A stretch of 64,000 nt of DNA. It comes from Nereocystis luetkeana. Taxonomy: Eukaryota; Sar; Phaeophyceae; Laminariales; Laminariaceae. The translations under genes were made by a program, and so were the position numbers. Shown here in pieces: positions 1-64,000 of the stretch. The stretch's first letter is position 1, and each line of letters begins with the position of its first letter. The DNA lies in NCBI GenBank assembly GCA_031213475.1, contig JARUPZ010000037.1, forward strand, positions 2,358,222 through 2,422,221. The letters run 5' to 3'. Below the pieces are notes generated by a model. The model was not told where the DNA came from. It did not search any database and saw only the letters and a program-made list of their open reading frames with translations.

Positions 1-685
1 GAGACAGCAAGGGGTATGTATTCTACCCGCTATGCAACGGTTTTGCGGGTGAAGTACCTTATCCCTCGTACACACTACGTGATACCAACATCCCCCTTGT
101 GCGGAGTGAAGGCTCTCCACCCCGCGCAATAATCTAACTCGGTCGCCAGCACAAGTGATCTATCTCGATGGCCAGCTGTCGCCGACCGCCAGAAACAAGT
201 TAAACGGTACCCTGGTTGTCTGGCTCACATAGTGAGCGGCATGTTTTACAGTGTCGTTGCCAACCGACGCCAACATAACCACTTCATTATACATGTATAT
301 AGCGGGGGGGGGGGTATGTGGCGATGGATGTCCTGCGGTATTGTATGTAGGTGGGGACTGGACTGGATACTCACGTGCGGGCGAACGGCGCTGTGATTAC
401 TAGCTTCTGTTGTGCGAGGTCAGCGATTTTACTTTTGGTCTAGTTGAGCGCCTTTTGACGGACGTGAATGACGCCGCCGGGATCGCGTCCGTTGTCGACC
501 CAAATTTAAGACGCCGCCACGCATAATCCTTCTCGTGCATCACCCCGGCGCTCTTAACCTCTGTTTCCCCCTTTCCGCGGCCCCCCTCCCTCCGTATCTC
601 CCTTCCTCCCTCCCTGCCTCCCTCCCTCTCTCCCTCCCCTATCGTGCCTACCCGCGTAACGCCCGCTCGTACAACCCGGTACCAG
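1..685. other. Left edge, probably intron or upstream part of the glycosyltransferase gene
   Basis: No exon can be assigned with confidence. Frame 3 is open from base 3 to a TAA near 132 (it begins DSKGYVFYPLCNGF) and could be the tail of an exon entering from the left, but I recognise no family in it. The last 90 bases before 645 are a run of CCCT/CTCC pyrimidine repeats with no AG until 685, which is what a branch-point-to-acceptor stretch looks like. Upstream exons of the glycosyltransferase must lie here or left of the window. Confidence 0.4.
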
Positions 686-3177
686 ACGTTCCTTGACGCC
701 CATGGCGTGGTGGTGTATGTGACGTTTGGCAGCCGTATACCGCCTCCCCCGGCCCTCGTGCGAACCGTTGGGGAAGGTCTGGTGGCCGGGGGGTGGGCGG
801 TGGTGTGGTCTCTGAAAAGGGCTGAGGCGTCCCACCTTCCTCGCGGTGAGAGGTGGCGTGCCCTACTTGCGTGATGCGTCTATTTTTGCTTGCGGTGCCT
901 ATCCGTCGCTCCTTTCCAATGCATAGCTCGTACTGCAACAAGACCAGGGTTTTATGCTTGAGGCGTTGCTGCGCGTCTCTTATTTATTTTGTTCCCTTTG
1001 TTTATGTATACTTATTGTGCGAGACATTCGCTGTTTCCTGATTACTACGTACCCCCCCCTCCCCCGTAAGCGAGTGGGTGGGTGGGTGCTTTTGTTTTCT
1101 CGCTGTCGATCCCTCCCTATTGGGGTTGGGATGCTTGTCCTCGCGTTTGCGGCTGGTCGGGGGTTTTCTACTGAGTTGGAATGGGATGTCTGTTTCGCTC
1201 GCTATGCTGGGCTGACGGAACCCATCCGCCGCACGCCCTCCTGTGCTGCTTGTTTTCCCCACTCTCCGTGGCCGCTGCAACCCGACCCAACGCGATGCGG
1301 TGGGGTGCCCTGCGAAAACCGCGCAACATGCCCGCGTTATTACGCATCAGCCGCTCTTGCATCCGGAAGGTTCTTCGTCAGGCCGTGGCTGCCGCAGGGT
1401 GCTGCGCTGGCTCATCCGAACATCAGGGCAGCTGTAAGTGCTTGCTGCTTCCCGCTGCTGCAGGGGCCACGACTTTGGTGTTTTGGCTTGCAGCGCGCTC
1501 GATGACACTTTTGTCTGTTGATAGGGCTTCAACGTTCGATGATGTCGATCACTCGCAGAATCAGGACAGATAGTCAGTTGAAGACGTTACTCATGCCCGG
1601 ACTGCCTTTTCGATTTCGGTATCCGCTCTCATCACGCATCACACCCACACTCACAGGCGACGGGAGAGACAGCCTAGCACCCTCCCTCCGTCTCTCCCTC
1701 CCTCCGTCTCTCCCTCCCTCCCTCTGTTCCTCCCTCCCTCCCTCCCTCCTTCCATCTCTTTATCCTTCCCTCCTTCCCTCCGTCCCCAACCCCGCCCCCC
1801 CCCCTCCCTCTTGCCCGCCGGCGTGCCGTCCTCCCACCTTTTCCAGGTGACCCACTGCGGCATGGGCGGGCTGTTTGAGTGCGCGGTCAACGCTGTCCCT
1901 CTTGTCCCGCTCCCTTTCTCCCTATCCGCCGACCAGCCTGTCAACGCCCGAGCAGCGGAGGCCGCCGGTTTCGCTGCCCGCCCCCACCCCTCCTCCTCCG
2001 GGGTCGCATTTTTCAAGTTCTGGAAAAAGGATGATGGGCCAAAATACACGGCTGGCGCCATTCGAGACGCCGTGCTTAGGGCGGTGCAGGACCCGGATTT
2101 GTCAGAGGGGGCGCGGAGGGCGCAGCGGGCTGTCCTGGCGGCGGGGTATGGGCGAACGGCGGTGGATGCCGTGGAGTCGGCGTGAGTTAATATAGCGAAG
2201 CCGTGCTTTGGTTTTGGGCTTGGTTTGGTTTGGCGTGTTTTTTTTTTAGTTTTAGGGCTGGGTTGGGTTGAGATTGCAGTAGGTTGGGGTTGAGCTTACA
2301 GTAGGTTTGGTTGAGTTGGGTTGGTTCGATGTGGTTATGAGTAGTTCAGTTTGGTGCGGTTTGGCTTCCTTCGGATCGAGCCGACGCGAGTCAACCGTGG
2401 TTGGTTCGGTTCGGTTCGGTTCGGCTCGGTTCAGTTCGGTTCGATTGGGTTTTGCTTGGTGTGCGCATATTTTTTTTACTTCAATTTGGTTCGGTGTGTT
2501 TTGGTCTATTGTACTTCCGTGTCGTTTGGTTCAATATGGTTTGGCGTGTTTGACTCGATTTGGTTCGGTTCGATATGGTTTGGCGTGTTTGATTCGATTT
2601 GGTTTGGCTCAATATGGTTTCTGGTTTAGCTGGGTCTAGTCCGGTCTGGTCCAATCCTGTCCAGTCCTGCCCGCCCGGGACTATTTTGTTGTGGATCGGC
2701 CGACCTCATTTAAACAGCTTAGAAGCATCGGGATCGGGGCGGCCTTGGAATATATCGATAAGGCGTTGCAGCGCGGGCTTGGTGTGTCCCCCAATCCACC
2801 AGCCGTCGGCCACACACAGTACCGCGGCTGACACCGCGAGCCCACGCCCTCTTCAATTCCGCCCTCACCCCCCCCCCCCCCCCCGCCCTCCTCTCCCTTC
2901 CTCCCCTGCCCCTCTGTCTCATCGTACGCGCTTCGCCCACACGTCTTTGCCCTGACGTCCACGGCACAGCTGTCTGTACGGCGTAGATCACCTCGTGGAG
3001 CGGGAAGGAGGCAAGTCTAAGCCCGCTTCGGGGCCAGCCCTCTGGGCCGTGGCTGGAGGTGTGATGGCTGGAGTGGTCGTGTCGGGCGCGGCCGGGTTCC
3101 TCGCGGCTGTTATGCTTGCTCACGTGGGGGGCAGCGGAAGCGCGTTCGGTGTGGGTGGGAAGTACCGCGCTCGGTAG
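686..3177 (+). CDS. UDP-glycosyltransferase (GT1/UGT family), C-terminal half, five exons, 5' partial
   Basis: Transfers a sugar from a UDP-sugar to a lipophilic acceptor. The visible part is the nucleotide-sugar-binding C-terminal domain. Proposed exons are 686-845, 1351-1433, 1847-2181, 2723-2818 and 2970-3177; all have AG/GT borders and the codon phases match across every junction. Exon 1 reads FLDAHGVVVYVTFGS, the strand that opens the UGT C-domain. Exon 2 reads FVRPWLPQGAALAHPNIRA (WxPQ..LxHP). Exon 3 reads VTHCGMGGLFECAVNAVPLV, then a DQPVNA segment; together these make the UGT signature, with H and G at the expected places although the usual HGG is HCG. Exon 5 has YGVDHL followed by a Gly/Ala/Val-rich membrane span (about 3046-3120) and a short basic tail, KYRAR, as in membrane-anchored UGTs. 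The acceptor-binding N-terminal domain is outside the window or unresolved. Family assignment is firm; exon 4 and exon 5 borders are inferred. Confidence 0.85.
1676..1830 (+). repeat. Pyrimidine-rich CCCT repeat in a glycosyltransferase intron
   Basis: Long run of CCTCCCTC-type repeats immediately before the acceptor at 1845-1846. The open frames read through this tract (Ser/Leu/Pro runs on +, Gly/Glu/Arg runs on -) are composition artefacts. Confidence 0.7.
2205..2640 (+). repeat. Degenerate GGTTT / GGTTCGGTTC repeat in an intron
   Basis: About 430 bases of imperfect TTGGTTCGGT-like pentamer and decamer repeats. It lies inside the intron between the third and fourth glycosyltransferase exons and gives long spurious open frames rich in Phe, Gly, Ser and Trp. 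Confidence 0.75.
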
Positions 3178-4571
3178 GACACCCCGGTACGCAATAGCAG
3201 TATTAGTGTTTGTATTTCATCATTTTTTTTTTTTTCAAGTTTTGAGTGCATCATACCCGAGGTTGCATTTTGAGTACTTGTTGAACTCGTGTACGCCGTG
3301 TTCGCCTCTGGTGCTTTTGTTTCAGATTCTTAGTTTTTTTTTCCGGTAGCTTTGTCAGCTTCTGTCTTGCATTCATTCGTGTCTCTCGTGGTGCGAAACG
3401 CTCTTGCTATTAATACTCTAGTGAAGTGGTTAACCGGCTATATGCAGCGGGGGAGTGGGATGGTGATTCTGGAGTTCTTACTGGGTTTTGTGGCGCGGTC
3501 GAGGCGTTTTCCTCGGGTGGTGATGCCGCGATGCGCATGCGTGATGAAAAAACGAGCTTCCTTGTTTGTGTGTGTCGACCCGCCGGTCGGTCGGTCGTTT
3601 CCATCGCGAGTAAGTGCGGCAGAAGTATTTTCTGGTGCTGGAAAGCCACCGCCAGAAAGGCTTCTTGCTCGTCTGTTTTTTATTTTGTTTCAAAGACGGC
3701 GGTTGTGAGTTCGACCGGCGGAGTGGTTTATGCTCAGCTTTGCAAAGCTGCGTGGCTGTATATACGTGTTGTGTAGCATGGCGTTTAGCTCGTCTGGCGG
3801 GTGTGCGTGCGTGCTGTTGTCTAACCCCGGCCTTCTTAACTACACCGCGGACGCGAGTTATGGCAGGTATTATGATAGCGTTTTTTTGGCTAAACTGTTG
3901 CTGGGACTGGCAGGGTTCTTCAGCTGAGTAGCTACCCAATAAGGCATTAAATACCTAAGCAATGGGGGTTATTCATCGGATTTGTGTCTCGAAGTCGGTT
4001 TTCGGCTGGGGGGGGGGTGGTGAAGCAAAACCCCCTTCCCCTTTAACGAAGAGCCTCAGAAAATCAAGGTGCTCCCCCCTACCCTATCCCGCTTCCGCCG
4101 TCGATGCGATGCGATGTGTTGTTCACGTAAATATAACGTTTTCATATCTCTCGCCCGACTACTCTGCGCGGGACCCTGATCAAACGAACGACGGTGCCTG
4201 TAAGCGAACGTGGCAACAGGCGAATACGCGACGGTCATCGATTTACCACGATCGCAGGGTCTTCGCCGCGTGCACTCCATGGTACACCAGATGAAAATAA
4301 AGTTTGGGTGAGACCACCGACCCCAGCCTATACTGTAAGTAGGCAATGAAAACTGCAAGATCCGTGCTATGGGTTAAATTGATACACGACACGAAATATG
4401 AACGTGGAAGTGTGGTGAGCTTTTTAAGCTTTATTTTTACCGATCCGCCGGAGGATGAAAAAACAAAACAAAAATACAACGGAGTATGGGTACGCCAACC
4501 GACTGGGGAAGGAGGTATGATCTAATGCAATACTAGTTTTAGCGATCGCATGATAATACTTCAGGAAAATT
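3178..4571. other. Intergenic; no gene recognised
   Basis: 3' flank of the glycosyltransferase. Only short open frames are seen. 4365-4475 is a diverged copy of sequence at about 52420-52500: both contain a GACACGAAA/GACACGAGA segment, GTGTGGTGAGCTT, then CGCCGGAGGAT followed by an A-rich run. At the 52-kb copy this is the 3' end of a possible coding exon; here the frame is broken. Confidence 0.5.
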
Positions 4572-5759
4572 GACGAACCGGAACGTTGTGAAACGTCCGA
4601 GACATGTTTTTCAATGTTGCTGTGACTTCGCTTCGCACCACAGCCATCCGAACAACACCCTACTGAATGTTCTAGAGACACCCATGGCCGAGTTTGCAAG
4701 GCCTGCCGCCGCCGTCGCCGCCCCCCCCGTGCAGCCTGAATGTGGCAGTCAGGTATGCCGAAACGTTTGATGCGTTGCTTTTACGTTGGATCGCCAGAAA
4801 ACTGAGATCCACGGAAGATGCGAACATGTCTGCAAACGCGCACAAGTACGTGCTTCGTTGTCTTGTCTTCTTCGGGGGCTTTCGAATGGAGTTTCGTCCG
4901 CGACCTGAATCCACAACACAGCACACGCGCCGTGTCTACACGAAGAAGCCGTACTCTGCGGGAGGGCATCGAGGTGGCTGCTATTAGCTGCGATTCACGT
5001 CGAGGACTTTCTCGGCCCCCTCTCTCTGGCTGTTCTGCTTTTGTCGGGCATCTGCCCATCAAGCTTTCAGTCAGAGCTGTACTCGTAGAACACTTTTTTT
5101 CTTTTTTTCTGCTATATACCGCCGAACGTTCTTCGGTTGTCGAGAGTGGAGGGCCTCGCCATGCCTTCTGGGTCGATAAACACGACGTGTTCACGCGCTC
5201 TTTGTACTTCGTACGCGTCCGGGGAATGCATGCGAAAAGTTGCCGCGTACTGCACTTCTCCGCCGAAAAGCATTCCGCACGATCTACAAATCGCGAACTT
5301 TCGACAGATGATGTACATACAGCACTCGTTTTTCTGCCACACGATAATTTCTATCAGGTGAACGATATCCAAACAAACAGCACTATTGGACACAAAATCT
5401 CTCCTAGTGGTTATTGCTCAAGATGCGTGAACCCTGTACATGAGACGCCTTTCCCAAGCGACACCAAGATCAATCACGCTCGTAGCCAAACCTTGTTACA
5501 AACAGGCTATCTTAAATGCGCAGAGTTAGTTGCGAAGAGCACTGCTGTTGAAGTACCGGCAACCGGCCAAGTGGGAAAAGAGGAACATAAAAGAGTCGGG
5601 GACATCAAAAGGACCCACGGCGATGTATGCACAATATGTGACATACTCGTACACAGTACTGCTGTAATAGATACCTGGTATCCTGGTTTATACCGCCAGG
5701 TTTTACCAAAGCTCCCCCGCATAAAATCACAATAAATGCCGAAACGTCTCAAAATAATC
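4572..5759 (+). repeat. Dispersed repeat family 1, copy A (~1.19 kb)
   Basis: Begins at GACGAACCGGAAC; the same start recurs at 5760, so copies A and B sit head to tail. Landmarks shared with B are the ATGGCCGAGTT segment (4684 and 6066), the TGCAGCCTGAATGTGG segment (4731 and 6110), a GCGACCTGA segment (4899 and 6387), CATCTGCCCATC/CATCTGTTGCCCATG (about 5050 and 6508), and GAACGATATCCAAACAAACAGCAC/CACGATATCGAAACAAACAGCAC at about 5358 and 7807. No transposase or reverse transcriptase is visible. Confidence 0.7.
4818..5735 (+). CDS. Uncharacterised 305-codon open frame inside repeat copy A
   Basis: This is the longest ATG-started frame outside the kinase locus. I recognise no domain. It has several Cys/His pairs near the C-terminus (for example CSRCVNPVH and CTICDILVH) and one hydrophobic stretch, FFSFFLLYT. 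It lies wholly within dispersed repeat copy A, and the equivalent positions in copies B and C are not open, so conservation does not support a protein. It could be a chance frame or the remains of an element-encoded protein. Confidence 0.2.
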   Translation: MRTCLQTRTSTCFVVLSSSGAFEWSFVRDLNPQHSTRAVSTRRSRTLREGIEVAAISCDSRRGLSRPPLSGCSAFVGHLPIKLSVRAVLVEHFFSFFLLYTAERSSVVESGGPRHAFWVDKHDVFTRSLYFVRVRGMHAKSCRVLHFSAEKHSARSTNRELSTDDVHTALVFLPHDNFYQVNDIQTNSTIGHKISPSGYCSRCVNPVHETPFPSDTKINHARSQTLLQTGYLKCAELVAKSTAVEVPATGQVGKEEHKRVGDIKRTHGDVCTICDILVHSTAVIDTWYPGLYRQVLPKLPRIKSQ

Positions 5760-6893
5760 GACGAACCGGAACCTCACGAAACGTTCGAGTACGGTAATCC
5801 GTCGCCGTATGATATCTTCGCATTTTCTGTGTTTTAACGAAAAAGCAATATTTTCAAACGCTATTTTATTATTAAAAAAAGGTACGAAATCTTTTTCTTG
5901 CAAAAAAAATACGGTACATGATGAAACTTTGACTATTAATAGAAAAAAAAAACAAAAATCTGATCAGAGCATGCCACACACACACACCACTGCTGTGGCT
6001 TCACTCGGCCTGGCAGCTTCAGTCATTCGAACGACACTGCTGTGCGTGGTGCTCTGGGGGCACCAATGGCCGAGTTCGCAAGGCCCGCCGCTACCACCAC
6101 CGTCCCTGCGCAGCCTGAATGTGGCGGTCAGGTAAACCGAAACGGTTGGCATCGAAAGATGGGTTGCCTGCATTGGGGTTGCCTGCATTGGGTCGCCAGA
6201 AAGCTCAAGCGAGAAAAACACCACTCTGTCCGCAAATATAATACACGTTTAGTTATTCATAATAATTCAAAAATGTTCATTATATTGCCGGACATACTGG
6301 TTGCGGTAGTGCATGTCGATGCGCAGTCTGCACTCGCCGTGCACCCTCGGGTGTAGGCGGCCTTTCAACTGCAAAGTCTTCTGCGACCTGACTCCATCAC
6401 AGAGCACACACACGGCCTATCTTACGTACACAGGGGAATCGCATCGTGGTAGCGGCCAGTCGTCGCAATCCACCTCGAGCCCTTTCTCGACTCCCTCTCG
6501 GTGGTGTCATCTGTTGCCCATGCGGCTTTTCAGTTTTACCCTAACCCTTTTCGAGACTTGATTGCAGTCGTACTTGACTGCTGTGCAGAGTGCAAGCGAA
6601 AACAGAGCTATGATGCCAGGTGGATAACCATGAACAGTCAGTGTAGTGGGAGCGTGTAGCGGCACGAGTAGTTCGAAGCGGCATGCCTGTCGGAGGTGTC
6701 TTTGCATTGCACCTCGGACATATCCTCCATCCCACCCAGCAGCCCAGGCTGCTTCGAGTGATCGATGCTATATACAGACAGCAGTAGTAGTGGATATAGT
6801 GCCGGTATGCGCCAGCCTACAATACTGTACCGGCACTATTAAAGCGGCGACCGGCACTACTCCGCACACTGCCTGCCACATTGGTTAATCCCA

Positions 6894-7667
6894 GAGGGTA
6901 TTCCTCGGGATACCTTTTCGACTCCAGGACGATATCCCACGGGATTCAGTTATTACCCCGGTACCAAACGGCACTACCAGGTGCTACCAAGTATTAGTAT
7001 TTGTAAGGGATGTGACCACCGCGGGACGTTTTTGTGGCGGAACGGGATTTTTATTTTTCCGAGGCCCGGGAGCGGGACAGTGTTACTATTAATAGAACTT
7101 GTGCTGGACGCGTTTGTAGGGGCTCGGGACTTCGCATTTTTTCACGGGACCGCGGGATTCCTGGCTGGCTTCGACTGCTGTGTAGTGCACCCGACGCCTT
7201 CGCACCCTCATACGCAACGTGACCCAATTTCGTTCCTTGTGGTTTACTACGGGGAGGTTCTGCATCATAGCTGTCCACAAGTGAGGCAGGCGCATACGTG
7301 CGTGCAGCCGGGGGTTTTGTTTTTGGTTTCTTTGCGCCGGACGTGTTTGTGCGGGGACGGGATTTTATTATAAACTATTACGGGGGACCGTATTAAATAG
7401 GACCTATGGCACACACAAACAACTATATATTTTACTATCTATACTAACAATATTTGGTCCTATTTACTATGGTCCCCCGTAATAGAACCATGCGGGACGC
7501 TTTTTAGCGGGAACGGGATTTACACTTTTCCCTAGCGCGGGAACGGGATATTGGATTTGAGCGGGACGCGTTCGTGCGGGCACGGGATTTCACATTGATA
7601 TCGGGACCACGGGATTATCCCGAATCCCAGACAAAAACGCGGGAGGAATAATTCCCAAGGCATACCC
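6894..7667. mobile_element. 774-bp inserted element with short terminal inverted repeats and 12-bp flanking direct repeats
   Basis: The 12-base sequence TGGTTAATCCCA occurs exactly at 6882-6893 and 7668-7679. Just inside, the left end reads GGGTATTCCTCGGGA and the right end, on the other strand, reads GGGTATGCCTTGGGA, a 15-base inverted repeat with two mismatches. The interior is mostly imperfect repeats of a GCGGGACG...GCGGGAACGGGATTT type. No transposase is encoded, so it would be non-autonomous. A MITE of another family is inserted inside it at 7375-7485. A 12-bp duplication is long for common DNA transposons, so the superfamily is not assigned. Confidence 0.65.
7375..7485. mobile_element. 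MITE family T (TA-flanked), copy 1
   Basis: About 110 bp with near-perfect terminal inverted repeats: TTACGGGGGACC...AAATAGGACC at the left and its complement ending GGTCCCCCGTAA at the right. Flanking TA on both sides fits a Tc1/mariner-type target duplication. No coding capacity. It is nested in the 774-bp element. Confidence 0.85.
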
Positions 7668-8273
7668 TGGTTAATCCCATCTGCGCCAAGCGATATATTT
7701 CAAGTTCAAGCTTATCCGGCGTCGCGAACTTGCGGCAGGTGGCGATACACATTTTTCAGCCACACCGTTATTTCTATCCGATGGTTACAGCCCCAGGCAC
7801 CAGGTACACGATATCGAAACAAACAGCACCAACTACAGCAGTAGTACGTAAATCATCTCTTCTGCTTGTTGTTGCTGTGATACGCAAATAATCCTGTACG
7901 TACATACTGGTACTTAAGACACCTTTCCTTTCCCAAGATACCGTGTGCAATCAAGGTTGGAAAATAAAACGTTACCGGCTCCTCCGCAGATAGATACCGT
8001 ACGCGACATGCATGTGTTGAGGCCACGCTGGCACCCGAGCCTCTCCCGGTCCCCGGGGTTTCCGGCGACTCTAAAAATCTAGATGTTTTATCGGAACAGA
8101 TAAAAAAGATCGCTCTTCTTAATACGCAGCGTTCAGAACTTCGGCTGGTTCGTGCTTCCCGGAGAGCGACGGTGACTTGAAAAAGGTTCACTACAGCAGC
8201 TTGTGTTTCTCTCGAGATTGATCCCCCGTAGGTTCTCAACAGAGGCTTACACCTCGACCAAGAGATGCTCCAT

Positions 8274-8494
8274 GACGGGGGACCATAGCAAATAGGACCA
8301 AATATTATTATTATTTCTCTTGCCATCCGACAATGTGCAGCATGATTCTTCAACATGGATCACTCATAATAACTTTCCCGAAAGAAGAAAACCTCGGAAA
8401 CAAAAGGATTGTTAGTAATTATGGGGGGATATATTATTATATACCAGACAGGTTTTTTGTCTTTACCGTAGGTCCTGTTTTATGTGGTCCACCG
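8274..8494. mobile_element. MITE family T, copy 2, diverged and interrupted
   Basis: The left arm GACGGGGGACCATAG...AATAGGACC and the right arm TAGGTCCTGTT...GTGGTCCACCG are recognisable but decayed. The middle is split by a ~100-bp insertion (8306-8407) that also exists as a free copy at 26 kb. Confidence 0.7.
8306..8407. mobile_element. Short ~85-bp element S inserted in a MITE, copy 1
   Basis: The core from CTCTTGCCATC (8317) to AACCTCGGAAAC (8402) matches 26125-26206 at more than 90 percent by eye. Both copies sit beside TATTATT runs. The shared core has no obvious terminal inverted repeats and no coding potential. Confidence 0.6.
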
Positions 8495-8923
8495 AAATTG
8501 GTTAAAAATTGGGGTGTACAAAATGAGACAAAAAAAACAGCCCCCAACTACACGTTTACACCTCACTCACTTGCGGACAGCTACAGCCCCTCGCAGGAAA
8601 CTACAGCTAGCTCGTGGAATTGAGGGATGCTCTTGATGGGGTCTGTGAGGGCTTCGGGTGCGCCAGACGGCAGTCGTATGCACCTAGAAGCGACTCACGA
8701 GGTGTTTTCGAGTATTCGAAGTTGCGAGCGAGGAGCACAAAAATAAATTAAAAAAAAAACGCTAGAATAGTTCTTTTCGAGCAAGGCAACATAGCACAAC
8801 GGCTACATCACCGATGAAGAAATGGCCGTCACTAGAAGATTGCTGTTCTCCAGGAGGATGATGTATCTCTTTAGGGAGTCGTCGTCGAAGATGCTCCTAG
8901 GCGCAAAACTAACTTGATGGATA
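8495..8923. other. No gene recognised
   Basis: Contains a ~30-codon ATG frame at 8824 (MAVTRRLLFSRRMMYLF) that cannot be assigned. Otherwise nothing but A-rich stretches is seen. Confidence 0.35.
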
Positions 8924-9032
8924 TATTACGGGGGACCATAGTTAATAGGACCAAATATTGTTAGTAAAAATGGTTAATATACAGGTTTTTATGTTTACCA
9001 TAGGTCCTATTAACTATAGCCCCCCGTAATAG
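8924..9032. mobile_element. MITE family T, copy 3
   Basis: Intact copy with TTACGGGGGACCATAGTTAA at the left and the complementary right end ...GCCCCCCGTAA, TA on both sides, and the internal TATTGTTAGTAAAAATGG segment shared with copies at 14176, 26785 and 27830. Confidence 0.88.
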
Positions 9033-9369
9033 TAAGTTATTAGGCCCGAAAAAAATGCAAAATAGGGCTAAAAAGCTTAGAGTTTTCGTACATTTGCGTC
9101 AACCATTCTACACCCACGCGATACGGATCTCGGTTGCCAAGCCCTTACTCTAATTCCAAGTTGTATGCATATATATGTTGCCGACACGCCCACGCGCGAG
9201 TACTTGACGACGCATTCCGGAGCGTACTGTTAATATTAATATTAATAGCGCCCCCACAAGAATTTGGGTGTTGAGAATTGTTGAGAATTTCAGGCTGACC
9301 TTTTGTTGAAAATGATCTGGTAAGCATTTACGTACAGCTATAAGCATTTGTGCTAAAAAAGCGCGGAAC

Positions 9370-9735
9370 CTAACTCTACATCCTACATGATAGCATTTAA
9401 GAGCCTGTGTTCATCGTTTGTACCACAATCCACAATAAGCCGCGAGCCTTACCCAAAATTGGAGATTATTAACAATCAATGTCGAAGCCCCGGCAACGCT
9501 CAGCACGGTGCGGAAAATATACGGACGACAGAGCCGGGGACATCAAAGGAGCGACCGCGATTATTGTAGCAGTTGTGGTATCTACAAGCAGATAGTGTTG
9601 GATATCGAACGATGGTCGAGTTTGGCAGGATACCGACAAACAAAGGAAACAATCGATACGATCTCGATAGTTGGTGGTACCAGGTATCTGGTATAGATAC
9701 ACCAAAGCTTTCGTTCAATGTCACTTCGCATGAAA
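9370..9735 (+). repeat. Dispersed repeat family 1, 3' part, copy C
   Basis: Aligns with about 5490-5720 of copy A: the shared landmark is GAGCCGGGGACATCAAA versus GAGTCGGGGACATCAAA (9532 and 5596), followed by a conserved stretch ending in ACACCAAAGCTTTCG versus TACCAAAGCTCCC. Only the 3' half is present. Confidence 0.55.
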
Positions 9736-11419
9736 AGCGCGAGGATGCCATGAGATGGGGGGTGAAACACGTTCGATATTATGCATCGAAACTTTAATCA
9801 TTACTTTCAATACGATTCGCAACACTACGTTGTAGTTTCAATAGTGGTATCTGCGTATCTCTGATATTTCTTCGGGTGTCGTTACTATTACTATTGATAG
9901 TACACATATTTGCCGTTACACAGCAGTAGTAGTGGTACAGCTCTTTAGGGTGCGTGCACACATCAACAACGTGTGCTGCTCTTCAGGGTTGATTTGATTG
10001 TTGGATGCTTCGGTCCAAATCGATCTGGTGATTAGCTGATTACATTCTTTTTTTTTCTTCAAGACAGTCAACTGCGAGGCGATGATGGGAGTAACAGTCA
10101 TGATGTGGTTGGTGTGGTTGTCGACCCTTTTCGTTCTTTTCAACCATTGTGCATTGCCAGCATTATTTTAACCCTTTTAGAGCCGCAGTCCCGATTTGGG
10201 GACAAATTACTTAGAATTCGAGTGCTTTGTCCCCAAAACGGGACCGCGGTTCTAAAGGGGTTAAGCAGATGCCGGCCCCAGCTATCCGAGCGGGGCCTTG
10301 GTTTTCTCGTGCATGGAGCCCCTTCCTCCACACCCTCTCCCAAGCGTAGGCCACAGCAGTAGTTGCTATAGTATTGTGTGATGTGATGCCACTGCTTGCA
10401 ACTATTGTTAAGATCAGAGATCGGGACACTTTGTATCCCTGAACAGGTTTGCCTGTATTAAGTCGGTACTCGTTGGTACTCACGTTGCTTAAAAGATAGA
10501 AGCAGAGCAGCTTTGTTCCTTTCGTGCACGGTAAAGACTGAGACCGCACGTTCGTGCCTTTCTGGAAAACCCCTGGTTTTCCACGTAATATACGCCTTCC
10601 AAGTACTACAAAATAAGATCCCAGTGCTGCCTGAACCCAGGTAAATTACCGGGCCTTCAACCTCATTCAAGGCAATATAATGACACTAGCTCACTCTGAT
10701 GAGCCATATATGCAGAATTATGGGAAACTCATGGAAACCCCGATCCCACGAACTAGAACTTGAGTCGAAGATGCGGCTACTCAAAATCCACTCCCACACC
10801 TCTGAACGGCAAGGCAACGAAGCCGGCAAAGTACGCAACAAAAAGAGATAGAGGAAGGAAGACCTAGCCTCAAGGGGCAGGAATAAATCGCCAACGAAAG
10901 CCATCGCCATGCCACCCGCAACGGGGGGGGGGGCGAGGAAGGTGCATGGAAAAGCGAAAAGTGAATACCGAAAACGAGAAGAAAAATAACACGGAAGATG
11001 CCAAGAACCAACTAAAACCAGGCCACAACTCTGGAAACGCGTCCTGTGCCACAAAAGAGTGGCCCGATTACCCACATCAGCCCCGACGCTGAGCGGGGGG
11101 GGTAGGCAGGACAAAATACGCAAAAACATCCCCAACCGAGCCCAAGAAAAAAAAAAACAGAAACAAGCCCAGCCGCAAAAAAAAACCCGACCCGAAAACT
11201 CGGGAAACGTCAAGTAGTAGAAGAACCACCCCCCAAAGTCCAGGAAAACGTCAAGAAAAACTGAATCGAGTGCTGCCGAGAAGCGTCTAACACTAGCCTC
11301 TTATATTTTGTGATGTTACTATTAATAAGTATACTGCAAGGCGTCAGAAGCACTAGAAAAAAAAATTACCCACCACTGTACATGCTACTTCATACGCCCC
11401 CCTCCATTTGGTATGTCAG
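9736..11419. other. Intergenic; foldback element and no recognised gene
   Basis: Apart from the TTAA foldback element at 10168-10264 I see no gene. A 175-codon minus-strand frame (10686-11213) is rich in Phe, Leu, Ser and Cys because the plus strand there is purine-rich; it has no recognisable domain. Confidence 0.4.
10168..10264. mobile_element. 97-bp foldback element bounded by TTAA
   Basis: Two ~38-base arms are complementary: TTAACCCTTTTAGAGCCGCA.. at the left and ..GCGGTTCTAAAGGGGTTAA at the right, continuing inward through GGGAC/GTCCC and TTTGTCCCC/GGGGACAAA. TTAA at both ends is the target of piggyBac-type elements, so this may be a piggyBac-related MITE; with one copy that is inference. 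Confidence 0.6.
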
Positions 11420-11712
11420 CATCCGCGTTCTTACATCGCCACGGACTACGGCACCCTGTCTCCTTCTACGCGATGGGCAGGCCACATTTCCGCCCGTCGT
11501 GCCCTTCGCCTCGTTACTGGGATTGCGTCGCTCCTTTTCATCGCGTATCGGCTACTGTACCGTACTGCGACCCACATTAACCTGTCCATCCCTCCTCTTG
11601 TTGCACCGCTCAAGGAATCGTCGGCTGGGAGACGTCAGGTGGGCGCAGCGCAACGGTTGGGAAAAGTATGCTTGAAAGCTGAGGCGAGTGCCATCATTGA
11701 TGGCCTAAAAAC
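11420..11712 (+). CDS. Candidate exon with one membrane span (hypothetical protein)
   Basis: Open in one frame from an acceptor-like TATGTCAG to a strong donor GTGAGT at 11713 (phase 2). It encodes about 97 residues with a hydrophobic span LRLVTGIASLLFIAY followed by RLLYRTATH, then the polar stretch ESSAGRRQVGAAQRLGKVC and an end IIDGLKT. No family is recognised. A diverged copy at 48540-48890 keeps RxALR, the hydrophobic stretch and SAGRxQVGAAxRLG, which argues that this sequence was once coding. Neighbouring exons were not found, so the exon may be an orphan fragment. Confidence 0.4.
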
Positions 11713-11747
11713 GTGAGTGTGAACGATTGTGGGGGGAAATATTTTTG

Positions 11748-11872
11748 GGTTCTGTTAAAAGGACTACCCTGGGCTGGGGAATCGATCGATTTTTTACCCC
11801 TATAGCTCAGTAGGTAACACCTTCACATTGGACGTCGTCCAGGTCACGGGTTCGAACCCCCCTTCGATCGTT
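11748..11872 (+). repeat. tRNA-like SINE fragment, copy 1
   Basis: Leader GGACTACCCTGGGCTGGG-AATCGATC, then TAGCTCAGTAGGTAACA (RNA polymerase III box A-like) and GGGTTCGAACCC (box B-like). It does not fold into a full cloverleaf because the D and acceptor stems are poor. It is repeated with changes at 12018. Confidence 0.55.
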
Positions 11873-12014
11873 TCTTTGCAGAAACGCTTGCGCAGCGCTA
11901 TCATAAAAACACATCTCCCTGGTTCCCCAGGTATCGAAACGCAGCGGGTAGGTCAGCGTACAGACGTATACGGTTCTGAAACCCCAAAGATCCCGCCGTT
12001 CAGAAAGAGGGGAG

Positions 12015-12105
12015 AGTGTTATAAGGATTACCCTGGGCTAGGTAATCGATCAATTTTTGAGCCCTGTAGCTCAGTAGGTAACATCTTCAGTTCCAGGAAC
12101 TGAGT
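12015..12105 (+). repeat. tRNA-like SINE fragment, copy 2, truncated
   Basis: Same order as copy 1: GGATTACCCTGGGCTAGG, AATCGATC, TGTAGCTCAGTAGGTAACA, then the match ends before a box B. The separation from copy 1 is about 265 bases. Confidence 0.55.
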
Positions 12106-13419
12106 TTTTCTGTCGAGTATACGCGTTTTTCTCGGCGGAACAGTAAAAAACACTGGTAGACTGCTCGAAATGCTCCCCGGATTTTCCCGAGGGCTCTCTG
12201 GGAACAGTTTTCTGTTCATCCAGAATCCTGGTTTGATTTTGGAGCAGCCAATCAGTTTTCTCTGGAGGGTCGAAAATAATATTGTTTGTCTGAACTGGAG
12301 CAAGAAATAACGGAACTTTGGAGATTTTTGGAAAAAAATCATGATGTCCTCAGAATTGGCAATAATCAGTAACAGCCAATTTACGACTTTGGAGAAACGG
12401 AAAACTGTTCAAGAAAGTTCTCGGAAACTAAAAGGAGCATTCGGAGATGTCTACCGGTGTTTTTGATAGTCTCGGCGAGTAAAGCGCGGGCTTTCGGCAA
12501 AAAAACAGTTGTTTGAGCCCCTCAAGAACAATTTTCGATTATAATAGTTGGCGACAGCATGTTAATAGTACACCCCACGATTTTCAAGCGTATATATGCC
12601 TTCAGGATCAACATTCCCATGCTGCACGATAATAGTTGGTGACAGCATAGTATACCCACGATTTTCAAGCGTATATACGCCTTCAGGATCAACACTCCCA
12701 TGCTGCACCTTCATGCTGTGATCGTGTCATAAACAAAAGTAAAGATCTGAAATCCCTACCCCTTTGGTAGACTACAGCAGTAGCAGCTGAGGCTTCATCT
12801 TTCGGCGAGCATTGTTGTGAACACGGAAGAGGGATCTGGGGGGGGGGGCTGGTTGATCACGCTCTACTCAGGGCCAGCACTTTGCCGAAGCACCTGGGAT
12901 GACCACCCTCGCCGACACGAGAAAAAGAAAACCTAAATTAATATTACTAAAAAAGGAAATAACAGATCGACTCTGCCGGATTGAGGCCGGACAGAGAGTC
13001 CGCCTGAAAGAGTGCTGTGGGCGATGTTCTACAGCAGCAAGTAGCAACATCCGTTATACCCCCAAGATCCATATATACCTACAGTAGGAAACCCGGGCAT
13101 GTACTCCGAATGCCCCCTGACGACCACAGATCGGCATTGCACAAGCCACCACAGCGCACACTGAACGGTGGCCGACCCGAGTAGCACAAGTACAGTAGTA
13201 AAATATGGAGCGGCACGCATTGCACCTGGCTCCGGGATACCGCGATCGTGTGATCCGACGAGCTCAAAACGCTGTCCCCCCTCTTTCTCTCCCCGTCGTG
13301 CCCCACGTTCCACCACCCCCTACTAATTTTACACCGGTGCGGCTGCTCTTCTTCGCCCTTCCTGCGACCACAGCAGGAAACAGAAAAAGCCATACGTCAC
13401 AGCAGCGATTCCGCTTGTC
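12106..13419. other. Intergenic or 5' region of the kinase locus; short tandem duplication
   Basis: 12540-12709 is a two-copy tandem duplication (~87 and ~81 bases), each running from ATAATAGTTGG to CCCATGCTGCAC. A 63-codon ATG frame at 12899 (MTTLADTRKRKPKLILLKKE) is basic and might be a first exon for the coiled-coil exon downstream, but no splice link can be shown. Confidence 0.35.
12540..12709 (+). repeat. Two-copy tandem duplication
   Basis: Both copies share ATAATAGTTGG(C/T)GACAGCAT, CCACGATTTTCAAGCGTATA and CCTTCAGGATCAACA(T/C)TCC; they differ by a few bases and a short gap. Confidence 0.8.
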
Positions 13420-14091
13420 TTGGTAGACTGTAGTCGGGCTGAATTCGTGTCTCTGACGGAGCCGGGCGCTAGTCGAAAGGGACACCCTTCGTTAGCGCCG
13501 GCGGCCGTGGCGAAGCGGTGGGCGACCCGCCAGGTGCACAGCACACGCACTGCCAAGCAGCTTTTGGACGCGGCGTCGGACCTGAACCCATCGGGGAAGC
13601 GGAAAAAGGCGATCCAACGAGCGCTGTCCATCCTGAGGCACGATACAGGTATCGATGGAGCAATCGCGGGCGTGGGGGGCATAGCCCTTGAACTGCAGCG
13701 TCGCTTGGAGGGTCCGCAGACGGCCCCCGACCAAGACCGGCTCAGCGATGCCTGCGCTGGGCAATCAGAAGTCGGCGGCGGCAGTGACAACGAGCAGCGC
13801 GCGCAGGGGTGTGTGGTAGCACCTTCTCCATACCCGCCGCAGGAACGAGAACGCGGCCCAGTCAGTACGGTAGAAAACCCAGGATTGGGGGACAGGAAGG
13901 CCTGCCCTGGAGACGAGACGCGGATGGACTTGGTAGGAGAGGCTGAGCGGTTCAAGAACCTCGCCCAAGACGAGCAACGTAAACGGGTCGGAGCCGAAAA
14001 GAAGCTGATTGAAGTCATGGAGCAGCTGCGTAACACGAGGGAAGACTACGAAGCCCGGCTCCTCGAGGTATACGAAAAATTAACCGAGACA
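13420..14091 (+). CDS. Coiled-coil exon, possibly an N-terminal exon of the kinase gene
   Basis: Open for about 224 codons and ending at a consensus donor GTAAGT (14092) in phase 0. The frame has no ATG until 13924, so the exon probably begins at an acceptor near 13425-13433 and an upstream exon exists. The C-terminal 50 residues are a strong coiled coil (ERFKNLAQDEQRKRVGAEKK continuing to LLEVYEKL); the first half is Ala/Arg-rich with a basic GKRKKAIQRAL segment. It could be the N-terminal part of the kinase gene, whose acidic exon can begin at 15956 in the same phase, or a separate gene. High GC and absence of stops support coding. Confidence 0.5.
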
Positions 14092-14175
14092 GTAAGTATA
14101 CGGTAGAGAATAGGCGACCCTCTGCGGTAGAATCAGAGTTATCGACTATGCATACATGGTAAAACGTGAGCAACC

Positions 14176-14287
14176 CTATTACGGGGGACCATAGTAAACA
14201 GGACCAAATAGTGTTAGTAAAAATAGGGAAATATGTAGGTTCTTGTGCGTACCGTAGGTCCTATTTTTCTATGGGCCTCTGTAATAG
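14176..14287. mobile_element. MITE family T, copy 4
   Basis: TATTACGGGGGACCATAG at the left; the right end ATGGGCCTCTGTAATAG is slightly decayed. TA on both sides. It lies in the stretch between the coiled-coil exon and the kinase exons. Confidence 0.8.
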
Positions 14288-14704
14288 CCCTTTCCCTAAC
14301 CTTGGACTTGTCGTTGTCGTGTGTCGGGCACCATGTGATGAGCTGAGTACGGCGCAACTAGTAGGACACTGTGTTGGTGATAGTGTGAACGTTCGTGTGG
14401 TGCCTTTCGAATTGCGTGTCATTATCGTTTTCTGAGTCGTGGGAGAGAGAGACCCCCCCCCCTCGGCCAGATATCTGTATAGCACTCTCCTGCAAATATC
14501 CCGAGTTTCTCGACCGAACTGTTTTACCGTCTCTCTCCATACGATGATACCGGCCGGGTTCCAAAGTAATAATAGTACGGCGTACAGTTTTTTCGGAGGA
14601 TCGAAGCTATCCTTTGGCCTCGAAAAGACGGGAAGCGATCGCGACAATTTTGGCGACATGTATTCGAAGCCAGACAATAAAAGCAATGTTCCGTTTTTTC
14701 CCGA

Positions 14705-14815
14705 CTATTACGGGGGACCATAGTAAATAGGACCTATGGTACACACAAAGACCTATATGTTTACCTTTGTTTACTAACTATATTTGGTCCTATTAACTAT
14801 GGCCCCCCGTAATAG
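14705..14815. mobile_element. MITE family T, copy 5
   Basis: Same terminal repeats with TA flanks. Its interior (GACCTATGGTACACACAAAG) is like copy 1 at 7375, defining a subfamily distinct from the GTTAGTAAAAA interior type. Confidence 0.85.
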
Positions 14816-15230
14816 TCAGAGATGGAAAACTTAAAAACAGGTTGACGGAGTGTCAGAAGCTATAACCACACCGGCAGGAAATAAATTATTCATGAAAGCT
14901 AGCACATAATACAAGACGCTTCAACCCTATCAAAAGGTATCGCAGGAAAAACAATCCGATCTAAGCGAACACCCATGTACGTACCTGGTGTTTTTTTTTT
15001 GTAAATCGCGAACACTAGCCACAGTTTTCCCCGCCTTCCCACTTACCGCCGAGCCCGTCACGTTTCGTTTGTTAAAAGCTTTCACAAAAGAAAAAGAAAC
15101 CAAACATTTGGAGCAAATCTCCCTACAAGATTGAACGAAAGGACGGCACGTTCGCGCTGACACCAGAGCCCCCCCCCCCCCCCTTCCCTTCCCTCCGCCG
15201 TCACCCATTTGCATCCAAATCATGCCCCAG

Positions 15231-15357
15231 ATCACCGCCCGGTGTACTTGTACCGCCAATATGGAAAATCTACAGGGTCTTCGGACGGAACAGCCGCCAA
15301 CGCTCGATGCCTGTCGTGGGTACGTGCTGCCGGATACCACCATTGCGAAGGCGCAAG
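15231..15357 (+). CDS. Candidate internal exon between coiled-coil and kinase exons
   Basis: A C/T-rich tract (15168-15200) leads to CATGCCCCAG, after which a 42-codon open stretch reads ITARCTCTANMENLQGLRTE and onward to a possible donor GTTTAC at 15358. Its entry phase (0) fits the coiled-coil exon donor. Its exit phase (1) does not fit the simplest start of the acidic exon (phase 0 at 15956), so the connection is unresolved. It might instead be a chance frame. Confidence 0.25.
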
Positions 15358-15859
15358 GTTTACAAGAGTTTGTTTGTTGTGCACTTTTTGGTGTGTAGAT
15401 ATTTCGTGGTTTTCTAGGCCTACCCCACCTTGAAGAAATCACCCCCTTGTTCTCCTACTGTTTTTTTCTGTTGGATCGTGCGCCAGAAGCAATTTTCGGT
15501 ATTGCTTTCTACTTCTGCGTTGCCGTTCAAAACCCAGACCACCCGCATACCAATGGTGTGCGGTATCGTGTGTAGCAGATCAGGGTTGCCGCAAGAGCAG
15601 GAGATGTCTTTCGACAACAGCAGGCAGGTTTTTTTACAACCAAAATGTTATCAAGGCCAACCGCAGCCAGGTTTTTGGACAACCAAAATGTTTTCAAGGC
15701 CTCCTGAAACGCTTGAAAAAAGGTTTTTGAAGCGGCTTAAAACGACACGGCGCAGGTCGATCAGCATTCTGAGCCTTAGCGATACATACATACGCCCTTC
15801 TATGGTAGCCAGCACGGGGTGAGACCCTCCTCGAGACATAACCGACCTGAACTAGCTCT

Positions 15860-18800
15860 ATGCTTGGACGTCCCCTCCGCACTCAACCATCTAGGTCTAG
15901 AGAGACCCTCGGCACGGCGTCAACCGTACCCTGCTCTCTGTCCTCGGAAAGCCAGGGAACTCGCGGTAGGGGAGGGGGCGGGGGGGCGGGCGGCAGTAGC
16001 AGCGGTGATTCGAGCCCCGAACCGTGTATTGAATCGGCCCCGACCGCTGAAAGCCAAGACGAGAAGGAGGAGCGCTATACGCAGAGGGGGTGGGTTGAAA
16101 CGGTGAAGGGAGGGGGGGAGGGGGAGGAGCAGGAGGAGGAAGAGGAAGAGGAGGGGGGGGAGACCAAGGACGCTGTTGAGGAGGTGGAGGAGGTGAAGAC
16201 GGAGGAAAGGGGGGCAGAGATTGATGGAGAGGGAGAAGGGGACAACCGGGGAAGGGAGGAAGAGGAGGGGGCGGAGGATGAAGAGGACGAGGACGACGAG
16301 GAGGAGGAGGAGGAGGGCGGCGAGACCAAGGACGCAGTTGACGGGGTGGAGGAGGTGGAGACGGAGGGAGGGGGGGTAGGGGTTGACGGAGACGGAGAAA
16401 GGGGCAGACGGGGAGGGGAGGAAGAGAAGGACGAGGAGGAGGACGAGGAGGAGGAGGAGGAGGAGGAGGGAGAGGAGGAGGAGGAGGATGAGAGGGGGGG
16501 GGAGAACGAGGATGCAGTTGAGGGGGTGGAGGCGGTGGAGAGGGAGGGAGGGGTGGTAGGGGTTGACGGAGAGGGAGGAAGGGACAGCAGGGGAGGGGAG
16601 GAAGAGAAGGGCGAGGAGGTGGAGGGGACAGTGGAGAAGGATGGAGTGGTTGCAGGGGAGAGTGGGGAGGAGGAGAGCGAGGAGGGGGGAGATGAAGACG
16701 ACGAGGAGGACGACATGGAGGACCGCCACAACGAGGAGGTGAAGGAAACAGACAGACCGGAGGGGCACCCCGTGTCGCCACCTGTGGTCTACGCGCCCCC
16801 CCTCGGAACCGTCGAGGAAACCCCCATATACAGATGGCTAAGAAGGGCTGAGCTTGACGAAGGGGGCGTTGCCTTCATGGATGACATTCAGGATCCAGAG
16901 GGCGGGGGGTGCGGGGGGGGCGGCACTGGTAGCAGCGGTGATTCCAGCAACGAAACGCGCGATGGTATCGAGTCGGCCCCGACAGCTGAAGACGACAACC
17001 AGAAGGAGGAGGATGATACGGAGAGGGAGGGGGTGGGAGCGGCGAATGGGAGGGATGGGGAGAAGGAAAGGGAACAGGAGGAGGGTGGGGAGGATATGGC
17101 CAACGCTTTTGAGGGGGAAGAAGAGGTGGAGAGGGAACAGGAGGAGGGTGGGGAGGAGATGGTCAACGCTTTTGAGGGGGAAGAAGAGGTGGAGAGGGGG
17201 GGAGGGGCGGGGGGGGTTGACGGAGAGGGAGAGGAGAACGGGAGGGGAGGGGAAGGGAAGGAGGAGGAGGACAGTGACGAGGAGGAGGACAGTGAGGAGG
17301 AGGAGGAGGAGGAGAAAACGGAGGAGGGTGGAGTGGTTGTGGGGGAGAGTGAAGAGGAGGAGAGGGGGGAGGGGGAAGATGAAGACGATGCGGAGGACGA
17401 CATGGAGGACAGCCACAATGAGGGCAACGAGGAGGTTGAGGAAGAAGACAGACCGGAGGGGCACCCCGTGTCACCACCGGTGGTCAACCCCTCCCCCCTC
17501 GGAACCATTGAAGAAGACCCTATATACAGATGGCTAAGAAGGGCTGAGCTTGACGAAGGGGGTGTTGCTTTCCTGGATGACATTTTGGAGGCAGAGGAGG
17601 GAACCCTGGTAGAAATCGGGGCCGTCATCGGGGATGGGTCTTTCGGCGATGTTCGCGACATCGCAATCGTCGACGAGGCGAAGCAAGAGGCCGCCTTGCG
17701 TTTTTCAGGGGGGCGCGGCTTCGTCGTAAAGGGCCCTAAGGAGGTAGGCAGCCATTGAATCCCTTCATTCTTATTTATTCTGAGAGAGATGTGTCGGTTA
17801 TGAGTTGGGACCATACCCGCAAGCAGAGACAAGCAAGAACCGCTGTTTTTCATCTGGGACAGGCTGTCGCGCTTGCGCACAGCATCGAACATGCTGGTAT
17901 GTCATCCGCATTCAATCTGGCCAAGTGCCTGCCACACGTCTGTCTGCCACACGATGTATCGCGATGCTATCCTCGACGAAGGATTTGGCGGTCAGTTTTA
18001 CTGTTTGCTATCTAAAGATTGCAGCTGAGACGCGTTCTACGATAGAAGTAGCACATGTCCACTTTTTTGTTTCTGAATGACGGGCCTCCTTAACCCAAAA
18101 TCGTCGGAACGTCAATCGTACTTCGAAAAATAACGTTTTTGTATACTTGGGGCATAGGATTGTTCATCGGGAAGCAATTTCATTGTTGCTGAGGTCAGTT
18201 GTTGGGTGAAGTATGGAGCTCCTCAAGTGAGGAGCCTCGGAAAAATTAGGGTGAACCTCTACCGTAGAACGCGTCCTAAATCCAAATTTATGGCAGGCTA
18301 ATCGCGGATACGAACTATGGCTCACGAGTGTCTGGATGTTTACCGCAAACGACTCCCGCCTCCGCCACCTGCATCATACTCTACCCACAGGAAACGGCTG
18401 CACTCGGTTTCCTATCTCGCGAGGTTAGGATATTGCAGAGGTGAGCGTGGTTTTCGTTTGCTCTGATTGTCTGCTTGCAGATGCCGTCAATTGTACGAGG
18501 TATACACACACAACACGCGCGCTCTCACCACGCCCTACGTGCAGAGAGGCGGCTTGTGCAGCGGCCGGTCTCTATGTTGATGTTGTCAGTCGATGAGTGT
18601 ATTAAAAAACTGATGGGATCTCTGGCGTGCTCCAGGCGTCAATTACTTTCTCGACTTTCGAACATATTGTTTTTGTGCATTTGTTATATGTTGTACCGGG
18701 CATTGGTCTACCGTGCATCTCCAGGTGCACGTAGCGATAGAGAGCAGCGACCGCTCGCGCGTCTCGCAGGCATGGTGAGGTATGTGCCGAACACTATCGC

Positions 18801-21800
18801 GTTTGTAGAGGACGGAGGCAGAATCAAACTATGGACCAGTGTTTGGCATAGATAATTGGGTGTAAAATTGTTTGATTTCAGGCTGCGGGGGAGAGTAAGG
18901 AGGGAGAAAAAGAACACGGAATGTGAATGGCCGCCGTTTTCACTTGTGTTTCGTGCCTTGCGTACTCGTGTGCGAAACATCCATCGCGGCAGGCTAGGCC
19001 GTTTGTCGGGGACGCTGACTCCCTTCCACCGCCGCTTGTATGGTTGATCCGCACGTTTTATTCACGCTCCATCCTACCGTAGGTTCCAGTGTATCAGCCA
19101 CAAGAACTTGGTCCCCGTCGTCTCCCTTAGCGAGGCGCGCCAGCAAATAATGATGGAGAAAATGGCTGGCGACCTCCACGACTTGCTTGAAAACGAGGAG
19201 TTCATGAAGAAAGTTCCGAAGGCAAAACTCATGACGTGAGGAACGTCCACATTAAAAATAAACGACACAAAGTTATCCGTTTTTTAGTTATGTTTTTTTT
19301 TTTTCCCATCCCGTGCGCCGATGCCTTTCATCGCAACCCTTCGCCTTTGCGCGACGAAACCTGCTGTCTTTCGTTCCAACATGCGCCCAGGATGTTTCCC
19401 ACACATCCCAATTCCGCATCTCCCGGTTCATCGCTTCACCCCCTCCGCCCCCTTCCCTTTCCGCGTGTCAAAGCAAACTCGCCGGTATAGGGGATGCCTT
19501 GGCGTTCCTTCACGACAATGGCATTATCCACAACGACGTGAAGCCGGGCAACATCCTCCACGACCGGGGCTGCAGCAAGTTCGTTCTGACGGACTTGGGC
19601 TTGGCCGGAGGCGAGTGTGGAGACTGCCAAACAAGGAAACGCGCAGCTAATTACGACGTTTGATCGTTGACCCGTTCTACGATAGAGGTAGCACAATTCC
19701 GCTATTTTGTTTCTGAAACACGGGGTTCTTTGACCCCAAAACGTCGGAATTTCAATCTTGATTTCGAATTTGTTTTTTTTGTAGACTCGAGCGATGGGAT
19801 TATACGCCGCGATGCGTTTTGGTTTTTGCTGGAGTCCGTTTTCGGAGGGGGTATGGAGTTCCTTAAGTGAGGAGCCTCAGAGAAAATATAGGGTGAACCT
19901 CTATCGTAGAACGCCTCCGTTTGTCGAAGCACCGCAAGAGGAAATTCAAGACGCCAACAGAAATATGCCATCGCACTCAAGATGAGCCGAACCTATCACA
20001 AGCTGAATTTGACAACAACAAAAAACCCCAACCCTCAAAACTGTCGACCCCAACCAAGCGCAGAGGCCGGAAACCACTTGGCCACGAACGGAACTCCGCC
20101 GTGGATGCCGCCCGAGGCCGTCGAGTCGTTGTACGGAGAGGATGAAACGCCTGCATTCGTGATGGACGCCTCGTTCGATGCGTACTCCCTGGGCATCGTA
20201 GCTCACCAGCTGCTGACCGGGTCGCCTTTACCTCTAACCTGCGGAGAGGTGGGTGCCGTCGAGACTTCGTACCATGGGTACAGCAGCTGGTGGCATGGTG
20301 CCGGCTGGAACATAGCATGCGATGACTCTCTCAGTCGAAACTCCAACAAAGCTTCGAACGACAAAACTGCGTACCACCACGTGTGTGAGCTCGCGGGAAA
20401 CTAACTTGTTATACAGCTGGAGTAGCACGCGAAAGTACGGGAACGATCTCATCTACAGCAGCAGCAGCAGCAGCAGCGGCGGCGGCGGCGGCGGCAACAG
20501 CAGCAGCAGCGGCAGCAGAACGTCAGCTTTTAAAGAGGAATTGCGTACTGCTAGAAGTGTAGGTCACTCTTGTGGCATGCCGTCTGCTTTTCCGTTGCTA
20601 ACATGGTCGCAATTCGCTCCCCGTCCCTTGCAGATGACTTTCGCGCACAGGGAGCACACCCCTGAAAGTATGACGAAGACCATTCTGGGGAACTTTGTCA
20701 AGGTCCACCTTGACAGAGCCGACGCTGCGGACGACGCGACCCGCGACATGTTCCAGACAACTATACACAACCTCTACGTGAGCTTTTAAATATGTATACG
20801 ATCGTGTATGAATCGAAGTTTAATGTATTTACATCAGGAGTACTTATTGGCGTCGTTAACATGTATCGATATCAGCTGCGAGAAGCTCAGCAGATACCAT
20901 TTTGATAGGAGATGCGTGGCGTGTTCGTATGGTATCATAGCGGAATGATATTCCGATTCCATCTGGGGTGTGGAAGGGAACAAGCGTCGCTTGCACCTTG
21001 GGCGTGGAAGTTTTTTGTCGGCACATAAAGCATACCGGCAGGAGTTATTGGGGAATTTGACTATCGGAGAAAAGGGGAAGACACCAGTAAGGAATGTCGA
21101 TAAAATAGTCAGCAGTCTTCTATCGGGCCCGTTCTACTGTTCTAATGATGCTGCTGCGAAACATGTCGCGCATAACTGTGTTTTTCAGTCACCCCTACCG
21201 AGGGCACACCCCACCGTCACCCATCGCGAACAGACGCGTCTTGACGATACCTCTCGCTCGATATCAAGCCCCCTTCCTACACCTCTCCCCCCCCGCCCCC
21301 GCCCGTCCCCTCTCTTTGCTCCCCAAGGACTCGTACATCACCCAGGAGTGCCGCATGGGCAACTTGGAGAAGACACTCTTATCGGAATCAGTGTTTCCCG
21401 GGATCAAGGGGCTACGATTTAAGAAGGAGGTGAGAGATTTTGACGATTAACGGGGGTTCGTCTTGGGAGTACGGTATGATATTACTGAGTAAGATGGACC
21501 CGCGAACACCTTAGTCGTAGCTTGTATGCGGAAGAAACGAAGACAACGGTAGCACTGTAACTACCTTGGAAAGTAGATAGAAAAACATACCATGGTGATT
21601 GTTTCAGCTGGGTCAAGCTGGATATCCCACGGAAAGTGTGATGCCGGAGATCGGCTCCGTGCGACCGAAAATCTCCTAATTAAAACAATCATATAGTAGC
21701 CTTGAGACACTCGACGCCAAAATTGCGTTCCTTACTCGCGGGTGCTTTCTATACTACTTACAGGCAAGCTTGTGGTAGAAGATTCCGCACCCCAGTAAAC

Positions 21801-22341
21801 GTACAACGAGGTGATTTCAACTGCTGCCGTAGAAGCCTAGCAAAATAATGCGCAAAATGCACCGAAGAGTTTGCTGGCGGCGCGCTAACGCGCTCCGGAG
21901 GCCAGGGAGTTGAAGCATGGTTATGCCATCCACGCCATGACCGCGCGCCCACCCCCATTCCCACCCCGGTTCGCGTTTTACGCCGCTTGGTAACCATCTC
22001 TGCTCTCCTCTACTCGTTCTCCACCACAATAATAGGTTGCGGATGTCTTCAAGGCGACCCTGCACAGAGATCCTCGCCTGCGTTTGCCACTGGAAAGCCT
22101 CAACGAGCTCTTGCGTGATCAGCGTCTGTGGTCGATGGGGTCGACACCTGCCTTCGGTAGCCTTGCTGCGGGCGTGCCTGAAAGGGTGCGCAGCGTTTTG
22201 GAAAGGGAAAACCCGGTGAACGAGAACTTGCCGATAGGCTCATGGTTCAAGGCGGCGGACTTTGTTCCGTGGTGGACGGGATTGAAACCCCTGATCTCCG
22301 AGCTGCACATTCTGTCGAAGAGGGTGCGGCAACAGAGATAG
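15860..22341 (+). CDS. Divergent protein kinase with acidic, internally duplicated N-terminal region
   Basis: Best exons: 15956 (or ATG 15860)-17743, 19083-19235, 19474-19614, 20059-20248, 20634-20777, 21328-21429 and 22036-22341 (TAG). Phases agree across the mapped junctions. Two microexons (17863-17896 and 18481-18499) would bridge the only gap in phase. Exon 1 is a very acidic Glu/Asp/Gly region made of two copies of one module, each ending PIYRWLRRAELDEGGVAF, then the glycine loop IGDGSFGDV (17627-17653) and a lysine in FVVKGPKE (17729). The later exons give SHKNLVPVV and MMEKMAGDL, the catalytic loop IIHNDVKPGNIL (HND in place of HRD, catalytic Asp present), DLGLAGG (DLG for DFG), GTPPWMPPEAV (activation-segment end), DAYSLGIVAHQLLTG and a C-lobe LHRDPRLRLPLESL. 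The key Lys, both Asp and Glu are kept, so activity is possible. The exon before 20059 uses a weak AAG acceptor. Substrate and pathway are unknown. Degraded copies of its exons fill 33-48 kb. Confidence 0.8.
15970..17590 (+). repeat. In-frame tandem duplication of the acidic kinase N-terminal module
   Basis: Copy 1 (about 15970-16893) and copy 2 (about 16905-17586) share, in order, a Gly run, SSGDSS, IESAPTAE, a long Glu/Asp/Gly tract, EDDMED, RPEGHPVSPPVV, PIYRWLRRAELDEGGVAF and DDI. The last ~70 codons are nearly identical, the acidic middle much less so. Inside the tracts, shorter units (GGEEMVNAFEGEEEVER and its neighbour) are duplicated again. Such GAG/GAA runs expand by slippage. Confidence 0.85.
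18031..18273. mobile_element. MITE family K, copy 1, in a kinase intron
   Basis: 243 bp bounded by CGCGTTCTACGATAGAAGTA and its complement ending ACCTCTACCGTAGAACGCG. Internal landmarks TTTTTTGTTTCTGAA, AAAATCGTCGGAACGTCAAT and AAGTGAGGAGCCTC are shared with copy 2. No coding capacity. Confidence 0.85.
19673..19913. mobile_element. MITE family K, copy 2, in the next large kinase intron
   Basis: 241 bp with CGTTCTACGATAGAGGTAGC at the left and GAACCTCTATCGTAGAACG at the right. It has the same internal order and orientation as copy 1, and lies between the DLG exon and the PPE exon. Confidence 0.85.
20455..20519 (+). repeat. CAG/CGG trinucleotide repeat in a kinase intron
   Basis: CAG(n) then CGG(n) then CAG(n), 21 or so triplets, between the exon ending at 20248 and the exon starting at 20634. 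It would read Ser/Gly-rich in one frame but lies outside the exon model. Confidence 0.85.
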
Positions 22342-22966
22342 AGCTACTACTACGTATATTAACGTAGACCTGATATACCACGCACAGCTTGCCCGTGAGT
22401 TTCGATGAACCCCCCGATCTCACAGCTGGTGTTTTCCTCTCTGGTATGTGTACTGGCGGCGGGAAGGCTCGAGGAGTGCTTGTGTTGTCGGCAGCATGCC
22501 GGTGCCGGGAGGAGAGAGCAGGGGTCGGATCAGGAGAGCGAGGCGGGATGAAGCCGAGAGGGCGAGGCGCGGCGATGAAGACGGGTCTCCCGCGATACAA
22601 TTATCCCTCTCTATCTACTGTAAATACTATTATAGCGGGCTGTTGTGGACGCGAGACAAAAAAAGCTCGATATATACCTGGTGTCTAGCGAGGGGTTCTG
22701 GATACCTGCCACAACTTCATCTTGTGTATAGACATTCGTGTCGAGGGAGTTTTGTTCTAAAGCTGTCGTGTTTGCTCTGTTTAGCGACGTTGAAATTTTC
22801 TGGCCTGGCTGTACGTGGCGCGATTTCTGCCGTGACATGTGGAACTGGCCTGTTAGCACGATGGAGGCAGACAGCCAATATAATCCATGTGAGATAAGTA
22901 AACGTAAAAGTTAGCCTCCCCTTGTTTTGAATACATTTTGGGTTTATTTTCCGTACGGGCTTCTAG
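22342..22966. other. 3' flank of the kinase gene
   Basis: No coding exon seen. The stretch around 22488-22590 (GCATGCCGGTGCCG followed by a purine-rich GAGAG/GGCGAGGCG run) recurs in diverged form at about 46862-46990 and 47588-47710, immediately after copies of the last kinase exon, so the duplicated segments included 3' flanking DNA. Confidence 0.5.
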
Positions 22967-23339
22967 GGATCGAGATTCGACCTGGACACTATCGGGAGGT
23001 AAATGCAGTTATTGTTGCTGGAGCAGTGCATCCACATAAATCAATGTACGATGTAGGTCCTACACATTTCTCCACGGCGAAGCGATCGACCGCCGTATCT
23101 CTCACGAGAACCTCTGCTATACTATCTGCTCTTCAATGGCGGGATCGCATGCTTTTTGTCACAGGCACACATGTCTTGACCCTCGTAAATTTCGGAAGGC
23201 TCTGGCCTCATTCAGCAAGCATCTCAGCCCCGTATATTGGCCAACTGGCGTAGCAACCGCCGGTACACTGTTTGATGGCGATTTTGAACGGTTACGGGCG
23301 CGTTTGGACTCTTTCTTACAGAAGACAGCAGTAAACTAG
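22967..23339 (+). CDS. Possible two-exon 3' end of a small unknown gene
   Basis: Exon 22967-22998 (after CTTCTAG, before GTAAATG) joins in phase 2 to 23165-23339 (after TTTTTGTCACAG), giving ...FDLDTIGR/HTCLDPRKFRKAL and an end FERLRARLDSFLQKTAVN before TAG. The terminal exon has good codon use and an amphipathic helix-like C-terminus. It could also be read from an ATG at 23136. No family is recognised, and upstream exons were not found. Confidence 0.35.
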
Positions 23340-23397
23340 AGCACACCGTGTCATGCCATGTGCACGCAGGACGAGCCGAGTTCCCGACGTAGGTTAA

Positions 23398-24110
23398 TAG
23401 GATTTCTACGAGGAGCAAAATTATCAACCTGTCCCACTTAACAATATCACAAAAAACGGTACACCATTTATTTTTTTGCCAGTTTACGGTACAAAATTGA
23501 GAAGCGGTGAATAACGAGTCTATACCACGCCTTGGACCTGACTTCCCGAGGTTTACCTAGGGCTTCCAGGAGCAAAATTTAAAACATGTTCCACTTAACA
23601 CAACGACAAAAAAAATACACGAGTATTTTTTTGGCCAGTTTACGGTACACAAAATTAAAGGCAGGAAATAACCAGTATTTACTACACCTTGAACCTGTTT
23701 TGACCCTGCCTTGCTGCGACCTCTTGATCGCGGGTCAACTGCTACAGCAGAGCTGGTCCCAGGTGCACGTACGGACTGTACGGGTACAATAACCTGTGTT
23801 GATATGATTGGTCAACTCCTCCCGTACATGCAGAACACATGTTTTCTCGTACCTCGATAATACTCAGCATCAGGGTACACCAAACCCAAGTTAGATGGCG
23901 TTCTCTGTCACGGTATACCGTTTTATGGAATAACTTCAATGTCCGTCGGATTCACAAAAACAACAATAAACGGTACATCATTGTTTTTTTGCCGTTTTAC
24001 GGTACATAAAAAAAAAACGAGGTAATCAGGGCACACCAAACCCAAGTTAGATGACGTTTTCTGCATGGTATATGTTTTCAGGTAAAATGACAATGTCTGG
24101 TGTAGCCTGT
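23398..24110 (+). repeat. Minisatellite, ~150-157-bp units
   Basis: Two adjacent units (about 23398 and 23555) share GGAGCAAAATT, CCCACTTAACA/TCCACTTAACA, TTTTTTTGCCAGTTTACGG/TTTTTTTGGCCAGTTTACGG and ACCTTGAACCTG-like ends. Two further diverged units (about 23870 and 24026) share ACACCAAACCCAAGTTAGAT and GTTTTACGGTACA segments. No coding. Confidence 0.7.
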
Positions 24111-24126
24111 AATCATGAACAAAAAC

Positions 24127-24200
24127 CGCGTTCATGAATACATGCGCTTTCTCGTAGTCGTATTCATACGAATAGTCAAGCGCAACCTATATTTATGCTA
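24127..24200 (+). repeat. Direct repeat pair, left copy (partner at 25036-25105)
   Basis: TTCATGAATACATGCGCTTT...TTCATACGAATAGTCAAGCG, repeated at 25036 as CTCATGAATACGAGCGCTTT...TTCATACGAATAGTCAAGCG. Each copy contains an ATGAATACGAG/CTCGTGTTCAT-type inverted pair. The spacing of 910 bp would fit direct terminal repeats, but no element proteins lie between. Confidence 0.6.
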
Positions 24201-26124
24201 AAATCTTCTTTCGTTTCGTGTGCGTGCGTGTACTCAGAGCACGGCACCGCGGGTGAGCCCGGCGCCGTCGCGGGTGTCAGCGGGCGCTGGCGGGAAGAGG
24301 GGGGGTTGCAATGAGGGCGATCGCCGTTTTCGTGGCCAGGCATCGCGTGTGCCTCGAGACAGGAGATAATCATGAATGGGCTGTGTCTGGCCTCCATTTG
24401 TCCAATTGGATACAATTATACGAGTCTATAAGGGTCGTTCGGGGTTTCAAAATAATATTCAAGCAGTGATAATTTCTAGACCAAGCTGAAGTTCGCAGAG
24501 AGAGTTACGCAGTCTGAGCACCGACTTTGTCGAGCTGGCGAACGAGGGCCACGGTGAGCACCGGACTTCACACGAGGCGGGCGACGGGGATCACTGTGGC
24601 AGAGAGGGAGAAAAGCTTTTCCCGGACCGAATCGGTGGTGAGGTGGTCGCAAAACGGGCAGGCGCCGTACGAGGCTGAGAGAGAAGCTCTGCTGGACGTT
24701 TCTTTTTCTTTTTGACTTATCTATGTTAGCTGTTCCAACCAGGCAGAAATATATTACATGATGAGAGAGGACGGGGATTTTTTTTCTTTCCGAAAATTTC
24801 GGTTTCATTTTCATTGTTTTCGCGGTGCTGCTACCGTGCTGTGGTTTATATTTCGTACATACAGCATACGAACAGGTATCAAGAGAAAAAGAAAAAAAGT
24901 GCCCTACCTGGGGTATGTACGTACGTACGGCATGCGGCGTTCGTGTTGTTTTCCTGAGTAGAGCATGGAGCTCTAGGCATTTGCGAATCGCCTGGTTACA
25001 TAAAATTTGGACCGTCTGTTGTCGCGTCCCATTTTCGCTCATGAATACGAGCGCTTTCTCGTACTCGTGTTCATACGAATAGTCAAGCGTAGCTTATATT
25101 TCCGAAGAAAGGTCATACCCAGCAGAAAAATAATACATAAAAGACCCAAAGGAAAACCAACCCAGTTACTGCTGTACTAGGCTACTGCATTCGATTACGG
25201 TACAAGTACGTACTTTCTTGATAGCTTCAGTACATTGCGATCTTTTCCCCCAAACCTACAACTTACTTGCTGCCGTACTAGACTACAAACTCTATGACTC
25301 AAAGCACGAGGAGTACGTATTTTCTACGTATCCTTTCTCGATACCTACATTATTACGACGATAACGGCCTACGAAGGACGACAGTCGATCTAATACCCTG
25401 CTACCCTTCACCATTGAGGTCGTCCCTGCGTTCGTTACTTTCTTTGGTTCAGGTTGCTGCGCGGCGCGTCGAGGCCTTTGAGTTCTGCGCAGCTGCATTC
25501 AAAGTATCTGGTTTGTCTACAGAGTTTTGTTTACGGGGTGGATGTACATGAATATCAGCGGCGAGAGTTATCTTTGCATGCCTTTTGTCATTTTGGACTT
25601 ACCTCGCGGGCGTCTTATTTGGCAGGGGGGTGTTCACGGTACCTCGAAGCCATCGCAATCTGCGCGATTCGACTGTGATCATGTTTTGGTTTTATATTTT
25701 GAATCTAAGTACCTATGAGACTCGCGAGGACTCAGTTATTTTAGCCCCTCGTACCCTTGATTGACACTGACGAGGACTCTGTCGCTTCAGTACTTACTTT
25801 GACGTACTCTTGGACTCGGTACTTCAAAATTACAGGTATTATTCGCGAGTCAACGACTGAGTCCCGCGCGCGATGACGGCGCTATGGCACTCTGCCGACC
25901 GTGCGCGATGAATGGGCTATGGTACTCTGCCGACCTTTTTGTTTGTAGTATGTACTTCTCGTGTCGCTGCTGCTGCAAAATTTCTCTCCTACCCACAATG
26001 CACCTGACCTCTGCACTACCAGGTATAGTGTTATTATACTCGTATCGCTGCTGCTTTTTTTCGCTCCTATATATCCCAACTGCACAAACATGTTATTATT
26101 GGTATTGGTATTATTATTATTATT
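24201..26124. other. No gene recognised; one possible microexon
   Basis: Contains the right copy of the 70-bp direct repeat (25036-25105). 25453-25503 has a good acceptor (TTTCTTTGGTTCAG) and donor (GTATCT) around 17 codons VAARRVEAFEFCAAAFK, an isolated exon-like signal. A 188-codon minus-strand frame (24476-25042) shows no domain. Confidence 0.35.
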
Positions 26125-26206
26125 CCTCTTGCCATCTGACAATGTGCAGCATGATCTTCAACATGGATCACTCATAACTTTCCCGAAAGAAGAAAACCTC
26201 GGAAAC
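26125..26206. mobile_element. Short element S, copy 2
   Basis: Core CCTCTTGCCATCTGACAATG to AACCTCGGAAAC, matching 8317-8402 with a few substitutions and small gaps. Flanked on both sides by TATTATTATT runs, suggesting insertion into, or creation of, that repeat. Confidence 0.65.
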
Positions 26207-26381
26207 TTATTATTATTATCATGTTTATAATTATTATAATTGTTGTTTCTGGCCGACGTCTTTGCGAACGTATCATTCCTGCTTTTTGACCGCTTTTCTA
26301 AGCCTGACCAATCCCTGAAATGTCCATACCTCGGTTGAACCTTGTATTAAATGGGGACACCTAGGGAGCTATAGGGCCGGT

Positions 26382-26728
26382 TGTCCCGGTGGTTCAAGTG
26401 GTTGACCTCGAAATCTGCTTGTGTTTGAGTCCTGGGTTCGAGCCCCAGGTGGGTCGGACATTTGACTTTATTTGCAAAAATCAAAATCAAAAGGATTCAA
26501 CTGTTGAGAGCGCCTTGCAGCGTGGGTACGCACAATTCGATGCGAGTCGACGAGGGAAGAAAAGGCTGAAATCTTCTCGCGATAAAAATGAAGGCACGTA
26601 CCGTAGCGGGAAGGGGGGAGAAGAGCTTGCTATGTGACCCCGGATCTGAGTTACGAGTTGGAAGGAGAGAGAGAAGAAGATGGGCGAAGATAATAAATGG
26701 GATGAGCAAGAAAAAATAAAATAAAAAA
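26382..26728 (+). mobile_element. SINE-like element, copy 1 (tRNA-derived head)
   Basis: The head has TGTCCCGGTGGTTCAAGTGG (box A-like) and CTGGGTTCGAGCCCCAG (box B-like). It is followed by a body with ATTCGATGCGAGTCGACGAG, CGCGATAAAAATGAAGGCAC, GTACCG and a purine run, and ends in an A-rich tail. The body segments recur in order at 45843 and 53691, all on the + strand. The head does not form a clean cloverleaf, so it is not called a tRNA gene. Confidence 0.65.
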
Positions 26729-26784
26729 GGCAACGCTTGCCCTGCTCTACAATGCTATTGATTCCTTCGGGTATAATATATTGG

Positions 26785-26893
26785 TATTACGGGGGAGCAT
26801 ATTAAATAGGTCCAAACATCGTTAGTAAAAAAAGGTAAATATATCGGCTTTTGTGTGTACCTTAGGTCCTATTTACTATGGTCCCCCGTAAAA
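26785..26893. mobile_element. MITE family T, copy 6
   Basis: Left TATTACGGGGGAGCATATT, right ACTATGGTCCCCCGTAA; the right flanking TA has mutated to AA. Interior of the GTTAGTAAAAA type. Confidence 0.83.
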
Positions 26894-27829
26894 GTGCACT
26901 TCGAGACCGTCCTCTTAATTTGTTTTCTCCCGCGCGAACCAAAAAACATGCACGCGGAAATGATCACAGCCTAGAAAACGCAGGCAGCATGCGCAAAATA
27001 TGCGAAAAAAAGAAGCCGCCCCCAACCTGCCCCCACCCACCCCTACCCTTATCCCCGCCCGTCCAAGTCGGCGCTGTTGCTAGCATGATAGACCGCATGA
27101 ATTCCGTCCCGTGCCTTCGCCCCCGTCTCACGTGCGCGATGGGCGACGACCCGAGCGAGAGGCTATGTCCACTGAGAAGCTGAAAGCCCCCTTCCCCGAC
27201 TCCAGGTAAACGATAAAAGTCAGCACCACTACCAAAATCAAAATCGCCGAACTTCTTGTTCCCTCGTGATCGGTCACGAAAATAACCTTCAAAGATCCCA
27301 CCAAGCCAACCTACACCAAACCACACCCTCTAGTCAGTCTTCCAAAAAAACTAAAGTCAACTACAGCGACTCAGCCCCCCCCCCCGTCCACCTACGCCGA
27401 CGCCCCCCCTTGCTCTCTTTCATGTCGAGGCGCTTTTGGAGTGAAAAGGAGTGGACCGAGACAAGTCGCGCAATGAATGGTCTCCGTCATCGCCCCCACG
27501 TCGCCTGCACACCTATTTCTATGCAAAACCCCCTTAGAACTGCCGCGACGATTTTTTTTTGGCAACCGACTACTGAAATAAGAGTTATTTAATCTCTGCA
27601 GTGATGTAGTCAAAAATATCTGTATACACAGTGCGCTCTTCAACCACAGCGCAATTTTTTCCCATACACTCTGCACCGAAAAAAAATGGCCAATGGTTAG
27701 ATAGGAACACCGCACAACTTCGAATGGTACGGACCAGTACGATATGGTACAGTACGTTGCGATATACCGTCATACAATGCTCATGACGATGCCGCCACGA
27801 CACGCTAACCGGCGGAACTCGCCGAAACA
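26894..27829. other. No gene recognised
   Basis: Open frames of 80 to 120 codons exist on both strands (for example + 26878-27183 and - 26964-27326) but overlap one another and show no domain. A C-rich stretch at 27376 produces Pro/Arg-rich frames. Confidence 0.35.
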
Positions 27830-27940
27830 CTATTACGGGGGTCCATAGTTAATAGGACCAAATATTGTTACTAAAAATGCTTAAATCTATAGGTTTTAAT
27901 GTGTACCATAGGTCCTATTAACTATGACCCCCCGTAATAG
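27830..27940. mobile_element. MITE family T, copy 7
   Basis: TTACGGGGGTCCATAGTTAA at the left, CCCCCCGTAA at the right, TA both sides, GTTACTAAAAATGC interior. Confidence 0.88.
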
Positions 27941-28824
27941 CAGCACATACATTTTAAAGGAAAACGATAAGCGCCGCGCCTGGTACAAGCAATGTCTGCC
28001 GGGTTTGTTCAAACTCGACGCGCTCCGGTATTGTAGAGATACTAGGGTCTTTTATGCGTGCTACGGTACGGATAAGTCCTAGCAGTAATTTTGCCGAGGT
28101 TCCTCGCTCGAGGAGGTCCCCATCTCAGCCAACATCTGGCAACAAAAAAACAAGATGATCCTTTCCATTTCCATCACAAGTAGTCCGGACTAGTACGTGA
28201 TCAACCTCGCACGCGCTGCGATCACAATCCGCTAATCGCTAACTTGGTGGCATGATGTTATCATGTAGGAAGCTCTCTTATGATGGGAATAAATGGCACC
28301 CTAACCTTGTGTCAGGGTTCGGTGTAGTGACAGACATAACGCCCAAACATACCGATACTAGCGAATATTGTGTATACCTCAACACTAACATTGTGTTATT
28401 CGAACGTCATTTGAGCCAGGTACGCAACGAAAAAGATTGTAAAACATAAATAGCGGTCCAACGATGCCAGGTGTTGGGTAGCGCCTCGTCGGTCAGAACT
28501 GCAAAATGTTTCGGATAAAATGTGCTACCTTTGACGTAGGACGGGCCCTATGACCATACGACTGCGGCCATGCATGCCATGAGTACACCTCCCTCACCCC
28601 CAACCCCTGAGCCTGGTGCGATATACTGCGACCCACATGCTGCTGGTGGCCCCCTGAACCCCAACAACCTGCACACGGTAATGTGCCATCTTTCCGTGCG
28701 TGGAGATTGGTTCAGAACATCCCGGGACAGACACCCCGCCATCTCTCCCTCCTCGTCCCTTTCCCTTAGCTGACACGAGCAGGTCCTGCACTCCTGCCAT
28801 CTCTCGTCACTTTCCAGGAACAAG
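27941..28824. other. No gene recognised; one exon-like open stretch
   Basis: A + frame from ATG 28570 (MHAMSTPPSPPTPEPG) runs to a possible donor GTAATG near 28678 and could be a short Pro-rich first exon, but nothing links to it. The rest holds no recognisable feature. Confidence 0.3.
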
Positions 28825-29067
28825 TCATGAATCGCGCATAAAAAAGAGCACCTGATTTAGGTGCAGTAGCACGACCCCTCCACTCTCTCCCATCTCTTCC
28901 CCCCCCCGTCCAAGCGATAACGTGGATTGCAAGAACTTTCTAGCCATTTGGAGAAGCTCGGCCTTGACGCAATCCGTAGCCCTGACTCTAGGAGCGATCT
29001 CGTCAACGAGCTTGTCCACTGATGTTTCTTCCTTGCCCTTGCCTCGAATGATATCCTAGCAGTGCTC
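28825..29067 (-). pseudogene. ENY2/Sus1-like exon (SAGA DUB module / TREX-2 subunit), probably broken
   Basis: ENY2/Sus1 is a ~100-residue helical protein that joins the SAGA deubiquitinase module and the TREX-2 mRNA export complex in the nucleus. Reading leftward, the exon gives DIIRGKGKEETSVDKLVDEI in two overlapping parts, then APRVRA, VKAELLQ and KFL, matching the conserved C-terminal half of the family (VxxLVxEIxPxxRA...VKxELLxxxxxFL). The best acceptor (CTCTCCCGCAG, exon from 29067) is followed by GAG CAC TGC TAG GAT: His-Cys is where the family has His-Cys, but the next codon is TAG. Using a weaker acceptor at 29056 (CTGCTAG) avoids the stop and loses four codons. No upstream exon for the N-terminal helices is visible before the satellite begins at 29395. 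After the conserved part the frame continues ~27 codons to a stop at 28825. Homology is clear; whether it is broken depends on the acceptor. Confidence 0.65.
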
Positions 29068-29394
29068 CTGCGGGAGAGTGAAGAAATCGGGACGTGTAAC
29101 GTGGTGCAAATATTCAAGCTTTCGTATCGCACTCTGCTGTTGTACATAAAACAGCCTTCTCCACGTCGTACACATATGAGTACGATGGAAGTATGATGGT
29201 GTTGAAGGTGTGCTCAGAGAGCTCAAATTATGTTTTTAGACTAGGTTTTGAGCCATTTTCAAGGTTCCTCGCGATGAAGTTCACTTATCGGTGCCTGACC
29301 GTGCTCACGTTTCGCGATTCTGCCGGGGGTAGCCTCAGCCGTGCTCGTGCTGTGTTTCGGCATAGAGTACGGTTCCTCATCCACTCGTGGCTGG

Positions 29395-32270
29395 TCATCA
29401 TAACGCCCTACTCTCATCTCCTCAACGGTGACATTGCTGAGCCCGGCTTGAGAGGAATCACCTGTGGGCTCTCTAGTAAGCTCACCTTTTGTTCCCCCCT
29501 ACACCCGCACCGCCTTCGTTCCCCTTCAGCGGGGATGAAGAAGGTGCTGCCGCACCCTCCACCACCCGCAGATCGTCTTAAATAAGTCCTGGCTTCCATC
29601 CTTAACGCCGGCATTGCCGAGCCCGGCGTTCGAGGGCGTCGTTCAAGGATCCTCCAGAGAGCTCGCCATTTCCCCCTCTTGCCAACACCAGTGTCGCGCT
29701 GCCACCCTGCGGCGGGGGTGAAGGTGAAAAACCTACTGGGGGGGCAACAGACGACACCCTCCCAAACAGGGCTGAGCACACCCGGCGTTAAGGAGATGGG
29801 AGCAAGGGTCATGATGATAACAAGTGGGTGAAGGAGGGCGTTGCAAAACCTTATTCGCCCACGCGGCCGAGAAGGGGACGCGGCACGGAAGCAGGACGGC
29901 TTACTGGGGGGGGGCACAGACGGCCCCCTCTCGAGCGGGGCTCATCAACACCTGCGTTGAGGAGATGGAAGTGAAAGTCATGGCGAGCCGCGGGTAGAGG
30001 AGGGTGTTGCAGCATTTTCTTCATCCATGCCGCTGGGGGGGGGGGGGGGGCGCAGCATGGGTACAGACGAGGGAAAGAAAAAAAACAGAAGGGGCCACAG
30101 ACCACCCTCACCCAAGCCGGGCTCAGCAATGCCGGCGTGAGGGAGATGGAAGTCGGGAGGTGTAATGGCGAGCCGCGGGTGGAGGAGGGTGTGGCAGCAC
30201 CTTGTTCCAGCACTGTCGCCAGGAAGTGGGAACAGGCAAGCTTACTGGAGGACCCACAGGCCACCTCCCTTCCACGCCGGGATCAGCAATGCCATGGTTG
30301 AGAAATGGAAGTATGAAGTTTGATGAGGAGCCACGGGTGGAGGATAGCACGGTAAGAAGTTCTTCATCCCCGCCGTAGGGAGGGAACGCGGTACGAGTAT
30401 TGTCAGGCGGGGGAGAACGGCAACACGCTGGAGAGTCCACGGATGACCACCCCTCAAGCCGGACTCAGCAATGAGAAGGAACCGCGGGTTGAGGAAAGCG
30501 TATTGGGAAGCATTCCTGCACCCGCGGCTCGTCATCATATTCCCTTACATCTCACCGCCGGCACTACTGAGCTCGGGTGGGGAGGGGGCGTCTGTGGGGC
30601 CTCCAGTAGGCTTGCCTCTTTCCCCGTGCTGCACCCGTGCCGCACTCCCTCGCCTGCAGCGGAGATAAAGAAGTTGCTGCCACGCCCTCCTCCGCCCGCG
30701 GCTCGTCATCTGTGGTTACTATTCTTCACACATGGCTCGTCATCTGCCACACCCTCCACTACCGGCGGCTCATCATAACCCCTTCCTTCCATCTCCTTAA
30801 CGCCGCAATTGCTTGGCCCGGCTTGAGGAGGGTTGTCGTCTGTGGCTCCCTCTCTTCCCTCCTACGACCAACACTCGAGTTCTCGTTCCCTCCCCGGCGG
30901 AGAGGATAAAGAAGGTGCTGCTACATGCTCTTCAAACCCGCGGCTCGTCATCATAAGTTCCTACTTCCATCGCCCCAACGCAAAAATTGCAGAGCTCTGC
31001 ATGGGAGGAGTTCGTCTGTGGGTCTTTGAGTAAGCTTTGAACCTTCTTCACCTCCGCTGCAGGGGAGGGAACGCAACACGGGTGTTGGCAGGAGGGTGGA
31101 AAAGGCAAGTTTCCTGAAGGGCCCATAAACGACCCACCCCCAACCCGGACTATGCAATGTTGGATGCGAAAAAATGGCAGCAAGGAGTTTTGATGACGAG
31201 CCGCGGGCGAAGGAGGGTTGTCCCGAGGCCAACTCTCCTCCACCCGAGGCTCGTCATCACAGCTCCTTATTGTCATCTCCTCGAAGCCGGTATTGCTGAG
31301 CCTAGCGTAAAAGGGCGTTGTCTGTGAGGTCTCCAGTAAGGTATCCTCTTCCCCCCTCCTTCCAACATCCGTAACGCGTTCCCTCCCCGGCGGCGGAGAT
31401 GAAGAAAGTGCCAAGCTGACCAGAAGACCCACAGACGAACCCCTTTCAAGCGGGGCTCAGCAAGGCTGGCGCTGAGGAGATGAAAGCCAGGAGCTATGAT
31501 GACAAGACACGGGTGGACAATATTGTGACAGCAGAAGCTTCTTCATCTCCAACGCCACAGGGGGGTGCGGCACGGGTGTTGGCAGGGCGGACGGGAAGAG
31601 TTAATCTTACAGGAGGGCTCGCAGACGAACCTCCCGCAAGCCGGGTTCAGGAATGCTAGCGTTTGAACGAGACGGAAGTCTGTTCGTTTGGTCTTTTGAA
31701 ATTAGTCAAGTACCGGTTTGACACATTGCCTATGGTGGATTGTGTGACTCTTGACTTCTGAGGTTGTAGGGACACACGAGGCATATTTCTCCTCCCTACC
31801 CTGTGGGAGGCCAAAAAAACATGACCTGAAACATCCATATACTACACACTGCCATCCAGCCTGGCCTACCATCGCCTGAGGCTACGAAAAAAGTCATGAT
31901 AAATAAGGACGAGCCACGGGTGGAGAAGGGTACGGCAGCACCGTCTTTGTCCTCGTCGCAGGGAAAGGAACGCGGCACGGGTGTTGGCAGGGGGGGGGAA
32001 GAGGCAAGCTTAGTGGACGGCCCAAGGACGACCCCCACCAAGGCTGCACTCAGCAATGCTGGCACGGGTAGTGTCTAGAGGGGGGAAAAGGCAAGCGTAC
32101 TGGAGAGCCCGCAGACGATCACCCCGTAAGCCGGGCTCAGCGACGCCGCCGTTGAGGAGTTGGAAAAAAGACTCATGATGGTGAGCCGCGGATGGAGGAA
32201 GATTTGCTGCCCCACCCTCCTCCACTCGTGGCTTGTCCTTATAACTTCCTGTCAGCATATGGACGTTGAC
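29395..32270. repeat. Satellite of ~165-185-bp units with repeated orientation switches
   Basis: The landmark GCCGGCATTGCTGAGCCCGG appears forward near 29430, 29606, 30555, 30800, 30977 and 31283, and as its complement near 29770, 29938, 30118, 30280, 30458, 31143, 31448, 31637, 32045 and 32130. Each unit also carries CTCCAGTAAGCTTGCC-like, GGGGATGAAGAAGGTGCTGC-like and CCACCCGCGGCTCGTCATCA-like blocks in fixed order. Units are 70-90 percent alike by eye. Overlapping open frames of 90 to 167 codons arise from the repeat and are not genes. Confidence 0.85.
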
Positions 32271-32867
32271 AACCATATCTATTGTGATGTGCAGTCATCA
32301 CACGAGCTTACTAAGAGTATCTTATGATAGATGCGGAGAAATACGATATGCGGCGAGACTTGAGTTTGTTCTTTCTTGCCGACGCACTGTATTCAACTTA
32401 TCTCTATCATACTGATCGTAACGCAGGGTAGCTAGTCTACCACAATAGGTAGCAGGTAACGTTCCATAGAGCGTTACGAGTACGCTACATAGAACGTTGC
32501 AGGGGCATTGCTAGGAACGGTTCACGGAACCTTGACGGGCTGCTGTAGAATAAACCTGCCCGTAGCATGGGCATTGTCTCGTGATCAGGTGATGGCATGC
32601 CCCACCTTGCTCTCTCTTCCATTACTCCTCTTCCATTCCTTTCCTTTCCTCTCTTCTTCTCCTTTCCTCTTCTCCTCTTGATCTCTGAGATCAAGATTCC
32701 TTCTATGATGGCCAATTAAGCGCCAATTTCAAACCATCTTCTTTTTTCATCACAAGTGATCTTCACAGACACTTCGGTGCCGCCTCTGCATCTCTTCTCA
32801 TAGAAGACAGAGCCTCAACATGCATTATTCCTTCAGGTCATGACCCTCGAGGTTATGAGCCCCCCTT
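32271..32867. other. Spacer between satellite blocks; no gene seen
   Basis: Unrelated to the satellite. Includes short repeated ACGTTCCATAGAGCGTTACG-like words near 32460 and a pyrimidine-rich tract (32610-32700). Confidence 0.5.
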
Positions 32868-33400
32868 CACTTCTTATCTCCTCTCGTCAACGCCGGCATT
32901 GCTGAGCCCGGTTTGGGGAGGAGAGCGTCTGTGGGCCCTCCAGTCAGCTTGGGTTTTCCTCCCGCTTGCACCCGAGCTGCGTTGTCTCTCCTGCGGCGGG
33001 CATAAAGAAGTTGCTGCCGCGCCCTCCTCCACCCGCGGTTCCTCATCATACCTCCTTGCGCCCTCCTCCACCCGCGGTTCCTTATCATACCTCCTTACTT
33101 CCTTCTCATCAACGCCTCCATTTCTGAGCCCGGCTTAAGGGGGGTTCATCTGTGGCGCCGTCCGGTAAGATTCCTTTTCCCCCCTTTCTGCAAATACTGG
33201 GGGGGTAAAAAAGGTGCTATGACACCCCCCTCCGCCCGCGAATCGTCATCATAGCTCCTTACTTCCATCTTCTAAACGCCAGCATTGCTGATCCCGGCTC
33301 GGGGGGTGGTCGTCTGTGGACCCTCCAGTAAAATTTCCTGGTTTCCTCTCCTGCCAACACCAGTGCCGCGTTCCCTCCCCTACGGCGTGCACAAAAAATA
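32868..33400. repeat. Satellite, second block, three forward units
   Basis: The landmark is forward near 32890, 33112 and 33277. A 45-bp internal segment (GCGCCCTCCTCCACCCGCGG...) is tandemly doubled at about 33025-33085. The block runs directly into inverted kinase-derived sequence. Confidence 0.8.
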
Positions 33401-33605
33401 TGCAAAGCTTACTGAAAGGTACACAGAAACGATCGAACCGGTTTCTGGACGAGAGCGGGAGGGTTATGCAACGGCACACATTAGAGACCCGAACACCTGA
33501 ACCAGGCAACTTGCCCGCTCACTTTGTTGGGTTCTTGTCACTCCAATAGCTTTGCTTCGGGAACATTTCCCATCAGCTCTGCATTCACCAGCAAACCGTC
33601 CAGGT
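33401..33605 (-). pseudogene. Kinase-derived fragment, inverted
   Basis: Corresponds, on the minus strand, to the end of the kinase exon ending at 19235 and the following intron. It resembles the right half of the 1257-bp units (GATCGAACCGGTTTC..., CATCAGCTCTGCATTCACCAGCAAA in diverged form). It meets the forward copy head to head at about 33605. Confidence 0.55.
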
Positions 33606-34640
33606 GACCGGCCATGTGGACCATCAAGATCGTGAAGGTCAATATGGCCGGTGACCTCCACGGCTTGCTGGGAAACACCGGGATGATGGCAAAGGTTCCG
33701 AAGGCCAAGCTATTGACGTGAAAAACGTCCTCAACATAAACGAAAGAGACACGTAATTTCTTTCAATGTGTTTTCTATCCCGTGTGTCTATGACTTTCCG
33801 TGCAGCCCTTCTCATATGGGAAACAAACCGACGCTTTTTCACTCAGCGAATTCCTACATATCCCGCACCCCTCGGTACGCCGCGTCACTTCTCCCCTCTT
33901 CCCCCTCCGTGAAAGCAACCTCGCTTGCATAGGGGGCACGTTGGCGTTCCTTCAAGATTGTGGAATCATTCACTACGACGTCAAGCCCAGAAATAGTCTA
34001 CACGATCGGAGGTACTATATGTTTATCGTGGAGTTGGGCATGGGCCGAAGGCACGTATACCCGTTACCGGTTGAGGAGAAAAACAGCTGCGGCAGTAAAA
34101 TACGGGCATCTTCCTTCGGATCGAACGGCGAGGGGGCGGGCAGAGAAACTGAGGCAAGGAGGGAGCGAAGAGGGAATTCGAGCCGTTGATTGCGTACTCC
34201 CTGATAGGTCGGGTGAAGATCAATATACGAAACCTGTGCCATGAAAACGAAAGAGCTAACAGCATACCGAGATCATGGGCGAGGTTTCAAAGGCCAAGCT
34301 CTTGACGTGAGAAACGTCCGCAACATATATCAACAACATACTCTACCATCCGGTAATCCAGTGCAACTCTTTCAATTCGAATAATAAGCCCACCTAATTT
34401 CAATTGGTATACACCCCGCATCCCCCGGTAAACCGCGTCACCCTCCCCCCTACTCGCCGCGAGAAAAAAAGGACCTCACCTGCATAGGGGATCCCCTTAT
34501 GATTGTGCAATCATCCACTACGACGTTAAGCCCCGAAGCATCCTACACGATCGGAGGTACAGCACGTTTGTACTCGGCTTGGGGGTGGGCCGAACGCACG
34601 TATACCCGCCAAGGAGAAGAAGAGCTGCAGCAGTGATATG
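33606..34640 (+). pseudogene. Kinase-derived pseudogene copy, two successive exon2-intron-exon3 segments
   Basis: 33640-33718 matches the source exon (ATGGCCGGTGACCTCCACGG; GTTCCGAAGGCCAAGCT) with its GTGA donor, then intron sequence, then 33928-34055 reads ACIGGTLAFLQDCGIIHYDV then KPRNSLHDRR and GMGRRH. The catalytic-loop HND has become HYD. A second round follows: donor-like TTGACGTGAGAAACGTCC at 34301 and exon-3-like 34478-34610 (CAIIHYDVKPRSILHD). Introns are kept, so these are DNA-level duplications. Frames are interrupted and no complete domain can be made. Confidence 0.75.
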
Positions 34641-34799
34641 CGTGGGGGGCGTACTCATTCTTTGCTTTTGTTAGTCATTTGACCATTGATCACGCATATC
34701 TTTCGAAACGGAGCACCCCTCCGACTCCTATTAAAAACACATCCAACAGTTGGGCGATGCAGAGGTCAGGACACCGTACACGCCTACCGACACGTCCGT

Positions 34800-35013
34800 A
34801 GCGAGCGGTGGACCGAGACGTCGCGGCAGGCTCGTTGTTCAGCCCCATCGACTTTGTCGCGTTGTGGGAGAACCTGGAACCCCTCACCAGTAGGCTGCAC
34901 GTTATCTCAAGGAGTCTTCAAAAGGTGGTGGATGTCCTCACGGCGACCTTGAACAAGGATTCTAGCCCGCGCCTGCCACTAGTCAAGTTGGCCAGTGGTG
35001 AGCGCGGGTAGGG
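34800..35013 (+). pseudogene. Fragment of the last kinase exon, rearranged
   Basis: Reads AGSLFSPIDFVALWENLEPL then TSRLHVISRS, matching GSWFKAADFVPWWTGLKPL of the source exon. Directly afterwards it reads VVDVLTATLNKDSSPRLPL, matching the beginning of the same source exon (VADVFKATLHRDPRLRLPL). The exon order is therefore end-then-start, as at a tandem duplication junction. Confidence 0.7.
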
Positions 35014-35049
35014 GTCCTTGTGTGGGGTTGCCTTCGATCCATTCACCCC

Positions 35050-36482
35050 CCTATTAACGATTCTTCGACGGACGGTGTACCTCGCGGATGTGGGAATCCA
35101 GATCCGCCCGAGACGGGACAAAGTTGGCGGTGCGGATCCACGAGTCTGCCACGAAGTCTCGGGCCACCGAATGATCCCTGTGCGAGATCCCGTGCAACCT
35201 TCCCTTATTCCCGCCGCTGGGGGTACCAAAAGGCCTCACAACTCAGTGTTGACGAGGCCCAGAGAGATTCAAGACACACCCTTGTATCACGGGTCCGGAC
35301 ACACATGAATCGATTCCTTGTAAATCACGGACTGCCCCAGGCGAACCAGCCCTATGCCGAAGCTGCATCCGGGGACAAGTCGCGCATACCAGCGAAAATC
35401 CTTCGTCGCACAAAATTGACCTTACTTTTCCGTAAACCAGCATCGGTAACCGCTGTATCTGTGCATTTTTGCGAAGGAAGATTGCTGTGGCCCCTCCTAG
35501 ACCAGCTCGTATAAAGAACAGTGCTGTGGTAGGCACAATACCTGGTATCATACAGAGCGAGGCATAAGCGAACGTCACGGGGTAGCCGACGCCATTTTTT
35601 CTAACACATTTTCTTACCACTATTCATAGACAACACTGCTCCCGCGTGTTCAAGGACAAGATACATGCAATGTTAGCATCCGAAGCGCAGATCTGCCCGC
35701 TAGGGGTCATCGCACGCTACCACATACCGGCCCGCACACGCCACCACCAACAGCACTACGAACTACACAAACCTCGACGGTACTCACCATTCCGCTGACC
35801 ACTTACATAGGCGCCCCAGTCAGTAGGTAGTGAGCCAAGATGGTGACGAAGAATACGTCGAACGATGTGAGTGCATCGGTACGTCGAAGAGCACGCTACC
35901 ACCCCCGTACATCGACGTCACAGCCTCGAGTGGCATGCACGCCGCCACTTTCGCCGTCCGCCAAGCTCTTTCCAGCCAGCACCTACACACTATGCGGTTG
36001 ACAGGTGTTAGGTTTGGGTTGTGATCGGATCGAGTCTTGATAGGTTGGGCTTGTTGTAAAATCAATTGTATCTTGTTCCTGTTTCAACAGAAGGCAGGGG
36101 GTGACTTGGGCCATTTCCTTCCCGAGAGATGTTCCACAAAGAGAATACAACAATGTATCGCCGAAGTTCAATCAATGCGAATGGTTCTGGGCTCAACATG
36201 GATACGATTTCACGGTCGTACAGGAAGGGCGAACCGCCGTCTGCGCCGGCAAGTTTTCTTCATCGCGGGGTGGGACAGGCGCAGGGAAGGGGGTGATGCA
36301 GTCAGTCGGGAAGTGCGGCATGTTCGAAAAAAATGTGAACGATCGAACAGGTGATCCGCGCGAAGAGAAGGGTTGCACTGAAAGGCATCGACACACATCA
36401 CGCAAGAATACCTCAATTATCTTTGCTTTCGAGATCTTGCTGATCAGCTCTGTATTGGCCAGCGAGCCGGCTCGACCACAGC
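35050..36482 (-). pseudogene. Inverted kinase pseudogene spanning several exons
   Basis: On the minus strand the order follows the source gene: exon-2-like (36482-36400), exon-3-like (about 36290-36163, ending near AAACTTGCCGGCGCAGACGG), PPE-exon-like at about 35990-35850 (ACMPLEAVTSMYGGG for WMPPEAVESLYGE) and last-exon-like at 35239-35054 (DSWIRTANFVPSRADLDSHI). Intron spacing is roughly retained but frames are broken. The copy faces forward copies on both sides. Confidence 0.65.
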
Positions 36483-36794
36483 CCACTTTGACCATCATGA
36501 TCTTCTGTTTCTCCTCAGCTGATCGTCCTGCTCAAAATGGCGGGCAATCTGAACGGCATGCTGAGCGCTACAATCTTCATGCACAAAACCCCAAAAGCAA
36601 ATCAAATAACAGTAGCAACACAAACAAAAGACGCAATGTCATCCGTTTCTTTATCGTCCCCCATCCCGTGCGTTGATGACTTTCAGTGCAACCCTTCTCT
36701 TTTCTCAGAGAAAGCGACTCTCCTTCCGTCCACCTACAAAACCTACAACTCTTGATTCACCGCGTCAACCCCCCTTATTTTCCCGTGCGTCGAA
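36483..36794 (+). pseudogene. Kinase exon-2-like segment and intron leading into the tandem array
   Basis: 36538-36600 (AAAATGGCGGGCAATCTGAA...) resembles the MAGDLHDLLE exon, followed by intron sequence with ATCCCGTGCGTTGATGACTT and ACCGCGTCAACCCC, matching the source intron before 19473. The array repeat begins at about 36795. Confidence 0.6.
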
Positions 36795-39700
36795 GCAACC
36801 TCGTCTGCATAGGGGACGCTTTGGCATCCCTCCATGATCGTGAACCCATCCACTGAAACGTAACGCCCGGAAACAATCTATACGACCGGAGGTAAATCAT
36901 GGTTGTTTTGGACTTGGAGGTGGGCCGAAGGCACGTATACCAAGAACTGCGATAGTAACACACGAATATCTTCCTCTGGGTAGAACGGGGAGATACAGGG
37001 AGAGAGGGAACGAGAGAGTGAAGGGGGTATTTCTGCTGTTGATTGCGTATCCCCTGATACGTCGGGTAAGGTTCAGAGTACGAATCCTGTGCGATGAAAA
37101 CGGAAGAGCTGTTAGTTGAGCTTGGGCGAATGGGGTCGGGTTTGTTTTCACGAAAACCGTGGGAAACAAAAATAGGTTCAAAAGGTGTGCGCCCTGCTCA
37201 CGGTTTGTGCTTCGTATTTGATGTTTGTAAATGTTATAACTGTTGTTTTGATCACTAAATCTGCGCAGAAACGGTTTATTTTCTCAGCCGGCATGCTTGT
37301 CTCCGACCAACCCAACGCCCGCCAGAACGACCTTGCTGTACCCCGATCGTGCAGAATGGTTCCGGGCATAATATCGAAATGGGCGATTTCATGGTAGTCG
37401 AGACCGGCAATTCGCCCGCTACACCGGGGAGTTTGCCTTGACACGGCGGTAGAAGGAGGGGTCGAGGGAGGAGAGGTGACGCGGTGAATCGGAAGGTACG
37501 GGAAGAACAGAAAAGGGTCGAGCGATCAAACCGGTTTCGGGTGAGAAAAGGAAGGGTTGCGCTGAAAGTCGTGCCGGCATATAATGCAAGAACACAAACA
37601 CCGGGAAACTTGCTCGTTCACTTCACTGGAGGTTCATCACTTTATTGGGTTTGCTTTCGGGACTGTACCCATCAGCCCTGCGTTGACCAGCAAAACATCC
37701 AGGCCAACGACCGCCTTGGTCCCACAGAATAAGGTGTCGTACCTCGCTGACACAGCCGCAGTCATCAGGCTCTTGTGGCCTCTGCAGCTAGACCTGAGAA
37801 CAAGCGTAGGTAGATCGATCAGCCATACGGGCCGTTGATCTACCGACGCTCGTTCCCAGGTTTGGCCGCAACGGTCACACGAAGCTTATGACTGCGATCT
37901 GTATGAGTGAGGTCCGACAATTTATGATAATGGCCAAGAAGATCAATGATCGTTTCGCGATAAACCCGACTTTATTTCGCTCACCATTCTTACACATCGC
38001 ATACCCCCCTGTGCACCGCGTCGCCCCCCCCTCTCGTCCCCGCGCGTCACAGCAACCTCGTCTGCATAGGGGACGCTTTGGCATCCCTCCATGTTTGTGG
38101 ACCCATCCACTGAAACGTAACGCCCGGAAACAATCTATACGGCCGGAGGTAAATCATGGTTGTTTTGGACTTGGAGGTGGGCCGAAGGCACGTATACCAA
38201 GAACTGCGATAGTAACACACGAATATCTTCCTCTGGGTAGAACGGGGAGATACAGGGAGAGAGGGAACGAGAGAGTGAAGGGGGTATTTCTGCTGTTGAT
38301 TGCGTATCCCCTGATACGTCGGGTAAGGTTCAGAGTACGAAACCTGTGCGATGAAAACGGAAGAGCTGTTAGTTGAGCTTGGGCGAATGGGGTCGGGTTT
38401 GTTTTCACGAAAACCGTGGGAAACAAAAATAGGTTCAAAAGGTGTGCGCCCTGCTCACGGTTTGTGCTTCGTATTTGATGTTTGTAAATGTTATAACTGT
38501 TGTTTTGATCACTAAATCTGCGCAGAAACGGTTTATTTTCTCAGCCGGCATGCTTGTCTCCGACCAACCCAACGCCCGCCAGAACGACCTTGCTGTACCC
38601 CGATCGTGCAGAATGGTTCCGGGCATAATATCGAAATGGGCGATTTCATGGTAGTCGAGACCGGCAATTCGCCCGCTACACCGAGGAGTTTGCCTTGACA
38701 CGGCGGTAGAAGGAGGGGTCGAGGGAGGAGAGGTGACGCGGTGAATCGGAAGGTACGGGAAGAACAGAAAAGGGTCGAGCGATCAAACCGGTTTCGGGTG
38801 AGAAAAGGAAGGGTTGCGCTGAAAGTCGTGCCGGCATATAATGCAAGAACACAAACACCGGGAAACTTGCTCGTTCACTTCACTGGAGGTTCATCACTTT
38901 ATTGGGTTTGCTTTCGGGACTGTACCCATCAGCCCTGCGTTGACCAGCAAAGCATCCAGGCCAACGACCGCCTTGGTCCCACAGAATAAGGTGTCGTACC
39001 TCGCTGACACAGCCGCAGTCATCAGGCTCTTGTGGCCTCTGCAGCTAGACCTGAGAACAAGCGTAGGTAGATCGATCAGCCATACGGGCCGTTGATCTAC
39101 CGACGCTCGTTCCCAGGTTTGGCCGCAACGGTCACACGAAGCTTATGACTGCGATCTGTATGAGTGAGGTCCGACAATTTATGATAATGGCCAAGAAGAT
39201 CAATGATCGTTTCGCGATAAACCCGACTTTATTTCGCTCACCATTCTTACACATCGCATACCCCCCTGTGCACCGCGTCGCCCCCCCCTCTCGTCCCCGC
39301 GCGTCGAAGCAACCTCGTCTGCATAGGGGACGCTTTGGCATCCCTCCATGATCGTGAACCCATCCACTGAAACGTAACGCCCGGAAACAATCTATACGAC
39401 CGGAGGTAAATCATGGTTGTTTTGGACTTGGAGGTGGGCCGAAGGCACGTATACCAAGAACTGCGATAGTAACACACGAATATCTTCCTCTGGGTAGAAC
39501 GGGGAGATACAGGGAGAGAGGGAACGAGAGAGTGAAGGGGGTATTTCTGCTGTTGATTGCGTATCCCCTGATACGTCGGGTAAGGTTCAGAGTACGAATC
39601 CTGTGCGATGAAAACGGAAGAGCTGTTAGTTGAGCTTGGGCGAATGGGGTCGGGTTTGTTTTCACGAAAACCGTGGGAAACAAAAATAGGTTCAAAAGGT

Positions 39701-42700
39701 GTGCGCCCTGCTCACGGTTTGTGCTTCGTATTTGATGTTTGTAAATGTTATAACTGTTGTTTTGATCACTAAATCTGCGCAGAAACGGTTTATTTTCTCA
39801 GCCGGCATGCTTGTCTCCGACCAACCCAACGCCCGCCAGAACGACCTTGCTGTACCCCGATCGTGCAGAATGGTTCCGGGCATAATATCGAAATGGGCGA
39901 TTTCATGGTAGTCGAGACCGGCAATTCGCCCGCTACACCGAGGAGTTTGCCTTGACACGGCGGTAGAAGGAGGGGTCGAGGGAGGAGAGGTGACGCGGTG
40001 AATCGGAAGGTACGGGAAGAACAGAAAAGGGTCGAGCGATCAAACCGGTTTCGGGTGAGAAAAGGAAGGGTTGCGCTGAAAGTCGTGCCGGCATATAATG
40101 CAAGAACACAAACACCGGGAAACTTGCTCGTTCACTTCACTGGAGGTTCATCACTTTATTGGGTTTGCTTTCGGGACTGTACCCATCAGCCCTGCGTTGA
40201 CCAGCAAAACATCCAGGCCAACGACCGCCTTGGTCCCACAGAATAAGGTGTCGTACCTCGCTGACACAGCCGCAGTCATCAGGCTCTTGTGGCCTCTGCA
40301 GCTAGACCTGAGAACAAGCGTAGGTAGATCGCTCAGCCATACGGGCCGTTGATCTACCGACGCTCGTTCCCAGGTTTGGCCGCAACGGTCACACGAAGCT
40401 TATGACTGCGATCTGTATGAGTGAGGTCCGACAATTTATGATAATGGCCAAGAAGATCAATGATCGTTTCGCGATAAACCCGACTTTATTTCGCTCACCA
40501 TTCTTACACATCGCATACCCCCCTGTGCACCGCGTCGCCCCCCCCTCTCGTCCCCGCGCGTCACAGCAACCTCGTCTGCATAGGGGACGCTTTGGCATCC
40601 CTCCATGTTTGTGGACCCATCCACTGAAACGTAACGCCCGGAAACAATCTATACGGCCGGAGGTAAATCATGGTTGTTTTGGACTTGGAGGTGGGCCGAA
40701 GGCACGTATACCAAGAACTGCGATAGTAACACACGAATATCTTCCTCTGGGTAGAACGGGGAGATACAGGGAGAGAGGGAACGAGAGAGTGAAGGGGGTA
40801 TTTCTGCTGTTGATTGCGTATCCCCTGATACGTCGGGTAAGGTTCAGAGTACGAAACCTGTGCGATGAAAACGGAAGAGCTGTTAGTTGAGCTTGGGCGA
40901 ATGGGGTCGGGTTTGTTTTCACGAAAACCGTGGGAAACAAAAATAGGTTCAAAAGGTGTGCGCCCTGCTCACGGTTTGTGCTTCGTATTTGATGTTTGTA
41001 AATGTTATAACTGTTGTTTTGATCACTAAATCTGCGCAGAAACGGTTTATTTTCTCAGCCGGCATGCTTGTCTCCGACCAACCCAACGCCCGCCAGAACG
41101 ACCTTGCTGTACCCCGATCGTGCAGAATGGTTCCGGGCATAATATCGAAATGGGCGATTTCATGGTAGTCGAGACCGGCAATTCGCCCGCTACACCGGGG
41201 AGTTTGCCTTGACACGGCGGTAGAAGGAGGGGTCGAGGGAGGAGAGGTGACGCGGTGAATCGGAAGGTACGGGAAGAACAGAAAAGGGTCGAGCGATCAA
41301 ACCGGTTTCGGGTGAGAAAAGGAAGGGTTGCGCTGAAAGTCGTGCCGGCATATAATGCAAGAACACAAACACCGGGAAACTTGCTCTTTTACTTCACTGG
41401 GGGTTCATCACTTTATGGGGTTTGCTTTCGGAACTGTACCCATCAGCCCTGCGTTGACCAGCAAAACATCCAGGCCAACGACCGTCTTGGTCCCACAGAA
41501 TAAGGGGTCGTACCTCGCTGACACAGCCGCAGTCATCAGGCTCTTGTGGCCTCTGCAGCTAGACCTGAGAACAAGCGTAGGTAGATCGATCAGCCATACG
41601 GGCCGTTGATCTACCGACGCTCGTTCCCAGGTTTGGCCGCAACGGTCACACGAAGCTTATGACTGCGATCTGTATGAGTGAGGTCCGACAATTTATGATA
41701 ATGGCCAAGAAGATCAATGATCGTTTCGCGATAAACCCGACTTTATTTCGCTCACCATTCTTACACATCGCATACCCCCCTGTGCACCGCGTCGCCCCCC
41801 CCTCTCGTCCCCGCGCGTCACAGCAACCTCGTCTGCATAGGGGACGCTTTGGCATCTCTCCATGTTTGTGGACCCATCCACTGAAACGTAACGCCCGGAA
41901 ACAATCTATACGGCCGGAGGTAAATCATGGTTGTTTTGGACTTGGAGGTGGGCCGAAGGCACGTATACCAAGAACTGCGATAGTAACACACGAATATCTT
42001 CCTCTGGGTAGAACGGGGAGATACAGGGAGAGAGGGAACGAGAGAGTGAAGGGGGTATTTCTGCTGTTGATTGCGTATCCCCTGATACGTCGGGTAAGGT
42101 TCAGAGTACGAAACCTGTGCGATGAAAACGGAAGAGCTGTTAGTTGAGCTTGGGCGAATGGGGTCGGGTTTGTTTTCACGAAAACCGTGGGAAACAAAAA
42201 TAGGTTCAAAAGGTGTGCGCCCTGCTCACGGTTTGTGCTTCGTATTTGATGTTTGTAAATGTTATAACTGTTGTTTTGATCACTAAATCTGCGCAGAAAC
42301 GGTTTATTTTCTCAGCCGGCATGCTTGTCTCCGACCAACCCAACGCCCGCCAGAACGACCTTGCTGTACCCCGATCGTGCAGAATGGTTCCGGGCATAAT
42401 ATCGAAATGGGCGATTTCATGGTAGTCGAGACCGGCAATTCGCCCGCTACACCGAGGAGTTTGCCTTGACACGGCGGTAGAAGGAGGGGTCGAGGGAGGA
42501 GAGGTGACGCGGTGAATCGGAAGGTACGGGAAGAACAGAAAAGGGTCGAGCGATCAAACCGGTTTCGGGTGAGAAAAGGAAGGGTTGCGCTGAAAGTCGT
42601 GCCGGCATATAATGCAAGAACACAAACACCGGGAAACTTGCTCGTTCACTTCACTGGAGGTTCATCACTTTATTGGGTTTGCTTTCGGGACTGTACCCAT

Positions 42701-44330
42701 CAGCCCTGCGTTGACCAGCAAAACATCCAGGCCAACGACCGCCTTGGTCCCACAGAATAAGGTGTCGTACCTCGCTGACACAGCCGCAGTCATCAGGCTC
42801 TTGTGGCCTCTGCAGCTAGACCTGAGAACAAGCGTAGGTAGATCGATCAGCCATACGGGCCGTTGATCTACCGACGCTCGTTCCCAGGTTTGGCCGCAAC
42901 GGTCACACGAAGCTTATGACTGCGATCTGTATGAGTGAGGTCCGACAATTTATGATAATGGCCAAGAAGATCAATGATCGTTTCGCGATAAACCCGACTT
43001 TATTTCGCTCACCATTCTTACACATCGCATACCCCCCTGTGCACCGCGTCGCCCCCCCCTCTCGTCCCCGCGCGTCACAGCAACCTCGTCTGCATAGGGG
43101 ACGCTTTGGCATCCCTCCATGTTTGTGGACCCATCCACTGAAACGTAACGCCCGGAAACAATCTATACGGCCGGAGGTAAATCATGGTTGTTTTGGACTT
43201 GGAGGTGGGCCGAAGGCACGTATACCAAGAACTGCGATAGTAACACACGAATATCTTCCTCTGGGTAGAACGGGGAGATACAGGGAGAGAGGGAACGAGA
43301 GAGTGAAGGGGGTATTTCTGCTGTTGATTGCGTATCCCCTGATACGTCGGGTAAGGTTCAGAGTACGAAACCTGTGCGATGAAAACGGAAGAGCTGTTAG
43401 TTGAGCTTGGGCGAATGGGGTCGGGTTTGTTTTCACGAAAACCGTGGGAAACAAAAATAGGTTCAAAAGGTGTGCGCCCTGCTCACGGTTTGTGCTTCGT
43501 ATTTGATGTTTGTAAATGTTATAACTGTTGTTTTGATCACTAAATCTGCGCAGAAACGGTTTATTTTCTCAGCCGGCATGCTTGTCTCCGACCAACCCAA
43601 CGCCCGCCAGAACGACCTTGCTGTACCCCGATCGTGCAGAATGGTTCCGGGCATAATATCGAAATGGGCGATTTCATGGTAGTCGAGACCGGCAATTCGC
43701 CCGCTACACCGGGGAGTTTGCCTTGACACGGCGGTAGAAGGAGGGGTCGAGGGAGGAGAGGTGACGCGGTGAATCGGAAGGTACGGGAAGAACAGAAAAG
43801 GGTCGAGCGATCAAACCGGTTTCGGGTGAGAAAAGGAAGGGTTGCGCTGAAAGTCGTGCCGGCATATAATGCAAGAACACAAACACCGGGAAACTTGCTC
43901 GTTCACTTCAGCTTTATTGGGTTTGCTTTCGGGACTGTACCCATCAGCCCTGCGTTGACCAGCAAAGCATCCAGGCCAACGACCGCCTTGGTCCCACAGA
44001 ATAAGGTGTCGTACCTCGCTGACACAGCCGCAGTCATCAGGCTCTTGTGGCCTCTGCAGCTAGACCTGAGAACAAGCGTAGGTACATCGATCAGCCATAC
44101 GGGCCGTTGATCTACCGACGCTCGTTCCCAGGTTTGGCCGCAACGGTCACACGAAGCTTATGACTGCGATCTGTATGAGTGAGGTCCGACAATTTATGAT
44201 AATGGCCAAGAAGATCAATGATCGTTTCGCGATAAACCCGACATTATTTCGCTCACCATTCTTACACATCGCATACCCCCCTGTGCACCGCGTCGCCCCC
44301 CCCTCTCGTCCCCGCGCGTCACAGCAACCC
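36795..44330. repeat. Six-unit tandem array, 1257-bp units, each an inverted pair of kinase fragments
   Basis: Units start near 36795, 38052, 39309, 40566, 41823 and 43080; the last is 13 bp shorter (deletion at about 43909). Units differ at only a few positions by eye. In each, a forward exon-3-like piece (CTGCATAGGGGACGCTTTGG; CGCCCGGAAACAATCTATAC) is followed by intron-like sequence, then by the same gene region inverted (minus strand reads ALDYHEIAHFDIMPGTILHD-like with exon-2 and intron sequence beyond), then by a dyad and forward exon-2-like sequence leading to the next unit. Units 1 and 3 share variants (GTGCGTCGAAGC/GCGCGTCGAAGC, GATCGTGAAC, CGAATCCTG) absent from the other units. The repeated 60-162-codon frames are by-products. 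Confidence 0.92.
37793..37860. repeat. Dyad (hairpin) at the centre of each 1257-bp unit
   Basis: CCTGAGAACAAGCGTAGGTA GATC and, after a ~14-base loop (AGCCATACGGGCCG), GATCTACC GACGCTCGTTCCCAGG pair over ~26 bases with three mismatches. The dyad repeats at +1257 intervals (39050, 40307, 41564, 42821) and, with a GTACATC change, near 44065. It is where the inverted and forward kinase fragments meet. Confidence 0.85.
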
Positions 44331-45260
44331 CGTCTGCGTAGGGGACGCTTTGGCGTTCCTCCACGTTCGTGGACTGGTCACAACGACGCGCAGCCACGAA
44401 TGTTTTTACACGATCGGAGGTAAAGTACGTTAGTCCTGGACTTGGGCGTGCTCAAAGGAACGTATACCGGTAAAGGAGAAAGAGCGCTGCTGCTTGCATC
44501 GCTCAAGACGGGTTGCGAGGCGCAAGAATACAATGGGAGCGACGCAGAAAGCCCATAAATTTGTTCGGAGTTCCCGTAGTTCGAAATGGTTTTAGATTTT
44601 CCCAGCCATCGGAGCAAAGGCCGTTGTAGTTCACCACCATCGGAGAAAATACCTGCTCCAAGTCGCCCAAGCTCCACGAACAGCTGTTTTATTCTTGCGG
44701 GTGATGTTTCGCACATGGAACATCAAGGCGTAGCAGTCATCGACCGAAGCTCTTTCCACCCTTCTTTCGATCGATTCGTAGAAGCATACGCGCGTTCGAT
44801 GCCACAACGCGTGCGGCGTGATCTACCGAACGAGCATCGACGAAAATACCTTGCTTTCGCTCATGGAAACTCTTGAGGAAAATAAGTGGTCAAACGTCGC
44901 CCCCTTGTCCTATGTTGAAACGGATGCATTCGAACCCAACAAAAGCTTTACCTTGACTAAAAATAGCAGAACCGACACAAGCCAAGCTCCAACACATGTC
45001 AACCATGACATAAGCGAACGCTGGGAGTAGCTAGTGGAAGGCCCCGTCGTGAAGGCTGCCCGAGGCCGTCGGGTCGCTCTATGGGAATGTCTGCGTGCCG
45101 TTTGATGTAAACAAGCCACACACTTCGGTCGAGTTCTGCTCCCTGACCATCGCGGCTCACTAGTTGCCGATCGGGTCGTCTAAACCTGTCGTATGCGCAG
45201 CGGTCGCCGCTAACGTCTCATCGTGTGATTCGTACTGTAGTTGGTGGCATGTACGCCTGG
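44331..45260 (+). pseudogene. Kinase-derived pseudogene downstream of the array
   Basis: The forward exon-3-like sequence continues from the array to about 44470. 45053-45185 matches the PPE exon (CTGCCCGAGGCCGTCGGGTCG, then TCCCTGACCATCGCGGCTCA CTAG): here the HQLL segment meets a TAG. The intron start is still recognisable after it (TTGGTGGCATG at 45241, matching 20290). Between them, 44740-45030 holds a 70-codon frame (IYRTSIDENTLLSLMETLEE) of unknown origin with no obvious counterpart in the source gene. Confidence 0.7.
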
Positions 45261-45842
45261 TACATCAAAACGTGATTACGCCCCACCCCCCCCCCCCCCC
45301 CCACCCGAACGGCCATGCAGGATATCGAATACACTCCTGCCCCCGCCCCCCCAAACGTAGCGTATTTTGACTATCGGTCGGCTCTCCAAAACTAAGGTTG
45401 AGACGTTGGGATTGCAACAATGGGAGCGCAACGACGTGCGTGGGAGCGCGGGACTAGTCTACCTTGTGATACTTCAGGCTTGACAAAAGAAAGGGGGAGG
45501 CAATCCGTGACGCCAACGTTAGCCCCACTGCATGATGCCTACTACGAAGACTAGGTATCGTAACGAGAAAATTCCACCAACAGTAAGTACCACAATGTTT
45601 GTAATACCTGCATGTCATGAAGGCCGGCCGTAACTGCGTTACAGGCGTTTCGACCGGGGTCCCCATCTTTTTTGCGCGGTTAACTTGGAAATTTCTTTCG
45701 CTCGTAGTAAATACATCAACAAGTGCAACAAGTGATGAACAAAAAAGTGATAATTTAAATTAATTTAGACATAAACAAATAAATAGTTGTGTGCACATCA
45801 AATGCATATCCAATAAATCACACGACCTGACCCTACTGCTGG
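45261..45842. other. No gene recognised; poly-C tract
   Basis: 45282-45304 is a C-run with few interruptions. The rest shows only short frames. Confidence 0.4.
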
Positions 45843-46178
45843 CATCCCCGGTGGCTTAGTAGGTGGTCCGTGTGCCTACTAAGATCAGTTTAGTGGGTTC
45901 GAGTCGCCGAGTTTATACTCGTAAGGACTTTTTCTAGCAAAACAAATTATTAGTGGAAGGCGGAGAGCGTGAGTTAGAAACGTTCGATGCAAATCGACGA
46001 GCAGTGGGGATGCTGCTGAACCCTATGCGCGATACAAATGAATACACATGAAAGCACGTACCGGGGGGAAAAAGGGGCGACACATGTGACCACGGCTTCT
46101 GCAGAAGACCGCTAAGGGTAAACATCCTACGAGTAAAGTTGGAAAGCAAAAGTGATGATTGAAAAAAAACAAAAAATA
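45843..46178 (+). mobile_element. SINE-like element, copy 2
   Basis: Head CATCCCCGGTGGCTTAGTAG and GTGGGTTCGAGTCGCCGAG (box A/B-like), then TTTTTCTAGCAAA, CGTTCGATGCAAATCGACGA, AACCCTATGCGCGATA, GAAAGCACGTACCGGGG, TGTGACCACGGCTTC, AAGACCGCTAAGG and an A-rich tail GAAAAAAAACAAAAAA. Nearly the same order as at 53691. Confidence 0.8.
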
Positions 46179-46364
46179 GAACGAGTCAATGCCGGCGCAC
46201 GGCAGCACTCTGCAGATGTCTTTGAGCGAAGGTAACGGTGTGTAATCCCCAACATGGCCGCGCTCCCGCCTCCATACCCTCGTGTCACATTGTTTTGCGC
46301 CCTTTGGCAATCGTTTTCCCTATATCATAATCTACTTTATACTACTACCAGCATATAATAGGCC

Positions 46365-47000
46365 GTACACGTGTTCAAAGCTACCCTACCAAATACCAGA
46401 ACCCACGCTTGCCACTGGCGACCCTGGAAACTGACACTAATACTACAGTAGTAAAAAATTTTGTTATACGGTGTAGCTCGTGGATAAGGAGTCCTAGACC
46501 CTTCCACCACGGGACAAAGTCGATGGCGTTGGCCCACAAGCCTGCCGCAAAGTCTTCGTCCGCCGGACGACCTCTATGCAGGACGCGGTGCACCCTTGCC
46601 AACACATCCGTAGCGGGGCTGTCGTCAAGGAGAGGATGGGGCCTGTCGTCAATAACACAGACACCCGCCTTCGGAAGCCTCGATACGGGCGTACTTACAA
46701 AGGCACGCCAAGTCCTGCAAAGCGACCCGGTTGACCAAGACTTCATGGCAGGCTCGTGGTTCGAGGCCACCGATTTTGTCGAGTGGTGGGATTGCTCGAA
46801 TAGTATGTACTCGCGACAGGCTGAGCTGGTTTGATCAATGAATGCTTGATATTTGGTTTCGGCAGCGTGCCGGTGCCGTGAGAAACAGGCAAGGATCGGA
46901 TTATGAGGGCGCCGAAGAAAAGAGCGAGGGGCGTAAGGAATGAGAGGGGCGCGGTAACGACAGCTGGCCTGACGCGCTACAAGTGATGAAAGTTTTTTTC
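46365..47000. pseudogene. Copies of the last kinase exon, forward-inverted-forward
   Basis: 46370-46435 (+) reads VFKATL then frameshifts. 46640-46460 (-) reads VHRVLHRGRPADEDFAAGLW then ANAIDFVPWWKGLG. 46660-46834 (+) reads TPAFGSLDTGVL... and AGSWFEATDFVEWWD, matching GSTPAFGSLAAGV and GSWFKAADFVPWW of the source exon. 46862-46990 matches the source 3' flank. The inverted copy is open for about 130 codons without a functional context. Confidence 0.7.
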
Positions 47001-47715
47001 TAGCTTAAATGGGCGTGATTGGCTCCGCTCAAAGAACTCTTGTGGTTTGTTCCAGTTGTATTAGTATCATTTTTCCCCCAGGACCTCAGTCCACGCTTGC
47101 CATAGGGACAGTTTCAGCCAGCTAGAAGCGGATTGAAGCTATTCAGAGGGTGCAAGCTGGTTGAAACGGCTCAGTGGCAAAAGCGGGCTGGTAGGGCAGC
47201 TCTGAAAAACTTGGCGAAAAAAAATGCTGGTAACAGTATTGAGCTTGAGGTAGGCCAGTGGCAAGCGCAAGCTGGGGTCCTCGTGTAAGGTACATCCACG
47301 ACCCACCATTGGGACAAGCCGATCGTGTTGAATCACGAGTGCCCCGAAGCCTTGGTCCACCGAATATCTGTGCACGAAGTCCTCCACAGAGGACTAGTGG
47401 GCGAAATCTTCGAGGGCGGGGCATGGTACAACGCCATCGACTCAGTCTCGTGGTGGGAGGGCCTACAATCCCTCACCCGCGAGCTACACCGTTTCTTGAG
47501 GAGTCCGCGGTGTTAGCAATCCACTATAAATATACCATGCAACTGCGAGGGGCATGCATGATGAATCCTTGATATTTGTGTTGCCAACAACTTGCCGGTG
47601 CGGTGAGGAGTTGGCGAGGGTGAAGCCAGAACATCGCTCGAAAGTGGAACGGGCGCGGAAGGTATCGGAAGGGGGCGGCAGCGACAATTGGCCTTACGCG
47701 CTATAAGTACTAGGA
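47001..47715. pseudogene. Second inverted pair of last-kinase-exon copies
   Basis: Minus strand 47310-47250 reads LHEDPSLRLPLAYLK (source LHRDPRLRLPLESL). Plus strand 47346-47505 reads EALVHRISVHEVLHRGLVGE and YNAIDSVSWWEGLQSLTREL. 47588-47710 is source-like 3' flank (TTGCCGGTGCGGTGAGGAG). The two halves meet at about 47330. Confidence 0.65.
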
Positions 47716-48539
47716 AAGTTTTTGTATTTACATAAAAAGCGAGACAACATATTATCCACGGTGTTTGGAATCGACTTCTTAATAGCTTGATTAACCCCGG
47801 CAAATGATACATTCGGGTTGTTTGGGTAGTGTTAGTACCAGTTTATCCCGAGGTCTAGGAGGGTACTCATACTTCGGGCAAGCGAGAAAGGCGAGGTTAC
47901 AGGCAGGGGTGGCTTGTTCACGCGTTTGCTTCTGGATTTTTCCGTCATGTTCGTAGCGCTGTGAAACCGTGCTGGTTGGTTTAGCTTGCTGTACTGTACT
48001 GTGAACGCTGTAACAAAATACATGCAGCAGAGCCGGCCTATTTACACGCTTACCGCACGGGAAAGCGTTAGAAACAGACACTCCCACGGTGTTGAGATTA
48101 TATACCCCCGGCGTCAATTATTCAGTTTCGCCGCGACTTAACGACCGACCACCGTTTCCCCCCTGGGAGATTATAGCATACGCTCTGCTCGTTAGTCTCA
48201 CGCGCTTGAATAGCCCAATGCAAAATCGAAAAAAAATGCAGGAACACCGGCAACCACGACAATGGTCGGAAGCACCAAAGGACCCACCGTCTTGATGACG
48301 ACTGCTGTGGGTCTTTGAGGAGATGTTCCGGGCAAAACTTCGAGCTGCCGCGTTGATATCTTCGCTCAGATGCACCCCACTCTCAGTCTGTAGCGGTTAG
48401 GCCGTTCTCGCTCTTCAAGTGCTGCTGCCGACTCTTCATTTCTCGACGTACCCCGTCACCGCAGGAACACCCAGCTTTCCACCTGCCCAACGTTCAATAC
48501 CATGCGGTCTGAGTCAATTGAGAGTGTTGGTTTCAGGAC
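47716..48539. other. No gene recognised
   Basis: Short frames on both strands only. A ~108-codon minus-strand frame (47791-48117) has no domain. Confidence 0.35.
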
Positions 48540-48890
48540 GACGATTAATTCACCTCGAGGAGTCCCGCAGGCCCCAAACCCGTATTCTTCCTCCCGGCAC
48601 GTCGTTGCTCTCAAGCAGCAGCCATTAAGTGCATGCAACGTTCCGAAGCACGGTGGCCTTTGCTCGCCCCTCGCGACGTCTGCAAGCTGATGTTCGTCAT
48701 TGCGAGTTCCCCGACACCGACGAAACAAATCAACCACCCGTTCCTCGTCGACCGGAGTGCATTGCGTTTTTTAATGGCGTGTTGGATATTATGATGGGCT
48801 CGACAATAGCCCGTTGACGCCCCGTCCCGCTGCACTGCTCAAGGTCTATCGGCTGGGAGATGCCAGGTGGGCGCAGCGCCCCGGTTGGGC
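48540..48890 (+). pseudogene. Diverged copy of the 11.4-kb membrane-protein exon
   Basis: One frame reads WPLLAPRDVCKLMFVIASS, then VDRSALRFLMACWIL and a TGA; after a frame change ACTGCTCAAGG...ATCGGCTGGGAGATGCCAGG TGGGCGCAGCGC matches 11606-11655. RSALRF...L aligns with RRALRLVTGIASLL of the first copy. The two copies suggest a dispersed gene fragment. Confidence 0.45.
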
Positions 48891-50440
48891 TGTTAAGGCA
48901 CACCCACCTACGTGAAAAGTGCGCTTAACGCATCGGATTTCCGGCTAGGCAAGTCCTACGGCTGTTTGGAGAAAGAAACCACAGCAACCTTCACGGGAAA
49001 ACGAACGTAGGCATATTCGACAGTGTATTAATAGAGTAAATACATGTTTCAAACATCGTCTTCAAGGTCAGCAAAATGCATGCTACGCGCTAAAGTCACG
49101 TGTACGTAAGCGCACGATTAGGAGCGCCTTTTGTCGAGCACATTGGCCATATGACCGATGCTTAATCGTACAGTGGGTGTTCTCGTACACACGAAATAGG
49201 GATCGACGACAGACGAATTCGTATCGACCACAAGCCACCGCATGTCCAAAGAAAGCATGGAGCGTCGCGCAAAAAGCTGTTTTGGAATACCGCAATCGTG
49301 CGCCCTGATACGCTGGAATCACTCTTCCTCATTCTCTCCCTGCTACACCCCCCATTCCACCCCACCACACCCCTACTGGATTTTCATCGGGGCGACTGAT
49401 CAACTTCGCCATCTCGGCGACCACAGTATAAACAGCAAGTGCACTGAAGCCGCTATCTTGCTAGCCCTCACTGCGTCAGATCTTGCAGACGAAAGGCCAT
49501 GGTTACAACACCCGCAGCTGCCTCGATAAATAACCCTAAGCTTTTTTTCTTACTTATCGAGCGCGTCGAATTTGCAGCCTCTCCTACCAAGTACGCCAAT
49601 CTTTGTCTTCAGCCGCCCTTTCCTCCAACCCTGGACGCTCTGCCGCCCTACTATCAACGCTCCCTTTATTTTCCCCTGCAGCGGAAGAGGTAAAAACTCA
49701 GATTTTATGCCCGTGTCTCACCATGATCACCTCCGACATTCACCTTCTCGTTCTTTTTATTTCGCGTTCTTGGTTTAAAATGATGCTGGTATGGTTTAGA
49801 GCGGCAGTTGCCTCAGTTCCAACACGGTTTTGTTTGCTCTAATATTGCACGAATGAAAATAGATGCCTGAGTATTCGCTTCCGTCTTGGTTAGGGCTAGA
49901 GTTGAAGTGAAGGGCCAATATCATGACCATGTGTTTCAATGTTTCGGCGCTATCCACAAAGCCCAGGTCGGAAAAAGTTGTGCCAGCGTGTTCTCTTCGT
50001 GGATAATGTTTTTCCTTTTTTCCCACCGCGTGTACCGGAAAATCCGTTCGGGCAGTGCTCTAAGACTGTTCAATACTTCTCGTTTTTGCTCTCCAGTAGA
50101 TATTGGTAGCATGTCAGAGAGTTTCTTTATTAGCTTTTGTCGTGTCTGGCAACGGTGACGTCAGATGTGGACAACACTCTAGGCAGCAATGCTGTAGCTA
50201 GGAGCATACACTAGCAGTGCAGACGCGGGGGTTGCTGTCGACTGTAGCATGTATGTGTAGCTATAACGCGCTCAGCTAGCGCAGTGACATGCCATGTGCC
50301 TGGTATCACACATTTTCCGCACGAGACATGTGTCCATTTCCCGTGTTCATACGTGCATGTTGTACGTCGTGGGACTGGTCATCACTATGGGCTATGTGAC
50401 AGCCGATAATCACTACCAGGTAAGGGCTACGATAGTCCAT
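48891..50440. other. No gene recognised
   Basis: A mixture of short frames. Nothing exon-like with both splice sites was found. Confidence 0.35.
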
Positions 50441-50720
50441 AGGGTTCCGAGGGAGGGTAGCTTTAATAACAACTCGATAAAATTATAAAGGGTGTGTGTC
50501 AACGATTTTCTCGAACATATGGTCAGTGTTGATATGCACTGGTACTCGCAGTGTTAATATGCATTGGGAGAACACATCAGCACCAACCAGATGTTCGAGA
50601 AGACTACTGTTAATCATTTTCTACAAGTATTTTTAATACCCAAATGTTCCAGAAAACCGATGACGCACACTATAATCGTTTTCTCAAGTAGGCATTGAAG
50701 TTACTCTCCCTCGGAACCCT
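50441..50720. mobile_element. 280-bp foldback element with ~85-bp inverted arms
   Basis: The left end AGGGTTCCGAGGGAGGGTAG and the complement of the right end AGGGTTCCGAGGGAGAGTAA agree. The match continues inward through CTTTAAT/CTTCAAT, GTGTGTGTCAACGATTTTCT/GTGTGCGTCATCGGTTTTCT and GAACAT. No coding and no clear target duplication. Confidence 0.75.
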
Positions 50721-51535
50721 GATTAATTCTGGTTTGTTTCGTTTTCTACTGACTTGTAGAGCCCTTGGGCTGTTTGTGACAACCGGCTAAATTCTACAGT
50801 TAAGTAGCGAGAAACTTATGTGAGATAACCAACAACAGCAACAGCAGCAGCAACGAAAAAACAACTACAAGAGCTGGTGCTACCATTGGTTGTTTCGTTC
50901 TGATTCTCAGATCCCACATTCACCGGTTGTCGTTTGGGTCTAGGCCCAGTCATGGAAAGTTGTCTGTTTCGCTTAGTGTTTACTTTCAACGTTTTTTTCG
51001 CACGTTCGAGATGGTACGCGACACAAGTGAATGTCAGGTGACGCACAATTGCCGCCTTTTGTCGGCCCTGTTTAGAGCCCATCTTAACGGGGAACGCTAC
51101 TTGGAAATACAATTTGAATTTCAGAGAATATAAATTTGATTTCGAAAAAAAAAAGTCTTTGTGTCCTATTGGGGAACAGCGTACTATAAATATTGATATT
51201 TTTCAATCAAAATTATTCGGAATAACCTGGAAGAAGTCACCGCGACACACAAAACCCAGCCGACAAACAGCGACGCGTGTAGACGAGCGAAGGTTTGCGC
51301 TGCCGCGTGCGCGCCGCCGTCAGCCTCTTTTTCTTTTGGGTCGCGCAGGATAGGAAGCTATCACTCTCAGGGTATCTGGGGTGGGCGGAGGGAGCTCTCA
51401 AGCGCCACGTGCGGAACAGCAGCGGTGATGTAGCTATCGGGGTCTCGGGCGTATCCTCCGTTTTTTCGCTCTTTTGCTAGGTTTTCGTGATTATTGGCCG
51501 ATCGAGCAGGCATAAAAATTGGGATTTCGGCCGCC
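50721..51535. other. No gene assigned; one exon-like stretch
   Basis: 51350-51480 is open after a TTTTGGGTCGCGCAG acceptor-like site (DRKLSLSGYLGWAEGALKRH) but has no clear donor. Confidence 0.3.
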
Positions 51536-52459
51536 ATGATTACTTTTGAGGCACCACCGCCGGGGTGCGATGTGCTATGGTAAGTGAGCGTGGGCGCGGC
51601 TATTGCTCCGGTCACCTCTCGTTGAGGTTCGCGTTTTATCGCCTCGATCGTGGTCTCCGAAGCGGCAAAGAATCGCCCCAGACTCCACCGAGGGTGTTGA
51701 CCCCCCATGAACATGCTGCATCAAGACCGAAAAACTCCCAAATTCCAAATTGAAATTAAAAAAATCACACGAAAAAAGTCTCAACAGACTTTTCACTCGA
51801 GTTCAAATTTTCTAATTTGCCTGCTTGGTTGCTCACTTTTCGGCCAATTAGATGCAAATTAAAAAAGAAAAAAAAATCGAATTGACAAAAGCAAACGTCT
51901 CCGTTAAGATGGGCTCTTATGGCCTTGCTCCGTGTCTGCTAGCGTGTCTCTCGTTGCCGGCCGTACCGCTTGTCCGCCCTCTCACTTTTTTTGTGTTCTG
52001 CTTACATTTGTAATCCACGTGTGCTGTCTGTTCCTTCAAGCTTTAATGTTGAGCCTTTCTCCTCCGGTGGTGCATGTCTATTTCGTGCAGTTCAGTACAC
52101 GCCAGGTCCGCACTGTTTCTCTCCAAGATCAGGATTATCGAAGTAACCGTTGTACTACTACACTGTGCAGAAACAAATGTATCAGTACAAATTTAATCTG
52201 TCTCCGAAAGGGGAGTGCGGTCCGGCAGGGGTTAACGGGTGGGAAACAGTAGATTGCCCAGGGATACGCAAGTGCTATCCTGTACCAGGCCCGAGAGGCC
52301 ATCGACGGAACGATGCGCACTGTGCGGCTCGGCCTTAAGCCGGAGGACGAAGGTGTACCAATACGCACCAACAAGAAAAAAACCGTCGTCGAACAGAAAA
52401 ATACGTCAGGAGCTATTGGTCGAATTGACACGCGACACGAGAACGTCGAAGTGTGGTGA
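51536..52459 (+). CDS. Possible small multi-exon gene; terminal exon 52253-52459
   Basis: The terminal exon follows GGGAAACAGTAG and is open for 68 codons: YASAILYQAREAIDGTMRTV, RLGLKPEDEGVPIRTNKKK and a C-terminus RIDTRHENVEVW before TGA. Base use and length suggest real coding. A candidate first exon is the ATG in GCCGCCATG at 51536 (MITFEAPPPGCDVL), followed by a consensus donor GTAAGT at 51581. Its phase (2) does not join directly to the terminal exon, so a middle exon would be needed, perhaps around 52091-52140. The product is unrecognised. The 3' end is partly duplicated at 4365-4475, where the frame is lost. Confidence 0.35.
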
Positions 52460-53690
52460 GCTTGAGCCTTGTTTTTACCAATACGCCGGAGGATTAAAAA
52501 AAAAAACATCCGATCTTTGGGCTACTTTCGGCTATCCGATCTTTGGGATGCTGTATCTTGTACGAGTGGCTCAGCACGGTGGCTGGGAGAGAGCATTCGA
52601 TAGACGTGAAAGAGCGACAGGGTAAACTGATAGACACCAAGGCGCGCACCGGTCCCTACACATCACGGCGTGCGGTGTCGGTAGTGGCCAGCAGTGGCCG
52701 TAGGCGAGGCCGCCGATTCAGTCGGTCCGCTGGCTTCGATCTTTAATTCACACGATTTCGGGACCCGGCAAGACTACTGCTCCCTCATGGAAGCAGTATG
52801 CATGAACCACGCTCACCTAGATGCTTCCGAGGAGTCATCATCTATCTCGCGTGCGCATCACATCACACACGTGCATATCACACCACACTCGTGCGAAATA
52901 CATCACATACGTGCGTAGATAGACACCAGCGCCTGGATAAACCTTCCGCAGGGGTTACGCCGCTCTAGGTGGTGACTGCACTGCCAGATTGTCTCTCGTC
53001 GCCTCGGTCGTTCGTTGTTGAAGGGTTGCATTCACTAAGAAACCCGTCAGTGTCGTCACCGAAAGCGCGGATGAAAATAGAAACCTTCGGCTCCTTCAAG
53101 AAATGTAGCACTAGAGACACTGCTGGCACACTACCTAGTCTAACCTATAAATATATCTTCACACATCGCAGCCTTGCACACGGATCTGAGGAACTACCTA
53201 ATCCCCCGGTTGGCAAACTACTCTCGGGGGTGTGTTAAAACGGTCTGCTATAGTAGAGCTATAATATAAGCCATCGTGAGGCCGAAGCGGACCAGTACTG
53301 CCGTCCTTCATTAGGTCCGTGCCTGTATTATGACCACTGAATTACGGGAAAAACGCACTTCGACATATCACCACCGCGCGAACTCAATGTTAGATGTACA
53401 CCGTACACCATACACAGCACTCGCAATCTTTGGCGGGGCAGCGGCCCCACGGCAGTCTGCGCGAATGTATAATTACGAGAAACACGTGTTCGTTTTGTCT
53501 CAATACTAATACTGGATTCAGCAGCGACGACATCCATAATTATTGGGGCCGACCTTCGTAAGTCTGGGGCGGTACACCGCCCAGCGGAATCAAATAAAGG
53601 AGGGCAAGACTCGGTGCACCGAAACTTGAAAAAAGCGCGGCCGGGAACAGGATATATATGCTCTGCATATTATCCTTTATTTCTTAACTT
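52460..53690. other. No gene recognised
   Basis: 52850-52915 has a CACATCACAC...CACATCAC-type short repeat. Other open frames are short and overlapping. Confidence 0.35.
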
Positions 53691-54009
53691 CATCCCCGGT
53701 GGCTTGGTAGCTGGTCCGCGTGCCTACTGAGATTATTTTCGTGACTTCAAGTCTCACCGAGTGCATATATACGGGTGATGACTTTTTCTGGATTGCAAAT
53801 TGATTATTGGAAAGGGCAAAAGCGTGAGTTAGCTATATTCGATGAAAATCGACGAGCAGCGGGGAATGCTGAACCCTATGCGCGATAAAAATGAAGGCAC
53901 GTACCGGGGGGGGAGAAGGGACGACAGCTGTGACCACGGCTTGCCCCGAAGAAGACCGCTGAGGATTAAACCTCCTACGAAAGGGAAGTGATGATCGAAA
54001 AAAAAAAAA
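53691..54009 (+). mobile_element. SINE-like element, copy 3
   Basis: Head CATCCCCGGTGGCTTGGTAG; the box B region (GACTTCAAGTCTCACCGAG) is decayed. The body is as in copy 2: TATTCGATGAAAATCGACGA, CCCTATGCGCGATAAAAATG, AAGGCACGTACCGGGG, TGTGACCACGGCTTG, GAAGACCGCTGAGG, ending GATGATCG and an A run. Confidence 0.82.
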
Positions 54010-57000
54010 ATGTTTCGGACAATCAAAGGACCGATGGGACCGACCTAGGAACGCAACTGTAACTGTTGGTAGATACAAAACTGTGACAAATACACAGGTC
54101 GACGGTTTGACCGACCCTGCTCCCTGCTCGCTCTTGGCACCCGGATTCTGCCCGGACCTGAATCCTCCAAACTGACCCGGGGTGTCTGGGTATTAAATTA
54201 GCCGCTGGTACGGCCCACCGAGCACCCTGATCCCACACGACGCCATCTTAATCGAGGTTTCCATCAGAACGTATTACAACGAAAACGGTAAGACCATTAA
54301 ACATACAACTGCTGCTGTGTATTTGTAGTGTTGATGCCTGACACGTTTTTCCCCCCACGAGTTGCGCCTTTCATGGTTCACAATCCAAATTCGAGCTCCG
54401 GATTCTTCCAGGCGCTCCGACGCTGAAAAATCGGGCCGGGATTGATCCGATTCGCAGAGATTCGACAGCCAACATCGCCAGGTTGTAGGTGTGGCCTATT
54501 GAACGACGCCGCGCGTCGTTCATCAAATGGTCCCATCTCAGCGAGTACTTTGAAGACATAAAAATGGAAGATGGAAGACGAACGACACGAAGAGACAGAG
54601 TAGTAGTCAAAATGTCCTGGAGCGATGGCCTGTCGCGGCGTCACGATACGTACCTTGGTACCTGCTAGATACACACCATAGTTTCCTTCACGTGCTATTA
54701 ATAGTACTCCCCCTCATCGAGCCTTGACTGTCAGAGGTTTGCGCCGGAAACGCGCACAGGTGTCCTGTCGGCGCTAATACACAACACTGGTGCCGTAGAT
54801 GACAAACGGCGACAACGGTGTTGAAAACATGTAGGCTCCATATACGTGTAATTTCGTGACCACGGGCTACGGCTCGTTTTACAATACCGAAACGTATCCT
54901 AGAGCCCTTCGTACATCCTGCTATTAATAGCAGCCCCGCTTGCTACATCTCGAAAGGGATGAGTGGCCAAACTAAGGCAAGCGCCAACTGAGCACCCCCC
55001 CCCCCCCCCCCCGTTTGCCTATCTGAGGTTTGCGCCTCGATGTATATAAGCGCTTGTATACGACACCGGTGCCGTATCTACATGCACACTACAACAGAAC
55101 ATAATAGGATAAAGTGCGACACAGGTGCCGCATACAAGAAGAACACCCTACTCGCACCATCATAGACTCCTTGTTGTTCTCGCTTTCTCGTGACCTCGGG
55201 GGACCACCAGCTAGATTGTGGCAAAAAGCACATACAGCAGTGCTCGTAGTGCGAAATAATGTGAGATCAACAACGAAACAACCGCGACTTCTCTTGTACG
55301 TACGAGTACCTCTTGACACTTGACATCGAGTAGCTTCAGGCGGCGTGGTTGGCTCCTGTTTCGCTCACTCTTTCTTTCGGCGCGGTATACGTGTTTATGC
55401 TTCCACGCCGTATGAATATGAAATCGTATACACCAGGTACGCCAGAGAGTCTCCCTTCTGATTTCTGACTTCTCACGCCCTGCTCTCAAGTTTCGAAACG
55501 TGTACGAGTATGTATGCGTGTGCTTTCCTTGGTTTCGAGATTCGACGACTACTCGTATACCTGGTATACCAAAACTAGTTTTGCTTCACGAACCTATAGC
55601 GGGGGTGTTTCAGCGTTCCAGGCTCTGAGCTTGGTCTACTCTACAGTCTCGAGAGACTTCTGGGCGAGCCCCCGTTGCCCGTTGTGCGCTCCGCGTGACC
55701 CACATTTGCGTAACGTACGGAACCTCGTTATCTGTTCGGACCGGACTGGGTATCTTCGTTGATTCTTTGTATACCAGGTATACAACAGCACATTGACATA
55801 GGAAATACCTGGTCGCATTTGAATACCACAGGTGCGATGATTGTAAACCTGGCGTCCGAGATCCGCTAGCCCAGTTCATCTAGTCGCACTCGTCTCCGCA
55901 CCAGGTAGCTTGAAACTTGAAGAAGCGGGACCTTGTCCTTGGACGGTGTACATACAGCAGTGTGTAAGCTGCAACGGCGGCAGAGAAAAAGGGATTTCGT
56001 GATTTCGTGTCCGCGGTTTTCTCCTTCTGTACGGTATTCGATGGCGGATGTTGATGATTGGCCATAGCCCCTGAAGGATCATGACGCCATTCATCGTACA
56101 TGGCTTGCTAGCTCTCGTCTTCGTGTCCGCGCTTTGTGTTGCTAACCGTGCTTGTTGCACGACGGGCTCGTACGTCGCAGCAACCCAAGATCTCTGACCT
56201 CTTCAGAGATCTTGCCTTTTCATAGGGGAGCTGAAGCGCGAGATCCCGAGATGTGCGATACAATCGAAACGCCTCTTATTCATTAATAAAACCCTGTAAT
56301 TTTGAGCCAATCAGGGCTCAAGGTTTAAAATGCGACTTTCCTCTCCGACGGAATCCCGTTAAAGCCCGGAGAAAGAAGCTTGACTGGCACCTTACACGTG
56401 GCGCACGCAACACCTCCTCGGCACAGCGCTGAAGTGTGAAGTAACGGGACAATTGGTGAGGGCGTGGTCTTGAGTGTACCGCGAAAAGGGGGGCGATCGG
56501 GCGACGAAAGTTCGAACTCGGAAGCACGTGAATCGCATTTGTTCGCTGTACGTACAGCGGTGTAAAACAGCGGCAACGCGTTGGGCTGGCTGTTGCTGTA
56601 GCACTCCGAGTGCAACCGAGACAGGGTTTAAGGTGGCTAGCCGTACACTTTCTAATCCCGGGAACGCGTGTGTGCCAAAGGAGCCTTGGCTTGGCGAATC
56701 TCTGAGGTGAGGCCAAGTTTTCTCCACTCTATGTTGCTCTGCCTATTCATCTCTCGGGCACGTTGTACCTTTTTCCAAGCGGAAGTATGACAGCCCATCA
56801 TATTCCTGGTATATACGGTACCAGGAAGCATGACACCCGACAGCTGATACGGGTGAAACGGAGGACCTTGCCAAGCGTTGAGGGGTATTGCCTGCTGTAC
56901 TACTGCTGTTGTATTCGCATAGGTCAGGGGACTAACTGCCACATAGCTGCCACATAACAATTCGCGCACCGCTTCCGTACCACAAACCATGCCTAATTCT

Positions 57001-57147
57001 TCCAACAGCAGGATCGATCGGAAAGCAGCAGCAGAAAACGAGGAGGAGCAGGAGGGAGGAATAAGAACAGGAACAAGAGGGAGTGCGATACTCAAAAAAT
57101 AGCAACCGGAATACGGGTATCATATCGTTAGGACGATCGTGACGGCG
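54010..57147. other. Intergenic up to the dynamin gene; no recognised gene
   Basis: 54496-54524 contains a near-perfect short palindrome around GAACGACGCCGCGCGTCGTTC. 54735-54810 and 55025-55085 are related (GAGGTTTGCGCC, then a GCGC and ACAC(T/C)GGTGCCGTA), a diverged direct duplication. 54993-55012 is an uninterrupted C tract. 56189-56213 is a small hairpin (AGATCTCTGA...TCAGAGATCT). Open frames of up to ~147 codons (for example - 56652-57095) show no domain. The last ~100 bases would be the dynamin 5' leader. Confidence 0.4.
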
Positions 57148-60100
57148 ATGGAGGACCTCATCCCTATCGTCAACAAGCTGCAGGACGTCTTCAGCGCGAT
57201 TGGCCAGAGCCCCATCGACCTCCCCCAGATCGTCGTCATCGGCTCTCAGAGCTCCGGCAAGAGCAGCGTGCTCGAGAACGTCGTCGGCCGCGACTTCCTC
57301 CCCCGAGGCACGGGGATCGTGACCCGCCGCCCCCTCGTCCTCCAGCTCTACAACACCGCCGGCGCCGCCGCTGCCAAGCGCGCAGGCTCGAGCATCTCCA
57401 ACGGCGCTGGAAGCAGCAGCAACTCCTCCTCTTTCTCCGGTTCCGCCCCCCCTCCTCCCCCGCGCAGGGACTCCGGCACCTCCAACACATCCACCGTCGG
57501 GAGGGATGCTTCTTCTTCATCAGGGGGGCTTTTGGGAAGTCGCCTGTCGCCGTTTGGAGGCGTTTCTGGTGCGATGGGCGGAGGTGCAGCGCCGAGGACG
57601 CCCCCTAGCACCCGGAGAGGCTGGGGCGCGGGAGCAGCGGGAGGGGGCGGAGGGGGCTCCGTGAGCCCACCGCCAAGCCCGAAGCCGCCAACCCCCGAGA
57701 GGGAATGGGGGTGAGTTCCTTCGTTTGTCTGCATGTTCAAATATGAAGGGAGGGAGGGGTATATGTTCTACTCTACTGTAGTACCCCTGCTGCTGCTGTT
57801 AAACTATTAAATAGTAGCTGCAGCTACTCGTACTGCTGTGTTGGACGGTTGGATGGCGGGCTGCTGCACCATCAACACCTGGTACCTGGTAGGTACTGTT
57901 TCGCTGTATTACCAGGAACCAGGGGACATTATTTGTTGGAAATGCAGTACCGGCTTTCCTCGTTCTTATCTTTCTTGGTTTTTGGTCGAGTTGGGTTCTG
58001 AGTGTCGATCGAATCTATGATATCGCGTGGGTGCGTGCCGATGTCGGATGATGCGGTCGAAGAAGGGGAACGCCGCTGTGGCGTGGAGCTTGACGGTTGA
58101 TAGATATACTAGGTATTATGCTTGGGCCTTTCCGCCTGCGAATCGACGGAGAGTGGCAGCAGTAATACCGCAGTTTTGTGCTCGTACATGCAGAGGTGCT
58201 CTCTCTGGCCCTTGCGGTGCACGTCGTTGGATCGGCGTCGCCCTGGAGGGGAGGGAGCTCCAGCACCAGGAATTCGTTTTCAGGGTTAAGTCTCGAGCGG
58301 CCCACCGTAGGGTTGGGGGTAGCATATTGCACATGACGTCTCAGAACTTCCCTCATGAAGGGTCGGGGTTGAACATTACAAACAATCTTTAATTCGTATT
58401 GCGCACCATCTACTGCTGCAGACTCGATGTCGACGTGACGCGGCGCAACAATTTGGCCGTGCACAGCACGCGGCGCAGTAGCTTCAAGACAAGTGTTGAG
58501 CTCGTGGAGTATCCTCACCATGGACTCGGACTGTATTTATCTTGCGAATACCTTTTCCAAGCGCAGCCGGTACATGCGCTTACAGGCGAAGAGCCGAGTG
58601 AAGCTTCCTGATGGGTGACTATGCACCTGCAACAGACTCAAGATGGAACGAGACCGACGAGGACTCCGCGGGTCTTAATGCATGAAATCATGGAACCATA
58701 CGTACTGTAGATGCGGCGGTCGTTAATCGATGGCGATGACGAAACAAAACTAACTAAAACGGTAGTTTGGATGCTCGCCGCCCGTTCAAGACTTGTGATG
58801 TTATGATACCAGGTACCTGACATGATACCTGGTACTGTTTTGTTAGTTGTATGTGGTCACAGCTGCAGTTGCTTACCGGGCTCATTCCGAAGTATTGGCA
58901 TTTCGGCATTCCCTACATGAGTGTTAAGGGTATGTACTGTATGGGTACGTTGTTGGCGTGGTTGGTGGGGTCGGCGATGAGATCAAGCGTGAGAGGCTCC
59001 CTTCGGTGAGAGGGTGGTGAGAGTGTTCGTTGGTGGTACCCCATGTGTCCATGTGACAAAAATGTCGATGGTGTGCCCATAGTATGAGACAGTAACCTCT
59101 TACTGCCATACCCTGGTAGGTCATAGCCCAATCGTATTGCCCACGCGATCAGAGTGCCCGTGCGTTCGTGGGATGAGAGTGTCAGATGCGTCCCAACAGT
59201 CAAACCCTGTGTTGATATGGCTGGAGTGTTGGTAATGGGTTGGTGAGATGACGGTATCCAGCATGTGTGTCGATGTGACGACGGCACTGTTATGAATGGA
59301 TGATTGATCGGCCTGATGACAGCAGTGTTAACGATGCGGTGCACGTCAGACCCGGTTTGTGTCTTGTCTTGTGTACCGTGTCGAGATATCTCTTGATAGC
59401 TCTATGGACTCTGTAGGTCAAGGCATGGAATGCCTCCTATAGTGTGGAATTTCTGATGTTCTACTAGTAGTAGCTGTACTCGTGCTCTTCCGCTAGGGGT
59501 GTCCGTTTTTGTCTTTTCCGCGCACCCCTCACTCCCTACTCCCTACCCTACCCTACGTGGCACCTTTTATTTTGCCACAAAGGGTGAGTCACAGTAGGTC
59601 GGACTGACTGCCAACATATGATTGCAACCGGTATTTGTTTGCAGATCGTACAAAAAGGTTGGTGACATCAAAAGATACAAATTTTCAGTTGGCGAAGAGG
59701 ATTATTCATGGCGGCGGCAGCACGCACTCACCCACTGACAGAACATATTGCAGCTGTCTCGGCAGTCTTCCCTGCAGTGCACGTATTCAGCCAGTCATAT
59801 TCGTTTGCCTGCACACAGTCACAGCAGTCAGCCAACCGCCATCATTCGAGTGAAGACAGGTACAGTTTGTGTAAAATTACATATGTGGATATTGCCGTAG
59901 TGCTCTCATGGCTCATGTGCACACCGGTCACCCCCCGAAATCTGTTCAGCCGCCGGTCTGCGGGGTTCCTTTTTTGCGCAAGCGACGACCGTTACCGTAA
60001 CCGCTGCCCGCCTCGCCCCTCCCCCCGGCCCGCCATGGTGTGGCCACCCAGGGAGTTCCTCCACCTTCCCGGGCAAAAGTTCTTCAACTTCGCGGAGATC

Positions 60101-63100
60101 CGGGAAGAGATAATTCGCGAGACGGACCGCCTCACGGGGACCAACAAGGGGATATCGGCGAAGAGCATCAACCTGCGCATCTACTCACCCTATGTCCTCA
60201 ATCTTACCATGGTTGACTTGCCGGGGATCACGAAGGTGCGACCTCGCAATTCGCTCGTAGAGTATTAATACTCTACTGCGCTGTTCCTGGCGACGTGGTA
60301 TGTACGGTAGACGCGGTGGAGTGGCCGGGGGGAAGGGGGGGGTTGCCACGGTGGTATAACAACGCCTTATCGCGCGGCGGTTAAAGTGGGCGAGCTTCTC
60401 GAGGGCTAGTTGTATACCGAAGCCGCTTATTCACCTCTGGCGTTGTTTAAGAGCGCCAGCTGGTTTTGTTTAGCAAGGCCGCACTTTTGCTTGTTTTTTT
60501 TTGTTTGCCTGTTGTTCCAAAGCAGCGCTTGGGTCGCAGTTGTTTTATGGTACGCGTGGCGAGCGTGGTTGCTGGCTCGTGCTGTTGCCGAGGCTGGTGA
60601 TGTGTCGCTGTTTGTCGATGTGCCGCTGGTGTGTCGTTGCTGTGTCGCTTTTCGTACCAGGTCGTTGTTATGGGTTGTTGTTCACGTGTCGCTCTTTAAG
60701 TGCCGCACTGGAGGTGTACCAGAGGTCAACAAAAAAAAAAGCAGAGACCGGAGCCACACTCTCCACCATGTCGGAATCGAACACGAACTAAAGGATTGAG
60801 AGTTTTGTCGGAAATACAAAAAAACAGTTTTTGTTGTTGTACCTGGTGTTCCCTCACTAACGTCTGGGGCTCAAACTTAAAAGGTGGGTCTGTCCAAGGG
60901 GAATTGAAACAAAACAAATAGCGGGTTGGGATCTTTGTCAGAAATGAACTAAGACATGTTTTTTCATTTTTTTACTTGATTTTAGTAACCCCCCCCTCCA
61001 ACCCCTGTCGGGGATATGAGAGAAAAAAGTGGGGTGTCGATTTTATTTTTCCCGTGTACCCTTGAGTGTCCCGCTGTTTTTGTGTTTTTTTGCCTCTGTT
61101 GCTGATGGGGCGTTGTCTTTGTCGTTTTATTTCCCGTGCTCATCGTTGTCGTCGTCGCCAGGTGGCCACGGGGGACCAGCCGGCTGACATCGAGGAGCAG
61201 ATCCGCAGCATGTGCCTGCAGTACATCAAGAACCCAAACGCCATCATCCTATCGGTGACCTCGGCCAACACCGACCTCGCCAACAGTGACGCCCTCAAGA
61301 TGGCCAGGGAGGTGGACCCTAAGGGAGACCGAACCGTCGGCGTCTTGACCAAGATTGATCTCATGGACCCCGGTGAGTCCTTCCTGTAAAAAAAAGTCGC
61401 ATTGCAGATCGAAGAGGGTAGTGGGAAGCGGCGCATTTTTTTTTTTTTTTGGGGGGGGGGTGGGGCTAGGAGGGGGAGAGGCAGCATCTATTGTGAATGG
61501 GTGCATGGTTCGGTCGGAGTTTGGTTGCGATAATCGGCCACCAAGCCTAATTTTTTGTGTTGCTAATTTTCGGAGCATTTTTGTAGGCATTGATATCGCA
61601 CCCCCCTCCCTCCCTGGGTCTGGTGTTGGCGCCGCCCGATCGGTCTACGAATACGGCACTGCTTCTTGGGACGTGCTCTGCTCTGCATTTACGGGCGGGC
61701 CTACCGGTAGGGGTTAACAACGGTAGCTTCGAGAAGGCTTCCTGCATTCACTCACCAGTCAAGATTGAAGTACCGTAGTCTCAACATGAGCCAGGCATTA
61801 CAGTGAAACACGCCAGGTAGTCCATCAAAGGCCCACGAGTACTCCAGAAGAATGTGTCAGTGGTAACTACTGTAGATCTACTGTTCGTCTGGTGGGGTCT
61901 ACTGCTGCAGGGCTATTGTTGTGAGACATATTGCTGTAGACCTATTGTTGTGAGACATATTGCTGTTCGTTTGGTGGGACCTACTGCTGTAGGCCTATTG
62001 TTGTGAGACATTGCTGTAGACCTATTGTTGTGAGACATATTGCTGTTCGTTTGGTGGGACCTACTGCTGTAGGTCTATTGTTGTGAGACATATTGCTGTA
62101 GACCTATTGTTGTGAGACGTATTGCTGTAGACCTATTGTTGTGGGGCATACTACTGTAGAGACAATTCCAATTGGGGCCTACGGTAGACCTGCTGTCAAA
62201 ATCTTCGGCCGGGCGGAGGCGACCACGGTAAACGGTAGAAAGCCCTGCAACAGCACACTTGCTTCCATCTGTCCGATATCTCTCTTTACTGGTCTTCTTT
62301 TTTTTGTAGATTCATGACTTGTGTCTTTGCTTGCTTTTGATTGTATATGACTACAGTGCATACGTATATGTCTGTCTTGTGTTTGAGCACGCGCGTGTCA
62401 GGGGTTTGCATGTGTGCATAGCATGTGTGTGGTAGGGGTGCTCTGGCTCTTCGTCCCCGGCGCGTCCGACCTTTCTCTCCTTCTCCCTCTTTTTCCTTCT
62501 CCCTATTCCTCTGCAGGCACCAATGCTGGAGACATGCTGGACAACCGCATCATTCCACTGAAGCGAGGTTTCGTGGGCGTGATCAACCGAGGGCAGAAGG
62601 ACATCGACGACGGCGTCAGCATCCGACAGGTCAGAGGAAGCACATCACCTCTGCGGGTACTGAGCTTTGTTTATACCAGGGTAATGTTTACGTTGTAATG
62701 ACTTCAGGACCGCCCTAATGTCACCAGCCGTTACACGGCAAGCCACGGCATGGCAAGGCAAGACGACATCAGGCAAGGCAAGGTGACGTCAAGATATTAC
62801 GAGGTAAGGTAAGTTAACGTGACGCGAGCTAAGGTCGTGTAGGGTGAGGTAAGATGTAGTTATGTGGCGCCTTTGTCTTGCCTTGGGGGAGTGGTACGGG
62901 CTACGGATGGTTCGCCGTGGGGTTGGTGTTGACGTTGGTTGTGGCTGCGGTGGTAGTCGCAGAAACGGGAGCTCGAGCCAGAGCGGGGCGAGAGTTTGTT
63001 GTTGGTGCGTGGCCGTGTCATAGTCGTCGGCTAATATAAGTAGAACAGAGACACATAGTAAGAAATAGGGGGGGGGGGGGGCAGGCAGAGAAGGGTTGGT

Positions 63101-63518
63101 GGGGGGGGCGGAGATACAGTCAGGGGGGCGTAACGGGAGAGAGCGACGGAGGAGACAATGGGTGAAAGAGGAAGAGAGAGCGACAGGGGGGGGGGGCAGG
63201 GGGACAGAGAGGAATAATACATATAATATATATTATTATATTATGTATATTTAGAGGGACAGTTGTTTTTGTCGCGTATATGCGCGATTGAGAACCAGCG
63301 CTTGGCATAATCTTCGTAACATCGTCGTTATTTTGTGATTTTGTATGCCATTTTGGTTGTCCTCACTACAGTATGTGTGTTTCCTTTTGTCACCCTCCCC
63401 CTCCCCCCGCGGTGCGCAGGCCCTCCAAAAAGAAGCGGCCTACTTCAGGGACCACCCGGCGTACAAGGGTCTCGACAAGCGCGTCGGCACGGCTAACCTT
63501 TCCAAGAGCCTGAATCAG
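57148..63518 (+). CDS. Dynamin-family large GTPase, first five exons, 3' partial
   Basis: A membrane-fission GTPase that assembles on membrane necks. Exons 57148-57710, 60052-60235, 61162-61372, 62517-62629 and 63420-63518 have AG/GT borders and matching phases (2, 0, 1, 0, 0). The start is the ATG of [19 protein letters not shown], typical of DRP/Dnm1/Vps1 proteins. G1 is GSQSSGKSS (residues 32-40), the switch-I Thr is in [15 protein letters not shown]3 is DLPGITK, G4 is TKIDLMD, and [13 protein letters not shown] and [10 protein letters not shown] complete the GTPase domain. Between LVLQLYNT and [10 protein letters not shown] there is a Ser/Gly/Pro/Ala-rich insertion of about 110 residues, in a loop that is short and variable in relatives; it ends at the first splice site. 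Middle, PH-like or variable, and GED regions lie to the right of the window. Introns reach 2.3 kb. Whether it serves peroxisome/mitochondrial division or trafficking cannot be told from this part. Confidence 0.93.
61904..62155 (+). repeat. Minisatellite in a dynamin intron
   Basis: About eight imperfect ~30-bp units built from GCTGTAGACCTATTGTTGTG and AGACATATT, some with an extra GCTGTTCGTTTGGTGGGACC block. It lies between exons 3 and 4. Confidence 0.85.
62715..62850 (+). repeat. Degenerate GGCAAGGCAAG / GGTAAGGTAAG repeat in a dynamin intron
   Basis: Irregular repeats of GGCAAGGCAAGGTGACGTCA drifting to GAGGTAAGGTAAGTTAACGT. Not coding. Confidence 0.6.
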
Positions 63519-64000
63519 GTCACTATCCGCACTCTTGTCTTTATCTACAATACAGTGCCACAGTATTACAATGCTATTAATAACAGTACAGCAGTACGAC
63601 GGGCAGCTCGAGAAAAAATATCTCGACCCCCTCCCTCCCCCGACCGCCTTGTTTTCGGCTCGGTGGTCCCGTCGAGTTTGTGTACAGCAAGGGCGCATCC
63701 CCCCCCCCCCCTCCCCTCTCGTTTTTCGCGTGTCGGGTTTTGTAGAGCGAGTGTCAGGCCGTTACGTAGTCCGGTACGAGCTGCGCTTGTATTGTTGGTG
63801 GAGGCGTCGCCCGTCCCGCGGGTGGGCACGCGGTACGTCTGCGAGTGCGCGTGCGCGTGGTGTGCGTTCGTGCGGTACGTGGCCTCTACCAGCCATTGAA
63901 CTGAGCGACCTGTACACATGATAACTACAGCAGTAGTCCTGTTTTTTTATTCAACTGTGTTTTCCGGTCAAGTCAATATCGATCGCGCATTATTTTGCGA
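63519..64000. other. Intron following dynamin exon 5, to the window edge
   Basis: Starts at the donor GTCACT after LNQ. Long frames here (for example + 63535-63921 and - 63566-63919) are GC-rich chance frames; no dynamin sequence is seen before the edge. Confidence 0.6.

What the first reader, a model, noticed from the sequence alone, without database searches (positions are those of the whole stretch)
33401..47715. Alternating forward/inverted kinase-derived copies downstream of one source gene
Seen: segments related to kinase exons and introns at 19083-22341 recur in order - (33.4-33.6), + (33.6-35.0), - (35.05-36.48), + (36.48 to array), six -/+ pairs in the array, + (44.3-46.4), - (46.46-46.64), + (46.66-47.0), - (47.25-47.31), + (47.35-47.7). 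Introns and even the 3' flank are included, so copying was at DNA level, not by retroposition. Exon order in the inverted copy at 35-36.5 kb follows the gene. Inference: repeated template switching or foldback replication generated inverted duplications that were then amplified.
Basis: partly seen in the sequence, partly recalled or inferred. Interest (0 to 1): 0.8.

Follow-up and report, generated by a model that had tools for sequence, protein, structure and literature searches.

The report
Tandem inverted pairs of dead kinases
Next to an intact protein kinase gene in a brown alga lies a graveyard of broken kinase copies in alternating directions, best explained for the most part by one copy being flipped to face its neighbour and that facing pair then being duplicated side by side, rather than by a separate flip each time.

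Summary
Kinase exons 3, 4, 5 and 8, with intron 3 and 3' flank, recur in alternating orientation at 33.4-47.7 kb (39 bins hit; 0 in each of 20 shuffles and 7 control stretches). The proposed mechanism is only partly right. In exon 4 and exon 3+4 trees the plus copies tested form one lineage and the minus copies another; neighbouring minus/plus pairs as sisters are rejected at three junctions (AU p 0.025, 0.005, 2e-6, uncorrected). So one inversion made a head-to-head pair, and that pair was then duplicated directly: eight pairs by my count, the central 1,257-bp array being recent. Six junctions are zero-spacer palindromes. Codon positions show no constraint on the plus copies. Hairpin mismatches show no overall RNA-structure selection. 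"One source gene" is too simple: two more paralogues match along the whole query on this contig, and K3 is only weakly the nearest. The host is a brown alga. The closest parallel found is the mouse Mup class B array. Exon 8 pieces are unresolved and may need a further inversion. A small-RNA role is possible but has no positive evidence here.

The parts
15851..22341 (+). Kinase gene K3, at least eight exons (bounds by eye from splice sites: 15851-17743, ~18391-18440, 19087-19236, 19474-~19640, 20082-20248, 20633-20775, 21328-21428, 22035-22341)
   Evidence: Joined exons (end of exon 1 to exon 8) give Pkinase E 1.5e-25; two paralogues on the same contig, K1 (L045, +) and K2 (L046, -)
33427..33629 (-). 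Block A: minus exon 3 and adjoining intron 3 side; the other repeat family reaches 33427
33630..34987 (+). Block B: plus exon 3, intron 3, exon 4, a second partial exon 3/4 (34265-34640), exon 8 pieces
33535..33724 (.). Zero-spacer head-to-head palindrome in exon 3, centre 33629.5, 74.7% identity
34806..35169 (.). Zero-spacer tail-to-tail palindrome in exon 8, centre 34987.5, 65% over 364 bp
34988..36511 (-). Block C: minus exon 8, exon 5, exon 4, exon 3, in gene order on the minus strand
36422..36601 (.). Decayed head-to-head palindrome, centre 36511.5, 57% (E 2e-6)
36512..37110 (+). Block D: plus exon 3, intron 3, exon 4; the array begins at 36.78-36.82 kb, at exon 4
36780..44350 (.). Tandem array, period 1257 bp, six units: minus exon 4 + exon 3, palindrome, plus exon 4. 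Five units differ by 2-14 bases; the sixth is 98% with a 13-bp deletion. Edges approximate
37729..37925 (.). Central palindrome of the array unit (found six times), 72.7%, centre 37827, about 33 bp before the exon 3 acceptor on each arm
44281..45251 (+). Block E: plus exon 4 (array ends inside it, near 44.35 kb) and exon 5
46459..46625 (-). Minus exon 8 copy
46642..46997 (+). Plus exon 8 copy with K3-like 3' flank
46504..46789 (.). Zero-spacer head-to-head palindrome in exon 8, centre 46646.5, 65%
47302..47379 (-). Short minus exon 8 remnant, one arm of palindrome 47302-47457 (centre 47379.5, 61%)
47370..47723 (+). Plus exon 8 copy with 3' flank (flank is a direct repeat of 46838-46997, 67.7%)

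Best explanation
A pseudogene cluster made mainly by tandem duplication of one inverted pair. Inferred steps: (1) a relative of K1-K3 was copied at DNA level, introns and 3' flank included, and one copy ended up inverted against another with almost no spacer a little upstream of exon 3, giving a head-to-head palindrome; a hairpin-primed (foldback) event is the likeliest way to join arms so closely. (2) The pair was duplicated directly: eight pairs A/B, C/D, five whole array pairs, and the sixth array minus block with E. (3) The copies decayed without coding constraint; exons 6 and 7 became undetectable and some palindrome centres were shortened. (4) Recently, unequal exchange between plus exon 4 copies spread one shortened pair into the 1,257-bp array. 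Shown: alternation, intron and flank, orientation-specific lineages for exons 3 and 4, zero-spacer junctions, array edges at exon 4, loss of codon constraint in plus exon 4. Inferred: the foldback step, the order of losses, the exchange, and lack of function. At least one further inversion in the exon 8 part is likely.
For: Exon 4 tree (11 of 19 rows; near-identical array copies left out): plus copies one clade 100/99, minus copies 96/94, sister to each other apart from K1-K3. Four other alignments: plus 99-100, minus 97, 98, 95 and 87. Neighbours as sisters rejected: am1+ap p 2.4e-6 and 2e-4 or lower in four alignments; Cm with D/E/ap p 0.005. Exon 3+4 joined (8 rows, without B2, E and array plus): minus 99/97, plus 93/93 (not starred); Am+Bp p 0.025, Cm+Dp p 0.005. 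Zero-spacer palindromes; array centre equally far from the exon 3 acceptor on both arms. Array edges at plus exon 4. Differences at codon positions 1/2/3: 0.28/0.25/0.26 among four plus copies against 0.14/0.10/0.25 among K1-K3. Intron and flank.
Against: In exon 3 alone Am is nearer its neighbour Bp (72%) than the other minus copies (63-64%); the exon 3 tree (8 of 11 rows) resolves nothing and puts Cm with Dp at 42/30. In A/B and the array the arms are more alike in the first 100 bp (0.70-0.74) than farther out, so copying between arms near the centre, or separate centres, is possible. Exon 8 does not split by orientation: a plus clade is weakly rejected (p 0.042), and so is the neighbour pair 46.5/46.7 (p 0.023). 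The tail-to-tail palindrome at 34987 has no spacer either, which plain duplication of a pair would not predict. Block A has no exon 4, so its place rests on exon 3 and intron 3. The p values are not corrected for the number of tests.
Confidence: 0.72

Rival explanations
1. Repeated foldback or template switching made each inverted pair separately; the pairs were then amplified.
For: Six different zero-spacer palindrome centres, one of them tail-to-tail at 34987; arms most alike close to the centre in A/B and the array; Am nearest Bp in exon 3.
Against: Neighbour pairs as sisters are rejected at the three exon 3/4 junctions tested. Still alive for exon 8, where trees do not decide.
Confidence: 0.17
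2. The palindromes are transcribed hairpins that feed small RNAs (a locus born by inverted duplication of a kinase gene), kept for regulating K1-K3 or for something else.
For: Hairpins far below shuffled energies (z -13.7 and -11.8 for the two folded). The 34987 palindrome alone has 24 G-U against 12 A-C mismatches (p 0.065). Same-strand 21-mers match K1 and K2 exons at up to 20 of 21 near 44339, outside the palindromes. In the brown alga Ectocarpus, small RNAs come from 'complex, extensive palindromic sequences' over several hundred bp (PMC4513859, sections 17 and 21 read).
Against: Any decayed palindrome folds well. Over the six palindromes G-U and A-C mismatches are 55 and 61 (p 0.64). No 21-mer is perfectly antisense to the K1-K3 exons tested; best antisense match 19 of 21 (one array unit, SINE and low-complexity words left out). 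No Rfam match at gathering scores in 29000-48500. No expression data.
Confidence: 0.08
3. Gene fragments captured and moved by a transposon (Pack-MULE or Helitron type), inserted here in both directions.
For: Introns are included, as in such capture (recalled); the area holds other mobile elements.
Against: Outside this contig the kinase query gives only weak matches, E 5.5e-6 or worse, and the array unit none. Searches with the two flanking stretches were filled by common repeats and say little. Orientation-specific lineages and the fixed 1,257-bp period fit local duplication. Block ends were not searched for terminal repeats.
Confidence: 0.03

Closest known systems
Mouse Mup class B gene/pseudogene array (PMC2533699; passages found by search read)
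   Same: A head-to-head inverted pair of gene copies duplicated repeatedly as a unit into a tandem array, with one arm decayed.
   Different: Mup pairs keep a coding gene in each unit and have an intergenic region between the genes. Here both arms are broken, the junction has almost no spacer and lies near exon 3, and the final array unit is only 1,257 bp.
Foldback (hairpin-primed) inverted duplications (PMC3907307, passages read; PMC7467729, search listing only)
   Same: Inverted copies joined at a short interval.
   Different: The 21 sequenced human junctions keep a normal-copy spacer of 766 bp or more. Here there is no spacer now, and the pair was later duplicated in tandem.
Inverted-duplication origin of microRNA genes (PMC3237417, abstract and outline read; Allen 2004, seen only in a reference list)
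   Same: Inverted copies of a protein gene able to form a hairpin.
   Different: No perfect antisense 21-mer to the kinase exons, no overall RNA-type mismatch pattern and no expression evidence here.
Palindromic small-RNA regions of Ectocarpus (PMC4513859, two sections read)
   Same: Complex palindromes of several hundred bp in a brown alga.
   Different: That paper detected no evidence that its miRNAs derive from protein-coding genes; these palindromes do derive from one, but nothing shows that they make RNA.

Membership tests
Tandem array of inverted (head-to-head) gene pairs, Mup class B type | Copies alternate in orientation along the array | tested here: met
Tandem array of inverted (head-to-head) gene pairs, Mup class B type | Plus arms form one lineage and minus arms another | tested here: met
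   Exon 4 and exons 3+4 joined: (plus clade 93/93, not starred, in the joined tree)
Tandem array of inverted (head-to-head) gene pairs, Mup class B type | The same holds for the rest of the unit (exon 8) | tested here: inconclusive
Foldback inverted duplication | Inverted copies meet at a short or absent spacer | tested here: met
   Six centres; not at the D/array join
Foldback inverted duplication | Inverted microhomology at the original breakpoint | not testable with these tools
   Arms are 25-43% diverged; the breakpoint letters are lost
Processed (retroposed) pseudogene | Introns absent | tested here: not met
   Intron 3 present in B, C and D
Unprocessed pseudogene cluster | No codon-position constraint among copies | tested here: met
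   Exon 4, four plus copies
Hairpin small-RNA or microRNA locus | Mismatches biased to G-U on one strand | tested here: not met
   55 G-U against 61 A-C over six palindromes; one palindrome alone 24 against 12
Hairpin small-RNA or microRNA locus | Precise small RNAs from the hairpin | not testable with these tools
   no RNA data

The most novel reading that the evidence does not exclude
The array is a hairpin RNA locus in the making: one inverted kinase copy became a palindrome, was multiplied, and is diced into small RNAs. It would be a brown-algal small-RNA locus traced to a protein-coding gene, an origin for which the Ectocarpus survey (PMC4513859) detected no evidence.
Probability: 0.07. 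Interest if true: 0.6.

Novelty: new member of a known kind. Interest (0 to 1): 0.33.

Why it matters
It shows that a striking alternation of orientations can come largely from one inversion plus ordinary tandem duplication, and that lineage trees by orientation tell this apart from repeated template switching. It also gives a graded series of palindrome junctions, from old and eroded to a fresh array, in a brown alga, a group where small RNAs are reported from palindromic regions (PMC4513859).

Tried and rejected
Retroposition: rejected, intron present. Chance similarity: rejected. Transposon capture: no support, though block ends were not examined for it. RNA-hairpin selection: overall mismatch test negative. 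Silencing of K1-K3: a first count (second part) was spoilt by N matching N and is withdrawn; the corrected count finds no perfect antisense 21-mer. Rfam: nothing. Pfam on five large ORFs inside the cluster (46381-47004, 46331-46834, 37810-38376, 36044-36676, 35002-35514): nothing.

Palindromes as a general feature of this genome: at E below 1e-6 there are 31 in 131,323 control bases (28 loci, K1 and K2 loci among them; 22 loci overlapping the kinase matches left out), 20 in the window, 0 in 3 shuffled windows. Nine of the window's 20 lie in the kinase cluster, six being the array centre; C/D and 47379 fall below that cut-off. Of the 31 control palindromes 15 match 25 or more places, the 110-bp family. 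Seven are 150 bp or longer; three of these seven were searched genome-wide: two are families with at least 39 further copies each (40 candidates scored), one was found only at its own place. 22 of the 28 control loci were fetched through repeat hits, so they are not a random sample.

A search with K3 DNA was swamped by the mobile element at 19669-19918 and replaced by a protein search. Exon 8 clade tests failed for misnamed rows and were redone.
Full report
Setting. The window lies at 2,358,222-2,422,221 of contig C37 in a 465-Mb assembly of 1,987 contigs. A light-harvesting protein from the same genome (L052) matches chain 17 of 9YGV at E 8e-119, the next solved chain at 8e-64. 9YGV is photosystem I of the giant kelp Macrocystis pyrifera (PMC13219633, passages read). 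The host is therefore a brown alga, probably a kelp; this rests on one protein, and the species is not known.

The kinase genes. Joined predicted exons of the gene at 15851-22341 (K3) match the Pfam protein kinase domain at 1.5e-25; exon bounds are by eye from the sequence. A genome search with exons 3-8 finds two further relatives matching along the whole query on the same contig, K1 (plus, about 111 kb left of the window) and K2 (minus, about 39 kb left of it), the pseudogene pieces in the window, and matches on other contigs only at E 5.5e-6 or worse (109 of 109 candidates scored). K2 and K3 share flanks as well, in pieces between about 13.9 and 29.1 kb of the window, inverted, at roughly 63-77% identity: an old inverted segmental duplication. 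The pseudogene cluster was not found in the 10 kb beyond the K2 locus (L049) or beyond the K1 locus (L050).

The observation. Exons 3, 4, 5 and 8 recur; exons 1, 6, 7 and intron 2 give no blastn match. Intron 3 occurs in blocks B, C and D, and the 3' flank twice near 46.85 and 47.58 kb, so copying was at DNA level. Identity to K3 over the exon 4 alignment is 57-64%.

The test of mechanism. If each inverted pair arose by its own foldback, neighbouring minus and plus copies should be sisters. In exons 3 and 4 they are not. In exon 4 the plus copies (B, B2, D, E and two array copies) form one lineage and the minus copies (C and an array copy) another, the two being sisters and together apart from K1-K3 (11 of 19 rows, near-identical array copies left out). 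Four other alignments agree, with minus support 97, 98, 95 and 87. Adding exon 3 brings in block A: A, C and the array minus copy group at 99/97, plus B and D at 93/93, and the neighbour pairs A+B and C+D are rejected at p 0.025 and 0.005 (8 rows). Exon 3 alone is undecided, and by plain identity even favours A with B. Exon 8 is undecided: neither orientation forms a supported clade, a plus clade is rejected at p 0.042 and the 46.5/46.7 neighbour pair at p 0.023. These p values are not corrected for the number of tests.

The junctions. Six changes of direction are palindromes without spacer: centres 33629.5, 34987.5, 36511.5, 37827 (repeated in the array), 46646.5 and 47379.5, with 57-75% identity between arms. 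The D/array join, which stands for the plus-to-minus joins inside the array, shows none, and the scan of the whole window lists none for the remaining joins. In the array the two arms meet about 33 bp before the exon 3 acceptor, counted on the alignment; the A/B and C/D centres lie inside exon 3, as expected if bases round the centre were lost later. In A/B and the array the first 100 bp of the arms are 70-74% alike, falling to near the random level of 0.42 farther out; C/D shows no such rise. Some copying between arms near the centre cannot be excluded.

The array. Period 1,257 bp, six units from about 36.78 to 44.35 kb. Five units differ by 2 to 14 bases; the sixth is 98% identical with a 13-bp deletion. 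Both edges fall at or inside a plus exon 4, which fits unequal exchange between plus exon 4 copies. A genome search with one unit found no other near-identical copy.

Age and function. Among K1-K3, exon 4 differs by 0.14, 0.10 and 0.25 at codon positions 1, 2 and 3; among four plus copies by 0.28, 0.25 and 0.26. The plus copies are thus not under coding constraint, and, if third positions are near neutral, their spread is about as old as the K1-K3 split. The two palindromes folded form strong hairpins, but G-U and A-C mismatches over six palindromes are 55 and 61; the palindrome at 34987 alone has 24 and 12 (p 0.065). No antisense 21-mer matches the K1-K3 exons better than 19 of 21; on the same strand the best is 20 of 21. 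Rfam finds nothing. No RNA data were available.

Comparison. The mouse Mup class B array is the nearest published parallel found: an inverted gene/pseudogene pair duplicated repeatedly as a unit (PMC2533699, passages read). Foldback inverted duplications (PMC3907307, passages read) resemble the founding event. In Ectocarpus, palindromic regions of several hundred bp yield small RNAs, and no evidence was detected that its miRNAs derive from protein genes (PMC4513859, two sections read). Nine paper searches listed no report of this locus; only listings were seen for most, and most subscription papers are not in that library.

Verdict. Interesting as a worked case, but a member of a known kind.

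Noticed in passing
29375-33396: A second repeat family, units of about 165-200 bp, mostly 64-79% identical, also in both orientations (by my grouping + --- ++ - + --- then +), directly beside the kinase cluster; a genome search with 29380-31680 matched only this locus. It contains long palindromes, e.g. 30899-31550, 69%. Its origin is unknown.
   Followed up: partly
32250-32869: A 620-bp interspersed element at 94-97% identity in at least 39 other places, some in pairs about 2.9 kb apart: looks like a solo LTR. Observed only.
   Followed up: partly
13900-29100 and L046: Old inverted segmental duplication carrying K2 and K3, its homology ending near 29.1 kb, close to where the alternating repeats begin.
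   Followed up: partly
18029-18276 and 19669-19918: About 250-bp element with terminal inverted repeats (seen by eye) in K3 introns; the K3 DNA search that it filled had 3,411 first-look candidates, 40 scored.
   Followed up: partly
45838-46178 and 53690-54010: SINE-like repeat of about 330 bp; the search that it filled had 3,153 first-look candidates, 40 scored. The tRNA-like start is by eye.
   Followed up: no
7374, 8924, 14176, 14704, 26785, 27830: Palindromic element of about 110 bp, seen at about 27 places in the sequence held.
   Followed up: no
L048:1152-1657 and L026:2130-2814: Long foldback elements (506 bp, 88%; 685 bp, 83% between arms) with at least 39 further copies each.
   Followed up: partly
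L012:2424-2768: A 345-bp palindrome, 69%, found at no other place in the assembly: private palindromes occur elsewhere too.
   Followed up: partly
57103-60268: Dynamin-like gene pieces in two ORFs on the plus strand.
   Followed up: no
15851-17743: Very acidic, internally repeated N-terminal exon of K3 (repeats of 162, 180 and 63 bp), with no blastn match in the pseudogene cluster.
   Followed up: no
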